64,000 nt of DNA from Prevotella sp. (GTDB lineage Bacteria; Bacteroidota; Bacteroidia; Bacteroidales; Bacteroidaceae), in NCBI GenBank assembly GCA_017471465.1, contig JAFUTI010000001.1, forward strand, positions 1 through 64,000, given 5' to 3'. This document shows, piece after piece, positions 1 to 64,000 of this stretch (position 1 is the stretch's first letter; every line of letters starts with the position of its first letter). Under the pieces are notes generated by a model. That model did no database searches and was not told where the DNA came from. It saw only the letters and a program-made list of their open reading frames with translations. A program made the position numbers and the translations under genes.

Positions 1-353
1 ACCATCAGAGGTCGTTATCTTGGCATAGAATTCTAATTTTGACTTTCCCACGATATTAACTTGTTATGATTTACAGTAATAACGTAGGATGCGGGGCAAT
101 ATTGCTTCAACGATTAGTTTTCAACCGTACAGGTCGAAAAATTTCCCGCCGCGAGATTTTTCTGAGAGGCCGTGAAATTTTTCTGAGAGGCTGTGAGATT
201 CTGTCGGACCGCACGCTCGTACTTATTAGTATATCTTCCTACAGGTGCGACCTCTGGTGCGACCTCTGGTGCGGCCAACTGTTGGAAGAACGCATCTGAT
301 ACTCAGCCAGTTAAGTGTTAGGTGTAAGAGGTGTCACCTATGTTGAACAGTGT
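1..353. other. Non-coding left edge of window
   Basis: I see no convincing gene here. The only long open frame (plus strand, about 66-299) runs through short tandem repeats, has low-complexity Arg/Cys/Trp composition and resembles no family, so it is not called. The stretch lies downstream of the pectin-locus terminator and could hold the leader of a gene outside the window. Its visible structure is the pair of short tandem repeats listed separately. Confidence 0.5.
153..276. repeat. Two short tandem repeats (21-bp and 12-bp periods)
   Basis: Positions 153-173 and 174-194 are near-identical 21-bp units (core ATTTTTCTGAGAGGC, two differences), and a third, degraded unit starts at 195. At 244-255 and 256-267 the 12-bp unit GGTGCGACCTCT is repeated exactly, with a partial third copy at 268-276. 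The units abut without unique spacers, so this is slippage-type repetition and not a CRISPR array. No function is evident. Confidence 0.7.
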
Positions 354-387
354 AAAAAAATGGTGCAGCCACGTTGGCCGCACCATT
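354..387 (-). terminator. Intrinsic terminator of the pectin locus
   Basis: On the minus strand a 13-bp stem (one G-U pair, 3-nt loop) starting AATGGTGCGGCC is followed by a run of T residues (A-run at 354-360 on the plus strand). It lies 25 bp downstream of the stop codon of the last gene of the susC-susD operon and is a standard Rho-independent terminator. Confidence 0.9.
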
Positions 388-411
388 GTTAAGAATAGAG
401 TTGGGAAGTGA

Positions 412-1344
412 TTACTGGATGGTCTTCTTGCCGTTCTTGATAACCAAACCCTTGTAGTTCGCACCAACCTTCTGGCCAGCGATGTTGTAGATAGCGCCGT
501 CCTGAGCGTCAGCATTGATGTTCTTGACAGAAGCCTCTCCGCCAAAATTGAAAGTAACATTGTTAAAAGCAATCTGCTTGTTATTTGCGCATCCAATAAT
601 GGCAATACGAAGGGTGAGCTTATAAGGGTTGAGAGCTTTTACCTCTGCAGGCATCGTCAGCTTAACCTTTGAAATACCTTTGGCATTAGCGCCACCGGCA
701 GCACCCTTTGAACCATCGTTACGTGACGGGTTGTAACCATTGGCGTTGTCGTCGAAAGGATCGGTCTTGTCGTTCGCGTCACCAGTGTATTCGTCACCGA
801 AAGAGTTTGCAACCTCCTGATTGATAAGCCATTCAGACTCGCCTTCGCCGTCACCTTCATAAAGAAGTTTGCAATTCAGACGGATAGCGTCTGTACCAAC
901 TTTGGTGGCGTCAAAAGTGATGGAGGTAAGACCAGTAAGGTCTTTCTCGGTGTCACCTTCCTCTAAAGTGAAATCAAGATAAGCGTTCTGAGTGACAGCA
1001 GCGTCTGCAGTGCTTTCGTCATTAGTATAGTTGCCATCAGAATCCTTTGCATTGCCGTTTATGGGCTTCCATGCAATCATTCCAAAATCATCGCTGGGGT
1101 AGTTGAGGTTGGCACCTGTCTCATCCTTAACAGCTGCGGGAGCAGGAGCGTCGTCTTTCAAGTTAATTTCAATGTCAGAACCCATAACAATGTCCTTGGC
1201 TGTAATTGTTGTGCTGCCAGTTACTGTTGCAGAGATGTTTGCAGTCTTTGCAGCACGGTCAATCTGACAGGGCCAAACAACCGTTTGGGCACTCATTGAA
1301 GCACTTGCGAGAATCGCAATTCCAAAAAGTAAAATTTTCTTCAT
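412..1344 (-). CDS. Secreted surface protein with sorting-type C-terminus, function unknown
   Basis: A protein of 310 residues with a clear Sec signal peptide (Met-Lys-Lys start, hydrophobic stretch, cleavage near SMSAQ). The body is acidic and Asp/Asn/Gly-rich with alternating hydrophobic residues, which suggests a beta-sandwich; I recognise no catalytic motif. The last about 27 residues (AIYNIAGQKVG...GLVIKNGKK) are the Prevotella-type C-terminal tail, shared with the pectinesterase and pectate lyase of this locus and resembling type IX secretion C-terminal domains. It is the third gene after susC and susD, where PULs often encode a surface glycan-binding protein. That role is inferred from position only. 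Confidence 0.8.
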   Translation of the reverse strand: MKKILLFGIAILASASMSAQTVVWPCQIDRAAKTANISATVTGSTTITAKDIVMGSDIEINLKDDAPAPAAVKDETGANLNYPSDDFGMIAWKPINGNAKDSDGNYTNDESTADAAVTQNAYLDFTLEEGDTEKDLTGLTSITFDATKVGTDAIRLNCKLLYEGDGEGESEWLINQEVANSFGDEYTGDANDKTDPFDDNANGYNPSRNDGSKGAAGGANAKGISKVKLTMPAEVKALNPYKLTLRIAIIGCANNKQIAFNNVTFNFGGEASVKNINADAQDGAIYNIAGQKVGANYKGLVIKNGKKTIQ

Positions 1345-1346
1345 AA

Positions 1347-1364
1347 TTTTAAAACGTTTTAAAA
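1347..1364. promoter_or_regulatory. 18-bp perfect palindrome, AAACGTTT core
   Basis: The sequence TTTTAAAACGTTTTAAAA is a perfect palindrome lying directly upstream of the start codon at 1344. It shares the central AAACGTTT with the palindrome at 6795-6806 upstream of susC. A central CG in an A/T-rich palindrome fits LacI/GalR-family operators. In such AT-rich DNA an 18-bp palindrome could also arise by chance, so the operator role is a suggestion. Confidence 0.4.
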
Positions 1365-1385
1365 AGGTTATTAATAATATATAAT

Positions 1386-1413
1386 CCGCTACTGAGCCGA
1401 AGCCCAGTAGCGG
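1386..1413 (-). promoter_or_regulatory. Intercistronic hairpin after susD
   Basis: An 11-bp stem (one G-U pair) with the stable loop CTTCGG on the minus strand lies 14 bp after the susD stop codon. No T-run follows, so it is probably not a full terminator. Such hairpins stabilise or process the 3' end of upstream cistrons and could set the high SusC/SusD to downstream-gene ratio. Confidence 0.55.
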
Positions 1414-1426
1414 GCTTATATCTTAA

Positions 1427-3295
1427 TTATTCTGCAGCGGTTTTGTAACCAGGTGTCTGGTCTGCATCAGAAATACCGTCGTTAAGGTTAATTTCATCCT
1501 GTGGGAAAGGACGGAACCAACGATATTGACCATCCGGGCCGACAAAGTTGGACTTGTCGCCATTCAATCCGCTGTTGTATTTTACGTTGTAGTTGATGAG
1601 CCTCTTTGTACGGCGGAGATCCATCCAGCGATAGTATTCGCCACAGAGTTCACGGGCACGCTCATCAAGAATGACATCGACAGGGTCAAGGTTCGTCTCA
1701 AATGGCACGTTGTCAATGCCGTTTCCGCTATTGTATGACTTGTCTGTACCGTCAGAATAGTGTCGGATGTATGAAGCATAGCTTGTGAGAGTGCTTGCAT
1801 GAGCACGTTGGCGTACAACATTCAGACGCTGAAGTGAAGTAGCATCGTCGCCTGCCATATGGTATGCTTCTGCAGCAATGAGGTATGTCTCGGTCAGGTG
1901 GGCTAAGACAATATCATGGAAGGACACTTTGTTAGTTCCTTTACGTACTGCATTGTAGTCGTCGAACTTGCGGACACACAAAGAAGTACCATTGCTTGTA
2001 CGACTTGTTTCGTATGACTGTTTGTCTTGGGTGTAAGTAATCTTACCAGTACGCTTGTTGACACTTGTCTTAATGTATACGCAAGGATTCGATGAAGAAT
2101 AGACACTTGTCGTCTTGTGTGTGCTCATTGCTTCGTTATAATTCGAAATCTGACTCAAATCCTCATACCATGCAGGGAAGTAGGCATAGACGGTCGATGT
2201 GTCTTTAATAGCTGCACCAAAATAGAAATTCTTGTATTCGGTCAGCTGCTCAACCATGAAAGTGCCTGCAAAACGATCGTCGCCCGGTTCAAACAAGTAG
2301 ATGAGCTTCTCGCTTGCGGGGAACTGGCTGGTTGTGTATTTTGTCATACCCTTGCCGCCAGCACCGCTATCATCGTTGTAGTAGTTTGCAAATTGTGCGT
2401 CCTGACGATTTCCGTCGGTGGTTTCATCCTGTCCTACAATGTTGCGCGTGTATTTGATTGCAAAGATAATGTCATCATTGTCCTCATTGGCAACATTCCA
2501 CATATCGCTGAATGATAATGACGGACTTTTGCCGCCGATAGCTTTATCAGCATATTGGGCTGCCAGAGTGAAATTTGTCTTGTCAGTGATGGTAACATTG
2601 CTGCCGTCAGCTTCTGATGTTGTACCATAATCCCAGCCATAAGCAAGATATACTTTTGCTAAGAAATTGTATACGGTGCGCATAGATATACGTCCTGTGT
2701 GGTCATCTTGGGGCAACTTGTTATTTGCCTCAACTTCTTTCAGAATCTTAATGATGTATTCATATACCTCGTTCTGTTGGGCACGGGGGAAATTAGTTGC
2801 GACACCGGTGATATACTCATCGGAGATGGGTACACCTCCAAACTGCTGAGAGAGCAGATAGTAGTAAAAAGCCTTAAGTGTTTTTGCCTCGTCAACACGG
2901 ATAGCGGCATTCGCACTTGCTGCACCCTGATAGTAAATGACAGCGTTACACTGCTGAATACCATCATAACACTGCTTGTATAGGCCTAGGACATTACCAT
3001 CGGTCGCAGTCAAATCCTTGTAAAGAGAAAGCGGTTGTGATGCATAGTTGGAGCGGCCTCTTTCATAGAGGTCGGTACCACTGCAGAACATAACAGGGCT
3101 GTCTCCATAAATGGCACGTAGCTTATAATAAGCATTGGTTGTCAAATTCTCAAATCCTTCACTTGTCTTGAAATAGACATCAGAATTGAGGTTTGATTTG
3201 TTTTCTGCGTCTAAGAAATCGCTGCATCCGGTCAATGTAAACATACCTGCCAGCGCAAGTGTAGACATTATTATTTTATTTTTCATAACTCTCAT
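1427..3295 (-). CDS. SusD/RagB-family glycan-binding lipoprotein
   Basis: A 622-residue protein with a lipoprotein signal (hydrophobic stretch, lipobox LTGC, then SDFLDAENKS, the usual SusD N-terminus). The helical body and the C-terminal signature (ELCGEYYRWMDLRR, then a PIP-type tail with YRWFRPFPQDEI) are typical of SusD homologues, which sit on the outer membrane and cap the partner SusC barrel. It lies 12 bp after susC on the same strand, so the two are co-transcribed. Neighbouring pectinases suggest that its ligand is a pectic oligosaccharide; specificity cannot be read from the sequence. A second in-frame ATG at 3286 (MKNKII) is an equally good start. Confidence 0.95.
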   Translation of the reverse strand: MRVMKNKIIMSTLALAGMFTLTGCSDFLDAENKSNLNSDVYFKTSEGFENLTTNAYYKLRAIYGDSPVMFCSGTDLYERGRSNYASQPLSLYKDLTATDGNVLGLYKQCYDGIQQCNAVIYYQGAASANAAIRVDEAKTLKAFYYYLLSQQFGGVPISDEYITGVATNFPRAQQNEVYEYIIKILKEVEANNKLPQDDHTGRISMRTVYNFLAKVYLAYGWDYGTTSEADGSNVTITDKTNFTLAAQYADKAIGGKSPSLSFSDMWNVANEDNDDIIFAIKYTRNIVGQDETTDGNRQDAQFANYYNDDSGAGGKGMTKYTTSQFPASEKLIYLFEPGDDRFAGTFMVEQLTEYKNFYFGAAIKDTSTVYAYFPAWYEDLSQISNYNEAMSTHKTTSVYSSSNPCVYIKTSVNKRTGKITYTQDKQSYETSRTSNGTSLCVRKFDDYNAVRKGTNKVSFHDIVLAHLTETYLIAAEAYHMAGDDATSLQRLNVVRQRAHASTLTSYASYIRHYSDGTDKSYNSGNGIDNVPFETNLDPVDVILDERARELCGEYYRWMDLRRTKRLINYNVKYNSGLNGDKSNFVGPDGQYRWFRPFPQDEINLNDGISDADQTPGYKTAAE

Positions 3296-3307
3296 TCCTT
3301 AGTTTAA

Positions 3308-6300
3308 TTAGAACTTAATACTTGCACCAAATTGATAAGTAGTCGTACTTATACCACCTGCTGACAAGCTAGCGCCTGCCCATTCTGGATCGTAACCCTT
3401 ATAATCGGTTCCAAATACGAACGGGTTGGTGATGTTGACGTAAAGACGAAGACTACGAATCACTTTTGTCTTCTCCAAGAGGGATTTAGGGAATGTATAG
3501 CCCAAGGAAATGTTCTTGACTTTCCAATAGCTGGCATCAACTACCTGATATGGAGCACCTTTTGAGTTTGCGGTCTTCATACTACTCATATTGTCTGCAC
3601 CGTCCTTCGCATTGCTGCTGAAAGCATAGGTACCGGCACCAGTACCTGTGGAAACACCGTTGTTGGGGAAGGGGTAGCTGCCATAATGAGTGCCTTCCTG
3701 ATAGACCTCGTTGATGCGATTGCCGTTCTCGTCATAGTCGCAACTGAGCAGTGTGCCATCGGGTATGTAGAAGTCCATATTGATATGCTGCATACCACGG
3801 TCACCGTAGTTTGTGTACTGCTTATAGAACGGAGAATAAACCTTATAGTCTTGCTTTGTATAGATAGAGAACGAGAAGTCGATGTTTTTCCAAGATAGGC
3901 TGGAATTAAAGCTTCCTGTCCAAGTAGGATTGCTCTTGCCAATAATCGACTTGTCCTTCTGGTCAATGGCTCCGTCACCGTTGAGGTCATCAATAATGGG
4001 CATACCTTCAGTCCAACCATAGCAGTTGAAATAGTAATCGCGGCTTAAGACGGACTCGCCAGGGGTGAATCCCTTGTCACGAGCAATCTTCGTATCAGGA
4101 ACAATCATACTTTGGTCGCTTACGATACCTGACCATGTATAGTTATACAGAGCGTTGATAGACTCTCCTACAAAGAAACTGTTAGCAATATCGTCTTCCG
4201 TACCACCATTCACTTCGAGAATCTCGTTGTGATTGTGCGAGAAGTTCAATGAAGTGGTCCAGTTCCAGTCCTTGTTCTGAATATTGACAGTTGTCAAGCT
4301 GACTTCAATACCTGTATTCCTGACTTTGCCAATGTTGTCAATAACAGTGGCACCACCAGCCTCGTAAGCCAACTGACGACTCATAAGTAGGTCTTTACTG
4401 GTCTTGTTGTACCAGTCAATAGAACCGTTGATGCGTCCATTCAAGAAACCGAAATCAAGACCGATATTATATTCGGTAGTTTTCTCCCATGTGAGGTCTT
4501 GATTCACGATGCCGCTTGGATAGTATACAGATTTGCCTGTGCCGTCGGAGAATCCGTAGAAATACGAACCACCAGTGGCAACGACCTGTGTAGCATAGTT
4601 TGAGCCTTCTGTATAGTTGTTACCCGTAACACCAAAACTGGCACGGAGTTTCAAATTGGAAAGCCAACTCTTGGTGCTTGCCATGAAATCTTCTTCAGTA
4701 ATGCGCCATGCTAAAGCAGCAGAGGGGAATGAGCCCCAGCGATTTCCCTCGGCAAAGCGTGAGGAACCGTCCCAACGTACGGTTGCTGTCAAAAGATAGC
4801 GATCCTTATATGAGTAGTTCAGACGTCCAGCGTAGGACAACATGCTCCATTCTGTGTAACCAGATGTAGGAAGTACTGTTGTTGTACCTGTTGCTTGTTC
4901 TGCATTCCACCACTGTGCCGTTGATGGAACGCCATAGACTTCCTGATAGAAAGTCTCCTGATTGAAGGAGCTAGCGCTAAACAGTCCCATCAGTCCAATA
5001 GAATGGTCATTAACCTTCAGGTTATAGTTAATCTGGTTGTCCCATGTCCAACTAAACTTGTGACGGTTTTGTGTAGAAGCTCGGTTTTCCGAAGTCTCCG
5101 TCGTACCGCGTAAGGTAGAGGGCACATCTTCGAATTGACCAACACGACTGCTGATATACGAAGGCGAGAAAGTTGTCTTCAGAGAAAGATCTTTTAATGG
5201 ACGCAGTTCAACATATAGGTTTGCAAGCATCTGATAGGTCTTCGTATTGTAGAAGGTGTTGTTCAGGTCAATGAGGGGGTTGGCAGTAGACGTAAACTGG
5301 GCACCGCCATTGTCAATAGTGCCTAATGTCGTGTTCATACCAGGATTGATAATCACTTCGCCATTGTCATCATAGGCTTTAGTCACAGGGTTCAATTTAA
5401 ATGCAGAACTGATGGCGTTGTCTGCGATGGTCTCATTGTTGGTGTAGGCACCATTGAAACTGACACCTGCAGTTAGGTAGTCGTTAAGTTTAGCGTCCAG
5501 AGTACCTTTAAGGTTGAAACGATCCATCTTATCGCCGACATAGATGCCTTCCTCGTTCTGATATCCGAATCCGAAATGATAGTTTACGTTACCACCGTTT
5601 CCGCTAACGCTGATGAAATGGTTCTGTTGGGAAGCTGTACGTGTGAATAAATCAATCCAGTCAGTCTCTTTACCAGAATTAATAACATCCTTTATGTATG
5701 AGTCATTATGACCGTCTCTTGTAAGCCACGATGTATCATAGTTTCCTGGTGTCATTCCCCAATAATTCTGAGCCTGTTCTGTAGCCAAAGTTGTAGAACC
5801 TTTGCCGTCCACAGCATTCAGATAACGGAAATGACGGAATTGGGCGAATTCGGAACCATCCATGAAGTCGGGCAGCCGAACAGCCTTGGTGATACCGTAG
5901 TAACCTTCATAAGCTATCGTTGGCTTTGCATATTTTTTACCTTGCTCTTTAGCACTCTTGGTCGTAACAATAACAACGCCGTTTGTTGCACGAGAACCGT
6001 AGATGGCTGTAGAAGATGCATCTTTAAGAATGTCGATGCGTTCAATGTCCTGAGGGTTCAAGAAATTGATATCATCACAGATGACACCATCTACAACATA
6101 CAATGGAGTATTGTTGCTACCGAGGGTAGACTTACCGCGGATCTCAATGTCAAATCCGCCGCCTGCACGGCTACTGCTCTGTGTAATGTTTACACCAGGA
6201 ACAGAACCTTGGAGGTTTTCCATAACAGAAGTTGCACCTTTCGCATTCAGTTTTTCTGTGTCAACAGACGAAATAGCACCCGTCAGGTCGCTCTTTTTCA

Positions 6301-6640
6301 TTGTACCGTAACCTACGACGACGACGTCCTGCAAGGTTGTGTTGTCATCCTCAAGGGTCACTTCTACACTGGTCTTTCCGGCCACGTTCACCGTCTGGGT
6401 CTTCATGCCGATGTAAGAGACGACGATGGCCTTCTTGCCCGTCAGCTTCAGGGTGAAGTTACCGTTGAAATCAGTCACAGTGCCGTTCTTAGTGCCTTGC
6501 TCTAAGACAGAGGCTCCAATGACATCTTCACCTGTGGCGTCTTTCACGTGTCCACTGATTGTCTGCGCCTGAATGGTTCCCACGATCATCGTGAGAGCAA
6601 GCAGCAGTGCAATCCGTAAGGTCTTAAATTTGGTTTGCAT
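3308..6640 (-). CDS. SusC/RagA-family TonB-linked outer-membrane transporter
   Basis: An 1110-residue protein. Residues 1-26 are a signal peptide ending TIQAQ; about 27-105 form a carboxypeptidase-regulatory-like domain (TISGHVKDATGEDVIGASV). A TonB-box-like segment (QDVVVVGYGTMKKSDLTGAI) follows, then the plug and a 22-strand barrel ending in an aromatic C-terminus (TTYQFGASIKF). It imports oligosaccharides released by the surface pectinases, with the downstream SusD as lid. Length and order are normal for the family. It has its own upstream region after the terminator at 6815-6850, so susC-susD-412..1344 is a separate transcription unit from the pectinase genes. Confidence 0.97.
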   Translation of the reverse strand: MQTKFKTLRIALLLALTMIVGTIQAQTISGHVKDATGEDVIGASVLEQGTKNGTVTDFNGNFTLKLTGKKAIVVSYIGMKTQTVNVAGKTSVEVTLEDDNTTLQDVVVVGYGTMKKSDLTGAISSVDTEKLNAKGATSVMENLQGSVPGVNITQSSSRAGGGFDIEIRGKSTLGSNNTPLYVVDGVICDDINFLNPQDIERIDILKDASSTAIYGSRATNGVVIVTTKSAKEQGKKYAKPTIAYEGYYGITKAVRLPDFMDGSEFAQFRHFRYLNAVDGKGSTTLATEQAQNYWGMTPGNYDTSWLTRDGHNDSYIKDVINSGKETDWIDLFTRTASQQNHFISVSGNGGNVNYHFGFGYQNEEGIYVGDKMDRFNLKGTLDAKLNDYLTAGVSFNGAYTNNETIADNAISSAFKLNPVTKAYDDNGEVIINPGMNTTLGTIDNGGAQFTSTANPLIDLNNTFYNTKTYQMLANLYVELRPLKDLSLKTTFSPSYISSRVGQFEDVPSTLRGTTETSENRASTQNRHKFSWTWDNQINYNLKVNDHSIGLMGLFSASSFNQETFYQEVYGVPSTAQWWNAEQATGTTTVLPTSGYTEWSMLSYAGRLNYSYKDRYLLTATVRWDGSSRFAEGNRWGSFPSAALAWRITEEDFMASTKSWLSNLKLRASFGVTGNNYTEGSNYATQVVATGGSYFYGFSDGTGKSVYYPSGIVNQDLTWEKTTEYNIGLDFGFLNGRINGSIDWYNKTSKDLLMSRQLAYEAGGATVIDNIGKVRNTGIEVSLTTVNIQNKDWNWTTSLNFSHNHNEILEVNGGTEDDIANSFFVGESINALYNYTWSGIVSDQSMIVPDTKIARDKGFTPGESVLSRDYYFNCYGWTEGMPIIDDLNGDGAIDQKDKSIIGKSNPTWTGSFNSSLSWKNIDFSFSIYTKQDYKVYSPFYKQYTNYGDRGMQHINMDFYIPDGTLLSCDYDENGNRINEVYQEGTHYGSYPFPNNGVSTGTGAGTYAFSSNAKDGADNMSSMKTANSKGAPYQVVDASYWKVKNISLGYTFPKSLLEKTKVIRSLRLYVNITNPFVFGTDYKGYDPEWAGASLSAGGISTTTYQFGASIKF

Positions 6641-6700
6641 ACATTGTTGGTTTTAGTTAGATAATATTGTTTTATTTTTGTTTTTGTATCATTTCCTTTG

Positions 6701-6708
6701 CAAAAATA
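6701..6708 (-). promoter_or_regulatory. Probable -7 promoter element of susC
   Basis: The minus strand reads TATTTTTG, matching the Bacteroidota -7 consensus TAnnTTTG, about 60 bp before the susC start codon. No good TTTG -33 box sits at the normal 19-22 bp spacing, which is common for activator-dependent PUL promoters. The leader between the box and the ATG is A/T-rich and resembles the pectinesterase leader (AACTAAAA...CAACA before ATG). Confidence 0.5.
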
Positions 6709-6794
6709 CACATTATTTTCGTAATATCATTAAAATTTGCGACAAAATTAGTGAATTTTGGCGAAATAGCCCTAAAAAAAATATTTTTCTCCAC

Positions 6795-6806
6795 GTAAAC
6801 GTTTAC
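6795..6806. promoter_or_regulatory. LacI-type operator candidate upstream of susC
   Basis: GTAAACGTTTAC is a perfect 12-bp palindrome with central CG, the usual form of LacI/GalR operators. It lies about 90 bp upstream of the susC -7 box, just downstream of the terminator stem at 6815-6845. The core AAACGTTT recurs at 1347-1364. No LacI-family or hybrid two-component regulator gene lies in this window, so the cognate protein is unknown. Confidence 0.45.
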
Positions 6807-6810
6807 AACC

Positions 6811-6850
6811 AAAAGAGCGAGGCCTGCCAAATGCAGGCCTCGCTCCTTTT
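6811..6850 (-). terminator. Intrinsic terminator between pectinesterase and susC
   Basis: A perfect 13-bp stem (GAGCGAGGCCTGC, 5-nt loop) lies 28 bp after the pectinesterase stop codon and is followed by TTTT on the minus strand. The other side carries CTTTT, so it could act in both directions. It separates the pectinase genes from susC-susD. Confidence 0.9.
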
Positions 6851-6872
6851 AGAATGTTACCGAATGGTCGGT

Positions 6873-9800
6873 TTACTTAACCATGACCTTTTTGCCACCA
6901 ATGATATAGAGTCCGCGGGTGGGGTTAGTCACGCGCATACCTTTTATATTATAGATGGCGTCGTTGTCAGCCTTGATGTTCTGACCGACGTTGGTGATGC
7001 CAACGGCACCGCCAAGACCTACGCGGTCCTTGAAGCTCTGTGGAGCATCGGCAAACACCTTGGCCTTGGAGTAGTCGGCAGCCTCGGCGTCGGTCAGGAT
7101 GGTCTCGTACTTCTTGTTGCCGTTGGAGTGGGTGAACTCGATGACTTTTGAAGCAGGCGAGATGACGTTGCCAGACTCGTCGACGGTGTTGTACTCGAAG
7201 AAGCCGTCGGCAGCAGAGTTCATGCCGGCAGCCGTGAAGCGTCCGCTGGCAATCTTCGAAGGCTGCTTCAGCGTCGTGTTCAGCCAGGCCAGCTTAGAGG
7301 GAGAACCCCATGAGCGGCCCCAGTTGAAGGTGGCAGAGTGGCAGTCGATGATACAGTGGTCCATGACGTAGCCGTACTGCTTGGCTCCGTTGGGAGCAGC
7401 AATGGTGACATCGCCCTTGCCCTCGGTCATCTCACGGCTCTCCAGGGTGAAGGTGGTGTTCTCGTAGAACACGTCGCCACCGCCACAGACGAAGTCGACG
7501 AGTCCGTGGATGTCGCAGTTGCCAAAGTAGAAGTAACCGTTGCTGTTGTTGCTGTAGTAGGTGTCCTGATAGGAGAGCATCGTCACATTCTTGCAGACGG
7601 TCAGGTTACCCTTATCCTGCAGACAGACGGCACGGCCGGCGAAGGCTGAAGCCTTACCAGTGCTCGGGTCGTAGTAGGGATAGAGGTTCTTCAGCGTCAG
7701 GTTCTCCAGCGTCAGACCCTCCGACGTGTTGAGCAGGGTAGCCGTCACGCCGATACCCTCGGCGGTAGGCAGGTTCTGGATGATGACACCCGTCTGGCTC
7801 TCACCCTGGATGGTGATGTTGTTGCGGCCAACGGTGGTCAGGCAGGCGTTGCCCAGATCGTAAGTGCCGTTAGGCAGGAAGATGGTGACACGCTCGGTGC
7901 CGCCCTCGCCATTGGCAGCCTCCAGGGCATCGAGGAAGCTGGAATCGTCGCCCGTCTTCACGGTGAACGTGTTGCCATCCTTGGTGTAGTTGGTGGTGGT
8001 GGTGTTCAGGATGGTGACGCCGTGGACGTAGGTAGTGCCCTTGAAGGTCAGCGTCAGCGTACCGGCCTCACCCTCGTAGCTGAAGGAGCCCAGGGCGCCG
8101 TCGGTGCCCACCTTTGCAGCGATGGACTGACCATTGGAAGCCTCAATCTGGACATCAGCCGAGTAAGCGCACAGTCCGAGTGTTATAGACGCTTTCTTGC
8201 CGACAAGCAGCTGCAGCTGGTCGCCATTGCCGAATACCCAGCCGTGGTTGTTGTGGTAGTGGCCGCTGCCAACAGGGGTGAATGCCTCGTGGTCTTCGGC
8301 ATAGAAGTTGGCCTTGGTCAGGTCGAAGACATACTTACGGCTGTCGCTCGACACCTCAATCTCGGTCTCTACGGCGTAGAGGCTGATGTTTTCGGTGATG
8401 ACGCTCTCAGTGGTGTACTTGTCGCCGACATAATTGTTCTTGAACCAGCCGCGGGCCTTGTAGCCGTCCTTCGTAGCAGCGACATTGGCAATGTCGTACT
8501 GGAAAGCACCGATGGGGGTGTCTTTCTCTACCTGCTGCGTGCCAAGGCTCTCGCCCTTTGTGTCGAAGTAGGTCAGCGTGAAGAAAGGCTTGCGCACGAA
8601 GTTGGCAACATACTCGACGGTCTTACCCTCGGCAGTGACGGGGATGACCACCTTGCAGGTGTTGTCGCCAGGAGTGTAGGTGATGCCGGTAGCGGCAATC
8701 TCACCGTTGTCGACGACGACGTCGGCCAGGACGTTAGCACTGCCGTCGGGCATGGCGTCGCTCTGGAACAGTTCGATGGTAGCCTCATACTGGCCGCTGT
8801 TGTTCATCTCGAAGATGTCGTCGGCAACGTATGTCTTGCCGGCATACTTGAAGCTGCCAAGAAGAGGAGCGCCCGAAAGGTCGACCTTGCCGAAGATCTC
8901 CAGTTCGAACATATAGGCGTTCTGGCTGCTGTTCAGGTTGGTCCAGCGCAGCTGTACATTCTTCTTGTTAATGGTTTGGCTCACCTCTGACCAGGCTGCG
9001 GGATTGGCAACAGCGTCGCTGATAACCACCCAGTCGGCATCACCGTCACCCTTGGCCTCCAGCTTCCAGCCGCGGTTACTGCCGGTAGCACCGTGGATGT
9101 AACGCACCTTGGTAATATTGGCCAGTGGGCTGGTAGTGACATACGGGTCGGCAGCCTTGGCGGCCTGCAGCGACATGTGGGGCAGGTCGGTGTAACTGCC
9201 AAACTTGGTGTCGGTCGTACTGTAGACGGCTGTGTTATAGAGGGTGAAGTTCAGCGTCTCGTTGGTGAACTTCGTCTGCTGGGCGACGGTAGACTCCGAC
9301 TTGGCGGCACTTGCTGCCTTCCAGTCGCTGAAGTCGGTCTTATAGATGGATTTCTCGACCAGATTGTCGTCAGCAGAGGGGGCCTTCAACTCAGCCTTGA
9401 TAGAGTAGTAGTAGTTGTTGTCGTTGGTAGAGACGATGGAGACGTAGCCGCGCTTGATGTCTGCGTTCACAACCTGATAAACGGTCTGCGGGTTAGCCTG
9501 GTCGTTCTTGATCTCGTCGCCACCGTTGATGCTGTAGTACGAATAGCCGGGATAGCCCTTGACGGTGATGACGTCCTTGGTGCTCTGGACGGGCACACGG
9601 AACTCGGCACCTTTACGCACCTGGATGTTGTCATCATTATTGCGGAATGTTGCACCATTGGCAAGAACGGTCATCTTCAGACCATTCTTCTCCACGTCGT
9701 CCACCTCGCCGGCAGTGTTGCTGCCGCTGAGGGCCAGCGTTGCAGCCATCACATCGGCATTGCCGAAGCTCCATGTGCCGGTAATGTCCTGAGCAACAGG

Positions 9801-12326
9801 CTCTTCGCCGGGATCTTCGCCTTCAACAACGGGCAGGGTGAGGGTCAGCTTGTTCCAGTAGTTGTTGGCAACCTGGGCAATCTCACAGGTGGCATCAGCG
9901 GCCGTGGCGGTATAGGAAACGACTTTTTGGTTGGCTGTACCGTTGTTGCCAGCGAAGGTCATGGACTGGCCATTCTCGTCGTTATAGGTGCTGACGGCGA
10001 TGGTGGCACCCTTGCAGGAGGGGACAGTGACCTTAGTGCCGGCGTTCACCTGATGCCAGCCACTGCCGTTATGGGCAAACTTACCGCTGGTGGCGTCGAC
10101 ATCGACCTTCACATCGATGGTCTTACCGTTGACGGTGGCCTGGGTCACGATGATGCCGGTCTTGCCCTGGATGTTGTACTTGGGATCGTCATTGTAGCCG
10201 CCCAACTCGTAGTTGACGGTGACGGCTTCGGTGCGGTTGGCAAGGTTGACCTCGTTCTGGGTGTAAACGGCGGTCAGAGCCATGTTGGCTGTAGGAGTAA
10301 TCTCCTGGCCTACAGCGTAAGTCGTAGTGCCGTCGCTCCAACCAGTCAGTGTGTAGCCTTCCTTATAGAGTGTGCTGTTCTTGGGAGCATTGAACTTGCT
10401 GCCAGCCTCAATCTCAAGTGCGGCAGGAGCAGTGCCGGTACCCTCGCCAGCAGCGAATGTTATATTATATTTGGTAACCTCTGCCGGCAGGTCTTCCTCA
10501 GCGATAGCCTCTACGGCAAAGTAGGGGTTATAATTGGCATTGCTGAAGTGTAGTGTGGTGGGGGCGTTGGTGCGGTAGTAGGCCACGACAACGTTGTCTT
10601 TGTTATTCATCCACTTGGTACCGTTGGTATTGAACTTCGCCACCTGCTCGTTGTTGGCGTTGGTGACGATGATGTCATTGCCGTAGTCGTGTGTGGCGTA
10701 GGTAATCTTCACACAGCCTTTGACGGGCACGCTGGCAGTAAAGTTTGACCAACCGTAGCTGGTGCCGTGCCACTTGCCCTTCAAGGTAGCGGCAGCGTTC
10801 TCAGCGTTGTCGGTCTGGCTGATGGTGCCGTCCTCGCCTACTTTAATATAAACGTCGCTTTCGGTAGCAAGAGCCTGCAACTGCGTCAGGTCGGCCTTGA
10901 TGTCGCGGAAACTTGTAGGCTCTTCGCCAGCAACAGCCACGACGTCATCAGCCGTGCGGGGGGCAATCTCAATTTTGTCATTATACATCACCACAATGCC
11001 TGTGATGTTATATGCCTTACCTTCCTCAAGCGCGATGTTTGTTTTGAACTTATCGTAATAGATAATGCTATTTGATCCATCGGAGAGGAGCTTGTCGTTC
11101 CCACTTACGCTATAGGTTACATTCTTCAGTGTTACAAGAGTGCTTTGGTTAGCCTTTACTACCTGAAGGATTGTTTTCTCTACGGGAGCAACATTGGCTG
11201 TACCGATGGTCAGTCCTTCCTTCGAGAAGTTTGTAATCTCGGCATTGCCCTGATAGAGTGTAATATTTGCATTAATCGTGCCAGTCAGCGTCTGACCTGC
11301 CTCCAAACCATGATTCTGAGTGTAAACCAATGCACCATTGCCATTGGCATCAGCCAAGAAAGCGTTGGAACCATTGACAAATACTACCTGCTCACCGTTG
11401 AAGGTAATCGTAGCTGGGGTACTCGTACTGGTCGCCTTGGCCTGCAGGTCGCTGAACGAGGTAACCGTCTCAGCAGCAGGTGTCACGGTCAGTTCATAGT
11501 TGGCAGTGCTGCCTTTGTAGTTGGTCTCATCTCCTGCATAGGTAGCGGTAATGGTAGTCTTACCTGCGGTAAGCAGGTTAATTTTGTTACCTGCAATAGT
11601 GGCGATTTCTTCTTTCGAGCTAGCCCAGGTCACTGTAGTATTGCTGATAGTGGTCTCGCCAGCCTTCACCGTTGCTGTAGGCAGGTCAATTGACTTACCG
11701 GCCTCGCCAGTTACAACGTGCTCTCCAAGTGTTATTGAAGTAATAGCGCGGTTGTCGCTCTGATCCTTTACCAGCTTATAGAAAGCGGTGACTGTAGCCT
11801 TGATATTGTTGTTGATGCTAGTGTAGCAGCGCCAGTCCTGGCTGTTGTACACGCCAATGTAGCGGCTTGTGCCCTCATTCACAAGGAACGGTTCGGTAGA
11901 GTTGCTGTTCTCGGCATCGGCCACCCATTTGAACTTGTTGTTCTCATTGGTGCCCACGCGCACACCGTTGTTGGTGGCTGTGCAGTAGAGATAGTTCTCT
12001 GTGTCAGCAACACCGAACTGATAAGTGGTGGTCTCGCCAGTGTTGACTGTCACCACCCATTGCAGGGCTGTAGTTACAGAAGAGGTAATCTCGTTTTTGT
12101 CGCCATTCAGCGTCACACCTGTAGCGACAGGAGCAGCACTTGTCCCTTTGTCGTTTGACAAGGCCATTGACGAGGTCTGGTCGACAATGACTACTACATC
12201 ACCCGACTGCAAACTGGCCGCATCGGTCTTGACCCACTTGTCAGCAGCCCAAGCACTGTTGCCCCAGATGCCTCCAAGCATCGCGAGCATGCTCAGCAGA
12301 GAGAATCTTAGTAATTTGTACTTCAT
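6873..12326 (-). CDS. Giant multidomain pectin methylesterase (CE8) with secretion tail
   Basis: An 1817-residue protein that would remove methyl esters from homogalacturonan outside the cell. A signal peptide (about 1-27, ending SAWA) is followed by a beta-rich module, a bacterial Ig-like (BIG2-type) domain (about 195-285), an OB-fold-like segment (about 290-380) and several repeat-type beta modules, including InlB-like GWSDGTTTYAVGQEITP. The CE8 domain occupies about 1440-1770: YQDTYY near 1588 and GLVDFVCGGGD near 1612 carry the two catalytic Asp, and WGRSWG supplies the Arg. The two Asp are 23 residues apart, against 21 in plant enzymes. The C-terminal tail (AIYNIKGMRV...GLYIIGGKK) suggests export to the surface. 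Most PMEs are 300-450 residues, so about 1400 residues here are accessory. Confidence 0.93.
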   Translation of the reverse strand: MKYKLLRFSLLSMLAMLGGIWGNSAWAADKWVKTDAASLQSGDVVVIVDQTSSMALSNDKGTSAAPVATGVTLNGDKNEITSSVTTALQWVVTVNTGETTTYQFGVADTENYLYCTATNNGVRVGTNENNKFKWVADAENSNSTEPFLVNEGTSRYIGVYNSQDWRCYTSINNNIKATVTAFYKLVKDQSDNRAITSITLGEHVVTGEAGKSIDLPTATVKAGETTISNTTVTWASSKEEIATIAGNKINLLTAGKTTITATYAGDETNYKGSTANYELTVTPAAETVTSFSDLQAKATSTSTPATITFNGEQVVFVNGSNAFLADANGNGALVYTQNHGLEAGQTLTGTINANITLYQGNAEITNFSKEGLTIGTANVAPVEKTILQVVKANQSTLVTLKNVTYSVSGNDKLLSDGSNSIIYYDKFKTNIALEEGKAYNITGIVVMYNDKIEIAPRTADDVVAVAGEEPTSFRDIKADLTQLQALATESDVYIKVGEDGTISQTDNAENAAATLKGKWHGTSYGWSNFTASVPVKGCVKITYATHDYGNDIIVTNANNEQVAKFNTNGTKWMNNKDNVVVAYYRTNAPTTLHFSNANYNPYFAVEAIAEEDLPAEVTKYNITFAAGEGTGTAPAALEIEAGSKFNAPKNSTLYKEGYTLTGWSDGTTTYAVGQEITPTANMALTAVYTQNEVNLANRTEAVTVNYELGGYNDDPKYNIQGKTGIIVTQATVNGKTIDVKVDVDATSGKFAHNGSGWHQVNAGTKVTVPSCKGATIAVSTYNDENGQSMTFAGNNGTANQKVVSYTATAADATCEIAQVANNYWNKLTLTLPVVEGEDPGEEPVAQDITGTWSFGNADVMAATLALSGSNTAGEVDDVEKNGLKMTVLANGATFRNNDDNIQVRKGAEFRVPVQSTKDVITVKGYPGYSYYSINGGDEIKNDQANPQTVYQVVNADIKRGYVSIVSTNDNNYYYSIKAELKAPSADDNLVEKSIYKTDFSDWKAASAAKSESTVAQQTKFTNETLNFTLYNTAVYSTTDTKFGSYTDLPHMSLQAAKAADPYVTTSPLANITKVRYIHGATGSNRGWKLEAKGDGDADWVVISDAVANPAAWSEVSQTINKKNVQLRWTNLNSSQNAYMFELEIFGKVDLSGAPLLGSFKYAGKTYVADDIFEMNNSGQYEATIELFQSDAMPDGSANVLADVVVDNGEIAATGITYTPGDNTCKVVIPVTAEGKTVEYVANFVRKPFFTLTYFDTKGESLGTQQVEKDTPIGAFQYDIANVAATKDGYKARGWFKNNYVGDKYTTESVITENISLYAVETEIEVSSDSRKYVFDLTKANFYAEDHEAFTPVGSGHYHNNHGWVFGNGDQLQLLVGKKASITLGLCAYSADVQIEASNGQSIAAKVGTDGALGSFSYEGEAGTLTLTFKGTTYVHGVTILNTTTTNYTKDGNTFTVKTGDDSSFLDALEAANGEGGTERVTIFLPNGTYDLGNACLTTVGRNNITIQGESQTGVIIQNLPTAEGIGVTATLLNTSEGLTLENLTLKNLYPYYDPSTGKASAFAGRAVCLQDKGNLTVCKNVTMLSYQDTYYSNNSNGYFYFGNCDIHGLVDFVCGGGDVFYENTTFTLESREMTEGKGDVTIAAPNGAKQYGYVMDHCIIDCHSATFNWGRSWGSPSKLAWLNTTLKQPSKIASGRFTAAGMNSAADGFFEYNTVDESGNVISPASKVIEFTHSNGNKKYETILTDAEAADYSKAKVFADAPQSFKDRVGLGGAVGITNVGQNIKADNDAIYNIKGMRVTNPTRGLYIIGGKKVMVK

Positions 12327-12382
12327 ACTGTTTGTTTTTAGTTGATAATTTGGAATATGTTTTTGTAAGTTTTAGTTGATAG

Positions 12383-14557
12383 TCAGCGATTTAGGATAAA
12401 TTTCTTTTCGTCCTTGACAACCAAGCCACGATAGCCGGAGCCGACGCGCTGTCCGCTGAGGTTATAGCGAGCACCGGAACGTGGTTTCTCTGTCGGCAGG
12501 CTGCTGATGGCAGTTGCTGAACCTTTTGTGCCGTTCAGGGTGATGGAGAAGACACACTGCTTCCCCTGGGGCGTGAAGGTGATGGCGCCTGTTGCAGGCT
12601 CGGACAGCGTCACCGTGCGGCTGACGACCTCCTTGCTCTTGGGGAAGACATAGGTAGTGGCATCGTAGCTGACGCCGTTGACCTCGCCCAAATAGGCATC
12701 CACATCGGTGTAGTTGTCGTATCCCGTGAAGACGAGATTGTTGATATAGACGTTTTCCGGCAGGTTGATGGTGTATTGTACGCCAGCGGAATATTTGATG
12801 CCGCCATTGTTGCCAGCGGCATAGCCTTTCGACTTGGTGTTGCTGATGGTGACATTGTTCTCGAAGGTGTAGAGGCTTGAGGTGTTCTCACCGGTGTTCG
12901 TCGTCGAGGCGAGGACATAGCTCACGTTGGTAGGCGTCACGGGGTCGATAACGGTTGACCCCTCACCGATGGCAGCGACTGCCGTGCCATCCTCTTTCTT
13001 GTAAGCGGGGTAATACTCGTCGACGGCATCGTCGGCATCGGCATTACCGGCAAGCATGATGTCCTGTACCAGGGAGTTGGCATAAACCTCAATATTGGTA
13101 TAATACTGTTTGGGGTCGAGGTCGTAGCCGTTGGCACTTAGGTTGCCGCCGTTGGCCTGCTCCCAGGCATCAGCCATGCCGTCGCCGTCGGCATCGAAAC
13201 CAGCCTCACGGCTGCCGGTACCGAAATTAGCCTCGGTGTAGCCGTTGACGTCGCTGACCACATCGATGCGGCCTTTCTTTCCCGTGACAGAACCGCTGTA
13301 GGTGGCCGTACCATTCTTGGCCTCTGTGAAATAGCGCTGGTCGACGTTGTCGGGATTCAGCGAGGCACCGGAGTAGGTGAGCACCTTGTCGTAGGCTTGC
13401 AGGGCAGAGTGAGTCGTCACCTTGTCGGTAGTTGTCGGCTCGTCAAGCTGTATGCAGATACAGTCGGTGCCGGCCGAGTTCTTTACGTAGGTCTCGTTCT
13501 CGCCGTTGTAGTGGTTGGGGTCAGGACTGTAGCGCTTGCCATTGATGGTGTAGGTGCCGCTGTCGTAGTTCATGTAGCTCCAGCCGGCATTGGCAGTGCT
13601 GTTGATGCGGTTGCCGCTCAGATAGTAGCGGCTGGTCATGGTCCAGTAGATGGGGTAGCCCTCGGCGTTGCCTTCTGCTCCAACGGTGACGGTGGTCAGG
13701 CGGCTGGTGGTGGCGGCGGGACCGGTCTTGTAGTAGTTGTTCACCATATTAATCTTGCCACCGCCGGGACCGCCGTAACAGCCATTGCCGCAGTTGTAGA
13801 TGACGCAGTTGCGGAAGTCGACATTCTCGGCCTGGACTGCGTTCTGCCACTGATACTGGCTATAGAGCTTGTTGCCTGTATAGCCCGTCCAGTTGTAACG
13901 GGCACCGTTGAAGCGAGGCGTACGGTTACCGTGGTGAATAAGCAGGTTGTGATGGAAAGACGCCAGCTTACCGCCCCAGATACCGCCGTAGCCGTGGGCA
14001 CCCTTGCCGTGTCCGGCATTGTTGAGGCTCTCGCCGATGGTACACCATTGCATAGTGAAGTTATTGTTGTCGTAGAACGAGGCCACCTCGTCGATGCTCC
14101 ACGAGAATGAGCAGTGGTCGAGGATAATGCCTGTCTTGTTGCGAGCCCATGTGGCATCGGCCCCATCGTTGACATTCTTCTCCTGACCTCTGCGGCTACG
14201 GATGAAGCGCACGATGATGTTGTTGCCACCATATTGCAACGTGTAGTAGCGCAGGGTAATGCCTGGGGCGGGTGCCGTCTGTCCGAGGATGGTGGTGTTG
14301 GCACCAATGGTCACGTCGCTCTTCAGGGCGATGACACCGCCCACGTCGAAGACGATAATCTTCTTACTGCTTCCGCTGACGGCAGCGCGGAAGGAACCGG
14401 TGCCAGAGTCGTTGAGGGTGGTGACGTGGATGACCGTACCGCCGCGTCCGCCGGTGGTATAGCGGCCGTGACCCTCAGCGCCGGGGAATGCCGGTGTCTG
14501 TGCTTGTGCGGCCAGCGAGAGAACCCAGGCCGCAAGTGTTGTTAATAGTTGTTTCAT
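12383..14557 (-). CDS. Pectate lyase, polysaccharide lyase family 1 type
   Basis: A 724-residue secreted enzyme that would cleave de-esterified polygalacturonate by beta-elimination. After the signal peptide (ends AQAQ) the parallel beta-helix starts with FPGAEGHGRYTTGGRGG. IILDHCSFSWSIDE (about 145-158) and HHGNRTPRFNG (about 208-218, with the catalytic RxPR arginine) are PL1 signatures. A calcium-loop segment FDADGDGMADAWEQ lies near 462. After about 520 come beta modules and the C-terminal tail YNLSGQRVGSGYRGLVV, shared with the pectinesterase. It lies 56 bp upstream of the pectinesterase gene on the same strand, so de-esterification and cleavage are encoded together. Confidence 0.95.
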   Translation of the reverse strand: MKQLLTTLAAWVLSLAAQAQTPAFPGAEGHGRYTTGGRGGTVIHVTTLNDSGTGSFRAAVSGSSKKIIVFDVGGVIALKSDVTIGANTTILGQTAPAPGITLRYYTLQYGGNNIIVRFIRSRRGQEKNVNDGADATWARNKTGIILDHCSFSWSIDEVASFYDNNNFTMQWCTIGESLNNAGHGKGAHGYGGIWGGKLASFHHNLLIHHGNRTPRFNGARYNWTGYTGNKLYSQYQWQNAVQAENVDFRNCVIYNCGNGCYGGPGGGKINMVNNYYKTGPAATTSRLTTVTVGAEGNAEGYPIYWTMTSRYYLSGNRINSTANAGWSYMNYDSGTYTINGKRYSPDPNHYNGENETYVKNSAGTDCICIQLDEPTTTDKVTTHSALQAYDKVLTYSGASLNPDNVDQRYFTEAKNGTATYSGSVTGKKGRIDVVSDVNGYTEANFGTGSREAGFDADGDGMADAWEQANGGNLSANGYDLDPKQYYTNIEVYANSLVQDIMLAGNADADDAVDEYYPAYKKEDGTAVAAIGEGSTVIDPVTPTNVSYVLASTTNTGENTSSLYTFENNVTISNTKSKGYAAGNNGGIKYSAGVQYTINLPENVYINNLVFTGYDNYTDVDAYLGEVNGVSYDATTYVFPKSKEVVSRTVTLSEPATGAITFTPQGKQCVFSITLNGTKGSATAISSLPTEKPRSGARYNLSGQRVGSGYRGLVVKDEKKFILNR

Positions 14558-14585
14558 TATTATCGTTGTTTTATTCTTTCATTCT

Positions 14586-14641
14586 TTCGTTATGACGTTA
14601 TTTCGTTATGACGTTATTTCGTTATGACGATATTTCGAGAT
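14586..14641. repeat. 8-bp tandem repeat array, unit nnCGTTAT
   Basis: Seven contiguous octamers fill the gap between the GH28/GH105 gene and the pectate lyase gene. They alternate TTCGTTAT and GACGTTAT and decay to GACGATAT and TTCGAGAT at the right. The same octamer family recurs at 43280-43318. The array is too short and too regular for a CRISPR and has no terminator structure. Confidence 0.85.
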
Positions 14642-14658
14642 GTGATATTCGTGGCGCG

Positions 14659-17600
14659 CTACTGCATGCGTTGCAGGCCTTCCCAGCGCACGTTCCACGT
14701 GCCGTCCTGAGGGAAGCCGGGGTTGTTCGGATTCTGGCAGCCGTCCCAGCCGGCGCACATCATGGCGATGGCGGTGAGCAGGGCACCGTTGCCGGGCAGG
14801 TAGATACGCAGACGGTCGGCCGTCTGGAAGTTGTGGCCGTTCTTGAGATAGGTGTTCTTCTGCGTGTCGATGAGCAGAGCCTTCAAGGCGGTCTCCGGCT
14901 GTCCGAGACGGGCGGCAGCCATGGCCGTCATGCCGTAGTCCCAGCCCCACGTCGTCTGCCAGTTCCAGTTCTGCATCACCCACTGGATCGTCTTTTCGGC
15001 AGCGACGGCATTGCTGCACAGGGAACCCGAGGGGAGCAGGCCAAAGGGTCCGAGGACGGCGGGATGGTCGTTGCGGCATTTCTCTTCAAACGTCTCGGTA
15101 GCCAGAACGGGCTGTGCTCCGCTGGCAACGGCATCGAAGGGGTCGAAGGACTTGAGGCCCGTGGTCTTGCCCTTAGACAGCCCGGCTGTGTAGATGCCCT
15201 CTTTGGTCTGTGGCAGGGGTGACATCTTGCTGCAGATATCGTCCCACTTCGCGTTTCGGTTCAGCCCCTGGCGTTCACGCCATAGGTTGGCTACACGTAG
15301 TCCGTACTGCCAATAGGCCAGTTCGAAGGGATGGTTGAAAGAGAAGTCTTTCGACATCGACTCCTGCATGGCGGTGGCACCTTGCAGGTAGTAGCGTTTC
15401 GTCTTGCTGTCGTAGCTGACGAAGTCGGCCATGAACTCAGCCGTCTCCTCTACCTGCTGGCCGTATGTCTTGAGTGTCTCTGCGGAAGGGGCTGCCCTGT
15501 AGAGCTCTTCGGCCATATATATATAATGTGGCTGCTGCCAGATGAGGAACGAGCCTGTGTTCGACGGTGCCTCGCCAGCCCACGGGTCGGTCATCTTCAT
15601 CCAACGGACACCCTTAAAACCTTGGCGGCGGGCAATCTCCCTGGCGACGGGGTAAGCTGCGGTGTTGTACCAACGGAGCACGTTGGCAACCACTTCTGGA
15701 CGGTGCCATAATGCGAAGTCGACAAAATGCCACCAGGTCATCTCAAGATGAGGTCGGCCGAACCATGAGTTGTAGGTCAGGCCGGTCTCTTGTGGCGGCA
15801 TGTTGTTGGCGCAGTTCACCTGAGTGAGGTATTGCGACAAGACGACACGACGTTCCAGCTCATGGGCTCGTGGGTCGGTACACAGACTGAAGTCGGCGAT
15901 GGCGCCATCCTGCCACCAGCGGTTCCAGGCCCTGATGGTAGCCTTAAGCTCCTGGTCGAAGACGAGGGCGGGGGCAGTGGCGGTGCTACTGCACAGCGGA
16001 CTGTACTCAGCCTTGAAGGCGAGAATGTCGGAGGTGGTGGTCAGGGTGAAATAATGACGATCACATTCGGTGATGGTGGCATCGCCCTGCCATGTGAGGG
16101 TGAGGTAATAACGGGTGGAGTCGAGCAGGTGCTCGATGACGGCGTTGTTAGTATTGGAAACAATGATTCGCGACGTGTGTCGCTCAGGTTTTGACCAATC
16201 GGCAGCAGCATCCGCATGTTTTCCTGTAGGATAGGGCAGACGGATGGCAATGCGGGCCCGACCGTCGCATAGCAGTGGTGTCTTGATGCGGTAGATGACT
16301 GCATCCTTGTCCTGTAGGGCGGCCGTGGTGACGTCGACAGTAGTACCGTCGGCTTGGAATGTCGACTCTATCTTGCCGTCATATAGCTGGAGCTCCTGAC
16401 GGATAGCCCTTAGGTCGTTGAGGGTGACAGACTTACCTTGCGCATCTTTCATTTCCAAACCGATCGTTCCGAGGTTCAGCCGATGTGGGTTTACACGGAA
16501 ATACTCTGTAGCAGCCACTTGACGAGGGGTGTCGCCTTTGGATGCCTTGTATTCTACGGCATACACTTCCTGATGTCCGTGGCCGAGGTCAAAAGACTTC
16601 TCCGTTTCGGACGGTGTCAGGGCACCGGTGTTTTCGAACTTATGCCAGCCCCAGTCAGACATGGCTGTCAGAGGCACACCTGCCTCATAATCAAAAGGGA
16701 ACGACTGCAGGCCGGTGACGTCGACCGTCGTAGCAAAGTGACCATTGCCCACCGTCAGCGAGGCCAACGGGTCGGCCTCGCTGATGACGGGATTATTGCG
16801 GGTGACCACGGCCTGGCGGTTAATCTCGGCAGTGGTGTTCTGCGTGTCGTAGCCCATTGCCTCCATCTCAAGCGAGGCCCAGATGAACGGGCCGAGGCCC
16901 TTGGCGTCGTTGTCACGTATCTTCTCGGAGAGGTAGTAGTCGTAGCCTCCGTCGCGACGGCGGTTCTCCTTGACAGTGCCCTTGGGGTTTACCGTCTTCA
17001 ACGCAGCCTCCACCTCAGGCGTTGCGGCGGGACCAAGTCCTGCCACGCTGCAGCAGTTGGTGAGCGAGATGGTCTTGTCGGCGTTCACTTTGATGAAATT
17101 GTTAATCATACCACGGTAGGCCTTGATACCGGCATCGCGATATTTGGCTCCGACATAACCCTTGCGGTAGGCTTTCAGTAAGGCATAGGTGAACATGGCG
17201 GAACAGGTGGATTCCAGGTAGTTCCCGTCTCGGTTCGGGCTGTCCATGACCTGATACCATACGCCAGTGTGCTTGTCTTGCCACTTCAGTATGGCGTCGA
17301 AGTCTTTTTGCAGCAAGTCGATGACCTCCGAGCGGCGGCTGTAGGTCTCGGGCAGGGCGTCGAGCACCTCGATGAGTGCCATGGTGTACCAACCCTGGGC
17401 GCGGCCCCAGCAGTGCTGCGAGAGTCCCGTCTCTGGGTCGGCCCAGAAGGTCTTGCGCGTCTCGTCGTAGGCATGGCGGTTGAGGCCGGTCTTGGGGTCG
17501 AGGGTACGCTGATAGGTCACTTTCAGCTGGTTGACGGCGTCGTCGTAGATGGCGGTGATGTCTTTGGCCTTCTTCGAAGTGATAGGTGCTGTCAGACAGC

Positions 17601-19467
17601 GATAGGGCAGTCCCATGAATATGCCGTCAAGCCATACCTGATAAGCATAGATGGCCTTGTGCCAGAAGACCTTGTCGGCCTTTGTGCGCGGCTGTTTCTG
17701 CAGTTGGCGCATCATCGTCTGCATAGCCAGCAGGTTTTTCTTCTCAGGCCATTGCTGATACATGCGGGTGACGAAGTGGCCGGTGCGGATGTTGTCGAGG
17801 TTGTAGTCGAGGATGTTGTAGCCCCGGATGTCGCCCTTCTCGTTGATCATCGTGTCGGTGTACTCCTGGCAGTAGCGACGGATATCCTCGCCGCCGTAGC
17901 GCAGGTAGGTGTCGAGCATACCCTCTAACTCAATGCCCATGACATAGCTCCACTTGGGTTTTGTCGAGAAGTCCAGCAGATAGGACTTCGGCACGCGCTT
18001 CATCTCTGAATAGGTCATCCACTCGGAATAGTGCTTGTAGGGCTTCTCTGTCAGGCAGAGGGAACCATTGCAGAAATAGTTGTCGTAACGGATGTCGCGC
18101 GTCTGACCGGTAATCTTGTTACCCTGAACCACACCATTGAACTGGCAGTTCTTGATGTTCACGTCGTAGACGTTGCAGACTGTGTCAAGAGCCACGATGA
18201 GTACGCCGAACTTCGACTTGTTACAGGTGACATTTTCCACGTTGACATTGCGCACTGTCGGGTTGTAACCACGGCAGCATATCTCGTTATGCTCGTAGTC
18301 GAGGTTGATCTTCACAACGGCTTCGGCGCACTGACCCACCTTGATGTTGCGCATGTTGATATTCTCGATGATGCCGCCGCGACAGGAGTTCGTCTTTATG
18401 CGGAGCACACGGTCGAGGTTGGGCGAGTCCATTACGCAGTCGTGGGCATAGACATTCTGGCAACCGCCGCTGATTTCGGAGCCTACGACGACACCACCGT
18501 GCCCGTTCTTCATCTCGCAGTTACGGATGATGATGTTCTTTGATGGCATGTTGCGTTCGCGTCCGTCACGGTTGCGTCCGCTCTTGATGGCGATACAGTC
18601 GTCGCCGGTGTTGAAGAAGCAGTCCTCAATGAGCACGCGGTCGCAGCACTCGGGGTCGCAGCCGTCGCCGTTGGGACCGTCATTAATCATCTTCACCCTG
18701 CGGACGGTGATGTCGGTGGAGTGGAGCGGATGGATAACCCAGAAAGGAGAACGTAAAAGGGTGACGTCTTCAATGAGAATACGCTCGCACTTGTTGAACG
18801 ATACAAGCTGGGGACGAAGACCATCCTTCGGTCCAAAGACGCGCTCAGGCGAACGCTGACCCTGTGAGTTATACATGGGGATGCCGTCCTCACCGTTTTT
18901 CAGCAGACGTGGGCGGGCTTCTAACTTCTGACTGATGACACCCTCCTTCCAGCCGAACTTCGGCGCTCCGCACCACGGCCACCATGTCTCTGTCGAACCG
19001 TTGCCGTCAATAGTGCCCTTGCCGGTGACGGCGATGTCGGTTGCCTTGAAGGCATAGATGCAGGGCGAGAGGTTAAAACATTCCAGCCCTTCCCACGATG
19101 TCTCGACGATGGGATACAGCTCTGGCTCAAAGGCAAACAGGAGCACGGCCCCTTCCTCGACATGTAGGTTGACATGGCTCTTCAGGATGATGGCTCCGGT
19201 TTTGAATGTCTGCCCTTTGGGAACGATGACACGACCGCCGCCCTTCTTCGAACATTTGTCAATAGCCTTTTGTATGGCTTTCTGGTTTTGCGCTGCCGAA
19301 GTCTCAGGCTTGGCACCAAACTTGGTGATGTCGTAGTCTTTTCCGCTAATCTGCGGTTGCTGGATGCTCTGCTCAATCTGCTTGTACTGCGCCTCATCCC
19401 AATGGTTTGCGTGAGAGAGCAAGGGGAACAGCAGACACAGAATCGTCAATTGTATTAAATTCCTCAT
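14659..19467 (-). CDS. Three-module pectinase: GH28 + GH105 + six-hairpin-like module
   Basis: A 1602-residue protein. A signal peptide (1-20) precedes a GH28 polygalacturonase/rhamnogalacturonan hydrolase beta-helix (about 45-475), with NGDGCDPE near 265, NTGDDCIAIKSG near 287, GHGG near 323 and RIKT near 357 (the acid residues, His and RxK of the family). Residues about 505-865 form a GH105 unsaturated (rhamno)galacturonyl hydrolase: DGIFMGLPY, then HCWGRAQGWYTM near 689. From about 905 to the end is a third module: a beta-sandwich followed by helical repeats (MTWWHFVDFALWHRPEVV, TTWGWDYGMTAMAAARLG) resembling six-hairpin glycosidases such as GH65/94/95; its activity is unknown. It lacks the C-terminal sorting tail of the other pectinases and is probably periplasmic, acting on lyase products. 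Confidence 0.9.
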   Translation of the reverse strand: MRNLIQLTILCLLFPLLSHANHWDEAQYKQIEQSIQQPQISGKDYDITKFGAKPETSAAQNQKAIQKAIDKCSKKGGGRVIVPKGQTFKTGAIILKSHVNLHVEEGAVLLFAFEPELYPIVETSWEGLECFNLSPCIYAFKATDIAVTGKGTIDGNGSTETWWPWCGAPKFGWKEGVISQKLEARPRLLKNGEDGIPMYNSQGQRSPERVFGPKDGLRPQLVSFNKCERILIEDVTLLRSPFWVIHPLHSTDITVRRVKMINDGPNGDGCDPECCDRVLIEDCFFNTGDDCIAIKSGRNRDGRERNMPSKNIIIRNCEMKNGHGGVVVGSEISGGCQNVYAHDCVMDSPNLDRVLRIKTNSCRGGIIENINMRNIKVGQCAEAVVKINLDYEHNEICCRGYNPTVRNVNVENVTCNKSKFGVLIVALDTVCNVYDVNIKNCQFNGVVQGNKITGQTRDIRYDNYFCNGSLCLTEKPYKHYSEWMTYSEMKRVPKSYLLDFSTKPKWSYVMGIELEGMLDTYLRYGGEDIRRYCQEYTDTMINEKGDIRGYNILDYNLDNIRTGHFVTRMYQQWPEKKNLLAMQTMMRQLQKQPRTKADKVFWHKAIYAYQVWLDGIFMGLPYRCLTAPITSKKAKDITAIYDDAVNQLKVTYQRTLDPKTGLNRHAYDETRKTFWADPETGLSQHCWGRAQGWYTMALIEVLDALPETYSRRSEVIDLLQKDFDAILKWQDKHTGVWYQVMDSPNRDGNYLESTCSAMFTYALLKAYRKGYVGAKYRDAGIKAYRGMINNFIKVNADKTISLTNCCSVAGLGPAATPEVEAALKTVNPKGTVKENRRRDGGYDYYLSEKIRDNDAKGLGPFIWASLEMEAMGYDTQNTTAEINRQAVVTRNNPVISEADPLASLTVGNGHFATTVDVTGLQSFPFDYEAGVPLTAMSDWGWHKFENTGALTPSETEKSFDLGHGHQEVYAVEYKASKGDTPRQVAATEYFRVNPHRLNLGTIGLEMKDAQGKSVTLNDLRAIRQELQLYDGKIESTFQADGTTVDVTTAALQDKDAVIYRIKTPLLCDGRARIAIRLPYPTGKHADAAADWSKPERHTSRIIVSNTNNAVIEHLLDSTRYYLTLTWQGDATITECDRHYFTLTTTSDILAFKAEYSPLCSSTATAPALVFDQELKATIRAWNRWWQDGAIADFSLCTDPRAHELERRVVLSQYLTQVNCANNMPPQETGLTYNSWFGRPHLEMTWWHFVDFALWHRPEVVANVLRWYNTAAYPVAREIARRQGFKGVRWMKMTDPWAGEAPSNTGSFLIWQQPHYIYMAEELYRAAPSAETLKTYGQQVEETAEFMADFVSYDSKTKRYYLQGATAMQESMSKDFSFNHPFELAYWQYGLRVANLWRERQGLNRNAKWDDICSKMSPLPQTKEGIYTAGLSKGKTTGLKSFDPFDAVASGAQPVLATETFEEKCRNDHPAVLGPFGLLPSGSLCSNAVAAEKTIQWVMQNWNWQTTWGWDYGMTAMAAARLGQPETALKALLIDTQKNTYLKNGHNFQTADRLRIYLPGNGALLTAIAMMCAGWDGCQNPNNPGFPQDGTWNVRWEGLQRMQ

Positions 19468-19480
19468 CGTTAAATAGGGT

Positions 19481-19531
19481 TAGTTCGTAGTTTGGTGCAA
19501 AGATACGTAAAAAGCACGAAACTACGAACTA
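19481..19531. promoter_or_regulatory. 18-bp inverted repeat around the pectinase promoter
   Basis: The arms at 19481-19498 and 19514-19531 pair at 17 of 18 positions (outer 13 bp, TAGTTCGTAGTTT and complement, perfect). The 15-bp loop holds most of TATCTTTG on the minus strand (19498-19505), a Bacteroidota -7 box about 30 bp before the start codon at 19467. It sits between trpA and the pectinase gene. No T-run follows the hairpin, so it is not an obvious terminator for the trp operon. It could be an operator or an RNA hairpin at the start of the pectinase transcript. Confidence 0.65.
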
Positions 19532-19557
19532 AAACAAAGAAAAATTAACGTAATCGT

Positions 19558-20337
19558 TTATTTTTCCAGTGCAGCAAAGAGGCGGTCGAGGGCAAGGTCG
19601 GCATTGCCTTCGGCTTCGTCGAGCAGCGTTACGAACTTCGAACCGATGATGGCGCCGGCAGCGTTGTCCTGAGCAGCTTTCAAAGTCTGGCGGTTGCTGA
19701 TGCCGAAACCGATCATGCGGGGATTGCGGAGATGCATAGCGTCGATGCGTCGGAAGTAGGCCTGCTTCTGTTCGTCGAATGACTTCTGGGCGCCGGTAAT
19801 GGCAGCTGAAGAAACCATATAAATGAATCCGTCGGTGTTCTCGTCGATGAAACGGATTCGCTCTTCAGACGTCTCCGGCGTGATGAGCATGATGACGCGC
19901 AGGTCGTAGCGGTCGGCTATGGGCTTCACCGTCTCTTGATAGTCTTTGAAAGGCAGGTCGGGGATGATCATTCCCGAAACGCCTGCCTCGACACATGACT
20001 GACAGAAGGCCTCAATGCCATAGTGCAGGATGGGGTTCAAGTATCCCATGAGGATAAGCGGTGTATGTACCTGGGCCTTAATGTCTTGTAACTGACCGAA
20101 GAGCTTGCAAAGGGACATGCCGTTCTTCAATGCTTTCGTGGCAGCTGTCTGTATGACAGGTCCATCTGCCAAGGGGTCGCTAAATGGGATGCCGACTTCG
20201 ATGAAGTCGATACCGCGACGCTGCATGGCCATGATGACATTGCCTGTCCCTTCGAGTAGCGGTGTGCCCGCACAGAAGTAGAGACTAAGCAGTTTCTTGT
20301 CGCCACGTTCTGAAAACACTTGGTTTATCTTGTTCAT
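19558..20337 (-). CDS. trpA: Tryptophan synthase alpha chain
   Basis: A 259-residue TIM barrel that cleaves indole-3-glycerol phosphate to indole and glyceraldehyde 3-phosphate; indole is channelled to TrpB. FIEVGIPFSDPLADGPVIQ contains the catalytic Glu and the family signature, and GFGISNRQT is the phosphate-binding loop. Length is normal. It is the last gene of the operon; its start overlaps the trpF stop by 4 bp (ATGA type), which indicates translational coupling. The alpha and beta genes are at opposite ends of the operon, as usual in Bacteroidota. Confidence 0.97.
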   Translation of the reverse strand: MNKINQVFSERGDKKLLSLYFCAGTPLLEGTGNVIMAMQRRGIDFIEVGIPFSDPLADGPVIQTAATKALKNGMSLCKLFGQLQDIKAQVHTPLILMGYLNPILHYGIEAFCQSCVEAGVSGMIIPDLPFKDYQETVKPIADRYDLRVIMLITPETSEERIRFIDENTDGFIYMVSSAAITGAQKSFDEQKQAYFRRIDAMHLRNPRMIGFGISNRQTLKAAQDNAAGAIIGSKFVTLLDEAEGNADLALDRLFAALEK

Positions 20338-21005
20338 TGTCGTATGGTTTTTATGAATTCTCTAAGTTTGTTTACATCTTTGAGACCAGGCTCGGTCTCA
20401 AAGCGTGAGTTGAGATCGATGCCGATGCACTGGGGGTGATGGAATGTCTTGATATGCTCAGCGTCATCGGGGCCGATGCCACCACTCAGCAGGAACGGCT
20501 TTTTGCCGTCGTAGGCCTCGAGTACCGACCAGTCGAACTGGTTACCACTGCCTCCTACTGACTGACATTTGTTGTCGAAAAGGAAGTAATCGACACAATC
20601 TTCATACTCTTTATAGGCCGTGACGTCATTCCTATTGCCGATGCTGATGGCCTTGATGAACTGGATGCCGGGACGGATATCGGGGTCGAGTGTGCGACGC
20701 AGGTTACGGATGACGGTTGGAGACTCATGACCGTGCAGCTGGATGAGGTCGAGTCGGAAGTTGACAACACGTGTGATGATGTTCTGTGGCATCTCATCGA
20801 CAAAGACACCGACGCGTTTTGGCTTGTCGGAAGGGAAATGGCTGACAGCAGGGGCACGGTCGGGGATGATGCCAGCGTGTGTCGGTATCATCGTCACCAG
20901 GCGTGGCGACTTCTGCCAGAAAATCAATCCTATCCAGTCTACTCCTAACTCTGCGACTTGGCGTATGTTGTTGCCGTCGCGCATACCACAAACTTTTACT
21001 ATCAT
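20334..21005 (-). CDS. trpF: Phosphoribosylanthranilate isomerase
   Basis: A 223-residue TIM barrel converting N-(5-phosphoribosyl)anthranilate to the carboxyphenylamino deoxyribulose phosphate. KVCGMRD at the N-terminus holds the catalytic Cys, LIQLHGHES and LLSGGIGPDDA are family motifs, and the C-terminal GIDLNSRFETEPGLKD carries the conserved Asp and the substrate loop. It overlaps trpC upstream and trpA downstream by 4 bp each. It is separate from trpC, unlike the fused enzyme of enterobacteria. Confidence 0.97.
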   Translation of the reverse strand: MIVKVCGMRDGNNIRQVAELGVDWIGLIFWQKSPRLVTMIPTHAGIIPDRAPAVSHFPSDKPKRVGVFVDEMPQNIITRVVNFRLDLIQLHGHESPTVIRNLRRTLDPDIRPGIQFIKAISIGNRNDVTAYKEYEDCVDYFLFDNKCQSVGGSGNQFDWSVLEAYDGKKPFLLSGGIGPDDAEHIKTFHHPQCIGIDLNSRFETEPGLKDVNKLREFIKTIRQ

Positions 21006-21739
21006 ATTTTTTCAATAAACTTTTTTAATGCTGTTCCAGGGTCTTCTGTCTTCATAAATGTCTCGCCGATAAGGAATCCTTGGAAACCGGCTTGACGCAG
21101 CTCCCGTACGGTCTGTGGATTGCCGATACCACTCTCACTCACCTTTATGGCACCCTTCGGTAGTCGTTCTGCCAGACGGTAGGAGTTCTCGACATCGGTG
21201 ACAAAAGAACCGAGATTACGGTTGTTGATGCCACAGAGGTCCGGCTTCATTTCGGTGTATTCCAGTTCGCGTTCGTCGTGCATCTCAAGGAGAACCTCAA
21301 GTCCCAATTCATGGGCGGTGTGCAGGAGAGTTTGGCACTCCTGTTTACTGAGGCAGGCGGCGATGAGCAACACGGCGGAGGCACCGCAGAGCAAGGCCTC
21401 GTAGAGCTGCAGCTCGTCGACGACGAAGTTCTTATATAATATAGGTAAGGTGACGCCGCTCTGGCGGGCCGTGCGGATGAAGTCGTCGTGGCCACCGAAG
21501 TAGTGGCGGTCAGTGAGGATGCTCAGGGCGGTGGCGCCGTTCTGCTGATACGACAGGGAAATCTGGTCGGGGCGGCCGTCCTCCTTGATCCACCCCTTGC
21601 TGGGCGAGCGGCGCTTAAACTCAGCGATGATGCCGGTCGGACTCTGGAGCAGGGCCTGACGCAGCGAAGGCTTCTGGCGGCGCATGTGGGCCAGTTCCTC
21701 GCGCTTGGTAGCGATAATCTGTTGTAGGATGTCTGCCAT
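21002..21739 (-). CDS. trpC: Indole-3-glycerol phosphate synthase
   Basis: A 245-residue TIM barrel closing the indole ring. IAEFKRRSPSKGWI is the N-terminal substrate-binding signature with the catalytic Lys; ILYKNFVVDELQLYEALLCGA, INNRNLGSF and VSESGIGN are further family motifs. It lies 48 bp after trpD (the stretch holding the CTAG repeat) and overlaps trpF by 4 bp. Confidence 0.97.
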   Translation of the reverse strand: MADILQQIIATKREELAHMRRQKPSLRQALLQSPTGIIAEFKRRSPSKGWIKEDGRPDQISLSYQQNGATALSILTDRHYFGGHDDFIRTARQSGVTLPILYKNFVVDELQLYEALLCGASAVLLIAACLSKQECQTLLHTAHELGLEVLLEMHDERELEYTEMKPDLCGINNRNLGSFVTDVENSYRLAERLPKGAIKVSESGIGNPQTVRELRQAGFQGFLIGETFMKTEDPGTALKKFIEKI

Positions 21740-21752
21740 GATGGTTCTATAT

Positions 21753-21790
21753 GGGTTAGATCATCTAGATATTCTAGATGGTCTAGGCTA
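21753..21790. repeat. 9-bp CTAG-cored tandem repeat between trpD and trpC
   Basis: Four 9-bp units of the form nnCTAGAnn (TTAGA, CTAGA, CTAGA and CTAGG cores at 9-bp spacing) fill the short trpD-trpC gap. The last unit contains the trpD stop codon. The same unit recurs in frame in valS at 61921-61965 and, more degenerate, at 60672-60716. Confidence 0.8.
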
Positions 21791-22786
21791 TGAATTGAGT
21801 TCCGCGAATTTCTTAAATGTACGGAGGGCGGCACCACTGTCGATACTTTCGCGGGCAATGGCGATACATTCTTCGATGCTCTTCTTGCCTTTCTCTAACA
21901 CTTGAATAGCGAATCCGGCGTTGGCCAGGACAATGTTCTTCTGGGCAGGTAGACAACGATTCTCCAATACTGTGTCGAAGATCTCCTTCGCCTCTGTCTC
22001 CGTGGCTCCGGCAACCAATTCCTCGGGCTTGGCAGTGGTAAAGCCAAGATCGGCGGGCGAGAAGATTCGTTCGTAGTTGTTTGTGGTCACCTTGAAGTCG
22101 CCCGTCAGCGAAATCTCGTCGTAGCCGTCGATGGAGTTGACGATGCCGAAGTCGATGCCGAGGCGTTGGTAGACCTGGTGATAGAGACGCATCTGGTCGA
22201 GGTTGGCTACACCGAGGAGCTGGCAGCTAGGCTGGCTGGGATTCACCAATGGACCAAGCAGGTTGAAGATGGTGGGGAAGGGGAGGGCCTTGCGTATCGG
22301 ACCGACGAACTTCATGGCACGTGCAAAGAGCTGGGCGTGCAGGTAGACGATACCTGCTTCATCCATGCAACGGTTCAGCTGGTCAAGGTCGTCTGTGAAC
22401 TTCACACCGTGCTGGGCGATGACGTTAGAGGCTCCAGAAGTCGAAGTAGCCGCATAGTTACCGTGTTTGGCTACCTTGTAGCCGGCACCTGCAATGACGA
22501 AACATGAGGTGGTGGAAATATTAAACGTGTTCTTACGGTCGCCGCCAGTACCAACGACATCGATGTAGCGTTCGCACTTCAGGGGAACAGGGACACCCGT
22601 CTCTAAGATACCATCGCGGAAACCGAGCAACTCGTCGACGGTGACGCCGCGCATCTGCAGAGCTGTCAGGAGGGCCGTTATCTGCTCTGTCGGGTACTCA
22701 CTCTGGGTAATACCTATTAATATCTGCTTCATCTCCTCGCGGGAGAGCTCCTCGTGGTTCAGGAGCTTTTCTAAAATCTCTTTCAT
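21788..22786 (-). CDS. trpD: Anthranilate phosphoribosyltransferase
   Basis: A 332-residue enzyme transferring the phosphoribosyl group of PRPP to anthranilate. VVGTGGDRKNTFNISTTS is the glycine-rich PRPP motif, followed by KHGNYAATSTSGASNV (anthranilate and phosphate binding) and LGPLVNPSQPSCQLLGV. The N-terminal helical domain (LLNHEELSREEMKQIL) is normal. Not fused to trpG, which is a separate gene 31 bp upstream. Confidence 0.97.
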   Translation of the reverse strand: MKEILEKLLNHEELSREEMKQILIGITQSEYPTEQITALLTALQMRGVTVDELLGFRDGILETGVPVPLKCERYIDVVGTGGDRKNTFNISTTSCFVIAGAGYKVAKHGNYAATSTSGASNVIAQHGVKFTDDLDQLNRCMDEAGIVYLHAQLFARAMKFVGPIRKALPFPTIFNLLGPLVNPSQPSCQLLGVANLDQMRLYHQVYQRLGIDFGIVNSIDGYDEISLTGDFKVTTNNYERIFSPADLGFTTAKPEELVAGATETEAKEIFDTVLENRCLPAQKNIVLANAGFAIQVLEKGKKSIEECIAIARESIDSGAALRTFKKFAELNS

Positions 22787-22817
22787 ATTGTTTCTGTTTT
22801 TAGTGTCATATTGTTTA

Positions 22818-23381
22818 TTATAAGTACAGCCAGTTCTGCAGCATCTTTCTGCCGTCGGGTGTCAAGACACTCTCGGGATGGAACTGTATGCCGTGAATGT
22901 TCAACTCTTTGTGCTTTAGAGCCATGATGTAACCTTCGTCACTCTCAGCAGTTACATCTAAGCAATCGGGGAAACCGTCGCGAGAGACAATCCAGGAATG
23001 GTAGCGCCCCATAGTGATACGTTGCGGCAGACCGAAGAACAGCGGATCGTTACCGAGTTGTGTCCCTTCGGTGGCCACACCGTGGAAGACATCACTCAGG
23101 TTCTCAAGATGGGCGCCGAAGACTTCGCCGATAGCTTGGTGGCCGAGACAGACACCGAGGATAGGCTTGCGTCCGGCGTAGGTACGGATAACGTCGCAGA
23201 GCAAGCCGGCTTCCGAGGGGATACCAGGGCCTGGGCTAAGTACAATCTTGCTAAAGACTTCAAGGTCGGGAAGCTGGAACTGATCGTTGCGCAGCACGGT
23301 AACCTCTGCTTTCAGTTCACGTAGCAGGTGCGCCAGATTAAAAGTGAACGAATCATAGTTGTCGATGATGGCTATTTTCAT
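22818..23381 (-). CDS. trpG: Anthranilate synthase glutamine amidotransferase subunit
   Basis: A 187-residue class I glutamine amidotransferase supplying ammonia to TrpE. DNYDSFTFNLAHLL opens the protein, LSPGPGIPSEAG is the oxyanion strand, LGVCLGHQAIGEVFG holds the nucleophilic Cys, and HGIQFHPESVLT holds the His-Glu pair. It overlaps the trpE stop by 4 bp. It may also serve p-aminobenzoate synthesis, as such subunits often do; no pabB is visible here. Confidence 0.96.
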   Translation of the reverse strand: MKIAIIDNYDSFTFNLAHLLRELKAEVTVLRNDQFQLPDLEVFSKIVLSPGPGIPSEAGLLCDVIRTYAGRKPILGVCLGHQAIGEVFGAHLENLSDVFHGVATEGTQLGNDPLFFGLPQRITMGRYHSWIVSRDGFPDCLDVTAESDEGYIMALKHKELNIHGIQFHPESVLTPDGRKMLQNWLYL

Positions 23382-24769
23382 AATTGCGCTGCTATTTCTA
23401 TGGCGCGACGTAGCGCACCTAGTTTGTTGTTAACTTCTTGTAATTCATACTCCTCATTACTCTTGGCAACGATACCGCCTCCAGCCTGGAACCACAGCAC
23501 TCCACCGCGCGAGACGAACGTGCGGATGGTGATGGCCTGGTTCAGTGAACCGTCAAGCCCAATGATACCGATACATCCGCCGTAAGCGCCACGGTTGTGT
23601 GGCTCGTACTCCGAGATGAGTTGCATGGCGCGAACTTTTGGCGCACCGCTGAGCGTCCCGGCAGGGAACGTGTCGATAAACGCTTTAATGGGATCTTTGT
23701 CTGCATCCAACTCACCGCTGACACGGCTTACCAGATGGATGACGTGTGAATAATATTGGATATCCTTGTAGTAGTCCACCTTGACGTTATGACAGTTGCG
23801 TGAGAGATCATTACGAGCCAAATCGACGAGCATGACGTGCTCGGCATTCTCTTTGGGGTCGTTACGAAGGAAGTCTGCTCCCCGGCGGTCGGCGTCGGCA
23901 TCGCCCGTCCGCTTCGTAGTGCCGGCGATAGGGTCGATGTAGGCTCTTCTGTTGTCAATGCGACAGTGGGTCTCGGGCGATGACCCAAAAATGCGGAACC
24001 CACCGAAGTCGAAGTAAAAAAGGTAGGGTGAGGGATTGATGCTGCGTAAGGCTCTGTATAGCTTGAAATCGTCACCCTCAAAACGCTGTACGAAACGTCT
24101 GGAGAGGACTATCTGAAAGACGTCGCCGCGCAGACAGTGCTGGATGCCGCGGCGGATGTTCGCCTTGTGCTCCTCGTCGCTCAGTGTCGAACAGACGTCG
24201 CCAACAGGATGGAAGTCATACTCGCGGACGTTGTTGCGGTTCATGGCCTTCTGGATGGTGTCGATATCCGTTAAGTCGCCTAGAGTCACAAGTTTCAGCT
24301 GGTTGTTATGATGGTCGAAGACGATGACCGTCTCGTAGAGGACATAGAGCATGTCGGGGGCGTCGTTTCGCTCCTGTGTCTCGTCTTTTACGGCAATGTT
24401 CTCGAAATAGCGCACGGCGTTGAACGATGTGTAGCCGAAAAGGCCGCAGACAGCAGCGTCGTCGCCTTCGATGTGGATATTGTCGATTAGCGTGTGGATG
24501 GCTTCAGCGCATCCGAAGTCAGTATCCAAGGGCTTGCTGATTGTCCTCCCGTTGGGGAAACTGACGTTGGCCAAGCCATGCCCGATAGCAACTGAGGCTA
24601 TGGGATGGATGCCTATGAAAGAGTGTGAATTTCCCTGGTCGTGATAGTCGGAACTCTCCATCAGCGCACTCTGCGGGTATAAATCCCGTAGTCGCATATA
24701 GACGCCTACAGGGGTGTAAAGGTCTCCCCAGATGGTGCGGCTAGTTGTCGTGTAACTAAAAGTTTCCAT
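23378..24769 (-). CDS. trpE: Anthranilate synthase component I
   Basis: A 463-residue chorismate-utilising enzyme. The N-terminal half carries ALMESSD, corresponding to the LLES feedback element that binds tryptophan. The catalytic half has FQIVLSRRF, GSSPETHCRI, PIAGTTKRTGDADADRRGAD and PAGTLSGAPKVRAMQLI, all standard. The start codon lies inside the last codons of trpB (14-bp overlap), so the two are tightly coupled. Regulation is expected both by tryptophan feedback and by the upstream attenuator. Confidence 0.96.
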   Translation of the reverse strand: METFSYTTTSRTIWGDLYTPVGVYMRLRDLYPQSALMESSDYHDQGNSHSFIGIHPIASVAIGHGLANVSFPNGRTISKPLDTDFGCAEAIHTLIDNIHIEGDDAAVCGLFGYTSFNAVRYFENIAVKDETQERNDAPDMLYVLYETVIVFDHHNNQLKLVTLGDLTDIDTIQKAMNRNNVREYDFHPVGDVCSTLSDEEHKANIRRGIQHCLRGDVFQIVLSRRFVQRFEGDDFKLYRALRSINPSPYLFYFDFGGFRIFGSSPETHCRIDNRRAYIDPIAGTTKRTGDADADRRGADFLRNDPKENAEHVMLVDLARNDLSRNCHNVKVDYYKDIQYYSHVIHLVSRVSGELDADKDPIKAFIDTFPAGTLSGAPKVRAMQLISEYEPHNRGAYGGCIGIIGLDGSLNQAITIRTFVSRGGVLWFQAGGGIVAKSNEEYELQEVNNKLGALRRAIEIAAQL

Positions 24770-25964
24770 ATTCCTGAGCTAGGTTTTTATTGTTAAGATA
24801 AGTCTCTATGTCCTTGTCGCCTCGGCCGCTGACCGTCAGCACAACGACATCGTCGGGTTTGAACTGCATCTTAGAAAGGGCAGCAACGGCGTGAGCTGAC
24901 TCAATGGCTGGTATAATCCCTTCCATACGTGTCAGTTCATACCCGGCACGAATGGCTTCGTCGTCATTGATGGAGAGGACTTGCGTACGTCCCTTCTTGG
25001 CCATGTTGCAGTGCATCGGCCCCACGCCTGGGTAGTCCAGACCCGCGCTGATGGTAAACGCCTCCTGAATCTGCCCGTCGTCGTCCTGCATCACCAGCAT
25101 CTTCGCCCCGTGCAGGATGCCCACCGTGCCGCGATGAATCGTCGCCGCCGTGTAGTCCGTGTCCCAGCCGTGACCACCGGCCTCCGCCAGCACGATCTTC
25201 ACGCGGTCATCGTCCATGTAGTGGTAAATCGTGCCGGCGGCGTTGCTCCCGCCCCCGATGCAGGCCACGAGATAGTCGGGGTAGTCGCGCCCGATCTTCT
25301 CCTCCAGCTGCCACTTGATCTCCTCCGAGATGACGCTCTGCATCCGCGCCACGAGGTCGGGGTACGGGTGCGGTCCCATCGTCGAGCCGACGATATAAAA
25401 AGTGTCAGCCGGGTGACAGCACCAGTCGCGGATGGCCTCCGAGCAGGCGTCTGAGAGCGTCATGTTTCCCGTGCGCACGGGGTGTACCTCCGCGCCCAGC
25501 ATCTTCATGCGCTCTACGTTCGTATGCTGTCTTTCAACATCCGTCGCGCCCATAAAGACCTCGCACTTCATGTCCATCAGCGCGCACACCGTCGCCGTCG
25601 CCACGCCGTGCTGTCCGGCTCCTGTCTCTGCGATGATGCGCGTCTTGCCCATCTTCTTCGCCAGTAGAATCTGTCCCACGGTGTTGTTAATCTTGTGCGC
25701 ACCCGTGTGGTTCAGGTCCTCGCGCTTCAGATACAGCTGGCACCCGTACCGCTCGCTCATCCTCTTCGCAAAGTACAGCGGACTCGGCCTCCCCACATAG
25801 TCCTTCAGCAGCGCGTGATACTCCCGCTTGAACTCCTCGCTCTCCACAATCGGCCTGTACGCCTCCTGCAGGTCCTTCACGCACTTGTAGAGAATCTCCG
25901 GCACATACGCGCCCCCGAACTCTCCGTAAAATCCTTTCTCGTCAACTTGATAATTGCAGTTCAT
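24756..25964 (-). CDS. trpB: Tryptophan synthase beta chain
   Basis: A 402-residue PLP enzyme joining indole and serine. YGEFGGAYVPEIL starts the protein; KREDLNHTGAHKINN contains the PLP Lys; GAGQHGVATA, GGGSNAAGT (phosphate loop) and the C-terminal VVLTVSGRGDKD complete the TrpB1 family. It is the first structural gene, about 40 bp downstream of the attenuator terminator. Its G/C content looks higher than its neighbours' over about 25000-25900, but there is no sign of a frameshift. Confidence 0.97.
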   Translation of the reverse strand: MNCNYQVDEKGFYGEFGGAYVPEILYKCVKDLQEAYRPIVESEEFKREYHALLKDYVGRPSPLYFAKRMSERYGCQLYLKREDLNHTGAHKINNTVGQILLAKKMGKTRIIAETGAGQHGVATATVCALMDMKCEVFMGATDVERQHTNVERMKMLGAEVHPVRTGNMTLSDACSEAIRDWCCHPADTFYIVGSTMGPHPYPDLVARMQSVISEEIKWQLEEKIGRDYPDYLVACIGGGSNAAGTIYHYMDDDRVKIVLAEAGGHGWDTDYTAATIHRGTVGILHGAKMLVMQDDDGQIQEAFTISAGLDYPGVGPMHCNMAKKGRTQVLSINDDEAIRAGYELTRMEGIIPAIESAHAVAALSKMQFKPDDVVVLTVSGRGDKDIETYLNNKNLAQEYGNF

Positions 25965-26004
25965 ATCTTATTTTGTTTTTGTGATTGTTAACCTTTGTTT
26001 TATT

Positions 26005-26038
26005 GAAAAAGGCCCGTCGCAAGAACGACGAGCCTTTT
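26005..26038 (-). terminator. trp operon attenuator (intrinsic terminator)
   Basis: On the minus strand a 12-bp stem (one G-U pair, loop TTCTTG) beginning AAAGGCTCGTCG is followed by TTTTTC. It lies 39 bp after the stop codon of the Trp-rich leader peptide and 40 bp before trpB. A GCGCC segment (26060-26064) can pair either with GGCGC just after the Trp codons (26101-26105) or, through GCCTAT, with the 5' arm of this stem. That is the geometry expected for pause and antiterminator hairpins. Confidence 0.88.
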
Positions 26039-26076
26039 ATATTTCTCTGCTCCTTTATAGGCGCATGGCTATCTTC

Positions 26077-26133
26077 TCACGATTGTCCGAATCTTGAGTC
26101 GCGCCACCACCAAAAGTTTGCTGTTTTCTTCAT
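26077..26133 (-). CDS. trpL: trp operon leader peptide with three Trp codons
   Basis: An 18-codon ORF encoding MKKTANFWWWRDSRFGQS. Three consecutive TGG codons (26104-26112) lie in the middle. It starts about 29 bp after the -7 promoter box and is followed by the terminator hairpin. Tandem codons for the product amino acid between a promoter and a terminator are the hallmark of ribosome-mediated attenuation: a ribosome stalled at Trp codons would block the upstream hairpin and allow read-through into trpB. The upstream region is A-rich without a Shine-Dalgarno sequence, as is normal for the phylum. Confidence 0.88.
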   Translation of the reverse strand: MKKTANFWWWRDSRFGQS

Positions 26134-26161
26134 TTTGTGTCTTTTTGTTATTTGTCGGGTG

Positions 26162-26192
26162 CAAAATTACACATTTTATTTGAATCCCCAAA
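26162..26192 (-). promoter_or_regulatory. trp operon promoter
   Basis: The minus strand shows TTTG (26189-26192), a 19-bp spacer and TAATTTTG (26162-26169), a full match to the Bacteroidota housekeeping consensus. Transcription would start near 26155, giving a leader of about 190 nt before trpB that includes trpL and the attenuator. Confidence 0.88.
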
Positions 26193-26246
26193 CTTTTTTC
26201 CGACTTTTTATCAGGAAATGATGTTTTTTCTTGAAAGCGTAATTCC

Positions 26247-28820
26247 TCAGAAGCTGAAAGCGATGACGTAGCGCATACCCCAGCGTGGACTGGTTGGCAG
26301 CTCTGTGTAGTTCAGGCGTCGCACGTATTCTACATGGAAAAACTTGAAGATGTTGTGCACACCAAGCACCATTTCCATATAGGGCTTCCGGGGGTTCATG
26401 ACGCTCACGCCTTCGGGGAAGTACATCAGGCTGGAGTTGCCCTGGTTCTCTGCCAAGAGGGGGTTGTTCTTGTCGCTGAGGTCGCCCCAGAGCATACGGA
26501 ACCCGATATACTCGCGCCAGTTCCACTTCTTGACGACAGGCAGGCGGTTGAAGAGCTTGCCGTTGAGGTCCCATGAAATCATAAACGAGGCAAAGCGGTC
26601 GTTGAGGAATTCCATCGTGTTGATGAGGTTGAAGGTTTCGGGCAATATGATGTACGACTGGTTAGCTGCGGGGAAGATGAGCAGCGGGTAGGGCACTTGG
26701 TTCCACTGTATGCCCGCCTTGAGGTCGGTGTCAATTTTTCCCCAACTGCTACCAAGCCAGAAACGCTTGTAGATGTGTGCTTCAGTATAGTTGTAGTCGT
26801 AGTCGCCGCCGAGGACATCCTTGAAGCCTCGGGTATGGGCGACACTAAAGACTGGTGCGTCGAGGTTGATGACGCGCCGCCTCAACTTATTGTTGATATA
26901 GGTTTCGCCGGGGGCATAGCGCAGGCGGGCAGTAACTTCGGTGGTGCGCAGGTATTCGCCATTGCCAGTCCTGATGTTCAGGTTCTGGCGCGGACGGTCC
27001 ATTGTCTGGAACGACATGGCTCCGCAGGCTTCATTCTCCTCGCGCTTGCCGCTGACGGTGAGCTTCATGCCCCAGTCGGTTTCGTATTCGAAGGTGGCCT
27101 GCTGGCGGTCGTAGAACATCATCTTGTTGGTCTCGGCCCACTTCAGCGCCACCATGAAGTTGTCCTTGTCGGTATCCATGAAACGGTCGCCAGGTGAGCA
27201 TACGTCGCGTGTGGACTGTACGGTGAGTGTGCGGCGCGGGAACTCGTGGGGCAGATATTTTTTTGCATTGAGCGAAAAAGTGGCCTCAGCGTTGTAGTAG
27301 TTGCGGTGGCTACCCCAGCCGTGGGCGTAGTATCCGCTGAGGAACAGATGCTTGTTGAGGTTGGCCGTCGTCTTGGCACTCAGACGGCTGCGCCAGCCGT
27401 CGACGTAGTTGCGCGTCAGGACAGTGTTCACAGGGCAGATATCGATATAGTTGGGGTTGCTCGTCTCTATGGAGTTCTCGAAGAGTGCTTTCAGTCCGAG
27501 AATAATGTACTTGAAGCCCTTGATGTTCGTTATGCCGTTGATGAACTTGTCCATACGACTTTCGCTCTTGGTGAGTTCCACTTGTCGGTACTGATTCCAG
27601 TAGTCCTTGTCGCGCATCTGGGCATCGGCCTCCGTCACCTCTTTCTTTATGCCCCGGAAGAGTTTGGGCGGTATGGGGTCGAAGGCATAGTCCGACAGGC
27701 GGGTGGTGCGGGTGACAATGGCACTGCCTTGTATGAAGTCGAAGAGTTTCAGCTCCGTTATCATATCGTCCTGCGTGAGTACCCATTGTCCGTCCGGCAG
27801 TTTCTGGTACTCCTGTAGAACCTGTAGCTGGTCGACAAAGTTGACGGTGCTCTGCTTCGGCACGGTGAGCTGACAGCGGCGCACGTGTAGCGTCGAGTCT
27901 TTCAGGATATATAGGTCGCCTCTGAATCCCATGTCGTGCTGGTTGTTAGGCAGAAAATGCAGATGTATGCAAGAATCGCGGTCAATGGTCAGCGTGTCCT
28001 CGATGTAATAGCGGTAGAAGGAGATTCCCTCGTTGCTGATAGGCGAGACAAAGGGGTACTGCAGCATACGGATGTGATCCTGATAGAGGTCGACATCGGT
28101 GAAAACATCCTTGACGACGGTGTTGATGATGTCGCCTGTCTGGAACAGGTCGTTGACGCTCTGCGACGTCTGGCCCTGAATGATGGTCTTCTCGGATCGA
28201 GGCTCGCGGCGATAAAACTTTTGCGAGACAGTCTCGTCGACAGAGACGGGCAGTATGAGCTTTCCCGTGTAGGGACTCGTCTCCACCTGGTCGAGGAGCC
28301 ACGAGTGGTTCGAGAAGGGTTTCTGCTCTAACTGTTCAGGCTTCAGGTCGTTGATGGCCAGCGTTATCTTCTCATACTTTTGGTATTGGTAGTAGTCGTT
28401 GACGGCCAGATCGTTCTTCTTCTTGGCGGCCACGACGCGGCGCATAAGCTCTACGGCGGGGTTGTCTTTGCGACTGTAGCGGTTGCGGCGGGCCTTGACG
28501 GTAACACCGCTGAGTTGACGGCTGTCGGGTTTCAGGGTGATGTTTTGCCGTGAGCGTGAGTGTTCTGTGATGCGGATGATGCGCGACTTGTAGCCCACGG
28601 CGCTGAATGTCAGGTTCCATCCTGCGTGTCGGGCTATGGTGTATCGTCCGTGGCTATCGGCTATTGCCGAAATGTTGTGACCTTCGTAGACGACGCTTGC
28701 GAAGCCTATGCTATCGCCCGTCTCGGCATCTTTCACCACACCGGTTATCTGCTGTGCATTGGTTGGTAGCGCAGCCGTCATTAGCAGTGCAAGCAGTATG
28801 AAGTAATGTCGGCAGTTCAT
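26247..28820 (-). CDS. DUF5686-type outer-membrane protein with regulatory-like domain
   Basis: An 857-residue protein: signal peptide (ends TNAQ), a carboxypeptidase-regulatory-like beta domain (about 23-110, QITGVVKDAETGDSIGFASV), then a long DUF5686 region and a C-terminal beta-barrel ending in aromatic F at GMRYVIAFSF. The family is found in Bacteroidota outer membranes; its molecular role is not established. It overlaps the LolA-like gene by 4 bp and is the last gene of the ketosynthase operon. It may take part in placing the exported product in the outer membrane, or simply be read through. Confidence 0.85.
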   Translation of the reverse strand: MNCRHYFILLALLMTAALPTNAQQITGVVKDAETGDSIGFASVVYEGHNISAIADSHGRYTIARHAGWNLTFSAVGYKSRIIRITEHSRSRQNITLKPDSRQLSGVTVKARRNRYSRKDNPAVELMRRVVAAKKKNDLAVNDYYQYQKYEKITLAINDLKPEQLEQKPFSNHSWLLDQVETSPYTGKLILPVSVDETVSQKFYRREPRSEKTIIQGQTSQSVNDLFQTGDIINTVVKDVFTDVDLYQDHIRMLQYPFVSPISNEGISFYRYYIEDTLTIDRDSCIHLHFLPNNQHDMGFRGDLYILKDSTLHVRRCQLTVPKQSTVNFVDQLQVLQEYQKLPDGQWVLTQDDMITELKLFDFIQGSAIVTRTTRLSDYAFDPIPPKLFRGIKKEVTEADAQMRDKDYWNQYRQVELTKSESRMDKFINGITNIKGFKYIILGLKALFENSIETSNPNYIDICPVNTVLTRNYVDGWRSRLSAKTTANLNKHLFLSGYYAHGWGSHRNYYNAEATFSLNAKKYLPHEFPRRTLTVQSTRDVCSPGDRFMDTDKDNFMVALKWAETNKMMFYDRQQATFEYETDWGMKLTVSGKREENEACGAMSFQTMDRPRQNLNIRTGNGEYLRTTEVTARLRYAPGETYINNKLRRRVINLDAPVFSVAHTRGFKDVLGGDYDYNYTEAHIYKRFWLGSSWGKIDTDLKAGIQWNQVPYPLLIFPAANQSYIILPETFNLINTMEFLNDRFASFMISWDLNGKLFNRLPVVKKWNWREYIGFRMLWGDLSDKNNPLLAENQGNSSLMYFPEGVSVMNPRKPYMEMVLGVHNIFKFFHVEYVRRLNYTELPTSPRWGMRYVIAFSF

Positions 28821-29401
28821 TTGAATGTGTAGTTGTAGAATCTGTATTCTGTATAATTGTTGCCTTTCTCGTTCATGCGTAAAGAGCGCAATTCCGATGT
28901 CTTCGTATCGATGGTCAGCTGGAACGAGGTGAATAGTTGCCTGCGCGCGGCTTTTTTGGAGTCAGTTATCGGTGTGATGGTGAGCAACAGCATGGAACCT
29001 TGGCGGCTGACGGTCAAGTCGCTCAGTTTTGTGATGTCTTTCTCCCCGCCGGAAAGAATGCTTTCGAATACTGTCTGGAACGAGGCGAACTGTGGGTTGT
29101 TCTTGCTGCTGGTCTTATGCTTACGCCCTTTCACCACCATAGTGAAGTCGTTGCCCTGCATCAGTAGCTGGTCTTGTCCTTCGACGATGGTTATGGCCAC
29201 CTCTGAGGGAGCTATCATCATGAGTGTGCCCTTGGCGGTTTCGTCCTGGGTCCATGCAGCCTTGTGTGTGGTCTTCGTCACGCTGGCGGTGACGTTGCTG
29301 TAGTTCTTATACCGTGCCAACACCTTCTGGAAGTCGGTGGTTTGCGCTATTGATGCTGTCAGATGGCAAATTGTTGCCATAAATAATAATGCTTTTTTCA
29401 T
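28817..29401 (-). CDS. LolA-like periplasmic carrier protein
   Basis: About 194 residues from the ATG at 29401. The longer frame would begin with TTG at 29416 inside the upstream gene; the signal peptide MKKALLFMATICHLTASIAQ argues for the ATG. The body (VTASVTKTTHKAAW..ETAKGTLMMIAPSEVAI, later SFQLTIDTKTSELRSLRM) has the half-open barrel pattern of LolA-type carriers. LolA homologues occur in aryl polyene and flexirubin clusters, where they are thought to move the lipid product across the periplasm. Its place between the flavoprotein and the DUF5686 gene suggests that role, not housekeeping lipoprotein sorting. Confidence 0.82.
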   Translation of the reverse strand: MKKALLFMATICHLTASIAQTTDFQKVLARYKNYSNVTASVTKTTHKAAWTQDETAKGTLMMIAPSEVAITIVEGQDQLLMQGNDFTMVVKGRKHKTSSKNNPQFASFQTVFESILSGGEKDITKLSDLTVSRQGSMLLLTITPITDSKKAARRQLFTSFQLTIDTKTSELRSLRMNEKGNNYTEYRFYNYTFK

Positions 29402-29412
29402 ATCCTTGGTGT

Positions 29413-30828
29413 TCAATCTTTTTGGTTCAGTATTTCATCGACTGTCATCCGGGCTGTCATAGCAACTCCTTCCAGACCGTGTAGTATCAGGTTTTGACCA
29501 GTCAACAGCAGGTTGGCAATAGGGGTGCGGGGCGACAGTGTGGTCATCAGCAGTGAACGGCAGTCCTTGCGCAGGCCGTAGGCAGAGCCACAGGGCGATA
29601 GTGTATAGTCACGGTAGGTCAGCGGTGTGCTGGTGAAGACCTTGTCGATGGCGCCTGTCAGCCCTGGCAGTTGTCTCTCCGCCAGTGCTATGCATTCTTC
29701 GGCCATTCGCTGCTTTATGGCATTGTAGTCCTCGCCCCTTTGGCCTACTTTTGTGTTCTCCCATGGCTGGCACAATGTCCATAACATAGGGGTCAGCAGG
29801 TCAATTTGTCTGACATGGCTGCTGCCGTCTTCGGGCACACGGGCACTGACCATCACGCGGTCTACCCGTCCGCCGGCGTTAGGCTCGTCCCATACGTTAG
29901 CCTGGCGGAATATATATATGTTGTGGTTGAAATAGGGTAGGGTATGTGGCTTCAACAGCAGTGATGCCGTGAACATCCCATACGTGTTGTTTAGCATATT
30001 GATGCGTCGACGGAACAGATTCTTCAGGACAGTACTCTGCTTCACCCATCCAAATGTCAGGACGGGGTGTACATCGCTGATAAAAACATCACCTTCGTAG
30101 CTCTCGCCGTTGCTACAGATGGCGGCTGTGATTACACCGTTGTGCTCCTTCAGCTCTGCCACCTCAGCGTTGCAGCACACCTGTCCGCCGTTAGCTTCTA
30201 TGGCGCTGATAAGCGTACTGACGATAAGTCCTCCGTCACCCTGTAGACGCCAGCTGCCCTGTATGTAACTGCTCTGTCCGTGGGCGAAATGGAACAGTGG
30301 CAGCGACTCACGACGTAGTTCCGTTTTCAGCGATGTACCCGCCAGAACATTTATCAGAAGTTCGTCTTTGAATGAGCGGGCCAGGTAGTCATAGGCCGCT
30401 GTCTCGCCAATCTCCTGCATCGGCGGCAGTGTTCTCAGCAGGTCTGCATATTCGTGGAGTGCTGTCCGTTGCTGTGGAAACTGTTCTGCCAGCGTCTCGG
30501 CAAAGCGGTCGTAGCCTTCGGCAAAGGCGAAGGTGTCGCCGCCGATGGTCACTCGGTCGAAGCCCTCGGGGTCAAGTTTGTGCCAGTGAAGCGCTAGTAG
30601 TCCGAGGTCGGCAAACAGATGGTGCAACGGCTGCCCCTCAGCCAGTCCACCGACGTAGTGCATACCAGTGTCAAAGGCATAACCTTCGCGACGGTAACTC
30701 TGCAGACAGCCGCCTGGTTGCTTCTGGCGTTCGATTATGGTGATGTCTTTTCCTGCGCGTGACAACAGTAGGCCACAAACCAGTCCGCCGAACCCACTCC
30801 CTATGATGATGACTTTCTGGCGACTCAT
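29413..30828 (-). CDS. FAD-dependent phytoene-desaturase-like oxidoreductase
   Basis: A 471-residue flavoprotein. The N-terminal VIIIGSGFGGLVCGLLLSRAG is a Rossmann dinucleotide motif, IIERQKQPGGCLQSYRREGYAFDTGMH continues the CrtI/CrtISO-type FAD domain, and LNLILHGLEGVAMTARMTV-like sequence closes it (seen as LLLTGQNLILHGLEGV). Such enzymes desaturate or isomerise polyene chains. In this operon it probably acts on the ACP-bound or released polyene. The substrate is not known. It overlaps the exporter gene by 4 bp. Confidence 0.85.
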   Translation of the reverse strand: MSRQKVIIIGSGFGGLVCGLLLSRAGKDITIIERQKQPGGCLQSYRREGYAFDTGMHYVGGLAEGQPLHHLFADLGLLALHWHKLDPEGFDRVTIGGDTFAFAEGYDRFAETLAEQFPQQRTALHEYADLLRTLPPMQEIGETAAYDYLARSFKDELLINVLAGTSLKTELRRESLPLFHFAHGQSSYIQGSWRLQGDGGLIVSTLISAIEANGGQVCCNAEVAELKEHNGVITAAICSNGESYEGDVFISDVHPVLTFGWVKQSTVLKNLFRRRINMLNNTYGMFTASLLLKPHTLPYFNHNIYIFRQANVWDEPNAGGRVDRVMVSARVPEDGSSHVRQIDLLTPMLWTLCQPWENTKVGQRGEDYNAIKQRMAEECIALAERQLPGLTGAIDKVFTSTPLTYRDYTLSPCGSAYGLRKDCRSLLMTTLSPRTPIANLLLTGQNLILHGLEGVAMTARMTVDEILNQKD

Positions 30829-33305
30829 GGCTTTTTATGGTTTAGCCATCGGTAGACGGCAGGCTGAAGAACATACGAGAGAACAACGGCGGAAAGCAGG
30901 CCCACTAACGTAGAGAAACCTACGGATTTTATAGCCGGGTGGCTGGCAATAAGCATACTACTAACGGTTATGAGCAGGATGAGTGCGCTGAGGAAGATTG
31001 CCGTCTTATGATAGCTGAGTAGGCGGCAGTCGTTGCCAGTCAGTCCGTTCATAACGAAGATACTGTAATCGACGCCTATGCCGAAGATGAACGTCGAGAT
31101 GATGATACTGATGAGGTTAAAGCGTACACCGAAGATGTCCATCACACCCAAAACGACAAGCCAGCTCAATAGTATAGGCATGAAGCCCAGCAGAGCCAGT
31201 CGCCAACTGAAGCGGAAACTGACAAGTAGCACCGCAAAAACAAACGCCATCGACAGCCACTGTAATACGTCGAAGTCGCTGTTCATCTGTAGCAGGGTGT
31301 CGGTCGTATAATAATAGGTGTCGAGCACTAAAAGTGACGGTTCACTGGCCACCGCATTGCAGATGCGTATGTAGTCGCTCTCGCTACTGCGTATGGAGTC
31401 GTTAGCACAGCGTACGGAGGTGAAACAGAGAAAGTCGCCGCCGTAGCTCTGCTCGGTCAGCGTCGACTGGTAGCCCTCGGGGAGTACAGCGGCATTGTAG
31501 AGTGCGTCGGGGACGTAGTTGGCTGTGGCTGCTTCATAGAATGGCTCGAAGGCTTCTGGCCGTAGTCCTGCCTGTGGCGCTGTCTCGGCTATCAGGTGTC
31601 TTACCTGTGTCAGACGTTCTTGCGTCCAATGGCGATGCCATGCGTCGATGCGCTCCTGTTGTTGCTTGAGCGATACAAATATCTTGTTGGTCGGGGTGTA
31701 GTCTTTGACCAGTCCCATCTGTCTGAGTGAGTCAAGCTTGCGGTCGAGTATGGCGAAGTTCTCAATGGCCTCTTCCATAGTGTTTCCTTTGCTGGCAAAG
31801 TACTTCTGCTTGTCGCCAGTATAGGTTTTCTGGCGCAGTAGCTCCTCGGAGTGTGATGTCAGCTCGGCTTCGTAACCCAGATTGTGCATGTCGGCATCGA
31901 ACTGCGTGCCGCCATATAGGAAGGCTGTTATGGCTATGGCCAGCATAATGGCAATAGCCGCAAGCAGCGGTCTGTTACGGTCGAAGGGGTATGCGTTGAT
32001 GCGGTCAATGATGTTGAGGCCGTTTTTGCTACAGTTGGTGTGGAGCATTTGCGGCAGGTAGACGAGGCTGAAAAACGTCGTGCCGAGGATGGCGAAAGCT
32101 GCAAACAGGCCGAAGTCCTGTAGCAGGTCGGTCTTGATGAATATGAGTCCGGCAAAGGATCCTATCGTCGTCAGACATCCCAATACGACTGGCTTCACTA
32201 GGTGGCGCAGCATCTGTTCGGTGTCTGTCACGTACAGGTGGTGTGTCAACACATGAAGCACGTAGCTCATAGCCACGCCGAGTACAACGCCGCCGATGCC
32301 CAGTGCCAGCAGCGAGAACTGCCCCTTGATTCCGTACATAAGGCTTAGTGCGAAGAGTGTGCCGAAGACAACGGGCAACAGCAACAGTGGGATGGTGTCC
32401 CACCGGCGGAAGACGAGTAGGAGCAGCAGAATCACGAGCAGGAGTGCACCGCCAATGGTAGTGGTCAGATCGTGCTTGATTTGTGTGGAGTTGTAAAATC
32501 CGCTGGCGGGCGTGCCGTGGTAGCTGATGCGCACGTCGGGAAAGACCTCTGCGAACAGTGCTATCTCCTCGTTTATCATCTGGAACATAGCCGCCCCCTG
32601 TCCCGTGTTCGTTGCTGAGAACCGTGGGGTGATGAAGGCAATGCACACCGTGGAGTCGGGCACAAAGAAGTGTCCGTCGACGGTGTTGTAGCTGCCCGTA
32701 GCCATAAGTGGTGACAGCTGCCGTGCCAGCACATTGCGCATACCTATGGGGTCTGTCTGTATCAGTTCGGGAAACATACTCCCGAACTCGCCCGTCAGGT
32801 CGTCACGGTTCTGAGCCATTTGTCGAGCCACTTTCTCGCGGGTGAGCAGCGAGTCGAAGCTGGTGTAGACAGTCGTATCGATATATGCAGGCAGGTGCTC
32901 TTTCAGGTAGTCAATACCGTCGACCAGCAAGTCGTCGGGAAGCCGGTAGAACACGTTGCCGATAGTCTGTGAGACGGTGTCGCGCACCAACAATGTATCG
33001 ATAAAGGTGTCGCATACGGTCTGTAACTTCTCTGTTATCACCTCTGTCGGCTGAGGAGCAACGGCCTTATCACCTACGTATTCGAAGAGTAGGAAGGTCT
33101 TGTCCTTTATGCGTAGGTTTGCGAAAGCCAGCTTTGTCGAGCCATCCTCGTTTTTCGATGACGGCATTAGCTTGTCAATATCCTCTTCCAGATGGATGCG
33201 TGTGGCGAAGTAGCCGAAGACAGCCAGCAGGGCAGCCATCGACAGCCAGCACACTGCACGGTGGCTGTGGAAGTAATGGTATATTTTGACAAACAGTTCT
33301 GTCAT
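30825..33305 (-). CDS. MMPL/RND-family lipid exporter
   Basis: An 826-residue inner-membrane protein with two halves, each with one helix, a large periplasmic domain and five helices (LTTTIGGALLLVILLLLLVF, later ISIIISTFIFGIGVDYSIFVMNGL). FGIGVDYSIF is the usual RND proton-relay segment. MMPL-type exporters are standard parts of aryl polyene and flexirubin operons, carrying the lipid-linked pigment outward. It overlaps both neighbours by 4 bp (dehydratase upstream, flavoprotein downstream), so it is an integral part of the operon. Confidence 0.88.
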   Translation of the reverse strand: MTELFVKIYHYFHSHRAVCWLSMAALLAVFGYFATRIHLEEDIDKLMPSSKNEDGSTKLAFANLRIKDKTFLLFEYVGDKAVAPQPTEVITEKLQTVCDTFIDTLLVRDTVSQTIGNVFYRLPDDLLVDGIDYLKEHLPAYIDTTVYTSFDSLLTREKVARQMAQNRDDLTGEFGSMFPELIQTDPIGMRNVLARQLSPLMATGSYNTVDGHFFVPDSTVCIAFITPRFSATNTGQGAAMFQMINEEIALFAEVFPDVRISYHGTPASGFYNSTQIKHDLTTTIGGALLLVILLLLLVFRRWDTIPLLLLPVVFGTLFALSLMYGIKGQFSLLALGIGGVVLGVAMSYVLHVLTHHLYVTDTEQMLRHLVKPVVLGCLTTIGSFAGLIFIKTDLLQDFGLFAAFAILGTTFFSLVYLPQMLHTNCSKNGLNIIDRINAYPFDRNRPLLAAIAIMLAIAITAFLYGGTQFDADMHNLGYEAELTSHSEELLRQKTYTGDKQKYFASKGNTMEEAIENFAILDRKLDSLRQMGLVKDYTPTNKIFVSLKQQQERIDAWHRHWTQERLTQVRHLIAETAPQAGLRPEAFEPFYEAATANYVPDALYNAAVLPEGYQSTLTEQSYGGDFLCFTSVRCANDSIRSSESDYIRICNAVASEPSLLVLDTYYYTTDTLLQMNSDFDVLQWLSMAFVFAVLLVSFRFSWRLALLGFMPILLSWLVVLGVMDIFGVRFNLISIIISTFIFGIGVDYSIFVMNGLTGNDCRLLSYHKTAIFLSALILLITVSSMLIASHPAIKSVGFSTLVGLLSAVVLSYVLQPAVYRWLNHKKP

Positions 33306-33721
33306 TGGATGAATATCTTCATGTCTGCTTCAGCTATCAGTTCATCGTCAATGCGACATTCCCCTTTAGTGAGAGTGGCAGCCCCGAAGGTGAAGCCGAA
33401 GTTGACGGTAGTGTGAACAACCTCACCTACACGGACGCGCCGGTGGCAGGTGTAGTGCTTTATCTCGCCGATGAGTCCCACAGGAGGATTCTTGGCTTCT
33501 CGGCTAAGTGCTTGATAGCCAGCCAGGGCCGAGGCTGACTGAGCGATATGCTCAATTAGCCCCGTCTCAGACAATTCTTGACTGGGCAGCAGAAAGTAGT
33601 TGTCGCTCCTGATGGTCAGCATTGTGGTAGCCGACTGTTCGCCGGTGGCCTCAAACTCGTCGACCATCATCATCGGGTGTCGCTGCGGAATGAGTTTCTT
33701 GATGTCGTCGCCTTGCATCAT
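33302..33721 (-). CDS. 3-hydroxyacyl-ACP dehydratase (hotdog fold)
   Basis: A 139-residue hotdog protein. IPQRHPMMMVDEF holds the catalytic His of the FabA/FabZ family, and LIEHIAQSASALAGYQ carries the paired acidic residue. The length is short and typical of ApeI/ApeP-like dehydratases of polyene clusters. It would dehydrate 3-hydroxyacyl chains on the adjacent ACP. No ketoreductase gene is present in the operon, so the 3-hydroxy substrate must come from FabG or another locus. Confidence 0.88.
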   Translation of the reverse strand: MMQGDDIKKLIPQRHPMMMVDEFEATGEQSATTMLTIRSDNYFLLPSQELSETGLIEHIAQSASALAGYQALSREAKNPPVGLIGEIKHYTCHRRVRVGEVVHTTVNFGFTFGAATLTKGECRIDDELIAEADMKIFIQ

Positions 33722-33963
33722 GCGGGCAGATGCTGCTCAATGTAGTCGTAGAGGTTGTCGAAGGTCTGAATCTGGGGCAGGTCGCTGACGGGAATGGTAA
33801 TTTTATACTCTGTCTGTACCAGTGCGATGAGGTCTACCAGGTTGATGCTGTCGAGTCCTAACGTCTCTTTCAGGACAGCGTCAGAAGCAAACTCGCTCTC
33901 TTCAATTTCAAACTCTTCAGCCAGCAGGCTGTTTACATGGTTTTTGATGTCTTCTCTAGTCAT
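33718..33963 (-). CDS. Acyl carrier protein
   Basis: An 81-residue acidic four-helix protein with LGLDSINLVDLIA, where the Ser is the 4'-phosphopantetheine site. It carries chains for the ketosynthase encoded 6 bp upstream and the dehydratase that overlaps its stop. It is a dedicated carrier, not the primary fatty-acid ACP, judging by its place in this operon and its divergent flanking sequence. Confidence 0.92.
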   Translation of the reverse strand: MTREDIKNHVNSLLAEEFEIEESEFASDAVLKETLGLDSINLVDLIALVQTEYKITIPVSDLPQIQTFDNLYDYIEQHLPA

Positions 33964-33969
33964 AATGGG

Positions 33970-35190
33970 TTATAAGTTTTTGATAATTAGTGTTGAGTTA
34001 GTGCCGCCAAAGCCAAAGGAGTTGCTCAGGAAGCGGTCGAAGTGTGCTTCACGCCGTTCGGGCACAACGTTGATGCAAGCCGTGTCCTCGTCGGGGTTCT
34101 CAAAGTTCAGTGACCCGGCGATGAAATCGTTCTTCATCATCAGCATGGAGTAGATAATCTCCGATGCCCCGGCCATCCACATCTCGTGGCCCGTCTGTCC
34201 TTTCGTTGACGTCACGGGCACGCGGTAATCGCCGAATATGCGGGCTATGGCTTGTGCCTCGCGGCTGTCGCCGATGTGTGTCGACGTAGCATGGGCGTTG
34301 ACGTAGCCTATGTCACGTGGCTGTAGACCAGCACTCTGGAAACATAACTCCAAGGATCGTGCTGGCCCGTCGATGTTGGGTGTGGAGATATGGTCGCCGT
34401 TGCCTGAGAATCCCCAGCCAACAATCTCGGCCAGGATGGGTGCCCCGCGACGTACGGCGTGCTCGTAACTTTCAACGATGAGTGTGGCGGCACCGCCACT
34501 GGGCACTAAACCGTCGCGGTCGCGGTCGAAGGGACGGCTGGCACGTGTCGGGTCATTCTCGCGCTTTGAGAAGGTCTGTAAGCCGTCGAAGGCCGCAATG
34601 CCGTACATGTTGTTCTCCTCTGCACCACCGCAAACGATACACTCCTGTAAGCCGTTGCGGATGAGCAGGAAAGCCAGTCCCAGCGACTGCGAACCTGAGG
34701 CACAGGCTGCCGATGCCGTCAGGTTGATGCCTTTCAGATGGAACAGTGTGGCCAGATTCATTGTCACCGTCGAGTTCATCGACTTAAAAATAGCACCGCT
34801 GCCGCAGGCTACGGTGGAGCCTGACTGCCGGAACTTGTCTAAAGCCACCATTGTGTCTTCGGCCACAGAGTCGTTGCCGTAGATGACACCCACCTCGTGG
34901 CTGTCGATATAGTCCTGACTAAGCTGGGCATGCTCCATGGCCTGTATTGTTGCCAGATAGGCATACTGCGCCTCCTCAGGCATGAGTTGACGCTGGTTGC
35001 GGTTCAGCAGTTTCTTGAGATCGGCTTTGGGCACGTTGCCGCAGAGCGGCGAGCAGAATCCAGCGTCCTTTCGCTCCTGACTGAAGACGATGCCGCTGCG
35101 GCTGTCGTAGAGTGACTGGCGTACCTCGTCGAGCGTGGTGCCAAGACACGACCAGATGCCCATTCCTGTTATTACAACTCTCTTTTCCAT
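33970..35190 (-). CDS. Beta-ketoacyl-ACP synthase (FabF-like ketosynthase)
   Basis: A 406-residue condensing enzyme. SAACASGSQSLG contains the nucleophilic Cys; NAHATSTHIGD and KGQTGHEMWMAGASE supply the two His, so the Cys-His-His triad is complete and this is a catalytic ketosynthase, not a chain-length factor. A chain-length factor partner, found in aryl polyene and type II polyketide systems, is absent. It starts 4 bp after the GNAT-like gene. Confidence 0.93.
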   Translation of the reverse strand: MEKRVVITGMGIWSCLGTTLDEVRQSLYDSRSGIVFSQERKDAGFCSPLCGNVPKADLKKLLNRNQRQLMPEEAQYAYLATIQAMEHAQLSQDYIDSHEVGVIYGNDSVAEDTMVALDKFRQSGSTVACGSGAIFKSMNSTVTMNLATLFHLKGINLTASAACASGSQSLGLAFLLIRNGLQECIVCGGAEENNMYGIAAFDGLQTFSKRENDPTRASRPFDRDRDGLVPSGGAATLIVESYEHAVRRGAPILAEIVGWGFSGNGDHISTPNIDGPARSLELCFQSAGLQPRDIGYVNAHATSTHIGDSREAQAIARIFGDYRVPVTSTKGQTGHEMWMAGASEIIYSMLMMKNDFIAGSLNFENPDEDTACINVVPERREAHFDRFLSNSFGFGGTNSTLIIKNL

Positions 35191-35194
35191 TGTT

Positions 35195-36328
35195 TTATAA
35201 TTTCTTTTTATAACATCTTCTGCGTTTGACGTATGTGGGGTTAAGCGGTTTCCACTGCGACAGTTCCTTGATATTGTCCTCTAACTGTGGACCTGTCTCC
35301 GCCCATGTATATCCGCACCTATTGTAAGTAGGTATTAGGTCGTCGAAGAACAAGGCGTTGACGCCCAGTCCCTGATAGTCGGGACGAACGGCAATGAGTA
35401 GGAGCTCGGTGCTGCCTTCGTGCTGCCACTTCATCGACCTTAGCAACGGCCACCAGCCAAACGGCCACAGCCGACCGCGCGACTGTTGAAGGGCATGGGC
35501 TAGACTGGGCAGTGTGACGGCAATGCCCACCAGTTCGCCGTCTGCGTTCTCTATGAGTGGCACTAATCGCATATCCAGCAGTGGCACGTATTTCTTAAGA
35601 AACTCCTCAGCCTGACGCGCTGACAGAGCTGAGAAACCGAAAATGGGTGCGTATGCCTCGTTGAGCAGGTTGAATATTCTTTGGCCGTAACCGCCTTTTA
35701 GAATGTCGTGGGCAGACACCTTCTTCACCTTTAAGCCAACTGACTCGCGGGCATATTGTGCCACCCTTGCAAACTTGGCGGGCACCTCCTGCGGAATGTT
35801 GATTCGCACTTGTAGCCAGTCAACCTCCTTCTGAAATCCTAACAGTTCCATGTGTTGGGGGTAGTAGGTATGGTTGTAGTAAGCCGTCATCGAACCTGTC
35901 AGGTCGAAGTCTTCCACTAGCATACCTTCTTTGTCGAAGTCGGTGATGCCCATAGGCCCCTGGAGGGTGTCCATACCCTGCTTGCGCCCCCATTGTGCAA
36001 CGGTGTTGAGCAGGGCTGCAGAGACCTCTGGAAGGTCAATAAACTCTATCATTGAGAAGCGTACAATAGCTTGGTTCCACGTCGTGTTGGCTTTGCGGTT
36101 GACAACACCGACAATACGTCCTACAGGCACTGTACCTTGATAGGCTACAAATGGCATTACGCTACTGAATTCCAGACCGGCATTGTAGCGTGAGTCGAAT
36201 AGTCGTCGTATGTCGGAGCGCATGTCGGGGACATACTGGGCACATCCACAGTAGATGTGCTCTGGAATGTCGAGGAAATCATTCATACGCTTCGGCGTGT
36301 CGGCCCTTACGACTGTTATTTTGTTCAT
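35195..36328 (-). CDS. GNAT-fold acyltransferase-like protein
   Basis: About 377 residues from the ATG at 36328. The frame extends to a TTG at 36352, but that codon lies inside the promoter -7 box, so the ATG is the better start. The C-terminal half has RPDYQGLGVNALFFDDL, matching the acyl-CoA binding motif of GNAT enzymes (Q-x-x-G-x-G), and GYTWAETGPQLEDN. The first half (HIYCGCAQYVPDMRSD, GPMGITDFDKEG) is shared by a family of uncharacterised Bacteroidota proteins. First gene of the ketosynthase operon; it may acylate or release the product. Substrate unknown. Confidence 0.7.
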   Translation of the reverse strand: MNKITVVRADTPKRMNDFLDIPEHIYCGCAQYVPDMRSDIRRLFDSRYNAGLEFSSVMPFVAYQGTVPVGRIVGVVNRKANTTWNQAIVRFSMIEFIDLPEVSAALLNTVAQWGRKQGMDTLQGPMGITDFDKEGMLVEDFDLTGSMTAYYNHTYYPQHMELLGFQKEVDWLQVRINIPQEVPAKFARVAQYARESVGLKVKKVSAHDILKGGYGQRIFNLLNEAYAPIFGFSALSARQAEEFLKKYVPLLDMRLVPLIENADGELVGIAVTLPSLAHALQQSRGRLWPFGWWPLLRSMKWQHEGSTELLLIAVRPDYQGLGVNALFFDDLIPTYNRCGYTWAETGPQLEDNIKELSQWKPLNPTYVKRRRCYKKKL

Positions 36329-36349
36329 AGAATTATCCGTTTTAGGCTG

Positions 36350-36357
36350 CAAAGGTA
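36350..36357 (-). promoter_or_regulatory. -7 box of the ketosynthase operon promoter
   Basis: The minus strand reads TACCTTTG 21 bp before the ATG at 36328. The -33 region (AGTTTTCGG) matches TTTG poorly. The box overlaps the TTG that would otherwise extend the first gene, which settles that gene's start. Confidence 0.65.
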
Positions 36358-36531
36358 ATTATTTTTACCGAAAACTCATATCTATTTTCGAGTTTTAATA
36401 CTTATAAACATTCCTTTTACGAATTATTGACCACTATTTGCACTTTTTGACTATTGAGGAACGTTCTAACGCTGTTAAGTGGTAGATGTAAACGCGCACA
36501 ATGTTAAAATAGCAAATTAATAACAAAAAAA

Positions 36532-36563
36532 CTTGCAATTTTAGCAGGAATGTACTATTTTTG
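36532..36563 (+). promoter_or_regulatory. Promoter of the small RNA candidate
   Basis: CTTG (36532-36535), a 20-bp spacer and TATTTTTG (36556-36563) form a full Bacteroidota-type promoter on the plus strand. No coding sequence follows. Transcription would begin near 36570. Confidence 0.7.
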
Positions 36564-36569
36564 CCGACG

Positions 36570-36653
36570 ATAAGACATTTTATCTGCAATTGCAGACCAC
36601 CTTATCAATATAGTAAGTGGATGGCAGCGTCCTGCGCCATCCACATTTTTTTT
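36570..36653 (+). ncRNA. Candidate small regulatory RNA, about 84 nt
   Basis: Begins about 7 nt after a good promoter and ends with a perfect 9-bp terminator stem (GTGGATGGC and complement, 36617-36644) followed by eight T residues. Inside, GATAAGACATTTTATC and TCTGCAATTGCAGA form two small hairpins, and CCACCTTA pairs with TAAGTGG around 36597-36620 with one bulge, competing with the terminator stem. No ORF longer than a few codons is present. It is transcribed against both flanking operons. It does not look like tRNA, 6S RNA, SRP RNA or tmRNA. Confidence 0.68.
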
Positions 36654-36691
36654 ATATCCCCGACGGGGGTGGTTCCCGTCAGGGATAGTGT

Positions 36692-37120
36692 TTATGCAAG
36701 CAAACTCAAATCTTTTTCAGCTATGAATTTCAGACCATTCTGAATGATAGCTTGGCGGGCCTGTTCAGCATTGTCGGTACGGAAGATGAGTATTCCCTTG
36801 CCGTTGAGCAGGAACGAATACAGATAGGTGATGCTGATACCAGCTTTAGAGAAAGCCTCAACTGCGTCGGCAGCACGTCCAGGCTGGTTGTCCAGTTCGA
36901 TGGCGAAGACGTCACTTTGAGCGACGGCGATGCCGGCCTTCTTTAACTCCTCGTAAGCGCGCAGGGGCTCGCTGCAGATGAGACGGTAGATACCATACTC
37001 AGCTGTGTCAGCAATGGTGGAAGCAACAATCTGGATGCCAGACTGCTTCAGTACTTCGAGCACTTTGATAAGTGTGCCCGAACGATTCTCGATGAAAATA
37101 GATAATTGATTGATAGTCAT
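36692..37120 (-). CDS. ACT-domain protein, two tandem ACT folds
   Basis: A 142-residue protein with two ACT-like repeats (about 3-70, LSIFIENRSGTLIKVLEVLKQ; about 72-140, FAIELDNQPGRAADAVEAF). Both have the Gly/Pro-Gly loop that binds amino acids. Such proteins are commonly found beside phenylacetate-CoA ligase genes in Bacteroidota and are presumed sensors of aromatic amino acids. It is the last gene of the paaK operon (12 bp after the second ligase). No enzyme domain is present. Confidence 0.88.
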   Translation of the reverse strand: MTINQLSIFIENRSGTLIKVLEVLKQSGIQIVASTIADTAEYGIYRLICSEPLRAYEELKKAGIAVAQSDVFAIELDNQPGRAADAVEAFSKAGISITYLYSFLLNGKGILIFRTDNAEQARQAIIQNGLKFIAEKDLSLLA

Positions 37121-37132
37121 AATATTTACGAT

Positions 37133-38443
37133 TTATTGGTAAACTTTTCTCTTGTCGACAACACGGACGGCTTTACCCTCGCTGACGGGGAGAGAACCAC
37201 GTGAGACGAGCTTGACAATGGGCGTGAGCAAAATCTCGTCCTTCAGCTGGCGTTTGATCTCCTTCTCCAGTTTCTGCAGCTTGACGAAGTCGTCGGTACC
37301 TTCGTTCAGTTCCACCTCGACGGTCATGTTGTCATTGTTGTCGTCGGTGGTCAGCGTGATGAGGTAGTTGGTTCCCACCTCTGGGAACTGCATGAGAATC
37401 TTCTCAATCTGGATGGGGAAGATGTTTACGCCGCGCAGCACAATCATGTCGTCGCTACGTCCGCGCATGCGGTCCAGACGAACATGCTGGCGACCACAGG
37501 GACAAGTACGGCCCAGCACACGGGTGAGGTCGCGGGTGCGGTAGCGCAACAGCGGCATCGCCTCACGACGCAGGGTGGTGAGTACCAGCTCGCCAATCTC
37601 GCCGTCGGGCACGGGCTCCAGTGTCTCGGGGTCTACAATCTCCACGATATAGTAGTCCTCCCAGAAATGCAGACCGTTCTGCTCCTTACACTCGAAGCCC
37701 ACGCCAGGGCCGCACATCTCGCTCATACCAAATGAGTTATAGGCCTTGACCCCCATCATATCCTCGATGCGCTTGCGCTGCTCCTCAGAGTGAGGCTCAG
37801 CACCGATGGCCAGCACTTTCAATTTCGTGTCGCGACGCGGGTCAACGCCCTGCTCCTGCATCACTTCATAAAGACGGGTGACATAAGAGGGAATGGCGTG
37901 AATGGCGGTCGTGCCAAAGTCCTTGATGAACTTAATCTGACGCAGCGAGTTACCGGCAGCTGCGGGAACGGTCAGCATGCCCAACTTCTCGGCTCCATAC
38001 TGGAAGCCCAGTCCACCGGTGAACATGCCGTAGCCCGAGGAGTTCTGGAACACGTCGTCAGGACGCAGTCCGACCATCCACAGGTTACGTGCCACCTGGT
38101 TGGCCCACTCGTCGAGGTCGCGCTGTGTGTGCAGAATGACGGTGGGGTTACCTGTAGTGCCCGACGATGAGTGCAGGCGCACACATTTGCTCAGGGGTAC
38201 GCAACTCATGCCGAAAGGATAGGTGTCGCGCAGGTCGCCTTTTGTTGTGAAGGGAATCTTGCGGATGTCGTCCAGCGACTGTATGTCGTCGGGAGTGATG
38301 CCCGCCTCCTTGAATTTCTTCTGGTAGAATTCGTTGTTCATGCAGTGACGAACCGTCTCCTTGAGACGCTCCAGCTGGAGTGCCTCAATCTGTTCACGAC
38401 TCATGGTCTCGAATTCCGGATTAAAATAGTTTGAATTGTTCAT
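37133..38443 (-). CDS. paaK: Phenylacetate-CoA ligase family enzyme, second copy
   Basis: A 436-residue ANL-superfamily adenylate-forming enzyme. LHSSSGTTGNPTVI is the P-loop, NSFGMSEMCGPG the A5-type motif, RYRTRDLTRVL the hinge region, and the C-terminal part holds GVNIFPIQIEKIL and a final Lys-containing GKAVRVVDKR. It would activate an arylacetate to its CoA thioester. It lies 8 bp after a paralogue of 435 residues; the two are clearly distinct, suggesting different substrates (for example phenylacetate and indoleacetate), but specificity is not readable here. Confidence 0.92.
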   Translation of the reverse strand: MNNSNYFNPEFETMSREQIEALQLERLKETVRHCMNNEFYQKKFKEAGITPDDIQSLDDIRKIPFTTKGDLRDTYPFGMSCVPLSKCVRLHSSSGTTGNPTVILHTQRDLDEWANQVARNLWMVGLRPDDVFQNSSGYGMFTGGLGFQYGAEKLGMLTVPAAAGNSLRQIKFIKDFGTTAIHAIPSYVTRLYEVMQEQGVDPRRDTKLKVLAIGAEPHSEEQRKRIEDMMGVKAYNSFGMSEMCGPGVGFECKEQNGLHFWEDYYIVEIVDPETLEPVPDGEIGELVLTTLRREAMPLLRYRTRDLTRVLGRTCPCGRQHVRLDRMRGRSDDMIVLRGVNIFPIQIEKILMQFPEVGTNYLITLTTDDNNDNMTVEVELNEGTDDFVKLQKLEKEIKRQLKDEILLTPIVKLVSRGSLPVSEGKAVRVVDKRKVYQ

Positions 38444-38451
38444 TGTTATAT

Positions 38452-39759
38452 TTACAGTTTGCGGTTGTCAATGACATGTGCGCTCTTACCCTGACTGCGC
38501 TGGATGGTGCCGGGTGCCTTGAGCTGTACCTTTGCCGAGATGCTGAGCACGCTCTTGAGCTTCGAGGCCAGTTTCTTCTCGAGTGTGTCGATGGCGGCAG
38601 GCGTGTCGAAGGTGCCGGTGAAGTATTCCTGACGGATTTCCACCTGTACCTGTAGTGTGTCGAGGTTGTTGACACGATCCACGATAAGCATGTAGTGGGG
38701 TGCGAACTCCGGCATGCTGAGGACAACGCTCTCGACCTGTGACGGGAAGACGTTGATACCACGGATGATGAGCATATCGTCGCTTCGGCCCTCAATGCGT
38801 CCCATGCGGATGTTGGTGCGACCACAGTCGCATGTGCCTGGCAGCAGCGAGCAGAGGTCGCGTGTGCGGTAGCGGATAACGGGCATGCCCTCCTTGGTCA
38901 GAGTAGTAAAGACCAGCTCGCCGGTCTGTCCTACGGGCAGCGGCTCCAGTGTGGTGGGGTTGATGATTTCGGGGTAGAAGTGGTCTTCGTTGATATGTGA
39001 GCCGTGCTGCATCTGGCACTCATAGCTGACGCTGGGGCCCATCACCTCCGACAGTCCGTAGATGTTGTAGCCCTTCAAACCCAGGCGTTCCTCAATCTCC
39101 TTACGCATGCTCTCCGTCCAGGGCTCGGCGCCGAAGGCACCAATCTTCAGTTTGATATCCTCCTTGCGGATGCCCAGTTTCTCCATTGTCTCAGCAAGGT
39201 ATAGTGCGTAGGACGGCGTGCAGGCCAGACCTGTTATTCCCAGGTCGCGAATCAGTTTCAGGTGCTTCTCCGTATTACCTGTTCCTGCAGGGATGACGGA
39301 GGCTCCCAAATGTTCCACACCATAGTGGGCGCCCAGACCACCCGTGAAAAGGCCGTAGCCATAGGCCACAGAGAAAATATCATTACGTGTAACACCATAA
39401 GCTGTCAGACAGCGTGCCATACATTCGCTCCATACACCGATGTCCTTTCGGGTATAGCCTACGATGGTGGGATTGCCAGTAGTGCCGCTGGAGGCGTGTA
39501 CACGGATAATCTCACTCTGCGGTGCTGCCTGTAGTCCGAAAGGATAGTTGTCACGAAGATCTTTCTTCGTCGTAAAGGGCAACTTGTGAATGTCCTCTAT
39601 GGTCTGAATGTCATCGGGACGGATGTCCATCTCCTGCAACTTGTTGCGGTAGAAGGGGACGTTGTGATACACATACTCTACAATCTTGTGCAGACGTTTG
39701 CCTTGGAGCGCGCTCATCTCATCGCGGCTCATGCACTCTTTGTTTGGATTCCAAATCAT
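38452..39759 (-). CDS. paaK: Phenylacetate-CoA ligase family enzyme, first copy
   Basis: A 435-residue paralogue of the downstream ligase, with VHASSGTTGNPTIV, NIYGLSEVMGPS, RYRTRDLCSLLPGTCDCGR and GINVFPSQVESVV at equivalent places. First gene of the operon paaK-paaK-ACT, with a good promoter at 39787-39818. Next to IorAB and the acyl-CoA synthetase it can either reactivate aryl acids or salvage them. The start (MIWNPNKECM) is the only one compatible with the upstream promoter. Confidence 0.93.
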   Translation of the reverse strand: MIWNPNKECMSRDEMSALQGKRLHKIVEYVYHNVPFYRNKLQEMDIRPDDIQTIEDIHKLPFTTKKDLRDNYPFGLQAAPQSEIIRVHASSGTTGNPTIVGYTRKDIGVWSECMARCLTAYGVTRNDIFSVAYGYGLFTGGLGAHYGVEHLGASVIPAGTGNTEKHLKLIRDLGITGLACTPSYALYLAETMEKLGIRKEDIKLKIGAFGAEPWTESMRKEIEERLGLKGYNIYGLSEVMGPSVSYECQMQHGSHINEDHFYPEIINPTTLEPLPVGQTGELVFTTLTKEGMPVIRYRTRDLCSLLPGTCDCGRTNIRMGRIEGRSDDMLIIRGINVFPSQVESVVLSMPEFAPHYMLIVDRVNNLDTLQVQVEIRQEYFTGTFDTPAAIDTLEKKLASKLKSVLSISAKVQLKAPGTIQRSQGKSAHVIDNRKL

Positions 39760-39786
39760 GACTTATGTTTTAGGGTTTGTGCGATG

Positions 39787-39818
39787 CAAAAGTACTACTT
39801 TTTTTAAGTTCTGCCAAA
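39787..39818 (-). promoter_or_regulatory. Promoter of the paaK-paaK-ACT operon
   Basis: The minus strand has TTTG (39815-39818), a 20-bp spacer and TACTTTTG (39787-39794), 28 bp before the start codon. It is back to back with the promoter of the acyl-CoA synthetase gene. Confidence 0.8.
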
Positions 39819-39858
39819 AAAACAGGTGCAAAAAGTTCGCTGAACAACAAAAATGTAT

Positions 39859-39866
39859 TATTTTTG
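39859..39866 (+). promoter_or_regulatory. -7 box of the acyl-CoA synthetase promoter
   Basis: TATTTTTG on the plus strand, 34 bp before the start codon at 39901. A weak -33 (TTCG at 39836-39839) is at about the right distance. Together with the divergent paaK promoter it makes this 141-bp gap a shared control region. Confidence 0.65.
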
Positions 39867-39900
39867 CATCTGCATACAGAAAACTTAAAACGAGCAGACT

Positions 39901-41967
39901 ATGATTAATAAGGAACTTCTCCAGCCAACGAGTATCGTTGTCATTGGCGGAAGTAACAATGTGCATAAACCGGGAGGTGCCGTTGTGCGCAACCTTCTCA
40001 GTGGTGGGTATCAGGGAACACTGCGTGTGGTGAATCCCAAGGAGGATGAGGTGCAGGGCATCAAAGCTTTCCACGACGCCCGTGAACTGCCGCCTACCGA
40101 CTTGGCCATCCTTGTCGTAGCTGCCAAATACTGTCCAGACTATATACAGCTTCTGGCAGCCGAGAAACAGGTGCGGGCCTTCATTATTATTTCTGCAGGT
40201 TTCAGTGAGGAAACCCACGAGGGAGCGCTTCTTGAACAGCGTATCCTTGATATCTGCGAGCAATACGGTTGTGCCCTGATAGGGCCCAACTGTATCGGTC
40301 TGCTGACCCGCTGGCATCACTCCGTCTTCACCAAGCCCATACCCACGCTGAACCCTCAGGGCGTCGACTTCATTTCGGGCTCTGGAGCCACGGCGGTCTT
40401 CATCCTGGAGAGTGCCGTCACCAAGGGACTGCCCTTCAACTCCGTCTGGTCAATAGGCAACGGCAAGCAGATAGGCATCGAGACGGTGCTGGAATATATG
40501 GACGAGCACTTCGACGCAGAGCGTGACTCCAAGGTGAAGTTGCTCTACATAGAGAATATCAGCGACCCCGACAAACTGCTCTACCACGCCACCAGCCTGA
40601 TACGCAAGGGCTGTCGCATTGCAGCCATCAAGGCAGGCGCGAGCGAGAGCGGTAGCCGTGCCGCCAGCAGTCATACGGGTGCCATCGCCTCAAGCGACTC
40701 GGCCGTGGAGGCCCTGTTCCGCAAGGCCGGCATCGTACGCTGCTTCAGTCGTGAGGAATTGACGACGGTGGGCTGCATCTTCACGCTGCCCCGTTTCAGG
40801 GGTAAGAACTTCGCCATCATCACCCATGCTGGCGGCCCTGGCGTGATGCTGACCGACGCGCTGTCGAAGGGAGGCATGCAGGTGCCGCCGCTGACGGGTG
40901 CTGTGGCCGATGAGTTGAAGTCGAAACTGCTTCCTGGCTCTTCGGTGTCGAACCCCATCGACATCCTGGCCACGGGCGGCGCCGAACATCTGGCGCTGGC
41001 CATCGATTACTGTGAGCGGATGGACGACATCGATGCCATCATGGTCATTTTCGGTACGCCGGGCCTGGTGAAGATTTTCGAGGTCTACGACGTGCTGCAC
41101 AAGAAGATTCAGGAGTGCCTCAAGCCCATCTTCCCCATTCTGCCCAGCGTGAGCACGGCAGGGCCGGAGGTGCAGGAGTTCCTCAAGCGCGGCCACGTGA
41201 ACTTCAGCGATGAGGTGACGTTGGCCACCGCCCTGACGCAGGTGATGAAGACGCCCGCGCCGGCAGAGCAGAGCGTGGTAGTGAACGGCGTCGATGTGCC
41301 GCGCATCCGTCGTATTATAGACGGGATGGCCGATAATGGCTATATCCTGCCCCAGCAGGTTCATGACTTGCTCTCCGCCGCCGGCATCCCCACGGTGCCT
41401 GAGTTCGTTAGCGAGCAGAAAGAGGAGGTGCTGGTCTTTGCTGACCGCGTGGGCTATCCTGTGGTGGCAAAGGTGGTAGGTCCTGTGCATAAGAGCGACG
41501 TGGGCGGCGTGGCCCTCAACATCCGCTCGCGCGAGGTGCTGTCGGCAGAGTTTGACCGCATGATGCAGATTCAGGATGCTACTGCGGTGATGGTGCAGAA
41601 GATGCTGAAGGGCACCGAACTCTTTATCGGTGCCAAATATGAGGAGCGCTTCGGCCACGTGGTGCTCTGCGGTCTGGGCGGCATCTTCGTTGAGGTGTTG
41701 CGCGACGTGTCGTCAGGTCTGGCACCGCTGAGTTACGAGGAGGCCTACTCGATGATACACTCCCTGCGGGCCTACAAGATTCTGAAGGGCACACGCGGAC
41801 AGCAGGGCATCAACGAGCGCCGCTATGCCGAGATAATCGTCCGGCTGAGCACGCTGCTGCGCTTTGCCACAGAGATCAAAGAAATGGACATCAACCCGCT
41901 GCTCGCCGATGGTGACGACGTCATCGCTGTTGATGCCCGTATCAGGATTGAAAAGGGTGATGCTTAG
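39901..41967 (+). CDS. ADP-forming acyl-CoA synthetase, fused alpha-beta
   Basis: A 688-residue NDP-forming synthetase that turns an acyl-CoA, ADP and phosphate into acid, CoA and ATP. The alpha part (1-460) has a CoA-binding Rossmann domain (IVVIGGSNNVHKPGGAVVRNL) and SSHTGAIASSD, whose His is the phosphorylated residue. The beta part (about 475-688) is an ATP-grasp domain with KVVGPVHKSDVGGVAL, containing the second His. Beside IorAB and an aminotransferase it is likely to conserve energy from arylacetyl-CoA or branched acyl-CoA. Its stop codon overlaps the convergent aminotransferase gene by 4 bp, leaving no room for a terminator. Confidence 0.9.
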   Translation: MINKELLQPTSIVVIGGSNNVHKPGGAVVRNLLSGGYQGTLRVVNPKEDEVQGIKAFHDARELPPTDLAILVVAAKYCPDYIQLLAAEKQVRAFIIISAGFSEETHEGALLEQRILDICEQYGCALIGPNCIGLLTRWHHSVFTKPIPTLNPQGVDFISGSGATAVFILESAVTKGLPFNSVWSIGNGKQIGIETVLEYMDEHFDAERDSKVKLLYIENISDPDKLLYHATSLIRKGCRIAAIKAGASESGSRAASSHTGAIASSDSAVEALFRKAGIVRCFSREELTTVGCIFTLPRFRGKNFAIITHAGGPGVMLTDALSKGGMQVPPLTGAVADELKSKLLPGSSVSNPIDILATGGAEHLALAIDYCERMDDIDAIMVIFGTPGLVKIFEVYDVLHKKIQECLKPIFPILPSVSTAGPEVQEFLKRGHVNFSDEVTLATALTQVMKTPAPAEQSVVVNGVDVPRIRRIIDGMADNGYILPQQVHDLLSAAGIPTVPEFVSEQKEEVLVFADRVGYPVVAKVVGPVHKSDVGGVALNIRSREVLSAEFDRMMQIQDATAVMVQKMLKGTELFIGAKYEERFGHVVLCGLGGIFVEVLRDVSSGLAPLSYEEAYSMIHSLRAYKILKGTRGQQGINERRYAEIIVRLSTLLRFATEIKEMDINPLLADGDDVIAVDARIRIEKGDA

Positions 41968-43274
41968 CCGTTGTTCTCGGCGAAGATGGCCATACGTTCG
42001 TCCAGTTGGGCGTACTGGTGGTCTTCTATAAAGGAGGTACACACGCGAAGACCCTCCTGATGGCTGCCGGTGGTGATGAGGCAGATGGCCGACACACCGT
42101 AGTACATCAGTTCCTTGGCCAACTGTCCGCTGGTCATGCCGCGATAGCCGATGGTGAAGTAGAAACCGTCGGCCACAGGGCGGTCAAGGTCCTTGTCGTA
42201 GACAATATGAAAGCCGTGACGGAGAAAGATCTCCTTCAGTTTGCGGGCACGCTCGCCGTAGACCTTCACCTCGTTGCGGAAGTTGTACTCGCCGTCGCAG
42301 GCGGCACGGAACATCGCGGCCAGGGCGTACTGTGCCGAATGGCTGGTACCGCTGGAGAGGGCGTAGAGCATACGGGTGCTGAACACCAGACCGAACGGCA
42401 GGCCCTCGTAGCGCTGGGCCAGATCAGGATAGTGACGGTGGAACAGAGCGTCGCTGATGCATACCACGCCGATGCGCTCGCCGGCATAACTGAAGGCCTT
42501 CGAGCCACTGATGAGCAGCAGGTAATTGTCGGTATAGTGGGCTACGGTGGGCTGATAGGGCGGCTCAAACGGTGTGCTGAGATCCTGGCGGAAGTCCATG
42601 GCGAAGTAGGCCAGGTCTTCCATCACCACCACATCGTATCGCGTGGCCAGCGTGCCGATGGTCTGCAGTTCGCTCTCGGTGAGGCAGATCCACGCAGGGT
42701 TGTTTGGATTGGAGTAGACGATGGCGCAGATGTTTCCGTTCTTCAAGTACGTCTCCAGTTTGGGGCCGAGGGCATCGCCGCGGAAGTCGTACACGTCGAA
42801 GGTCTCATATTTCACGCCCTGCACCTGCAGTTGCATCTTCTGTACAGGGAAGCCGGGGTCGATAAACAGCACGGTGTCCTTCCGCTTGTCTGCCTGTGAG
42901 CAGGTGAGGAATGAGGCGAAGGTGCCCTGCATGCTGCCGCTGACGGGCACGCAGCCCTCTGGAGCCACATCCACGCCGATGAAGGCCTTGACGAAACGCG
43001 AGGCCTGACGCTTTAGTTCGGGCAGGCCCTGAATGTCTGGGTAGGAGTGGGCGATGCCGTCCTGCAGGGCACGGATCTGTGCATCGACGCCCACCTGGGC
43101 GGCAGGCAGACCGGGTATGCCCATCTCCATCTTGATATACTCCACGCCGCTCTCCTTCTCAGCCATCGCGGCCACCTGCTTCACTTCGCGAATGGTGGCC
43201 TTGGCAAAGTCGCGGATGCCCAGTTGGGCTATCAGTCCGTCGACGATCTCTTTCTTAATTGGTGTCGGTTTCAT
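41964..43274 (-). CDS. PLP-dependent aminotransferase, class I/II
   Basis: A 436-residue fold-type I aminotransferase. Motifs are YSNPNNPAWICLTE (Asn for PLP), VVMEDLAYFAMD (Asp) and LISGSKAFSYAGERIGV with the Schiff-base Lys. Its place after iorA-iorB indicates that it makes 2-oxo acids (indolepyruvate, phenylpyruvate) from aromatic amino acids for IorAB. It is 44 bp downstream of iorB, a gap filled by an octamer repeat. Confidence 0.9.
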   Translation of the reverse strand: MKPTPIKKEIVDGLIAQLGIRDFAKATIREVKQVAAMAEKESGVEYIKMEMGIPGLPAAQVGVDAQIRALQDGIAHSYPDIQGLPELKRQASRFVKAFIGVDVAPEGCVPVSGSMQGTFASFLTCSQADKRKDTVLFIDPGFPVQKMQLQVQGVKYETFDVYDFRGDALGPKLETYLKNGNICAIVYSNPNNPAWICLTESELQTIGTLATRYDVVVMEDLAYFAMDFRQDLSTPFEPPYQPTVAHYTDNYLLLISGSKAFSYAGERIGVVCISDALFHRHYPDLAQRYEGLPFGLVFSTRMLYALSSGTSHSAQYALAAMFRAACDGEYNFRNEVKVYGERARKLKEIFLRHGFHIVYDKDLDRPVADGFYFTIGYRGMTSGQLAKELMYYGVSAICLITTGSHQEGLRVCTSFIEDHQYAQLDERMAIFAENNG

Positions 43275-43279
43275 TACTC

Positions 43280-43318
43280 TTCGTTATTACGTGATATCGT
43301 TATGACGTTATAACGACC
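43280..43318. repeat. 8-bp tandem repeat array, unit nnCGTTAT (second locus)
   Basis: Five contiguous octamers (TTCGTTAT, TACGTGAT, ATCGTTAT, GACGTTAT, AACGACCT) fill the gap between iorB and the aminotransferase gene. Unit, length and position in a short intercistronic gap match the array at 14586-14641. Confidence 0.8.
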
Positions 43319-43891
43319 TTATTTCTGTGCCTCACGTCCCAAAGTCAAAGCCTTGATGTTGGCCTCGACGATGACTTCACCTTTGCGTCCGAAGACGCGA
43401 CGAATGGCGTCCTCCAACTTCTCGTACTCGATGCCTAGTGCCTTCTGGGCAGCACCGAGCAGGATGACGTTGGCTGAGCGGGGCACACCGTTATCCTTAG
43501 CCATCTGTTCGATGTCGATGCTGATGACGTGGGGCAGTTTCTGTAAGTCGGCGTTGATGACCTCCATGTCGGGGTAGTTGGGAATGTTCTTGAAAGGAGT
43601 GGCCGAGGTGATAATCCAGCCTTCCTTCGACAGGAACGGCAGGTAGCGTAGGGCTTCCATCGGCTCCATCGAGATAATGACGTCGGCACCGCCCTTGGCG
43701 ATAAGGTCGCTGGCGATGGGCTGCGATGAGATGCGCAGGTTTGACTGCACGTCACCGCCACGCTGGCTCATGCCGTGTACCTCGGCCTGCTTGATGTAGA
43801 GGTTCTCGTTCATGGCGGCTTCGCCTATGATGGTGGCGATGGAGAGGATGCCTTGTCCTCCCACGCCGCAAAGGATAATGTCGGTTTTCAT
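43319..43891 (-). CDS. iorB: Indolepyruvate oxidoreductase, beta subunit
   Basis: A 190-residue gamma-type domain of the 2-oxoacid:acceptor oxidoreductases. LCGVGGQGILSIATIIGEAA is the N-terminal signature, followed by SQRGGDVQSNLRIS. With IorA it decarboxylates aryl-2-oxo acids to aryl-acetyl-CoA. The start overlaps the iorA stop by 4 bp. Confidence 0.94.
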   Translation of the reverse strand: MKTDIILCGVGGQGILSIATIIGEAAMNENLYIKQAEVHGMSQRGGDVQSNLRISSQPIASDLIAKGGADVIISMEPMEALRYLPFLSKEGWIITSATPFKNIPNYPDMEVINADLQKLPHVISIDIEQMAKDNGVPRSANVILLGAAQKALGIEYEKLEDAIRRVFGRKGEVIVEANIKALTLGREAQK

Positions 43892-45489
43892 TTTGCTTTC
43901 TTCTGCTTAAGGTGTCTCTGTAATGTCTGCATACACTCGCGGCGCGGAATGATGACCGATGTGCCGTGATAGTTGATCTCGTCGCGGATGGCCTGTGTTA
44001 TCTCAGGCATGTTCTTCGGCAGGGGGACAACCACCTTCAGGTGGTCGTCGGAGAGACCTAAGCCGCGGCAGATAGCCTCGAACTTGTTGGTGCCTGCAGA
44101 GTCCTGACCGCCAGTCATACCCGTCGTCAGGTTGTCGCTGATGATGACGGTGATGTTGGCGTTCTCGTTGATGGCATCAAGCAGACCCGTCATACCGCTG
44201 TGGGTGAAGGTGGAGTCGCCGATGATGGCAACGGCAGGCCACTGGCCAGCGTCGGCAGCACCCTTGGCCATGGTGATGGAAGCACCCATGTCGACGCACG
44301 AGTGGATGGCGCGGAACGGCGGCAGGAAGCCCAGCGTGTAGCAGCCGATATCGCCAAAGACACGCGGGTTGTCGTACTCTTTTAATACTTCATTGAGTGC
44401 AGCGTAGACGTCGCGGTGTCCACAGCCCTGACACAGTGCGGGGGGACGCGGAGCCACGTCGGCACAGGGGTCGAAGCACTGACCTTCCTCCATGCCCAGT
44501 GCCTTCTTCACGATGTCGGGATTCAACTCACCTGTGCGGGGCAGCGTACCGTCGAGCTTGCCCTTTATATTCTGACTCTCACTGACACCGCGGACGATAT
44601 CTTCAATGAACGGCTGCCCTTCTTCGACGATCAGTATCTTTTCGCACTCGTCCATCAGGCGGCATACTAGTTTCTTAGGCAAGGGGTACTGCGAAATCTT
44701 CAGGATGGGGTAGGGGCAACCGACGGGGAAACACTCGTTGACGTAGTTGTAGCCGATGCCGCTGGCGATGATACCCAGCGACTTGTCCTGTCCCTCGCAA
44801 TAAATGTTATAGACAGAGTTGGAGGCATCCTCCTCCAGCTGTTTCTGCTGAGCGGTGACGGCGTCATTGCGCTTGCGAGCGTTGGCAGGTAGCAGCACCC
44901 AGTTAGCAGCTACAGCGTTGTAGTTCAGCTCGTTCTGCTGGCGTGGGGCATCGGTACACTCCACGACGGCGCGGCTATGGGCCATACGCGTGGTGACGCG
45001 CATTAGTACCGGCAGCTTCTGTTGTTCGGAGTAGTCGAAAGCAACAGCCATCATATCGTAGGCCTCCTGTTGGTTTGACGGCTCGAACGTAGGAATCATA
45101 GCGAACTTGCCGTAGAAGCGCGAGTCCTGCTCGTCCTGTGAGGAGTGCATCGACGGGTCGTCGGCCACCAGTACCACAACACCACCGTTGACACCTGTCA
45201 TGCCACTGTTGACAAACGGGTCGGCGCAGACATTCAGTCCAACGTGTTTCATACACACCAGCGCGCGTTTGCCCATGAACGACATACCAAGGGCTGCTTC
45301 CATGGCCGTCTTCTCGTTAGTAGACCAACGGCTGTGAACACCACGCTCTCGTGCCAGTTGGTTACCCTGAATAAACTCTGTGATTTCTGTGGACGGCGTA
45401 CCGGGATAGGCGTAGACACCGGAAAGCCCAGCGTGTAGAGCACCTAAAGCGATGGCTTCGTCGCCCAATAAAAGTTTCTTTTGTTTCAT
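43888..45489 (-). CDS. iorA: Indolepyruvate oxidoreductase, alpha subunit, lacking the ferredoxin tail
   Basis: About 533 residues from the ATG at 45489; the frame extends to a TTG at 45516 inside the preceding gene, which is unlikely to be used. The N-terminal pyrimidine-binding domain starts LLGDEAIALGALHAGLSGVYAYPGTPSTE; the TPP domain has CQGCGHRDVYAAL and GDIGCYTLG, then GDSTFTHSGMTGL. The protein ends ...IIPRRECMQTLQRHLKQKKAK, without the C-terminal domain with two CxxCxxC iron-sulphur motifs present in archaeal IorA. Electron transfer must therefore use another route. Confidence 0.93.
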   Translation of the reverse strand: MKQKKLLLGDEAIALGALHAGLSGVYAYPGTPSTEITEFIQGNQLARERGVHSRWSTNEKTAMEAALGMSFMGKRALVCMKHVGLNVCADPFVNSGMTGVNGGVVVLVADDPSMHSSQDEQDSRFYGKFAMIPTFEPSNQQEAYDMMAVAFDYSEQQKLPVLMRVTTRMAHSRAVVECTDAPRQQNELNYNAVAANWVLLPANARKRNDAVTAQQKQLEEDASNSVYNIYCEGQDKSLGIIASGIGYNYVNECFPVGCPYPILKISQYPLPKKLVCRLMDECEKILIVEEGQPFIEDIVRGVSESQNIKGKLDGTLPRTGELNPDIVKKALGMEEGQCFDPCADVAPRPPALCQGCGHRDVYAALNEVLKEYDNPRVFGDIGCYTLGFLPPFRAIHSCVDMGASITMAKGAADAGQWPAVAIIGDSTFTHSGMTGLLDAINENANITVIISDNLTTGMTGGQDSAGTNKFEAICRGLGLSDDHLKVVVPLPKNMPEITQAIRDEINYHGTSVIIPRRECMQTLQRHLKQKKAK

Positions 45490-45503
45490 TTCATTATGAT
45501 GTT

Positions 45504-46487
45504 TTATATTTCCCAACCAATAGCCGAGGCGCCGAGTACAGCTGCCGATGCTCCGTCAAGACCGCTGACCAAGAATTTGGCCTTGCCCTTAAAGATAGGC
45601 ATCACGTGGTTGTCGTAGGCACGTTTGATAGGCTCCATAATCAGGTCGCCAGCCTTTACCATGCCACCAAAGAATATGAACGCCTCTGGCGAGCAGAACG
45701 TGGCAAAGTCAGCACAGGCCTCGCCCAGCATCTTACCCGTGAACTCATAGATCTCCTTAGCCAGTTCGTCGCCCTTGCCGGCAGCAATGGAGACGTCGAG
45801 TGAGGTGATATCCTCAGGCTTCATGTCGCGCAGTAGTGAGGGCTTGGTGGTGGTAGACAGCATCTCGCGTGCTGTGCGAGCCACACCCGTTGCTGAGCAA
45901 TAGGCTTCCAGACACCCCTTACGGCCGCAGCCGCAGGAACGTCCCTCTTCGCCGCGCACCATAGTCACGTGTCCCAGTTCGCCGGCAAATCCGTCGCTGC
46001 CGTACACCAATTGCCCGTTGACGACGACACCCGATCCTACACCGGTGCCTAAGGTGATGACAATGAAGTTCTTCATACCGCGAGCTACGCCATAGACCAT
46101 CTCTCCAATAGCAGCTGCATTGGCGTCGTTGGTCACTGCCACGGGTATGCCTTCGAGTTTATCGCTGAACATCTTTGCCAGTGGTACGATACAGTCGTGA
46201 GCCCACTTGATGTTCGGCGCTATCTCGATGGTGCCGTTGTAGTAGTTGCCGTTAGGCGCGCCGATGCCCATTGCCTTGATGGTCTCAATACCGCCCACTT
46301 GGTCGATGATGGCCTGCAGAGCATCGACAGATGCCTGTACGAAGCTTTCTGCCGTGTCGTACTGCTGTGTCTTGATAGCCGTCGTAGCCTTGATTTCACC
46401 ACGTGCGTCAACGATACCGAAGACAGCGTTTGTTCCTCCCAAGTCCAAGCCAATCACGTATGGCTTCATTGCCTGTTGTTCGTTCAT
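45504..46487 (-). CDS. ROK-family sugar kinase (glucokinase-like)
   Basis: A 327-residue ROK kinase. IGLDLGGTNAVFGIVD is the phosphate-1 motif, NDANAAAIGE and GTGVGSGVVVNG are the substrate and phosphate-2 motifs, ELGHV holds the catalytic region, and CGCGRKGCLEAYCS is the ROK zinc site. No helix-turn-helix is present, so it is an enzyme and not a repressor. Glucose is the likely substrate by similarity. It is the first gene of the ROK-iorA-iorB-aminotransferase operon, 15 bp before iorA. That mixture has no obvious metabolic reason. Confidence 0.9.
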   Translation of the reverse strand: MNEQQAMKPYVIGLDLGGTNAVFGIVDARGEIKATTAIKTQQYDTAESFVQASVDALQAIIDQVGGIETIKAMGIGAPNGNYYNGTIEIAPNIKWAHDCIVPLAKMFSDKLEGIPVAVTNDANAAAIGEMVYGVARGMKNFIVITLGTGVGSGVVVNGQLVYGSDGFAGELGHVTMVRGEEGRSCGCGRKGCLEAYCSATGVARTAREMLSTTTKPSLLRDMKPEDITSLDVSIAAGKGDELAKEIYEFTGKMLGEACADFATFCSPEAFIFFGGMVKAGDLIMEPIKRAYDNHVMPIFKGKAKFLVSGLDGASAAVLGASAIGWEI

Positions 46488-46528
46488 AATATGCTTAAGT
46501 TTCTTTTATTGGTTATATAATCTGACGG

Positions 46529-46536
46529 CAAAGGTA
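46529..46536 (-). promoter_or_regulatory. -7 box of the ROK-iorAB operon promoter
   Basis: TACCTTTG on the minus strand, 41 bp before the start codon at 46487; no clear -33 box. It is divergent from the LysE promoter. Confidence 0.55.
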
Positions 46537-46556
46537 CGAAAAAAAAATGAAATGCC

Positions 46557-46586
46557 TTGTCTTTTCATTATTTTTTTGTACCTTTG
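46557..46586 (+). promoter_or_regulatory. Promoter of the LysE-type gene, almost no leader
   Basis: TTG (46557-46559), a 19-bp spacer and TACCTTTG (46579-46586) on the plus strand. The ATG at 46595 begins only 8 bp after the box, so the transcript would start at or next to the start codon. Confidence 0.75.
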
Positions 46587-46594
46587 CACTCGAT

Positions 46595-47257
46595 ATGCCG
46601 TTTCATGTACCTATTAATATCCTTGATTTTATCTTCAAGGGTATGCTCATTGGAATGATTGCCTCGGCTCCGATGGGGCCTGTGGGCATACTCTGTGTGC
46701 AGCGCACGCTGAACAAAGGACGACGATATGGGCTGGCGACGGGCATCGGTGCTGCCGTTAGCGATATTCTCTATGCTGGTTTTGCGGGTTTTGGTATGTC
46801 GTTTGTGATGGACTTGATAAACAACGACCAGAACCGCTTCTATTTACAGATTGTGGGAAGCCTGATGTTGCTGGCTTTCGGCTTTTATACCTACCGAAGT
46901 GATCCGACACGGAAGATGCACCAGTCGGGCACACAGAAAGGCTCTTTGTGGTACAATACTTGGACGGCTTTTCTCGTGACGTTCTCTAACCCGCTGATTA
47001 TCTTCCTCTTCCTGGCTATGTACGCCCAGTTTGCCTTCGTGCTGCCTAACCATCCGTTTGAGATGTTGGTGGGCTTTATGAGCATTGTTGGTGGTGCGCT
47101 ACTGTGGTGGTGGGGGCTGACGTGGCTGGTTGACAAGATTCGTGTGAAGTTCGACGAGAACGGCATCCGCATCATCAATCAGGTGATTGGTGTGGCTGTG
47201 ATCATTGGTTCGGTCATTATGCTGCTTGGCACAACGACGAATTTAATACGTTGGTAA
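46595..47257 (+). CDS. LysE/RhtB-family amino-acid exporter
   Basis: About 220 residues from the ATG at 46595. The frame begins earlier at 46547, but the promoter lies inside that extension. Six membrane segments; FIFKGMLIGMIASAPMGPVGILC is the family's N-terminal signature, and NPLIIFLFL is the conserved central motif. Exports small amino acids or related compounds; substrate unknown. It opens a plus-strand run with DUF4924, rfbD and prfC (4 bp to the next gene). Confidence 0.87.
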   Translation: MPFHVPINILDFIFKGMLIGMIASAPMGPVGILCVQRTLNKGRRYGLATGIGAAVSDILYAGFAGFGMSFVMDLINNDQNRFYLQIVGSLMLLAFGFYTYRSDPTRKMHQSGTQKGSLWYNTWTAFLVTFSNPLIIFLFLAMYAQFAFVLPNHPFEMLVGFMSIVGGALLWWWGLTWLVDKIRVKFDENGIRIINQVIGVAVIIGSVIMLLGTTTNLIRW

Positions 47258-47261
47258 GAAT

Positions 47262-47807
47262 ATGTTTATTGCACAAGAGTTACGACAGAAGAATATTGCT
47301 GAGTATCTGCTCTATATGTGGCAGATAGAAGACACGATACGTGCTTTCGGCTGCTCGCTGCCGCGTATACGGCGCGAGTACATCGACCGCTTTGACTATA
47401 GTGAGGAACAGAAAGAGGAGGAGGCCGACTGGTTCGGCAATCTCATCCGTATGATGAATGAAGAGGGTTGTCGTGAGCGTGGACATCTGCAGATTAACCG
47501 CATTACGCTCCAGCTGCTCGTAGAGCTTCATGTGCAGTTGCTGGAGTCGCCGAAGTTCCCGTTCTACAACTCGGCTTATTACAAAGTGCTACCTTTCATC
47601 GTTGAGTTGCGTGGGCGTGGTGCCGACAAGCAGGAGAATGAGATAGAGACGTGCATGAACCTGCTCTACGGCGTGATGATGCTACGCTTGCAGAAGAAAG
47701 CTGTGTCGCCCGACACGGAGCATGCCGTCAAGGAAATTTCCACCTTCATCGGTATGCTTAGCGACTATTATAAAAAGGACAAGGAAGAAGGACTAAAGTT
47801 TGAGTAG
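47262..47807 (+). CDS. DUF4924-family protein
   Basis: A 181-residue, almost all-helical, charged protein with no signal peptide or membrane segment. IAQELRQKNIAEYLLYMWQIEDTIRAF at the start and the central LQINRITLQLLVELH match what I know of the DUF4924 family, found in Bacteroidota. Function unknown. It is 2 bp from rfbD, so they are co-translated in the same operon; this pairing with rfbD and prfC recurs in related genomes as far as I recall. Confidence 0.75.
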   Translation: MFIAQELRQKNIAEYLLYMWQIEDTIRAFGCSLPRIRREYIDRFDYSEEQKEEEADWFGNLIRMMNEEGCRERGHLQINRITLQLLVELHVQLLESPKFPFYNSAYYKVLPFIVELRGRGADKQENEIETCMNLLYGVMMLRLQKKAVSPDTEHAVKEISTFIGMLSDYYKKDKEEGLKFE

Positions 47808-47809
47808 CC

Positions 47810-48661
47810 ATGAATATACTGATTACCGGCTGTAACGGTCAGCTGGGAAACGAGATGCAGCATCTAGAGCGCGAACACCCAGAGCACACCTATTTCAATA
47901 CCGACGTACAAGAGCTCGACATTACCGACAGCGATGCCGTCTGTCGTTTCGTTGACGACCACCAGATTGACGGTATCGTCAACTGTGCCGCCTACACTGC
48001 CGTAGACAAGGCCGAGGACAACCGGCAGCTTTGCGACCTGCTCAACCACGTGGCTCCCGGATATCTGGCCGAGGCTGTCGGACGTCGTGGCGGCTGGATG
48101 ATACAGATTTCGACCGACTACGTGTTCGATGGCACCGCCCATCTCCCCTATGTCGAGACCGCCCCCGTCTGTCCCAACAGTGTCTATGGCAGCACTAAGC
48201 TGGCAGGTGAAGAGGCTGCGCAGCGGGCCTGTCCGAGGACGATGATTATCCGTACAGCGTGGCTCTATTCTACGTTTGGAAATAATTTTGTCAAGACGAT
48301 GATTCGTTTGGGCAAGGAGAAATCGGAACTGGGTGTCATCTTCGACCAGATAGGTACGCCGACCTACGCCCGCGACCTGGCCCGTGCTATCTTTGCCGCC
48401 ATCGTGCAAGGGGTGAACCCCGGCATCTATCATTTTAGCAATGAGGGCGTCGCCTCCTGGTACGACTTCACCAAGGCCATCCATCGTCAGGCCGGTATCA
48501 CCGCCTGCCGTGTGCGCCCCCTGCACACCGCCGAATACCCCACGCCCGCAGCCCGTCCACCCTACAGCGTGCTCGACAAGACCAAGATCAAGCAGACCTA
48601 CGGTATCGATATTCCCCACTGGGAAGAGTCGCTCGCAGAGTGCGTTAGCCAGCTAATGTAG
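47810..48661 (+). CDS. rfbD: dTDP-4-dehydrorhamnose reductase
   Basis: A 283-residue short-chain dehydrogenase of the RmlD family. ITGCNGQLGNEM binds NAD(P)H, STDYVFDG and YGSTKLAGE contain the catalytic Thr/Asp and Tyr-Lys pair. Catalyses the last step of dTDP-L-rhamnose synthesis. The rmlA, rmlB and rmlC genes are not beside it, so the pathway is split. Confidence 0.93.
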   Translation: MNILITGCNGQLGNEMQHLEREHPEHTYFNTDVQELDITDSDAVCRFVDDHQIDGIVNCAAYTAVDKAEDNRQLCDLLNHVAPGYLAEAVGRRGGWMIQISTDYVFDGTAHLPYVETAPVCPNSVYGSTKLAGEEAAQRACPRTMIIRTAWLYSTFGNNFVKTMIRLGKEKSELGVIFDQIGTPTYARDLARAIFAAIVQGVNPGIYHFSNEGVASWYDFTKAIHRQAGITACRVRPLHTAEYPTPAARPPYSVLDKTKIKQTYGIDIPHWEESLAECVSQLM

Positions 48662-48689
48662 TTTTTGGGACACTTAAAAGATAATAATT

Positions 48690-50279
48690 ATGAATCAAGA
48701 AATAGAAAGAAGAAGGACATTCGCCATTATTTCGCACCCCGATGCCGGTAAGACCACGCTGACAGAGAAGTTCCTGCTTTTTGGCGGACAGATACAGGTG
48801 GCTGGTGCGGTGAAGAATAACAAAATCAAGAAGACAGCCACCTCCGACTGGATGGACATTGAGAAGCAGCGCGGCATCTCGGTCTCGACGTCAGTTATGG
48901 AGTTTGATTATACGCCGGATGGCAAGGATATCGAGTATAAGGTTAACATTCTTGACACCCCCGGTCACCAAGATTTCGCTGAGGACACCTTCCGCACGCT
49001 GACCGCCGTGGACTCGGCCATCATCGTTGTGGACGGCGCCAAGGGTGTGGAGACGCAGACGCGCAAGCTGATGACTGTCTGCCGCATGCGCAATACGCCC
49101 GTCATCATCTTCATAAACAAGATGGATCGCGAGGGCCGCGACCCCTTCGACCTGCTGGACGAGTTGGAACAGGAGTTGGAAATCAAGGTACGACCCCTTT
49201 CTTGGCCTATCAATCAGGGAGCTAAGTTCAAGGGAGTATATAATATCTACGAGCGGCAGCTTAATCTCTTTACCCCCGACAAGCAGCGCGTCACCGAGAA
49301 AGTCAGTGTGGAGGTTGGTTCTCCCGACCTCGATGTGCGTGTTGGCGAGGCCGATGCTGCCAAGCTGCGCGAAGACTTGGAACTTGTCGATGGCGTCTAC
49401 CCCGAGTTCGATGTCGACACCTACCGATCAGCCGAAGTTGCTCCGGTCTTCTTCGGCTCGGCGCTTAACAACTTTGGCGTGCAGGAGCTGCTCGACTGCT
49501 TCGTCGAAATCGCTCCGTCACCCCGTCCCACAAAGGCCGAGGAGCGTGAGGTACAGCCGGAGGAACCGAAGTTCACTGGCTTTATCTTCAAGATTACCGC
49601 CAACATCGACCCCAACCATCGTTCGTGTATCGCCTTCTGCAAGGTATGCTCCGGCCGTTTCCAGCGCAACGTGCCTTATCTGCACGTCCGTCAGCAGAAG
49701 ACGATGCGTTTCACCAGCCCAACCCAGTTTATGGCACAGCGCAAGTCGACCATCGACGAGGCTTGGCCGGGCGATATTGTCGGATTGCCCGATACCGGTG
49801 GTATCTTCAAAATTGGCGACACTATTACTGAGGGTGAGCAGCTGCATTTCCGCGGCCTGCCTTCGTTCTCGCCCGAGCTGTTCAAGTACATTGAGAACGA
49901 CGACCCCATGAAGTCGAAGCAGCTGCAGAAGGGCATCGACCAGCTCATGGACGAGGGCGTGGCTCAGCTCTTTGTCAACCAGTTCAACGGGCGTAAGATT
50001 ATCGGCACTGTCGGACAGCTGCAGTTTGAGGTCATCCAGTACCGTCTCGAGAACGAGTATAACGCCCGTTGCCGCTGGGAGCCCGTCCATCTGTATAAAG
50101 CCTGCTGGGTCTCCAGCGACGACGAGCAGCAACTCGAGCAGTTCAAGAAGCGCAAGTATCAGTATATGGCCAAGGACAAGGAGGGGCGCGACGTGTTCTT
50201 GGCCGACTCAGGCTACGTTCTGTCAATGGCACAGCAGGATTTTGAGCACATTCAGTTTCATTTCACCAGTGAATTCTAA
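48690..50279 (+). CDS. prfC: Peptide chain release factor 3
   Basis: A 529-residue GTPase that recycles RF1/RF2 from the ribosome. [14 protein letters not shown] is G1, [10 protein letters not shown]3 and [11 protein letters not shown]4; the C-terminal domain ([20 protein letters not shown]) is RF3-specific. Its stop codon overlaps the next start by one base (TAATG). Confidence 0.97.
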
Positions 50280-50848
50280 TGACACGCGAAGAAGATATAC
50301 GAAAAGCCGTTGAGGTGATGCGCAACGGGGGTGTCATCCTCTATCCAACGGATACGGTTTGGGGTATCGGCTGCGATGCCACCAATGCTGAAGCTGTCAG
50401 CCGCGTTTATCAGATTAAGCAGCGCGACGACTCTAAGGCACTCATCTGTCTCGTCGACAGCGACGCACGCCTACAGCGGTATGTCCGCGACGTACCCGAT
50501 GTCGCCTGGCAGCTCATCGACTGCTGCGACCATCCTATGACCCTCATCCTCGATGGAGCTGTTAATCTGGCGCCCAACCTCATTGCTGACAACGGCAGTA
50601 TCGGCATCCGCATCACGAAGGAGTCGTTCTCCAAGGAACTGTGCTATCGCTTCCAAAAAGCTATTGTCTCTACCTCGGCCAACATCAGCGGCGAGCCGTC
50701 AGCTCAGAACTATCGCGACATCGACCCTAAGATTCTTGATGCTGTCGACTACGTGTGCTGGTCGCGACGTCAGGAGCATCAGCCCCACAAACCGTCGACC
50801 ATCATCAAGCTGGGACAGGGTGGTGAGGTCACTATCATCCGCAAATGA
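50279..50848 (+). CDS. tsaC: YrdC/Sua5-type threonylcarbamoyl-AMP synthase
   Basis: A 189-residue YrdC-domain protein. VILYPTDTVWGIGCDATN, KQRDDSKALICLV and STSANISGEPS are the family motifs, placing ATP, bicarbonate and threonine for the first step of t6A tRNA modification. It is short (no Sua5 C-terminal domain). A second YciO-like paralogue elsewhere could not be excluded. Overlaps both neighbours. Confidence 0.9.
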   Translation: MTREEDIRKAVEVMRNGGVILYPTDTVWGIGCDATNAEAVSRVYQIKQRDDSKALICLVDSDARLQRYVRDVPDVAWQLIDCCDHPMTLILDGAVNLAPNLIADNGSIGIRITKESFSKELCYRFQKAIVSTSANISGEPSAQNYRDIDPKILDAVDYVCWSRRQEHQPHKPSTIIKLGQGGEVTIIRK

Positions 50849-52026
50849 AGACGGCTATTGTCGGCGGTGGTGCTTCAGGCTTTTTTCTTGCTGTCAACCT
50901 CAAGGAGATGATGCCCCAGATGGAGGTCTCTATCATTGAGCGCAGTCATCGGGTGCTGGCAAAGGTTGAGGTGTCAGGTGGGGGACGTTGTAATTGCACC
51001 AACTCGTTTGCTGGAGTTACCGACTTGTCTAAGGTCTATCCCCGTGGTCACCGTCTGATGAAGCGTCTTTTCAAGCAGTTCGGACCCCGCGACGCCTACC
51101 AGTGGTTTGAGCGTCATGGTGTTCGTCTGACCACGCAGGCCGACCAGTGTGTATTTCCTGCTTCGCAAGATTCTCATGCCATCATCAACTGTTTCCTGAA
51201 CGAGGCTCACCGCCACCATATTAATATATGTGCGGGTGTAAGGGTAGGTACCATTGCCGACTTACTGCACGACTACGACTACGTCTGTGTGTGTACAGGT
51301 GGACAGCCGCGAATGGCTGGTCTCCAATGGCTGTCTGATGTCGGCCATGAGATAGTACAGCCGGTGCCCTCGCTCTTCACACTGAGTATTGCCGATAAGG
51401 CCTTGTGTGGTCTGATGGGTACGGTGGTTGAGAACGTCAACATAGGAATAGCCGGCACGAAGATGCGAGCTGAAGGATCGCTGCTCATCACTCATTGGGG
51501 TGTCAGTGGCCCTGCCGTCTTACGGCTCTCCAGCTATGCCGCTCGTTATCTAAGTGAGAACGCCTATCAGGTGCCGCTTACCGTCAACTGGACGGGATTA
51601 CGTGAGTCTGAGGTGTTCCGGCTCCTTCAAAATATTGCCGACCAGCATCCTATGAAGCAACTGTCATCAGTCCGTCCCTGCGACCTGCCAGCCCGCTTGT
51701 GGGAGTATCTCTTGAAGAAGACTCTTGGCGAGCGTTCGCAGAGCCGCTGGCATGGCGTCAACTACAAGGAACTGAACCGTTTGACCAATGCGCTTGTCAA
51801 CGACATCTGTCATACTTCTGGACGCGCAACCTTCCGTGACGAGTTTGTTACCTGTGGTGGAGTCTCACTTTCCAGCGTCAATCCCTCAACCCTTGAGAGC
51901 CGCTTTGTGCCGCACCTTTTCTTTTCTGGCGAGGTGCTAGATATCGACGGCGTCACCGGCGGTTTCAATTTTCAGGCAGCATGGACCACGGCCTTTGTTG
52001 TTGCCTCAGCAATTGCGCACCAATAA
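50845..52026 (+). CDS. HI0933/YhiN-family flavoprotein
   Basis: A 393-residue FAD-binding protein. AIVGGGASGFFLAVNL binds FAD; KVEVSGGGRCNCTNS is the family signature; the C-terminal GGVSLSSVNPSTLESR and GEVLDIDGVTGGFNFQAAWTTAF close the second FAD-binding half. Related to the BaiN family of flavin enzymes; the substrate is unknown. Its start overlaps the tsaC stop by 4 bp. Confidence 0.88.
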   Translation: MKTAIVGGGASGFFLAVNLKEMMPQMEVSIIERSHRVLAKVEVSGGGRCNCTNSFAGVTDLSKVYPRGHRLMKRLFKQFGPRDAYQWFERHGVRLTTQADQCVFPASQDSHAIINCFLNEAHRHHINICAGVRVGTIADLLHDYDYVCVCTGGQPRMAGLQWLSDVGHEIVQPVPSLFTLSIADKALCGLMGTVVENVNIGIAGTKMRAEGSLLITHWGVSGPAVLRLSSYAARYLSENAYQVPLTVNWTGLRESEVFRLLQNIADQHPMKQLSSVRPCDLPARLWEYLLKKTLGERSQSRWHGVNYKELNRLTNALVNDICHTSGRATFRDEFVTCGGVSLSSVNPSTLESRFVPHLFFSGEVLDIDGVTGGFNFQAAWTTAFVVASAIAHQ

Positions 52027-52045
52027 ACAATTTCAGGTGTAATCA

Positions 52046-52077
52046 TTTGGTCGTTTCAACGTTTTTGTGTAATTTTG
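52046..52077 (+). promoter_or_regulatory. Promoter of the ClC gene, almost no leader
   Basis: TTTG (52046-52049), a 20-bp spacer and TAATTTTG (52070-52077). The ATG at 52085 is 7 bp after the box, so the mRNA would be leaderless or nearly so. Confidence 0.8.
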
Positions 52078-52084
52078 CCGCAAA

Positions 52085-53893
52085 ATGGACAAGGTATTTG
52101 AAGAGACAGGACAACTATCTTGGCAGTCAAGACTGCATAACTGGCGAGTAGAGCACGTCAGCGACCGGATGTTCCTGCTCATCTTGGCCTTCCTTGTTGG
52201 TCTCCTGTCGGCAGTAGCCGCTTATCTTCTACACAGCATTATCAACCTGATAGTAGCGCTGCTGACATCGCAGTTCTCTAGCACGTCTGCCAACTGGCTC
52301 TATCTTGTCTATCCAGTCATCGGCATCTACCTCACCTCGCTCTTTGTGCGCTACATCGTCCGCGACGACATCTCCCACGGCATCACCCGCATCCTTTATG
52401 CTATCTCGTCGAACCGTTCGCGGCTGAAGTCACACAACACGTGGTCGTCAGTCATTGCGTCGGCCATTACCATCGGCTTCGGCGGCTCCGTGGGAGCCGA
52501 GGCACCGATAGTGCTGACGGGCTCGGCTATCGGCTCTAACCTCGGTCAGCTGTTCCGTATGGATCGTAAGACACTTATGACGCTTGTGGGGTGCGGAGCG
52601 GCTGGCGCCATCGCTGGCATCTTCAAAGCACCTATTGCCGGGCTCGTCTTCACGCTTGAGGTGCTACTCATCGACATGACGATGTCTTCACTGCTCCCCA
52701 TCCTGGTAAGTTGTGTCACTGCCACATGCTTCACCTACATCTTCAGTGGCGATGCGGCTCTGTTCACCTTCCGTCTCGACAATGAGTGGACTGTACAGCG
52801 CATCCCCGCCTGTCTGCTCCTGGGCATCACCTGCGGCTTGGTGTCGCTATATTTCGTACGAACGATGAGTTTCGCCGAGGGCATCTTTGCACGCTTCAAG
52901 GACAAACCCTACGTGAGGCTGGCCATCGGCGGAACTATGCTGAGCCTGCTCATCTTCCTCTTCCCGGCACTCTTCGGCGAAGGCTATAATAGCATCAACC
53001 TGCTGTTGAACGGCAAGACCGAGGCCGACTGGAACCATCTGCTCGACAACTCTCTTTTTGCCGGACAAGTGTCGATGCTCATTCCCTATATAGCACTCGT
53101 CTTGTTATTTAAGGTGTTTGCCACATCGGCAACCAACGGCGGCGGCGGTTGCGGCGGCACGTTTGCACCGTCGCTGTTCATCGGCTGCTTCACTGGTTTC
53201 CTCTTTTCGCGGCTGTGGAATATGGAGGAGATTGGCGTCTACGTGCCTGAGAAGAACTTTGCGCTCATGGGAATGGCAGGCGTCATGTCGGGCGTTATGC
53301 ACGCTCCGCTGACGGGCATCTTCCTGATAGCTGAGCTTACTGGCGGCTACAGCTTGCTGCTGCCGCTGATGATTGTGGCGGTGTCGTCTTACCTGACCAT
53401 CATCATCTTCGAGCCCCACAGCATCTACGGTTCGCGGCTGGCTAAGGAGGGTAAGCTGCTGACTCACCACACCGATCATGCCGTGCTGACGCTGATGAAC
53501 TTGGAGTCGGTGATTGACCGCGACTATATGGCTGTCTCGCCCGATATGGAGCTGGGGCAGATTGTCAACAAGGTGAGCCGCAGCCACAGCCGCGTCTTGC
53601 CCGTACTGGACGGAGCCGGCACTTTGCTGGGCGAGGTCGACATTATGCACATCCGCAAGGTGATGTTCCGCATAGAGCTGTACCACCACTTCAAGGCCAA
53701 CCAGCTGATGGAAGAGCCGGTGGCAACACTGCTCGACGCAGCGCCGATGGTCAGCGTGATGCGGACGTTCGACAGGACAGGAGCCGAGTGGCTGCCGGTA
53801 GTTGATACCTCCAACCGCCTGAAGGGCTACATTTCGCGTCAGCGTCTCTACACCTTGTATCGGAAGATGGTGCACGACATGAGTGAGGATTGA
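52085..53893 (+). CDS. ClC-family chloride channel/antiporter with CBS domains
   Basis: A 602-residue membrane protein. The ClC domain (about 25-445) has FGGSVGAEAPIVL, with the gating Glu in the GxExP motif, and GGGGCGGTFAPSLFIG (GxFxP). Two CBS domains (about 455-600, LESVIDRDYMAVSPDMELGQ and VATLLDAAPMVSVMRTF) probably sense nucleotides. Whether it is a channel or H+/Cl- exchanger cannot be decided here. It is followed 18 bp later by fmt. Confidence 0.92.
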   Translation: MDKVFEETGQLSWQSRLHNWRVEHVSDRMFLLILAFLVGLLSAVAAYLLHSIINLIVALLTSQFSSTSANWLYLVYPVIGIYLTSLFVRYIVRDDISHGITRILYAISSNRSRLKSHNTWSSVIASAITIGFGGSVGAEAPIVLTGSAIGSNLGQLFRMDRKTLMTLVGCGAAGAIAGIFKAPIAGLVFTLEVLLIDMTMSSLLPILVSCVTATCFTYIFSGDAALFTFRLDNEWTVQRIPACLLLGITCGLVSLYFVRTMSFAEGIFARFKDKPYVRLAIGGTMLSLLIFLFPALFGEGYNSINLLLNGKTEADWNHLLDNSLFAGQVSMLIPYIALVLLFKVFATSATNGGGGCGGTFAPSLFIGCFTGFLFSRLWNMEEIGVYVPEKNFALMGMAGVMSGVMHAPLTGIFLIAELTGGYSLLLPLMIVAVSSYLTIIIFEPHSIYGSRLAKEGKLLTHHTDHAVLTLMNLESVIDRDYMAVSPDMELGQIVNKVSRSHSRVLPVLDGAGTLLGEVDIMHIRKVMFRIELYHHFKANQLMEEPVATLLDAAPMVSVMRTFDRTGAEWLPVVDTSNRLKGYISRQRLYTLYRKMVHDMSED

Positions 53894-53911
53894 TTTGAAA
53901 ACGAAGAGGAA

Positions 53912-54877
53912 ATGAACAAGTCTGATTTGAGAATAGTGTTTATGGGAACGCCTGAGTTTGCGGTTGAGACGCTGCAGGCGCTGGTGGAGAATGCGTATAA
54001 CGTAGTGGCAGTGGTGACGCAGCCGGACAAACCTGTGGGGCGTCATCAGAACGAGTTGCAGGCATCGCCTGTAAAGCAGTATGCCTTAACAAAAGGTTTG
54101 CCCGTTCTGCAGCCGGAGAAGATGAAGGACTCGGCGTTTGTGGAGCAGCTTCGGTCGTACAGGGCTGACTTGCAGGTGGTGGTGGCTTTCCGCATGCTGC
54201 CGGAGGTGGTGTGGGCAATGCCGCGCTATGGCACGTTTAACGTGCATGCCGCCCTGCTGCCTCAGTATCGTGGTGCCGCTCCGATTAACTGGGCTGTCAT
54301 CAATGGTGAGACACAAACGGGCGTGACGACGTTCTTCTTGGATCACGATATCGACACGGGCCGCATCATCCGTCAGTTGCCGTTCGATATCCCCGATACG
54401 GCCGATGTGGAGTATGTCTACGACGGTTTGATGCATCTCGGCGCCCGCATCTGTTTGGAGACGCTCGATCAGATTGTGGCGGCTGACGGCTATCCTGACA
54501 GTATCCCTCAGCGCGCGATGGCCGATTTGAAGGCAGCACCGAAGATCTTCAAGGAAACATGCGAGGTGAACTGGCAGCAGCCGTCGAAACGTGTCTACGA
54601 CTTCGTGCGAGGTCTAAGTCCTTATCCGGGCGCGTGGACGACGCTTGTTGGGCCCGATGGCAAGGAGACAACGCTGAAGCTTTTTCACACGACGAAGACC
54701 GACGTGGCGGGTGGCGAGAGGGTAGGACAGATTGTTGCCGACCGTAAGCATCTGTATGTGACGACGGCCGACGGGCGCCTTCAGATTGACGAACTTCAAT
54801 TGGCCGGTAAGAAACGTATGGACGCCACCTCATTTCTCAACGGCATGAAGGACATTGAAAAATATTTCGTAAGATAA
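53912..54877 (+). CDS. fmt: Methionyl-tRNA formyltransferase
   Basis: A 321-residue enzyme formylating initiator Met-tRNA. IVFMGTPEFAVETLQAL opens the protein, FNVHAALLPQYRGAAPINWAVINGE contains the catalytic Asn-His, and FFLDHDIDTG the catalytic Asp. The C-terminal OB-like domain begins near 210. Gene context with rpe follows the ordinary Bacteroidota pattern. Confidence 0.97.
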   Translation: MNKSDLRIVFMGTPEFAVETLQALVENAYNVVAVVTQPDKPVGRHQNELQASPVKQYALTKGLPVLQPEKMKDSAFVEQLRSYRADLQVVVAFRMLPEVVWAMPRYGTFNVHAALLPQYRGAAPINWAVINGETQTGVTTFFLDHDIDTGRIIRQLPFDIPDTADVEYVYDGLMHLGARICLETLDQIVAADGYPDSIPQRAMADLKAAPKIFKETCEVNWQQPSKRVYDFVRGLSPYPGAWTTLVGPDGKETTLKLFHTTKTDVAGGERVGQIVADRKHLYVTTADGRLQIDELQLAGKKRMDATSFLNGMKDIEKYFVR

Positions 54878-54929
54878 TATAATAAATGGCAGGGCTGCGC
54901 GTTTATAGAATATAAACCGCATAAATAAA

Positions 54930-55085
54930 ATGATTCAGCCTATGCCAATTTCTACACAGCAGATAAAGGACGCCATCGCGCAGATGACAGAAGGAGTAAC
55001 CCCCCGGGAGCACACGCTCAAACTCATAAGAGATTTTGCGTATTCCTACAGAGTAGACAATGACCAGGCGTACAGCTTAAATTAA
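54930..55085 (+). CDS. Small ORF (51 aa) between fmt and rpe
   Basis: Starts ATGATTCAGCCTATG and encodes MIQPMPISTQQIKDAIAQMT..., continuing through a helical, charged stretch (REHTLKLIRDFAYSYRV) to a stop 10 bp before rpe. Cytoplasmic, no membrane segment or signal. The compact spacing, A-rich leader and absence of in-frame interruption favour a real small protein coupled to rpe. I recognise no family. Confidence 0.55.
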   Translation: MIQPMPISTQQIKDAIAQMTEGVTPREHTLKLIRDFAYSYRVDNDQAYSLN

Positions 55086-55095
55086 CAAGAAGACA

Positions 55096-55743
55096 ATGAC
55101 ACTGGTATCACCATCATTGCTGGCAGCCGACTTCCTGCATCTCGACCGCGACATTGAAATGATTAATCGTAGTGAGGCCGACTGGCTTCATCTCGACGTG
55201 ATGGACGGCTCGTTCGTACCAAACATCTCGTTTGGATTTCCGGTGCTCGAAGCGGTCGCTTCGTTGTGTAAGAAACCGCTTGACGTACACTATATGATTG
55301 TGAAGCCTGAGCGCTATATTAGGCAGACGGCAAAACTCGGAGCTATGATGATGAATGTCCACTTGGAGGCCTGCGCCCACCTGCACCGTACGATACAGGA
55401 GATTCACGAGGCCGGCATGAAGGCTGGTGTGACGCTGAATCCTTCGACTCCCGTATTGCTGCTGGAAGACATCATCCACGATGTGGACATGGTACTGTTG
55501 ATGAGTGTCAATCCGGGCTTTGGCGGACAGCAGTTCATAGAAAACACCTTGAAAAAAGCTGGCCAGCTGCGCCGACTGATTGACGAAAGCGGAAGCAAGG
55601 CGCTTATCGAGGTCGACGGCGGCGTGCAGGGAGAGACAGCTCCGCGGCTTGTGAAGGCTGGCGTCGATGTGCTCGTATCAGGCAGCTATGTATTCAAGAG
55701 TAAGACTCCCGAACGGACCATTCACGAGCTGCGTGCCCTGTAG
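55096..55743 (+). CDS. rpe: Ribulose-phosphate 3-epimerase
   Basis: A 215-residue TIM barrel of the pentose phosphate pathway. VSPSLLAADF and HLDVMDGSFVPNISFG (metal and catalytic Asp/His), MSVNPGFGGQQF and EVDGGVQGETA are the family motifs. Normal length. Confidence 0.97.
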   Translation: MTLVSPSLLAADFLHLDRDIEMINRSEADWLHLDVMDGSFVPNISFGFPVLEAVASLCKKPLDVHYMIVKPERYIRQTAKLGAMMMNVHLEACAHLHRTIQEIHEAGMKAGVTLNPSTPVLLLEDIIHDVDMVLLMSVNPGFGGQQFIENTLKKAGQLRRLIDESGSKALIEVDGGVQGETAPRLVKAGVDVLVSGSYVFKSKTPERTIHELRAL

Positions 55744-55773
55744 AGGTACTTACATCCCGATTTGTTGGAGCTG

Positions 55774-56370
55774 TTATTCCAGCACGAGCTCAATATGATA
55801 TTCGCGAGCCATCTTGCGTAGGTTGATGAGGGCATAGCGCATACGTCCGAGCGCGGTGTTAATGCTGACACCTGTCAGCTCGGCTATCTCCTTAAACGAT
55901 AATTGCTGGTAGAACCGCATGAAGACCACTTCACGTTGAGGGGCAGGTAGCGTCTCCATCATGCGGCGGACATCGGTCATCACCTGCTCGTTGACAATCT
56001 CGCTCTCGCGGAAGTTGTCGAGTATCTCGTCACCTTGTAGGTTACTTAGGTCGTTATCGTCGGCCAAGTCAAGGATATGTTCGCTCTTCTGGTTGCGATA
56101 CCAATCCATCACCACATTGTGGGCAATGCGTGTCAGCCAGAAGGAGAATTTTCCCGAGTCAGTATACTTGCCCTCCTGCAGCCTAGTGATGACTTTGACG
56201 AACGTCTCCTGAAAGATGTCGTTAGCCACGTCCTCGTTGCGCACGACGAACATGATATACTGGAACAGGTTTGACTGGGTTCTGGAAAGTAACTCGTCAA
56301 AAGCTTTATTGTTTCCTTCTACATAAAGTAATGCCAACGATTCGTTGGTCATTCCTTCAAATTCCTTCAT
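55774..56370 (-). CDS. ECF-type RNA polymerase sigma factor
   Basis: A 198-residue sigma-70 family protein. Region 2 is DELLSRTQSNLFQYIMFVVRNEDVANDIFQETFVKV with FWLTRIAHNVVMDWYR; region 4 is LPAPQREVVFMRFYQQLSFKEIAELTGVSINTALGRMRYA. No anti-sigma gene is adjacent (convergent with rpe; divergent from the kinase fusion), so its control is not evident. It has its own promoter. Confidence 0.9.
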   Translation of the reverse strand: MKEFEGMTNESLALLYVEGNNKAFDELLSRTQSNLFQYIMFVVRNEDVANDIFQETFVKVITRLQEGKYTDSGKFSFWLTRIAHNVVMDWYRNQKSEHILDLADDNDLSNLQGDEILDNFRESEIVNEQVMTDVRRMMETLPAPQREVVFMRFYQQLSFKEIAELTGVSINTALGRMRYALINLRKMAREYHIELVLE

Positions 56371-56456
56371 ATTATTTTAATTTTTGTTATGAAGTATTGG
56401 TGTTTCGATAGGCAATAAAGTTTTAAGTTTTGAGTTATTATGAATTATTGACGGTG

Positions 56457-56488
56457 CAAAAATAGGTAAAATAATTAAATTTACCAAA
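56457..56488 (-). promoter_or_regulatory. Promoter of the sigma factor gene
   Basis: TTTG (56485-56488), 20-bp spacer and TATTTTTG (56457-56464) on the minus strand, about 87 bp before the start codon. The long A/T-rich leader may carry further control. Confidence 0.75.
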
Positions 56489-56517
56489 TAAAATGGCAAA
56501 AATATAATTTTTTCCTG

Positions 56518-56525
56518 TATCTTTG
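56518..56525 (+). promoter_or_regulatory. -7 box of the kinase-nucleotidyltransferase promoter
   Basis: TATCTTTG, 31 bp before the ATG at 56557. The -33 region is not recognisable. It is divergent from the sigma-factor promoter in a 186-bp gap. Confidence 0.6.
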
Positions 56526-56556
56526 TACTCAGAAAAACCTAAAAACGTCTGAAAAT

Positions 56557-58497
56557 ATGATAAAACTCTTTGTTCCGGGGCGTCTTTGTCTCTTTGGTGA
56601 GCACTCTGACTGGGCTGGTCACTACAGAACGATGAATGCCGAGATAGCTCCCGGTGCCGCCATCGTGACGGGTATTGAGCAGGGTATCATGGCCGAGGTT
56701 GAGAAATCGACGCTGTTTGAAGTGCAGAGTGTGGCTCCCGAGATAGAGAACCAGTGGCAGGACTTTGCCTGCCGCATGGACGAGCAGGAACTGAAGCGTA
56801 TAGCCAAGTCGGGCTCGTTCTTCTGCTACTGTGCTGGTGTGGCTTCGTACATGCTGGAGTGGTACAAGGTGGGTGGCGTCCGTATCAAGATCACGTCGAT
56901 GACCCTTCCCATGAAGTCGGGACTCTCCTCGAGTGCCGCCATCTGTGTCCTCGTAGCGCGCGCGTTCAATTTATTATATAACTTGAATCTAAACACTCTG
57001 GGCGAGATGAATATCGCTTACGTTGGCGAGCTTCGTACGTCGTCACGTTGCGGACGTCTTGATCAGGCTTGCGCCTTTGGCGTGAAGCCCAACTTGATGA
57101 CCTTCGACGGCGACGAGATAGAGGTGCAGTCGCTCAACGTGAAAAGGTCTCTGTTCTGGGTGTTTGCCGACCTCTGTGCCGAGAAGGACACGGTGATGAT
57201 TCTGCGAAGCCTGAATCGCGGCTACCCCTTTGCTTCTGGCGAACGTGAGGAGCGTGAGCAGCAGGCATTGGGACAGCTGAATCAGGACATCGTGCAACGC
57301 GCTGTGAAATACATGGCTGAAGGCGAGGTCGAAAAGCTGGGACAACTTATGACGGAGGCGGAGGCTCTGTTTGACAGCCATATCGCGCCGATGTGTCCTG
57401 AGGAACTGAATGCACCTAAGCTGAAATCAGTCCTTAACGACCCAAAACTCAAAGCCCTTTCCTACGGCGGCAAAGGCGTCGGTTCACATGGCGATGGTTC
57501 CGTACAGTTCCTGGCACGCGACGCTGACTCTCAGCAACAGATTATCGACTACCTGAACGCCCAGGGCATGAAAGCCTATGCACTGACGATTAAGCCTGTT
57601 CACACCGTCCGCCGTGCCATCATACCAGTTGCCGGCTTTGGAACCCGCCTTTATCCGGCCACCCGGTCGCTGAAGAAAGATTTCTTTCCGATACCCTGTC
57701 CCGACGGTATGGTGCGTCCTGTCATCCTCATCCTGCTTGAGGAACTGATGCAAAGCGGCATTGAGGAGGTGTGTCTCGTTTTGGGCAGCGAAGAGGAGCG
57801 TCAGCTCTATGCCGATTTCTTCGAGCGTCCTATCGCCGAGGACCACCTGAACCGTCTGCCTAAGGAGTATCAGGAATACGAGAACCGCATCCTCGATATA
57901 GGCAAGCGCTTGCGCTATGTATACCAGCGCGAGAAACGCGGTTTCGGACATGCTGTCTATCAGGCCGCTGAGTTCGCACGTAACGAGCCCGTACTGCTGA
58001 TGTTGGGTGACACGCTCTACCGATCGTTGACCAATAAACCTTGTGCTTTGCAGCTGATAGAGGAGTATGAGCGCTATAACCGCCTCATTGTCGGTCTCTA
58101 CCCTGTAGCGTTGGGCGACGTTAGCCATTTCGGCATTATGACCGGTATCTGGGAGGACAAGGATGAGCGTATCCTTAATGTGTCGACAGTCCGTGAGAAG
58201 CCGACGCCAGCATTTGCAGAGGAATTCCTTGGCGTGCGTAACGGTATGGGACAGCGCGAATACTGCTCCGTATTCGGACAGTATATCTTGACACCCGAGG
58301 TGTTCAACCAGCTGGCTGCCGATATCAAGCAGGCCGACGAGACGGGTGACCGTCAGCACGAGATAGAACTGACGTCGGCCCTTGAGGCTGTACGCAGTCG
58401 TGTCGGCATGATGGGTGTGCGGCTTTACAGCCAGCGTTTCGATATGGGCAATCCCGCAGCATTGGTTGACACTGTCGCTAAATTTTCACATCTGTAA
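56557..58497 (+). CDS. Fused GHMP sugar kinase and sugar-1-phosphate nucleotidyltransferase
   Basis: A 646-residue two-domain protein. The N-terminal GHMP kinase (about 1-330) has GEHSDWAGHYRTMNAEI (motif 1), LPMKSGLSSSAAIC (motif 2, about 118-132) and GGKGVGSHGDGSVQFL (motif 3, about 303-318), like galactokinase or glucuronokinase. The C-terminal domain (about 350-646) is GalU-like, with RRAIIPVAGFGTRLYPATR near 352. One chain could make an NDP-sugar from a free sugar by two steps, similar in plan but opposite in domain order to Bacteroides Fkp. The sugar is not known; with a pectin locus in the genome, galactose or a uronic acid would fit. It is followed 15 bp later by the dNK pair. Confidence 0.85.
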   Translation: MIKLFVPGRLCLFGEHSDWAGHYRTMNAEIAPGAAIVTGIEQGIMAEVEKSTLFEVQSVAPEIENQWQDFACRMDEQELKRIAKSGSFFCYCAGVASYMLEWYKVGGVRIKITSMTLPMKSGLSSSAAICVLVARAFNLLYNLNLNTLGEMNIAYVGELRTSSRCGRLDQACAFGVKPNLMTFDGDEIEVQSLNVKRSLFWVFADLCAEKDTVMILRSLNRGYPFASGEREEREQQALGQLNQDIVQRAVKYMAEGEVEKLGQLMTEAEALFDSHIAPMCPEELNAPKLKSVLNDPKLKALSYGGKGVGSHGDGSVQFLARDADSQQQIIDYLNAQGMKAYALTIKPVHTVRRAIIPVAGFGTRLYPATRSLKKDFFPIPCPDGMVRPVILILLEELMQSGIEEVCLVLGSEEERQLYADFFERPIAEDHLNRLPKEYQEYENRILDIGKRLRYVYQREKRGFGHAVYQAAEFARNEPVLLMLGDTLYRSLTNKPCALQLIEEYERYNRLIVGLYPVALGDVSHFGIMTGIWEDKDERILNVSTVREKPTPAFAEEFLGVRNGMGQREYCSVFGQYILTPEVFNQLAADIKQADETGDRQHEIELTSALEAVRSRVGMMGVRLYSQRFDMGNPAALVDTVAKFSHL

Positions 58498-58512
58498 AAG
58501 CGTACGGCAGAC

Positions 58513-59175
58513 ATGTATATCGCAGTAGCAGGAAACATTGGCAGCGGGAAGACGACTCTCACGAAGATGTTGGCACGGCACTATCGGTGGGAGCCTCGTT
58601 TCGAGTCTGTAGAGGGAAACCCCTATCTGGATGATTATTATCGTGACATTCAGCGTTGGTCATTTAATCTTGAGGTGTATTTCCTGAAAGAGCGTTTCCG
58701 TGACTTGCTGACTATCCAGCAGGCCGACAAAACGGTCATCCAAGACCGGACAATCTATGAAGGTGTACACGTATTCATGAAGAACAACCACGATATGGGA
58801 CAGCTCTCCGACCGTGACTATGAGACTTGTCAGGAGCTATTCCAGCAGATGTTGCAGATGGTGCACCTGCCCGACCTGATGATCTATCTCCGTGCATCGG
58901 TCCCCCATCTCGTCGGGAATATCCAGCAGCGTGGACGTGACTACGAGCAGACGATGCAACTGGAGTATCTGGAGAATCTCAACCGCCGATATGACGAGTT
59001 CCTGCTACAACGCTATCGTGGCCGACTCCTTGTCGTCGAGAAAGACCCGCTCGACTTTGAACATAATCCCAAAGACTTCGCCAAGATTGTCGACCGTATT
59101 GACAGTACCCTCTTCGGGCTATTCCCGCCATCAGACAACTGGCCATTAAATCCTCCTTCGTCTCACCAATCATAA
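58513..59175 (+). CDS. Deoxynucleoside kinase, first of tandem pair
   Basis: A 220-residue dNK-family salvage kinase. AGNIGSGKTTLTKML is the P-loop; QDRTIYEG is the ERS-like motif; the lid RGRDYEQTMQLEYLENLNRRY follows. Substrate unknown; in lactobacilli a similar tandem pair encodes a dAK/dGK heterodimer. The next gene, 9 bp away, is a paralogue. Confidence 0.88.
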   Translation: MYIAVAGNIGSGKTTLTKMLARHYRWEPRFESVEGNPYLDDYYRDIQRWSFNLEVYFLKERFRDLLTIQQADKTVIQDRTIYEGVHVFMKNNHDMGQLSDRDYETCQELFQQMLQMVHLPDLMIYLRASVPHLVGNIQQRGRDYEQTMQLEYLENLNRRYDEFLLQRYRGRLLVVEKDPLDFEHNPKDFAKIVDRIDSTLFGLFPPSDNWPLNPPSSHQS

Positions 59176-59184
59176 AATCATACT

Positions 59185-59814
59185 ATGCATATCGCAATAG
59201 CAGGAAACATCGGTAGTGGAAAGACTACACTCACCAAGCTACTCGCCCATCGCTATGGATGGACGCCTCGTTTCGAGCCTGTTGACAACAATCCCTATTT
59301 GGCCGATTTCTATGCCGACATGCAGCGTTGGTCGTTCAACCTGCAGGTGTATTTCCTTAACAAGCGCTTTAAGGAAGTTGTAGAAATCTCGAAATCGAAA
59401 GACACGATCATCCAGGATCGTACCATCTTCGAGGATGCCTGCATCTTCGCACCAAACCTGCATGGACAAGGCATGATGTCGGATCGTGACTTCCAGAACT
59501 ATACCGACCTGTTCCATTTGATGATGTCGCTTGTCAAACTGCCCGACCTCATGATTTATATCCGCTCGTCGATACCCACATTGGTAGCGCAGATTCAAAA
59601 GCGTGGACGAGAGTATGAGCAGACGATGCGCCTCGACTATTTGCAGGGGTTGGAGCGGCGCTACGAAGACTGGATTGCCACTTACAAGGGGCAACTCATC
59701 ATTGTCGATGGCGATAATTGCAAGTTTGGCGACAATCCGGAGCACCTGAAGCAGGTGACTGACATGATTGACGCCAAACTATTTGGTTTGTTCCCAATGG
59801 ACGACAGCATCTGA
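59185..59814 (+). CDS. Deoxynucleoside kinase, second of tandem pair
   Basis: A 209-residue paralogue of the preceding kinase, sharing AGNIGSGKTTLTKLL, QDRTIFED and the lid RGREYEQTMRLDYLQGLERRY. It differs in the substrate region between them (HGQGMMSDRDFQNY against HDMGQLSDRDYETC). The two probably divide deoxypurine substrates or form a heterodimer. Confidence 0.88.
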   Translation: MHIAIAGNIGSGKTTLTKLLAHRYGWTPRFEPVDNNPYLADFYADMQRWSFNLQVYFLNKRFKEVVEISKSKDTIIQDRTIFEDACIFAPNLHGQGMMSDRDFQNYTDLFHLMMSLVKLPDLMIYIRSSIPTLVAQIQKRGREYEQTMRLDYLQGLERRYEDWIATYKGQLIIVDGDNCKFGDNPEHLKQVTDMIDAKLFGLFPMDDSI

Positions 59815-59831
59815 CGGTGCCGCCCTTTTGC

Positions 59832-59874
59832 TTGCGCAAGGCAGCGATGCTTATTTGCGCAAGGCAGCAATGCT
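59832..59874. repeat. 20-bp duplication across the valS stop codon
   Basis: TTGCGCAAGGCAGCRATGCT occurs at 59832-59851 and 59855-59874 (one difference, 23 bp apart). The right copy encodes the last residues of ValRS; the left lies after its stop. It looks like a tandem duplication, with the stop codon in between. Confidence 0.85.
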
Positions 59875-62571
59875 CTCTTTGAGAGAAGTAATCTTCTCCT
59901 CGGCATCGCTCTGTTTCTTGCGTTCCATAGCAACAACGGCCTGAGGGGCGTTGGCTACGAAACGCTCGTTAGAGAGCTTCTTCATAACGCCGGCAAGGAA
60001 GCCTTCGAGATGCTTCAGCTGGGCCTCCATCTTCTCAATCTCGGCTTCAACGTCGATGAGGTTGCCCAGTGGGACGGCAAATTCATCGGTGCCGACCATA
60101 AATGCACTTGCTGTAGCATCTTTGGTAGTCACGACATTGATAGCGCTGACGTTGGCCATCTTCATGATGGCGGTGTCATACTGGTCGTAGTCGTTCTTGC
60201 CAACGGCTTGCAGTTCAAGAGCCTCCTTCGGCGCGATGTTCTTGGATGAACGTACCATACGCACGCCGCTGACAATCTGCTTCACCTGTTCGAAGGCTGC
60301 AAGCAACTTCTCGTCGTCAGCAGTGGAGTCGTCAATCACAAGCGGCGAACGCATGATGCTTTCACCTGCCTTGCGGTCGTAGAGATGCTGCCACAACTCC
60401 TCAGTGATGAACGGCATGAAGGGATGCAGCATCTTCAACAGCGTCTCAAAGAACTCCAGGGTCTTATCGTAGGTCTGCTGATCAATGGGTTGGGGCTCGC
60501 CATTAATGTAGGCGGGCTTCACCATCTCCAGATACCAGCTGGAGAACTCGTCCCAGAAGAGCTTATAGACTGCCATCAGGGCCTCAGAGATGCGGTACTT
60601 CTTGAACAGATCATTCACCTCGGCGTTTGTCTGCTTCAGTTTGGCCTCGAACCATGCCGTCGCAATTCTATTGCTGGTAACACTAGCCTCGCTAGTCATA
60701 CTAAAATCGTTAGTCACCTTCCACCCTTTGACCAGACGGAAGGCGTTCCATATCTTGTTGTTAAAGTTACGGCCTTGTTCGCAGAGTGCCTCGTCAAAAA
60801 GGATGTCGTTGCCGGCAGGAGCTGAGAGCATCATGCCCATACGCACGCCGTCGGCACCGAACTTCTCAATCAGTTCGATGGGGTCGGGCGAGTTACCGAG
60901 CGACTTCGACATCTTTCGACCTAGCTTGTCGCGGACGATACCCGTGAAGTAGACGTTCTTGAATGGCATGTCGCCGATATATTCATAGCCGGCCATAATC
61001 ATACGTGCTACCCAGAAAAAGATAATGTCAGGACCAGTCACGAGGTCGCTGGTGGGGTAGTAGTATTTTATCTCCTCGTTACCGGGATTGTTGATGCCAT
61101 CGAACAGCGAGATAGGCCACAGCCAGCTGGAGAACCATGTGTCCAGCGCGTCTTCGTCCTGACGCAAGTCTGCATCGGTCACCTCTGGGTCTTTCTGTTG
61201 AGCCAGCTTCAGGGCCTCCTCACGGGTAGCGGCTACCACGTAGTCGTCCTGCTCGTTGTAGTAATATGCAGGGATGCGATGGCCCCACCATAGTTGTCGG
61301 GAAATACACCAGTCCTGGATGTTCTCGAGCCAGTTCTTATAAGTGTTCTTGTACTTTGCAGGATAGAACTTCAGCTCGTCGTTCATGACGGGTGGCAGGG
61401 CGATGTCGGCAAAGTGCTGCATTCGCAGGAACCACTGCAGCGACAGACGCGGCTCGATGGCGGTGTCGGGGTTACGCTCAGAGTAACCAACCTTGTTGAC
61501 GTAGTCTTCTATCTTCTCCATCAGGCCGGCTTCCTGCAGGTCTTTCGAAATCTGCTTACGGCAAACCATACGGTCCATGCCCACATAGAGCGGAGACTGC
61601 TCAGAGATGGTACCATCGGGATTAAAGATGTCGATGGTCTCCAGATTGTGCGTCTTGCCCAGCATGTAGTCGTTGGTATCGTGGGCGGGTGTCACCTTTA
61701 GACAACCCGTACCGAACTCGATGTCAACGTAACGGTCCTCGATAACGGGAATGACACGGTTCACCAACGGAACGATGACCTTACGGCCTTTCAACCACTG
61801 GTTCTTTGGGTCCTTGGGATTGATACACATGGCGGTATCACCCATGATGGTCTCAGGACGCGTGGTGGCAACGACGGCGTAGAAGCCTTTATCATCCTTG
61901 TGGATGATATTGCCCTCAGCCTCTAGTCCTGCTAGATTATCTAGACTATCTAGACCATCTACATAATATTTGAGATGGAACAGATGGCTCTGCTCTTCCT
62001 TGTAGATAACCTCTTCGGTTGACAGGGCCGTCAGCGCCTTGGGATCCCAGTTCACCATGCGCAGGCCGCGGTAGATGAGTCCTTTGTTATACAAGTCGAC
62101 AAAAACCTTGATCACGCTCTCGCTACGCTTCTCGTCCATCGTGAAAGCCGTGCGGTCCCAGTCGCAGCTGGCTCCCAGACGGCGCAACTGCTTGAGGATG
62201 ATACCTCCGTGCTCATGAGTCCAGTCCCAGGCGTGCTCCAGGAACTGCTCGCGGGTCAGGTCGCGCTTCCTGATGCCTTCACCTGCCAACTTTTTCACCA
62301 CCTTGGCCTCCGTAGCAATAGAGGCGTGGTCGGTGCCAGGCACCCACAGTGCATTCTTGCCCTCCATGCGGGCACGTCGCACGAGAATGTCCTGAATGGT
62401 GTTGTTCAGCATGTGGCCCATGTGAAGCACTCCCGTCACATTGGGCGGCGGAATAACGATGGTGTAGGGCTCGCGTCCGTCGGGTTTACTACTGAAGAGC
62501 TTGTTGTCCAGCCAATACTGATACCATTTTGATTCAACCTCTTTAGGGTCGTATTTGCTTGCTATTTCCAT
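59851..62571 (-). CDS. valS: Valyl-tRNA synthetase
   Basis: A 906-residue class I synthetase. [20 protein letters not shown] carries the HxGH element, [13 protein letters not shown] the editing domain, and [15 protein letters not shown] the KMSKS loop; the C-terminal coiled coil ([21 protein letters not shown]-type) is present. Two in-frame 9-bp repeat arrays are present: [15 protein letters not shown] (about residues 203-217, in the editing domain) and a [15 protein letters not shown] array (about 619-633). Both appear compatible with function. The promoter box (TAACTTTG, 62594-62601) precedes it. Confidence 0.96.
60672..60716. repeat. Degenerate 9-bp CTAG-type repeat inside valS
   Basis: Five units with CTGGT, CTAGC, CTAGT, CTAAA and TTAGT cores at exact 9-bp spacing, in frame, encoding three-residue repeats of the type T/A-S-x. 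More diverged than the array at 61921-61965 but with the same period. Confidence 0.6.
61921..61965. repeat. 9-bp CTAGA tandem repeat inside valS
   Basis: Five contiguous 9-bp units of the form nnCTAGAnn (the first CTAGT, the last CTACA), in frame with valS, encoding [12 protein letters not shown] and GLE. Nearly the same unit as the intergenic array at 21753-21790 (shared TAGATGGTCTAG). Confidence 0.85.
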
Positions 62572-62593
62572 ATACCTATTTTAAAAACGGCTG

Positions 62594-62601
62594 CAAAGTT
62601 A
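62594..62601 (-). promoter_or_regulatory. -7 box of the valS promoter
   Basis: TAACTTTG on the minus strand, 23 bp before the ATG at 62571. A TTG (62624-62626) is 22 bp upstream, at the long end of the allowed spacing. Confidence 0.6.
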
Positions 62602-62641
62602 CGCATTTTCCTTGAATTTGCGACAAGATTTTACTAAAAAG

Positions 62642-62672
62642 TTGGTGAAATGAAAATTATTGTTTACCTTTG
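62642..62672 (+). promoter_or_regulatory. Promoter of mazG
   Basis: TTG (62642-62644), a 20-bp spacer and TACCTTTG (62665-62672). It includes the TTG at 62670 that opens the longer reading frame, which excludes that codon as the start. Confidence 0.75.
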
Positions 62673-62705
62673 CCGTGGAAAAAACGAAATACGAATACTC
62701 AGAAA

Positions 62706-63560
62706 ATGCATACAAGGGAAGAACAGTTGAAGGCTTTCGGACGGTTGCTTGACGTGCTCGACCAGCTACGTGAGAAGTGTCCGTGGGACAAAAAGCAGAC
62801 TAACGAGTCGCTGCGTCCAAACACGATTGAGGAGACCTATGAACTCTGTGATGCCTTGATGCGTGACGACCGCAAGAATATCTGCAAGGAATTGGGCGAT
62901 GTGCTGATGCATGTGATGTTTTACGCCAAGATTGGTTCCGAAACGGGCGACTTCGATATGGCCGATGTCTGTAATCAGCAGGCCGACAAGCTCATCTTCC
63001 GACATCCGCATATCTACCATCCGTCGCAAGTGGGTGCCGAAGCCCCAAAGCCTCTGCCATTTGGTGAGGATTCCCAGAGCAGAGAGTTTGCAGATGCCAA
63101 GACGTCGGAGCAGGTTCTCCAGAACTGGGAGCAAATAAAGCTGAAAGAGAAGGACGGGAACAAAACCGTCTTGGCAGGTGTCCCCGCATCGCTACCCTCA
63201 CTCATCAAGGCATACCGGATACAGGACAAAGCTCGCAATGTGGGGTTCGACTGGGAGAAAAAAGAGGATGTATGGCCAAAGGTGCATGAAGAGCTGGAAG
63301 AGCTGGAAATGGAACTGAAAAAGGGCGATAAGGAGCTGTCAACCAGCGAGCTTGGTGATTTTCTTTTTGCGGTTATTAATGCTGCCCGCCTTTATAAGTT
63401 GAATCCTGAGAATGCTCTTGAGCGTACAAACCAGAAGTTCATCCGTCGCTTCAATTACATTGAAGAACACAGCATCCGTTCCGGTCGTCCGCTGACAGAG
63501 ATGACGCTTGGGGAAATGGATGCTTTGTGGAACGAAGCGAAGAAGATAGAAGAACAATAA
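62706..63560 (+). CDS. mazG: Nucleoside triphosphate pyrophosphohydrolase MazG
   Basis: About 284 residues from the ATG at 62706. Two MazG domains: LDQLREKCPWDKKQTNESLRPNTIEETYEL with KELGDVLMHVMFYA, then VHEELEELEMELKKG with SELGDFLFAVIN. Both carry the EExxE and ExxD metal motifs. Hydrolyses NTPs to NMP and pyrophosphate, for example to limit aberrant nucleotides or ppGpp. The lipoprotein gene follows 17 bp later. Confidence 0.95.
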   Translation: MHTREEQLKAFGRLLDVLDQLREKCPWDKKQTNESLRPNTIEETYELCDALMRDDRKNICKELGDVLMHVMFYAKIGSETGDFDMADVCNQQADKLIFRHPHIYHPSQVGAEAPKPLPFGEDSQSREFADAKTSEQVLQNWEQIKLKEKDGNKTVLAGVPASLPSLIKAYRIQDKARNVGFDWEKKEDVWPKVHEELEELEMELKKGDKELSTSELGDFLFAVINAARLYKLNPENALERTNQKFIRRFNYIEEHSIRSGRPLTEMTLGEMDALWNEAKKIEEQ

Positions 63561-63577
63561 AGAAGAAAGGAAAGAAT

Positions 63578-64000
63578 ATGATGAAGAGAATTGTGTCTTT
63601 TGTTTTTGCCCTGGCCATTTTTTCAATGGTTGGATGTGGTGGTAAACGCTCACAGTCGGCAGCTAACGAAGAACCGGACTCAACGGTAGCCTTTGTGCTT
63701 AATTCCGATTCCTTGGTATATGGAATCTGTGGTGACGGCACGGCTATGAATACGTTGCAGTTAATAACTGATGTCGGTGACACTCTGACGCTGAGTATTG
63801 ACGAAGCCAACAACAATGGATTGTGCTTTGGCGGCTTTCAGAGCGGCGACCGTATGGCTGTGATGCTCAAGGATGAGGCAACAGCCAAGTCGGTTATCAA
63901 CCAGTCTGCTTTGTTAGGTGATTGGGTGATGCCAAATCCGTTGGACGGCAGTTCGGAAATGGGTATCCGTATCAAGGAAGGTGGTATTGCCGAGAGTATT
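63578..64000 (+). CDS. Lipoprotein, partial at window end
   Basis: Open from the ATG at 63578 to the window end (141 codons). MMKRIVSFVFALAIFSMVGC is a lipoprotein signal with lipobox MVGC. The Ser/Glu-rich linker is followed by a beta-type segment (GICGDGTAMNTLQLITDVGDT) and LLGDWVMPNPLDGSSEMG, which resembles lipocalin-like or DUF4738-like Bacteroidota lipoproteins. The family is a guess. Co-transcribed with mazG. Confidence 0.75.
   Translation, partial: MMKRIVSFVFALAIFSMVGCGGKRSQSAANEEPDSTVAFVLNSDSLVYGICGDGTAMNTLQLITDVGDTLTLSIDEANNNGLCFGGFQSGDRMAVMLKDEATAKSVINQSALLGDWVMPNPLDGSSEMGIRIKEGGIAESI

Follow-up and report, generated by a model that had tools for sequence, protein, structure and literature searches.

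The trp operon of this Prevotella genome is preceded by a short region that joins a promoter, a small reading frame with tryptophan codons and a terminator hairpin, which raises the question of whether the operon is controlled by attenuation and, if so, which RNA strands make up the switch. The window, i.e., the whole 64,000-nt stretch of DNA that was analysed, carries the operon on the minus strand. The locus is very probably best explained as a ribosome-mediated transcription attenuator of the trp operon and a divergent member of the Bacteroid-trp family (Rfam RF01692). A Trp-codon leader peptide with an attenuator was the core of the original prediction, and it finds support in a conserved peptide, terminator, promoter and alternative folds. 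The elements of the locus are as follows.

26189..26192, minus strand: TTTG, -33 element of the leader promoter (sequence)
26162..26169, minus strand: -7 element TAATTTTG, of the form TAnnTTTG (sequence and enrichment upstream of leaders)
26077..26133, minus strand: leader peptide ORF MKKTANFWWWRDSRFGQS, 18 codons, ATG from 26133, TGA at 26079..26077
26104..26112, minus strand: putative Trp sensor, three consecutive TGG codons (sequence)
26103..26107, minus strand: 5' strand of the leader hairpin base, GUGGC, overlapping the Trp codons (RNAalifold)
26090..26098, minus strand: segment 1, the 5' strand of hairpin P2, CUCAAGAUU
26076..26084, minus strand: segment 2, the 3' strand of P2, AAUCGUGAG, containing the leader stop codon
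26065..26069, minus strand: 3' strand of the leader hairpin base, GCCAU, whose GCC is also in the proposed antiterminator
26067..26082, minus strand: 5' strand of the proposed antiterminator, UCGUGAGAAGAUAGCC (pair conservation)
26017..26034, minus strand: 3' strand of the proposed antiterminator, GGCUCGUCGUUCUUGCGA, made up of the terminator 5' arm, loop and top of the 3' arm
26006..26038, minus strand: intrinsic terminator, a 14-bp hairpin at 26038..26007 with a T-run at 26010..26006 (sequence and covariation)
24756..25964, minus strand: trpB, the first gene of the putatively regulated operon (ORFs; NCBIfam TIGR00263 over its cut-off)
19558..24769, minus strand: the rest of that operon, trpE, trpG, trpD, trpC, trpF and trpA (ORFs and NCBIfam)

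The 18-codon ORF with three consecutive Trp codons is present in the sequence as first described, and the operon order trpBEGDCFA agrees with the window ORFs and their NCBIfam assignments. The curated NCBIfam cut-offs were exceeded by trpB, trpG_papA, trpD, TrpC and trpA, while the TrpE and TrpF ORFs gave strong matches to their own families under the curated cut-offs. A terminator hairpin with a T-run had been predicted with a 12-bp stem; hairpin and T-run are there, and RNAfold extends the stem to 14 bp with outer A-U pairs (-22.3 kcal/mol). Beyond the T-run of five T, 41 nt lead to the trpB ATG at 25964, practically the 40 bp given originally. The 197-nt leader folds with a z-score of -4.19, a value equalled by none of 200 shuffles. 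In a named collection, the closest relatives of TrpB belong to Prevotella or Prevotellaceae, many of them from rumen or other ruminant-gut assemblies; identity reaches 97% at best and is 91% to Prevotella ruminicola KHT3.

Both flanks of the locus hold further genes. Upstream on the same strand, a block at 26247-33305 encodes a DUF5686 protein with a CarboxypepD_reg-like domain, an FAD-dependent oxidoreductase-like protein, an MMPL family protein and a 199-aa protein without a Pfam match; as a guess, the block is possibly part of a polyene-type pigment cluster. Behind trpA, at 14659-19467, a 1602-aa ORF fuses GH28 and GH88 domains, which suggests a protein for pectin degradation.

The distribution of the leader was analyzed in 100 genomes: the window's own, 59 further members of its genus and 40 genomes representing other families within the order. 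Leaders were gathered from 65 trpB-upstream regions, of which 450 nt were read, and from 34 regions matching the RF01692 model; two or more adjacent Trp codons followed by a hairpin were required, and one leader was taken per genome. If more than one in-frame ATG was available, the start was set at the one closest to the Trp codons with a distance of four codons or more. Leaders with WW, WWW or WWWW were found in 61 of the 100 genomes, comprising 44 of the genus (window included) and 17 of the 40 from other families. The hairpin lacks an adjoining T-run in two of the 61 (L006 and L017), whose terminators were placed by hand. Another leader, L081, contains two units and was counted by its first only. 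Twenty-nine of the 65 trpB-upstream regions were left out, having no WW ORF in the 450 nt (L031 is a contig end); for regions of this kind, a leader was later found elsewhere in 17 genus and seven other-family genomes. L053 was omitted as a spurious WW ORF without a matching hairpin, as were eight of the 34 RF01692 regions (L086, L090-L094, L097 and L098) with no short WW ORF before the hairpin; the WW ORF of L097 has 35 codons and starts inside the hairpin.

A near-complete trpB, defined as a match with E below 1e-200, occurs in 45 of the 60 genus genomes, and 44 of these 45 carry a leader with adjacent Trp codons and a hairpin after it. The sole exception, G047, has no leader in the 450 nt before trpB or in the RF01692 search. 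The 15 genus genomes without near-complete trpB yielded one weak RF01692 match (G017, E 0.532), and this match is not a leader. The gene that follows the leader is trpB in 27, trpD in 16 and trpF in one of the genus members, and trpB in eight, trpE in seven and a TrpB-like gene in two of the genomes from other families (trpD, trpF and trpE were identified by eye against the window proteins, TrpB-like genes via NCBIfam). The leader therefore tracks the head of the operon, whichever gene stands there.

The promoter is also shared. TTTG at 26192..26189, presumably a -33 element by the Bacteroidota consensus, is spaced 19 nt from TAATTTTG at 26169..26162 on the minus strand, and we take TAnnTTTG to be the letters of the Bacteroidetes -7 element. 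In 52 of the 61 leaders this motif occurs no more than 75 nt ahead of the ATG (3.5 in shuffles), which upholds the predicted consensus promoter. A genome-wide count of TGGTGGTGG was uninformative, with 77 sites and 76 for the reversed control. Bacteroidetes are described as having a characteristic -7 element (PMC6847099).

The absence of a Shine-Dalgarno sequence before the leader had been considered mechanistically interesting. A GGAG-like motif precedes three of the 61 leaders, and the base at -3 is A in 43 of them. The absence is not special to this locus, being the norm of a phylum in which Shine-Dalgarno sequences are lacking (PMC6847099); for Prevotella bryantii, it was of no consequence whether one was added or left out (PMC3155529). 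Initiation of this kind adds no novelty here, because it is the rule in the phylum and has been tested in Prevotella bryantii.

The leader belongs to a described RNA family. RF01692 aligns over its full model, 1-131, with 31.6 bits against a gathering score of 49, and is the only RF01692 match at E <= 1 in the window's own genome; no Rfam match within the window attains the gathering score. Fifteen other sub-threshold Rfam matches (Thr_leader on both strands, BSnc120, MicC and others) were set aside as chance or terminator look-alikes. Bacteroid-trp was listed for Bacteroidetes in 2010, with 'y' for RNA and 'y' for cis-regulation (Weinberg et al. 2010, PMC2864571, Table 1), and a 2019 paper reports it upstream of the Flavobacterium psychrophilum trp operon and likens its structure to the trp leader of E. 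coli (PMC6414381). Given a full-length alignment under the cut-off and a published family, the window leader can be regarded as a divergent member of what has already been described. The two share the phylum (Bacteroidota, as read from the titles of the nearest TrpB relatives), the site upstream of trp genes, a Trp-codon ORF, the terminator 5' arm and, probably, a hairpin enclosing the Trp codons. They differ in that the window shows eight non-standard or broken pairs flagged on the first line of the alignment alone; these are marked in the consensus hairpin of the full-length alignment, of which the genus keeps the inner P2 and a 5-bp base. The RF01692 model, moreover, stops inside the terminator 5' arm and, built without pseudoknots or alternative folds, carries no antiterminator. 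Its cut-off was passed by only seven of the 100 genomes, although a leader was found in 61, and four of the genus orthologues are above it (G024, G030, G052 and G015); we treat this score as a threshold for making calls and not as a trait of the structure. Leader fold z-scores in this comparison were -1.95 for the window, -2.68 for the genus mean and -3.00 for other families.

Next, RNAalifold was applied to alignment A1 of the 44 genus leaders. The resulting structure consists of a leader hairpin followed by the terminator; in the hairpin, the Trp codons and a conserved GCC pair to form the base, and P2 is the tip. At the base, formed by GUGGC with GCC and the next two bases, pairs are kept in 44, 40, 44, 44 and 41 of the 44 sequences. 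In P2, CUCAAGAUU pairs with AAUCGUGAG in 97.7% of 352 cells; one pair changes from A-U to G-C in 12 of the 44 sequences, and 14 cells are changed on both sides, with none of 500 shuffles as high on pairing or on changes. The number of further pair types in P2, a weak measure, was matched by 41 of 500 shuffles. The terminator is paired in 95.4% of 614 cells, with changes on both sides at eight of its 14 pairs and in 74 cells, again unmatched in 500 shuffles.

This covariation bears on a different sensing mechanism, a TnaC-like arrest of the nascent chain in which free tryptophan rather than charged tRNA-Trp would be sensed. In its favor, the residues after the Trp codons (RxSRF/L) are widely kept in the genus. 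The same stretch is P2 at the RNA level, where the bases covary, and other families have different residues there; arrest by free tryptophan would also have the wrong sign for a biosynthetic operon. We consider this mechanism highly improbable, and the attenuator governed by charged tRNA-Trp remains the preferred reading.

The comparison further supports a conserved switch in which the stop-codon strand, UCGUGAG...AGCC, may either close the leader hairpin or pair with the terminator, where its partners are the base of the 5' arm, the loop and the upper 3' arm. The 3' strand of P2 is complementary to the terminator top, and the GCC that follows it to the base of the terminator 5' arm; the pairs of this GCC with GGC of the 5' arm are kept in 42, 44 and 44 of the 44 sequences. 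The proposed antiterminator has a 10-pair core, in which 94.3% of 440 cells remain paired; 15 cells differ on both sides, and 0/500 shuffles reach either value. At A1 columns 135:147 of the terminator stem, 12 of the 44 sequences have a C.A mismatch, and the 3'-arm base at this position keeps its antiterminator pairing to segment 2 in all 44, the 12 mismatched ones included. The full 16-pair antiterminator is kept in 77.5% of 701 cells; each of the six additional pairs survives in only 14 to 29 of the 44 sequences. Sliding the partner by +2 gives a covariation of 0.171 versus 0.169 for the full 16 pairs, and 0.182 versus 0.216 in register for the core. Further pair types were reached in 204 of 500 shuffles for the full antiterminator and in 128 of 500 for the core.

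Relatedness among the genus members could inflate the counts from A1, and two alignment-independent tests were therefore performed. In the first, the pairing of a leader with its own terminator was stronger than the mean of swapped terminators in 17 of 18 families (window included) and stronger than the shuffle mean in 17 of 18, with a mean z of -2.2 and 11 of 18 under 5% of shuffles; every one of the 17 swapped terminators was beaten in only four of the 18 families, and the window's own antiterminator duplex was no better than shuffles (fraction 0.21). In the second, the best partner of the terminator top fell at the stop codon in 39 of the 44 genus members versus 6.7 expected by length, and in 11 of 18 families versus 2.7 expected; in the other seven families it lies away from the stop codon.

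The original prediction had assigned the switch to other strands of the same attenuator, with GCGCC pairing to the Trp-codon region and GCCTAT to the terminator arm. The minimum-energy fold of the window leader does contain GGCGC:GCGCC. Across the 44 genus members, these five pairs are kept in 16, 30, 23, 44 and 34 sequences, a range of 16 to 44, and those of GCCT:AGGC, a helix of only four pairs, in 24, 30, 16 and 29, a range of 16 to 30. This version of the switch is very unlikely; the comparison supports a conserved alternative pairing of the kind anticipated for attenuation, which uses the stop-codon strand in place of GCGCC and GCCTAT.

The behavior of the window leader was modeled with an assumed ribosome edge of 13 nt, counted from the A-site codon's first base. 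With the ribosome at Trp codon 1, 2 or 3, the predicted antiterminator has a probability of 0.98-0.99 at the point where the 3' arm starts to appear. After another three bases, a stall at codon 1 leaves it at 0.11, and one at codon 2 or 3 at 0.94. With no ribosome, or with one at the stop codon, the terminator is at 0.93-1.00. After a few more bases are transcribed, the terminator wins at equilibrium in all ribosome states, so the choice between the folds must be kinetic; E. coli trpL, the control, gave the same picture for identical ribosome placements. A co-transcriptional antiterminator index over the 61 leaders did not discriminate (means of 0.99 for real and 0.72 for shuffled leaders) and is not counted as support, because 78% of 610 shuffled leaders exceed 0.5; without a ribosome the index is also high, at 0.66 for the window and above 0.5 in 37 of 61.

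The dominance of the finished hairpin at equilibrium in every state is what would be expected of a constitutive partial terminator with an incidental small ORF. Such an element is scarcely credible at this locus: the ORF and its Trp codons are kept across families and before different genes, and the stop codon coincides with the terminator-pairing strand in the same 39 of 44 genus members.

For the ribosome-mediated attenuator, comparison shows the Trp-codon peptide, P2 and the terminator, together with the promoter and the complementarity between the stop-codon region and the terminator; we infer stalling, coupling, the kinetic order and the response to tryptophan. RNA polymerase would make the leader, and translation of the peptide would begin without the help of a Shine-Dalgarno sequence. 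Under scarcity of charged tRNA-Trp, the ribosome would stall on the Trp codons, open the leader hairpin and cover or unwind segment 1, so that segment 2 plus AGCC would be free for the emerging terminator. These bases would pair with the base of the terminator 5' arm, the loop and the upper 3' arm as they emerge; with this antiterminator formed, the terminator would fail, and trpB to trpA would be transcribed. When tryptophan is plentiful, the ribosome would reach the stop codon and cover segment 2, allowing the terminator to form, and it should also form when translation does not take place and segment 2 is held by the leader hairpin.

Two features of the E. coli trp-type attenuator are found directly in the window, a Trp-rich leader ORF and an intrinsic terminator before the first structural gene; for the third, a mutually exclusive antiterminator that a stalled ribosome would free, computation and comparative evidence point to its presence. 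As in E. coli trpL, adjacent Trp codons are followed by Arg (...WWWRDSRFGQS in the window), and a leader hairpin, an antiterminator and a terminator are predicted to compete; control folds of trpL gave the terminator at full length and the antiterminator when shortened with a ribosome at the Trp codons, as here. The differences are that the first regulated gene would be trpB, not trpE, and that there is no Shine-Dalgarno sequence; homology is not claimed. Unlike in E. coli, the stop codon lies within the proposed antiterminator strand, whose partners include the terminator loop and the upper 3' arm in addition to the base of the 5' arm. Tentatively, and with more doubt than confidence, we suggest that the Bacteroidota trp attenuator might act by capturing the terminator loop and upper 3' arm, the stop-codon strand nucleating on the emerging loop and outrunning the 5' arm, with tandem units sharpening the response in some relatives; this geometry would be unlike that of E. 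coli, where the antiterminator captures the 5' arm. The literature searched, which covered few subscription papers, gave no description of the proposed antiterminator; the motif may be drawn in the supplement of PMC2864571. Novelty is low, the kind and the family both being known; the contribution here would be a refined antiterminator and a better-defined switch.

To extend the analysis across the order, a model (R1) was built from the 44 genus leaders and searched against 247 genomes. Matches were found in at least 132 of the 247 at E <= 0.01 and in at least 74 at 40 bits or more; those near 30-35 bits include bare terminators. Among 20 R1-matched regions inspected, seven have a WW leader (four of them tandem, L181-L184, and in addition L186, L188 and L199), two have leaders with spaced Trp codons (L185 and L187), two have His leaders (L192 and L198), and nine show nothing convincing.

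Two Trp-leader-plus-terminator units in series occur in five genomes of five families, at the following positions.

L081, 120-400, reverse strand: tandem units
L181, about 140-415: tandem units
L182, about 140-415, reverse strand: tandem units
L183, about 140-415: tandem units
L184, about 140-415: tandem units

Every unit comprises a Trp-codon ORF and a terminator of its own; in L184, the ORF of the first unit reads W-H-W in place of adjacent Trp codons. The tandem units precede trpE (identified by eye in L081), or trpB in L181; the window leader is one unit only. Such an arrangement would multiply and sharpen the response. In the literature searched, which included few subscription papers, we found no account of attenuators in series that serve a single amino acid, tandem trp units included. 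Salmonella mgtCBR likewise has two attenuators in one leader, sensing ATP and proline (PMC3641672); it differs in responding to two signals, whereas in the five relatives both units carry Trp codons.

In four genomes, a Trp-codon leader with a hairpin precedes a TrpB-like (trpB2-type) gene, and in two regions His-run leader peptides, MKRTVLHHHHHHYNGQ and MLFLSLHHHYLHILCGGIG, with a terminator-like hairpin precede a hisG-like gene identified by eye.

L082, 120-243: WWW leader before a TrpB-like gene
L089, 120-245: WWW leader before a TrpB-like gene
L185, 134-260, reverse strand: leader with spaced Trp codons before a TrpB-like gene
L187, 90-230: leader with spaced Trp codons before a TrpB-like gene
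L192, 82-220, reverse strand: His-run leader
L198, 135-260: His-run leader

The TrpB-like proteins of L185 and L187 were judged by eye and those of L082 and L089 by NCBIfam; a trpB search of the latter two genomes returned no near-complete trpB. L192 and L198 look like the same kind of attenuator for histidine; hisG gave no match in the window's own genome, which is estimated to be 63% complete.

The conservation of the leader in 44 of 45 trp-operon carriers indicates that leader-peptide attenuation of trp is near-universal among such carriers in one large genus of Bacteroidota and widespread in its order, whose ribosomes work without Shine-Dalgarno pairing. The Rfam model undercalls this family, with 7 of 100 genomes over its cut-off as against a leader in 61. 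A conserved, testable candidate antiterminator is now defined, and, if the proposed mechanism is true, transcription-translation coupling in Bacteroidota would become testable by a simple reporter.
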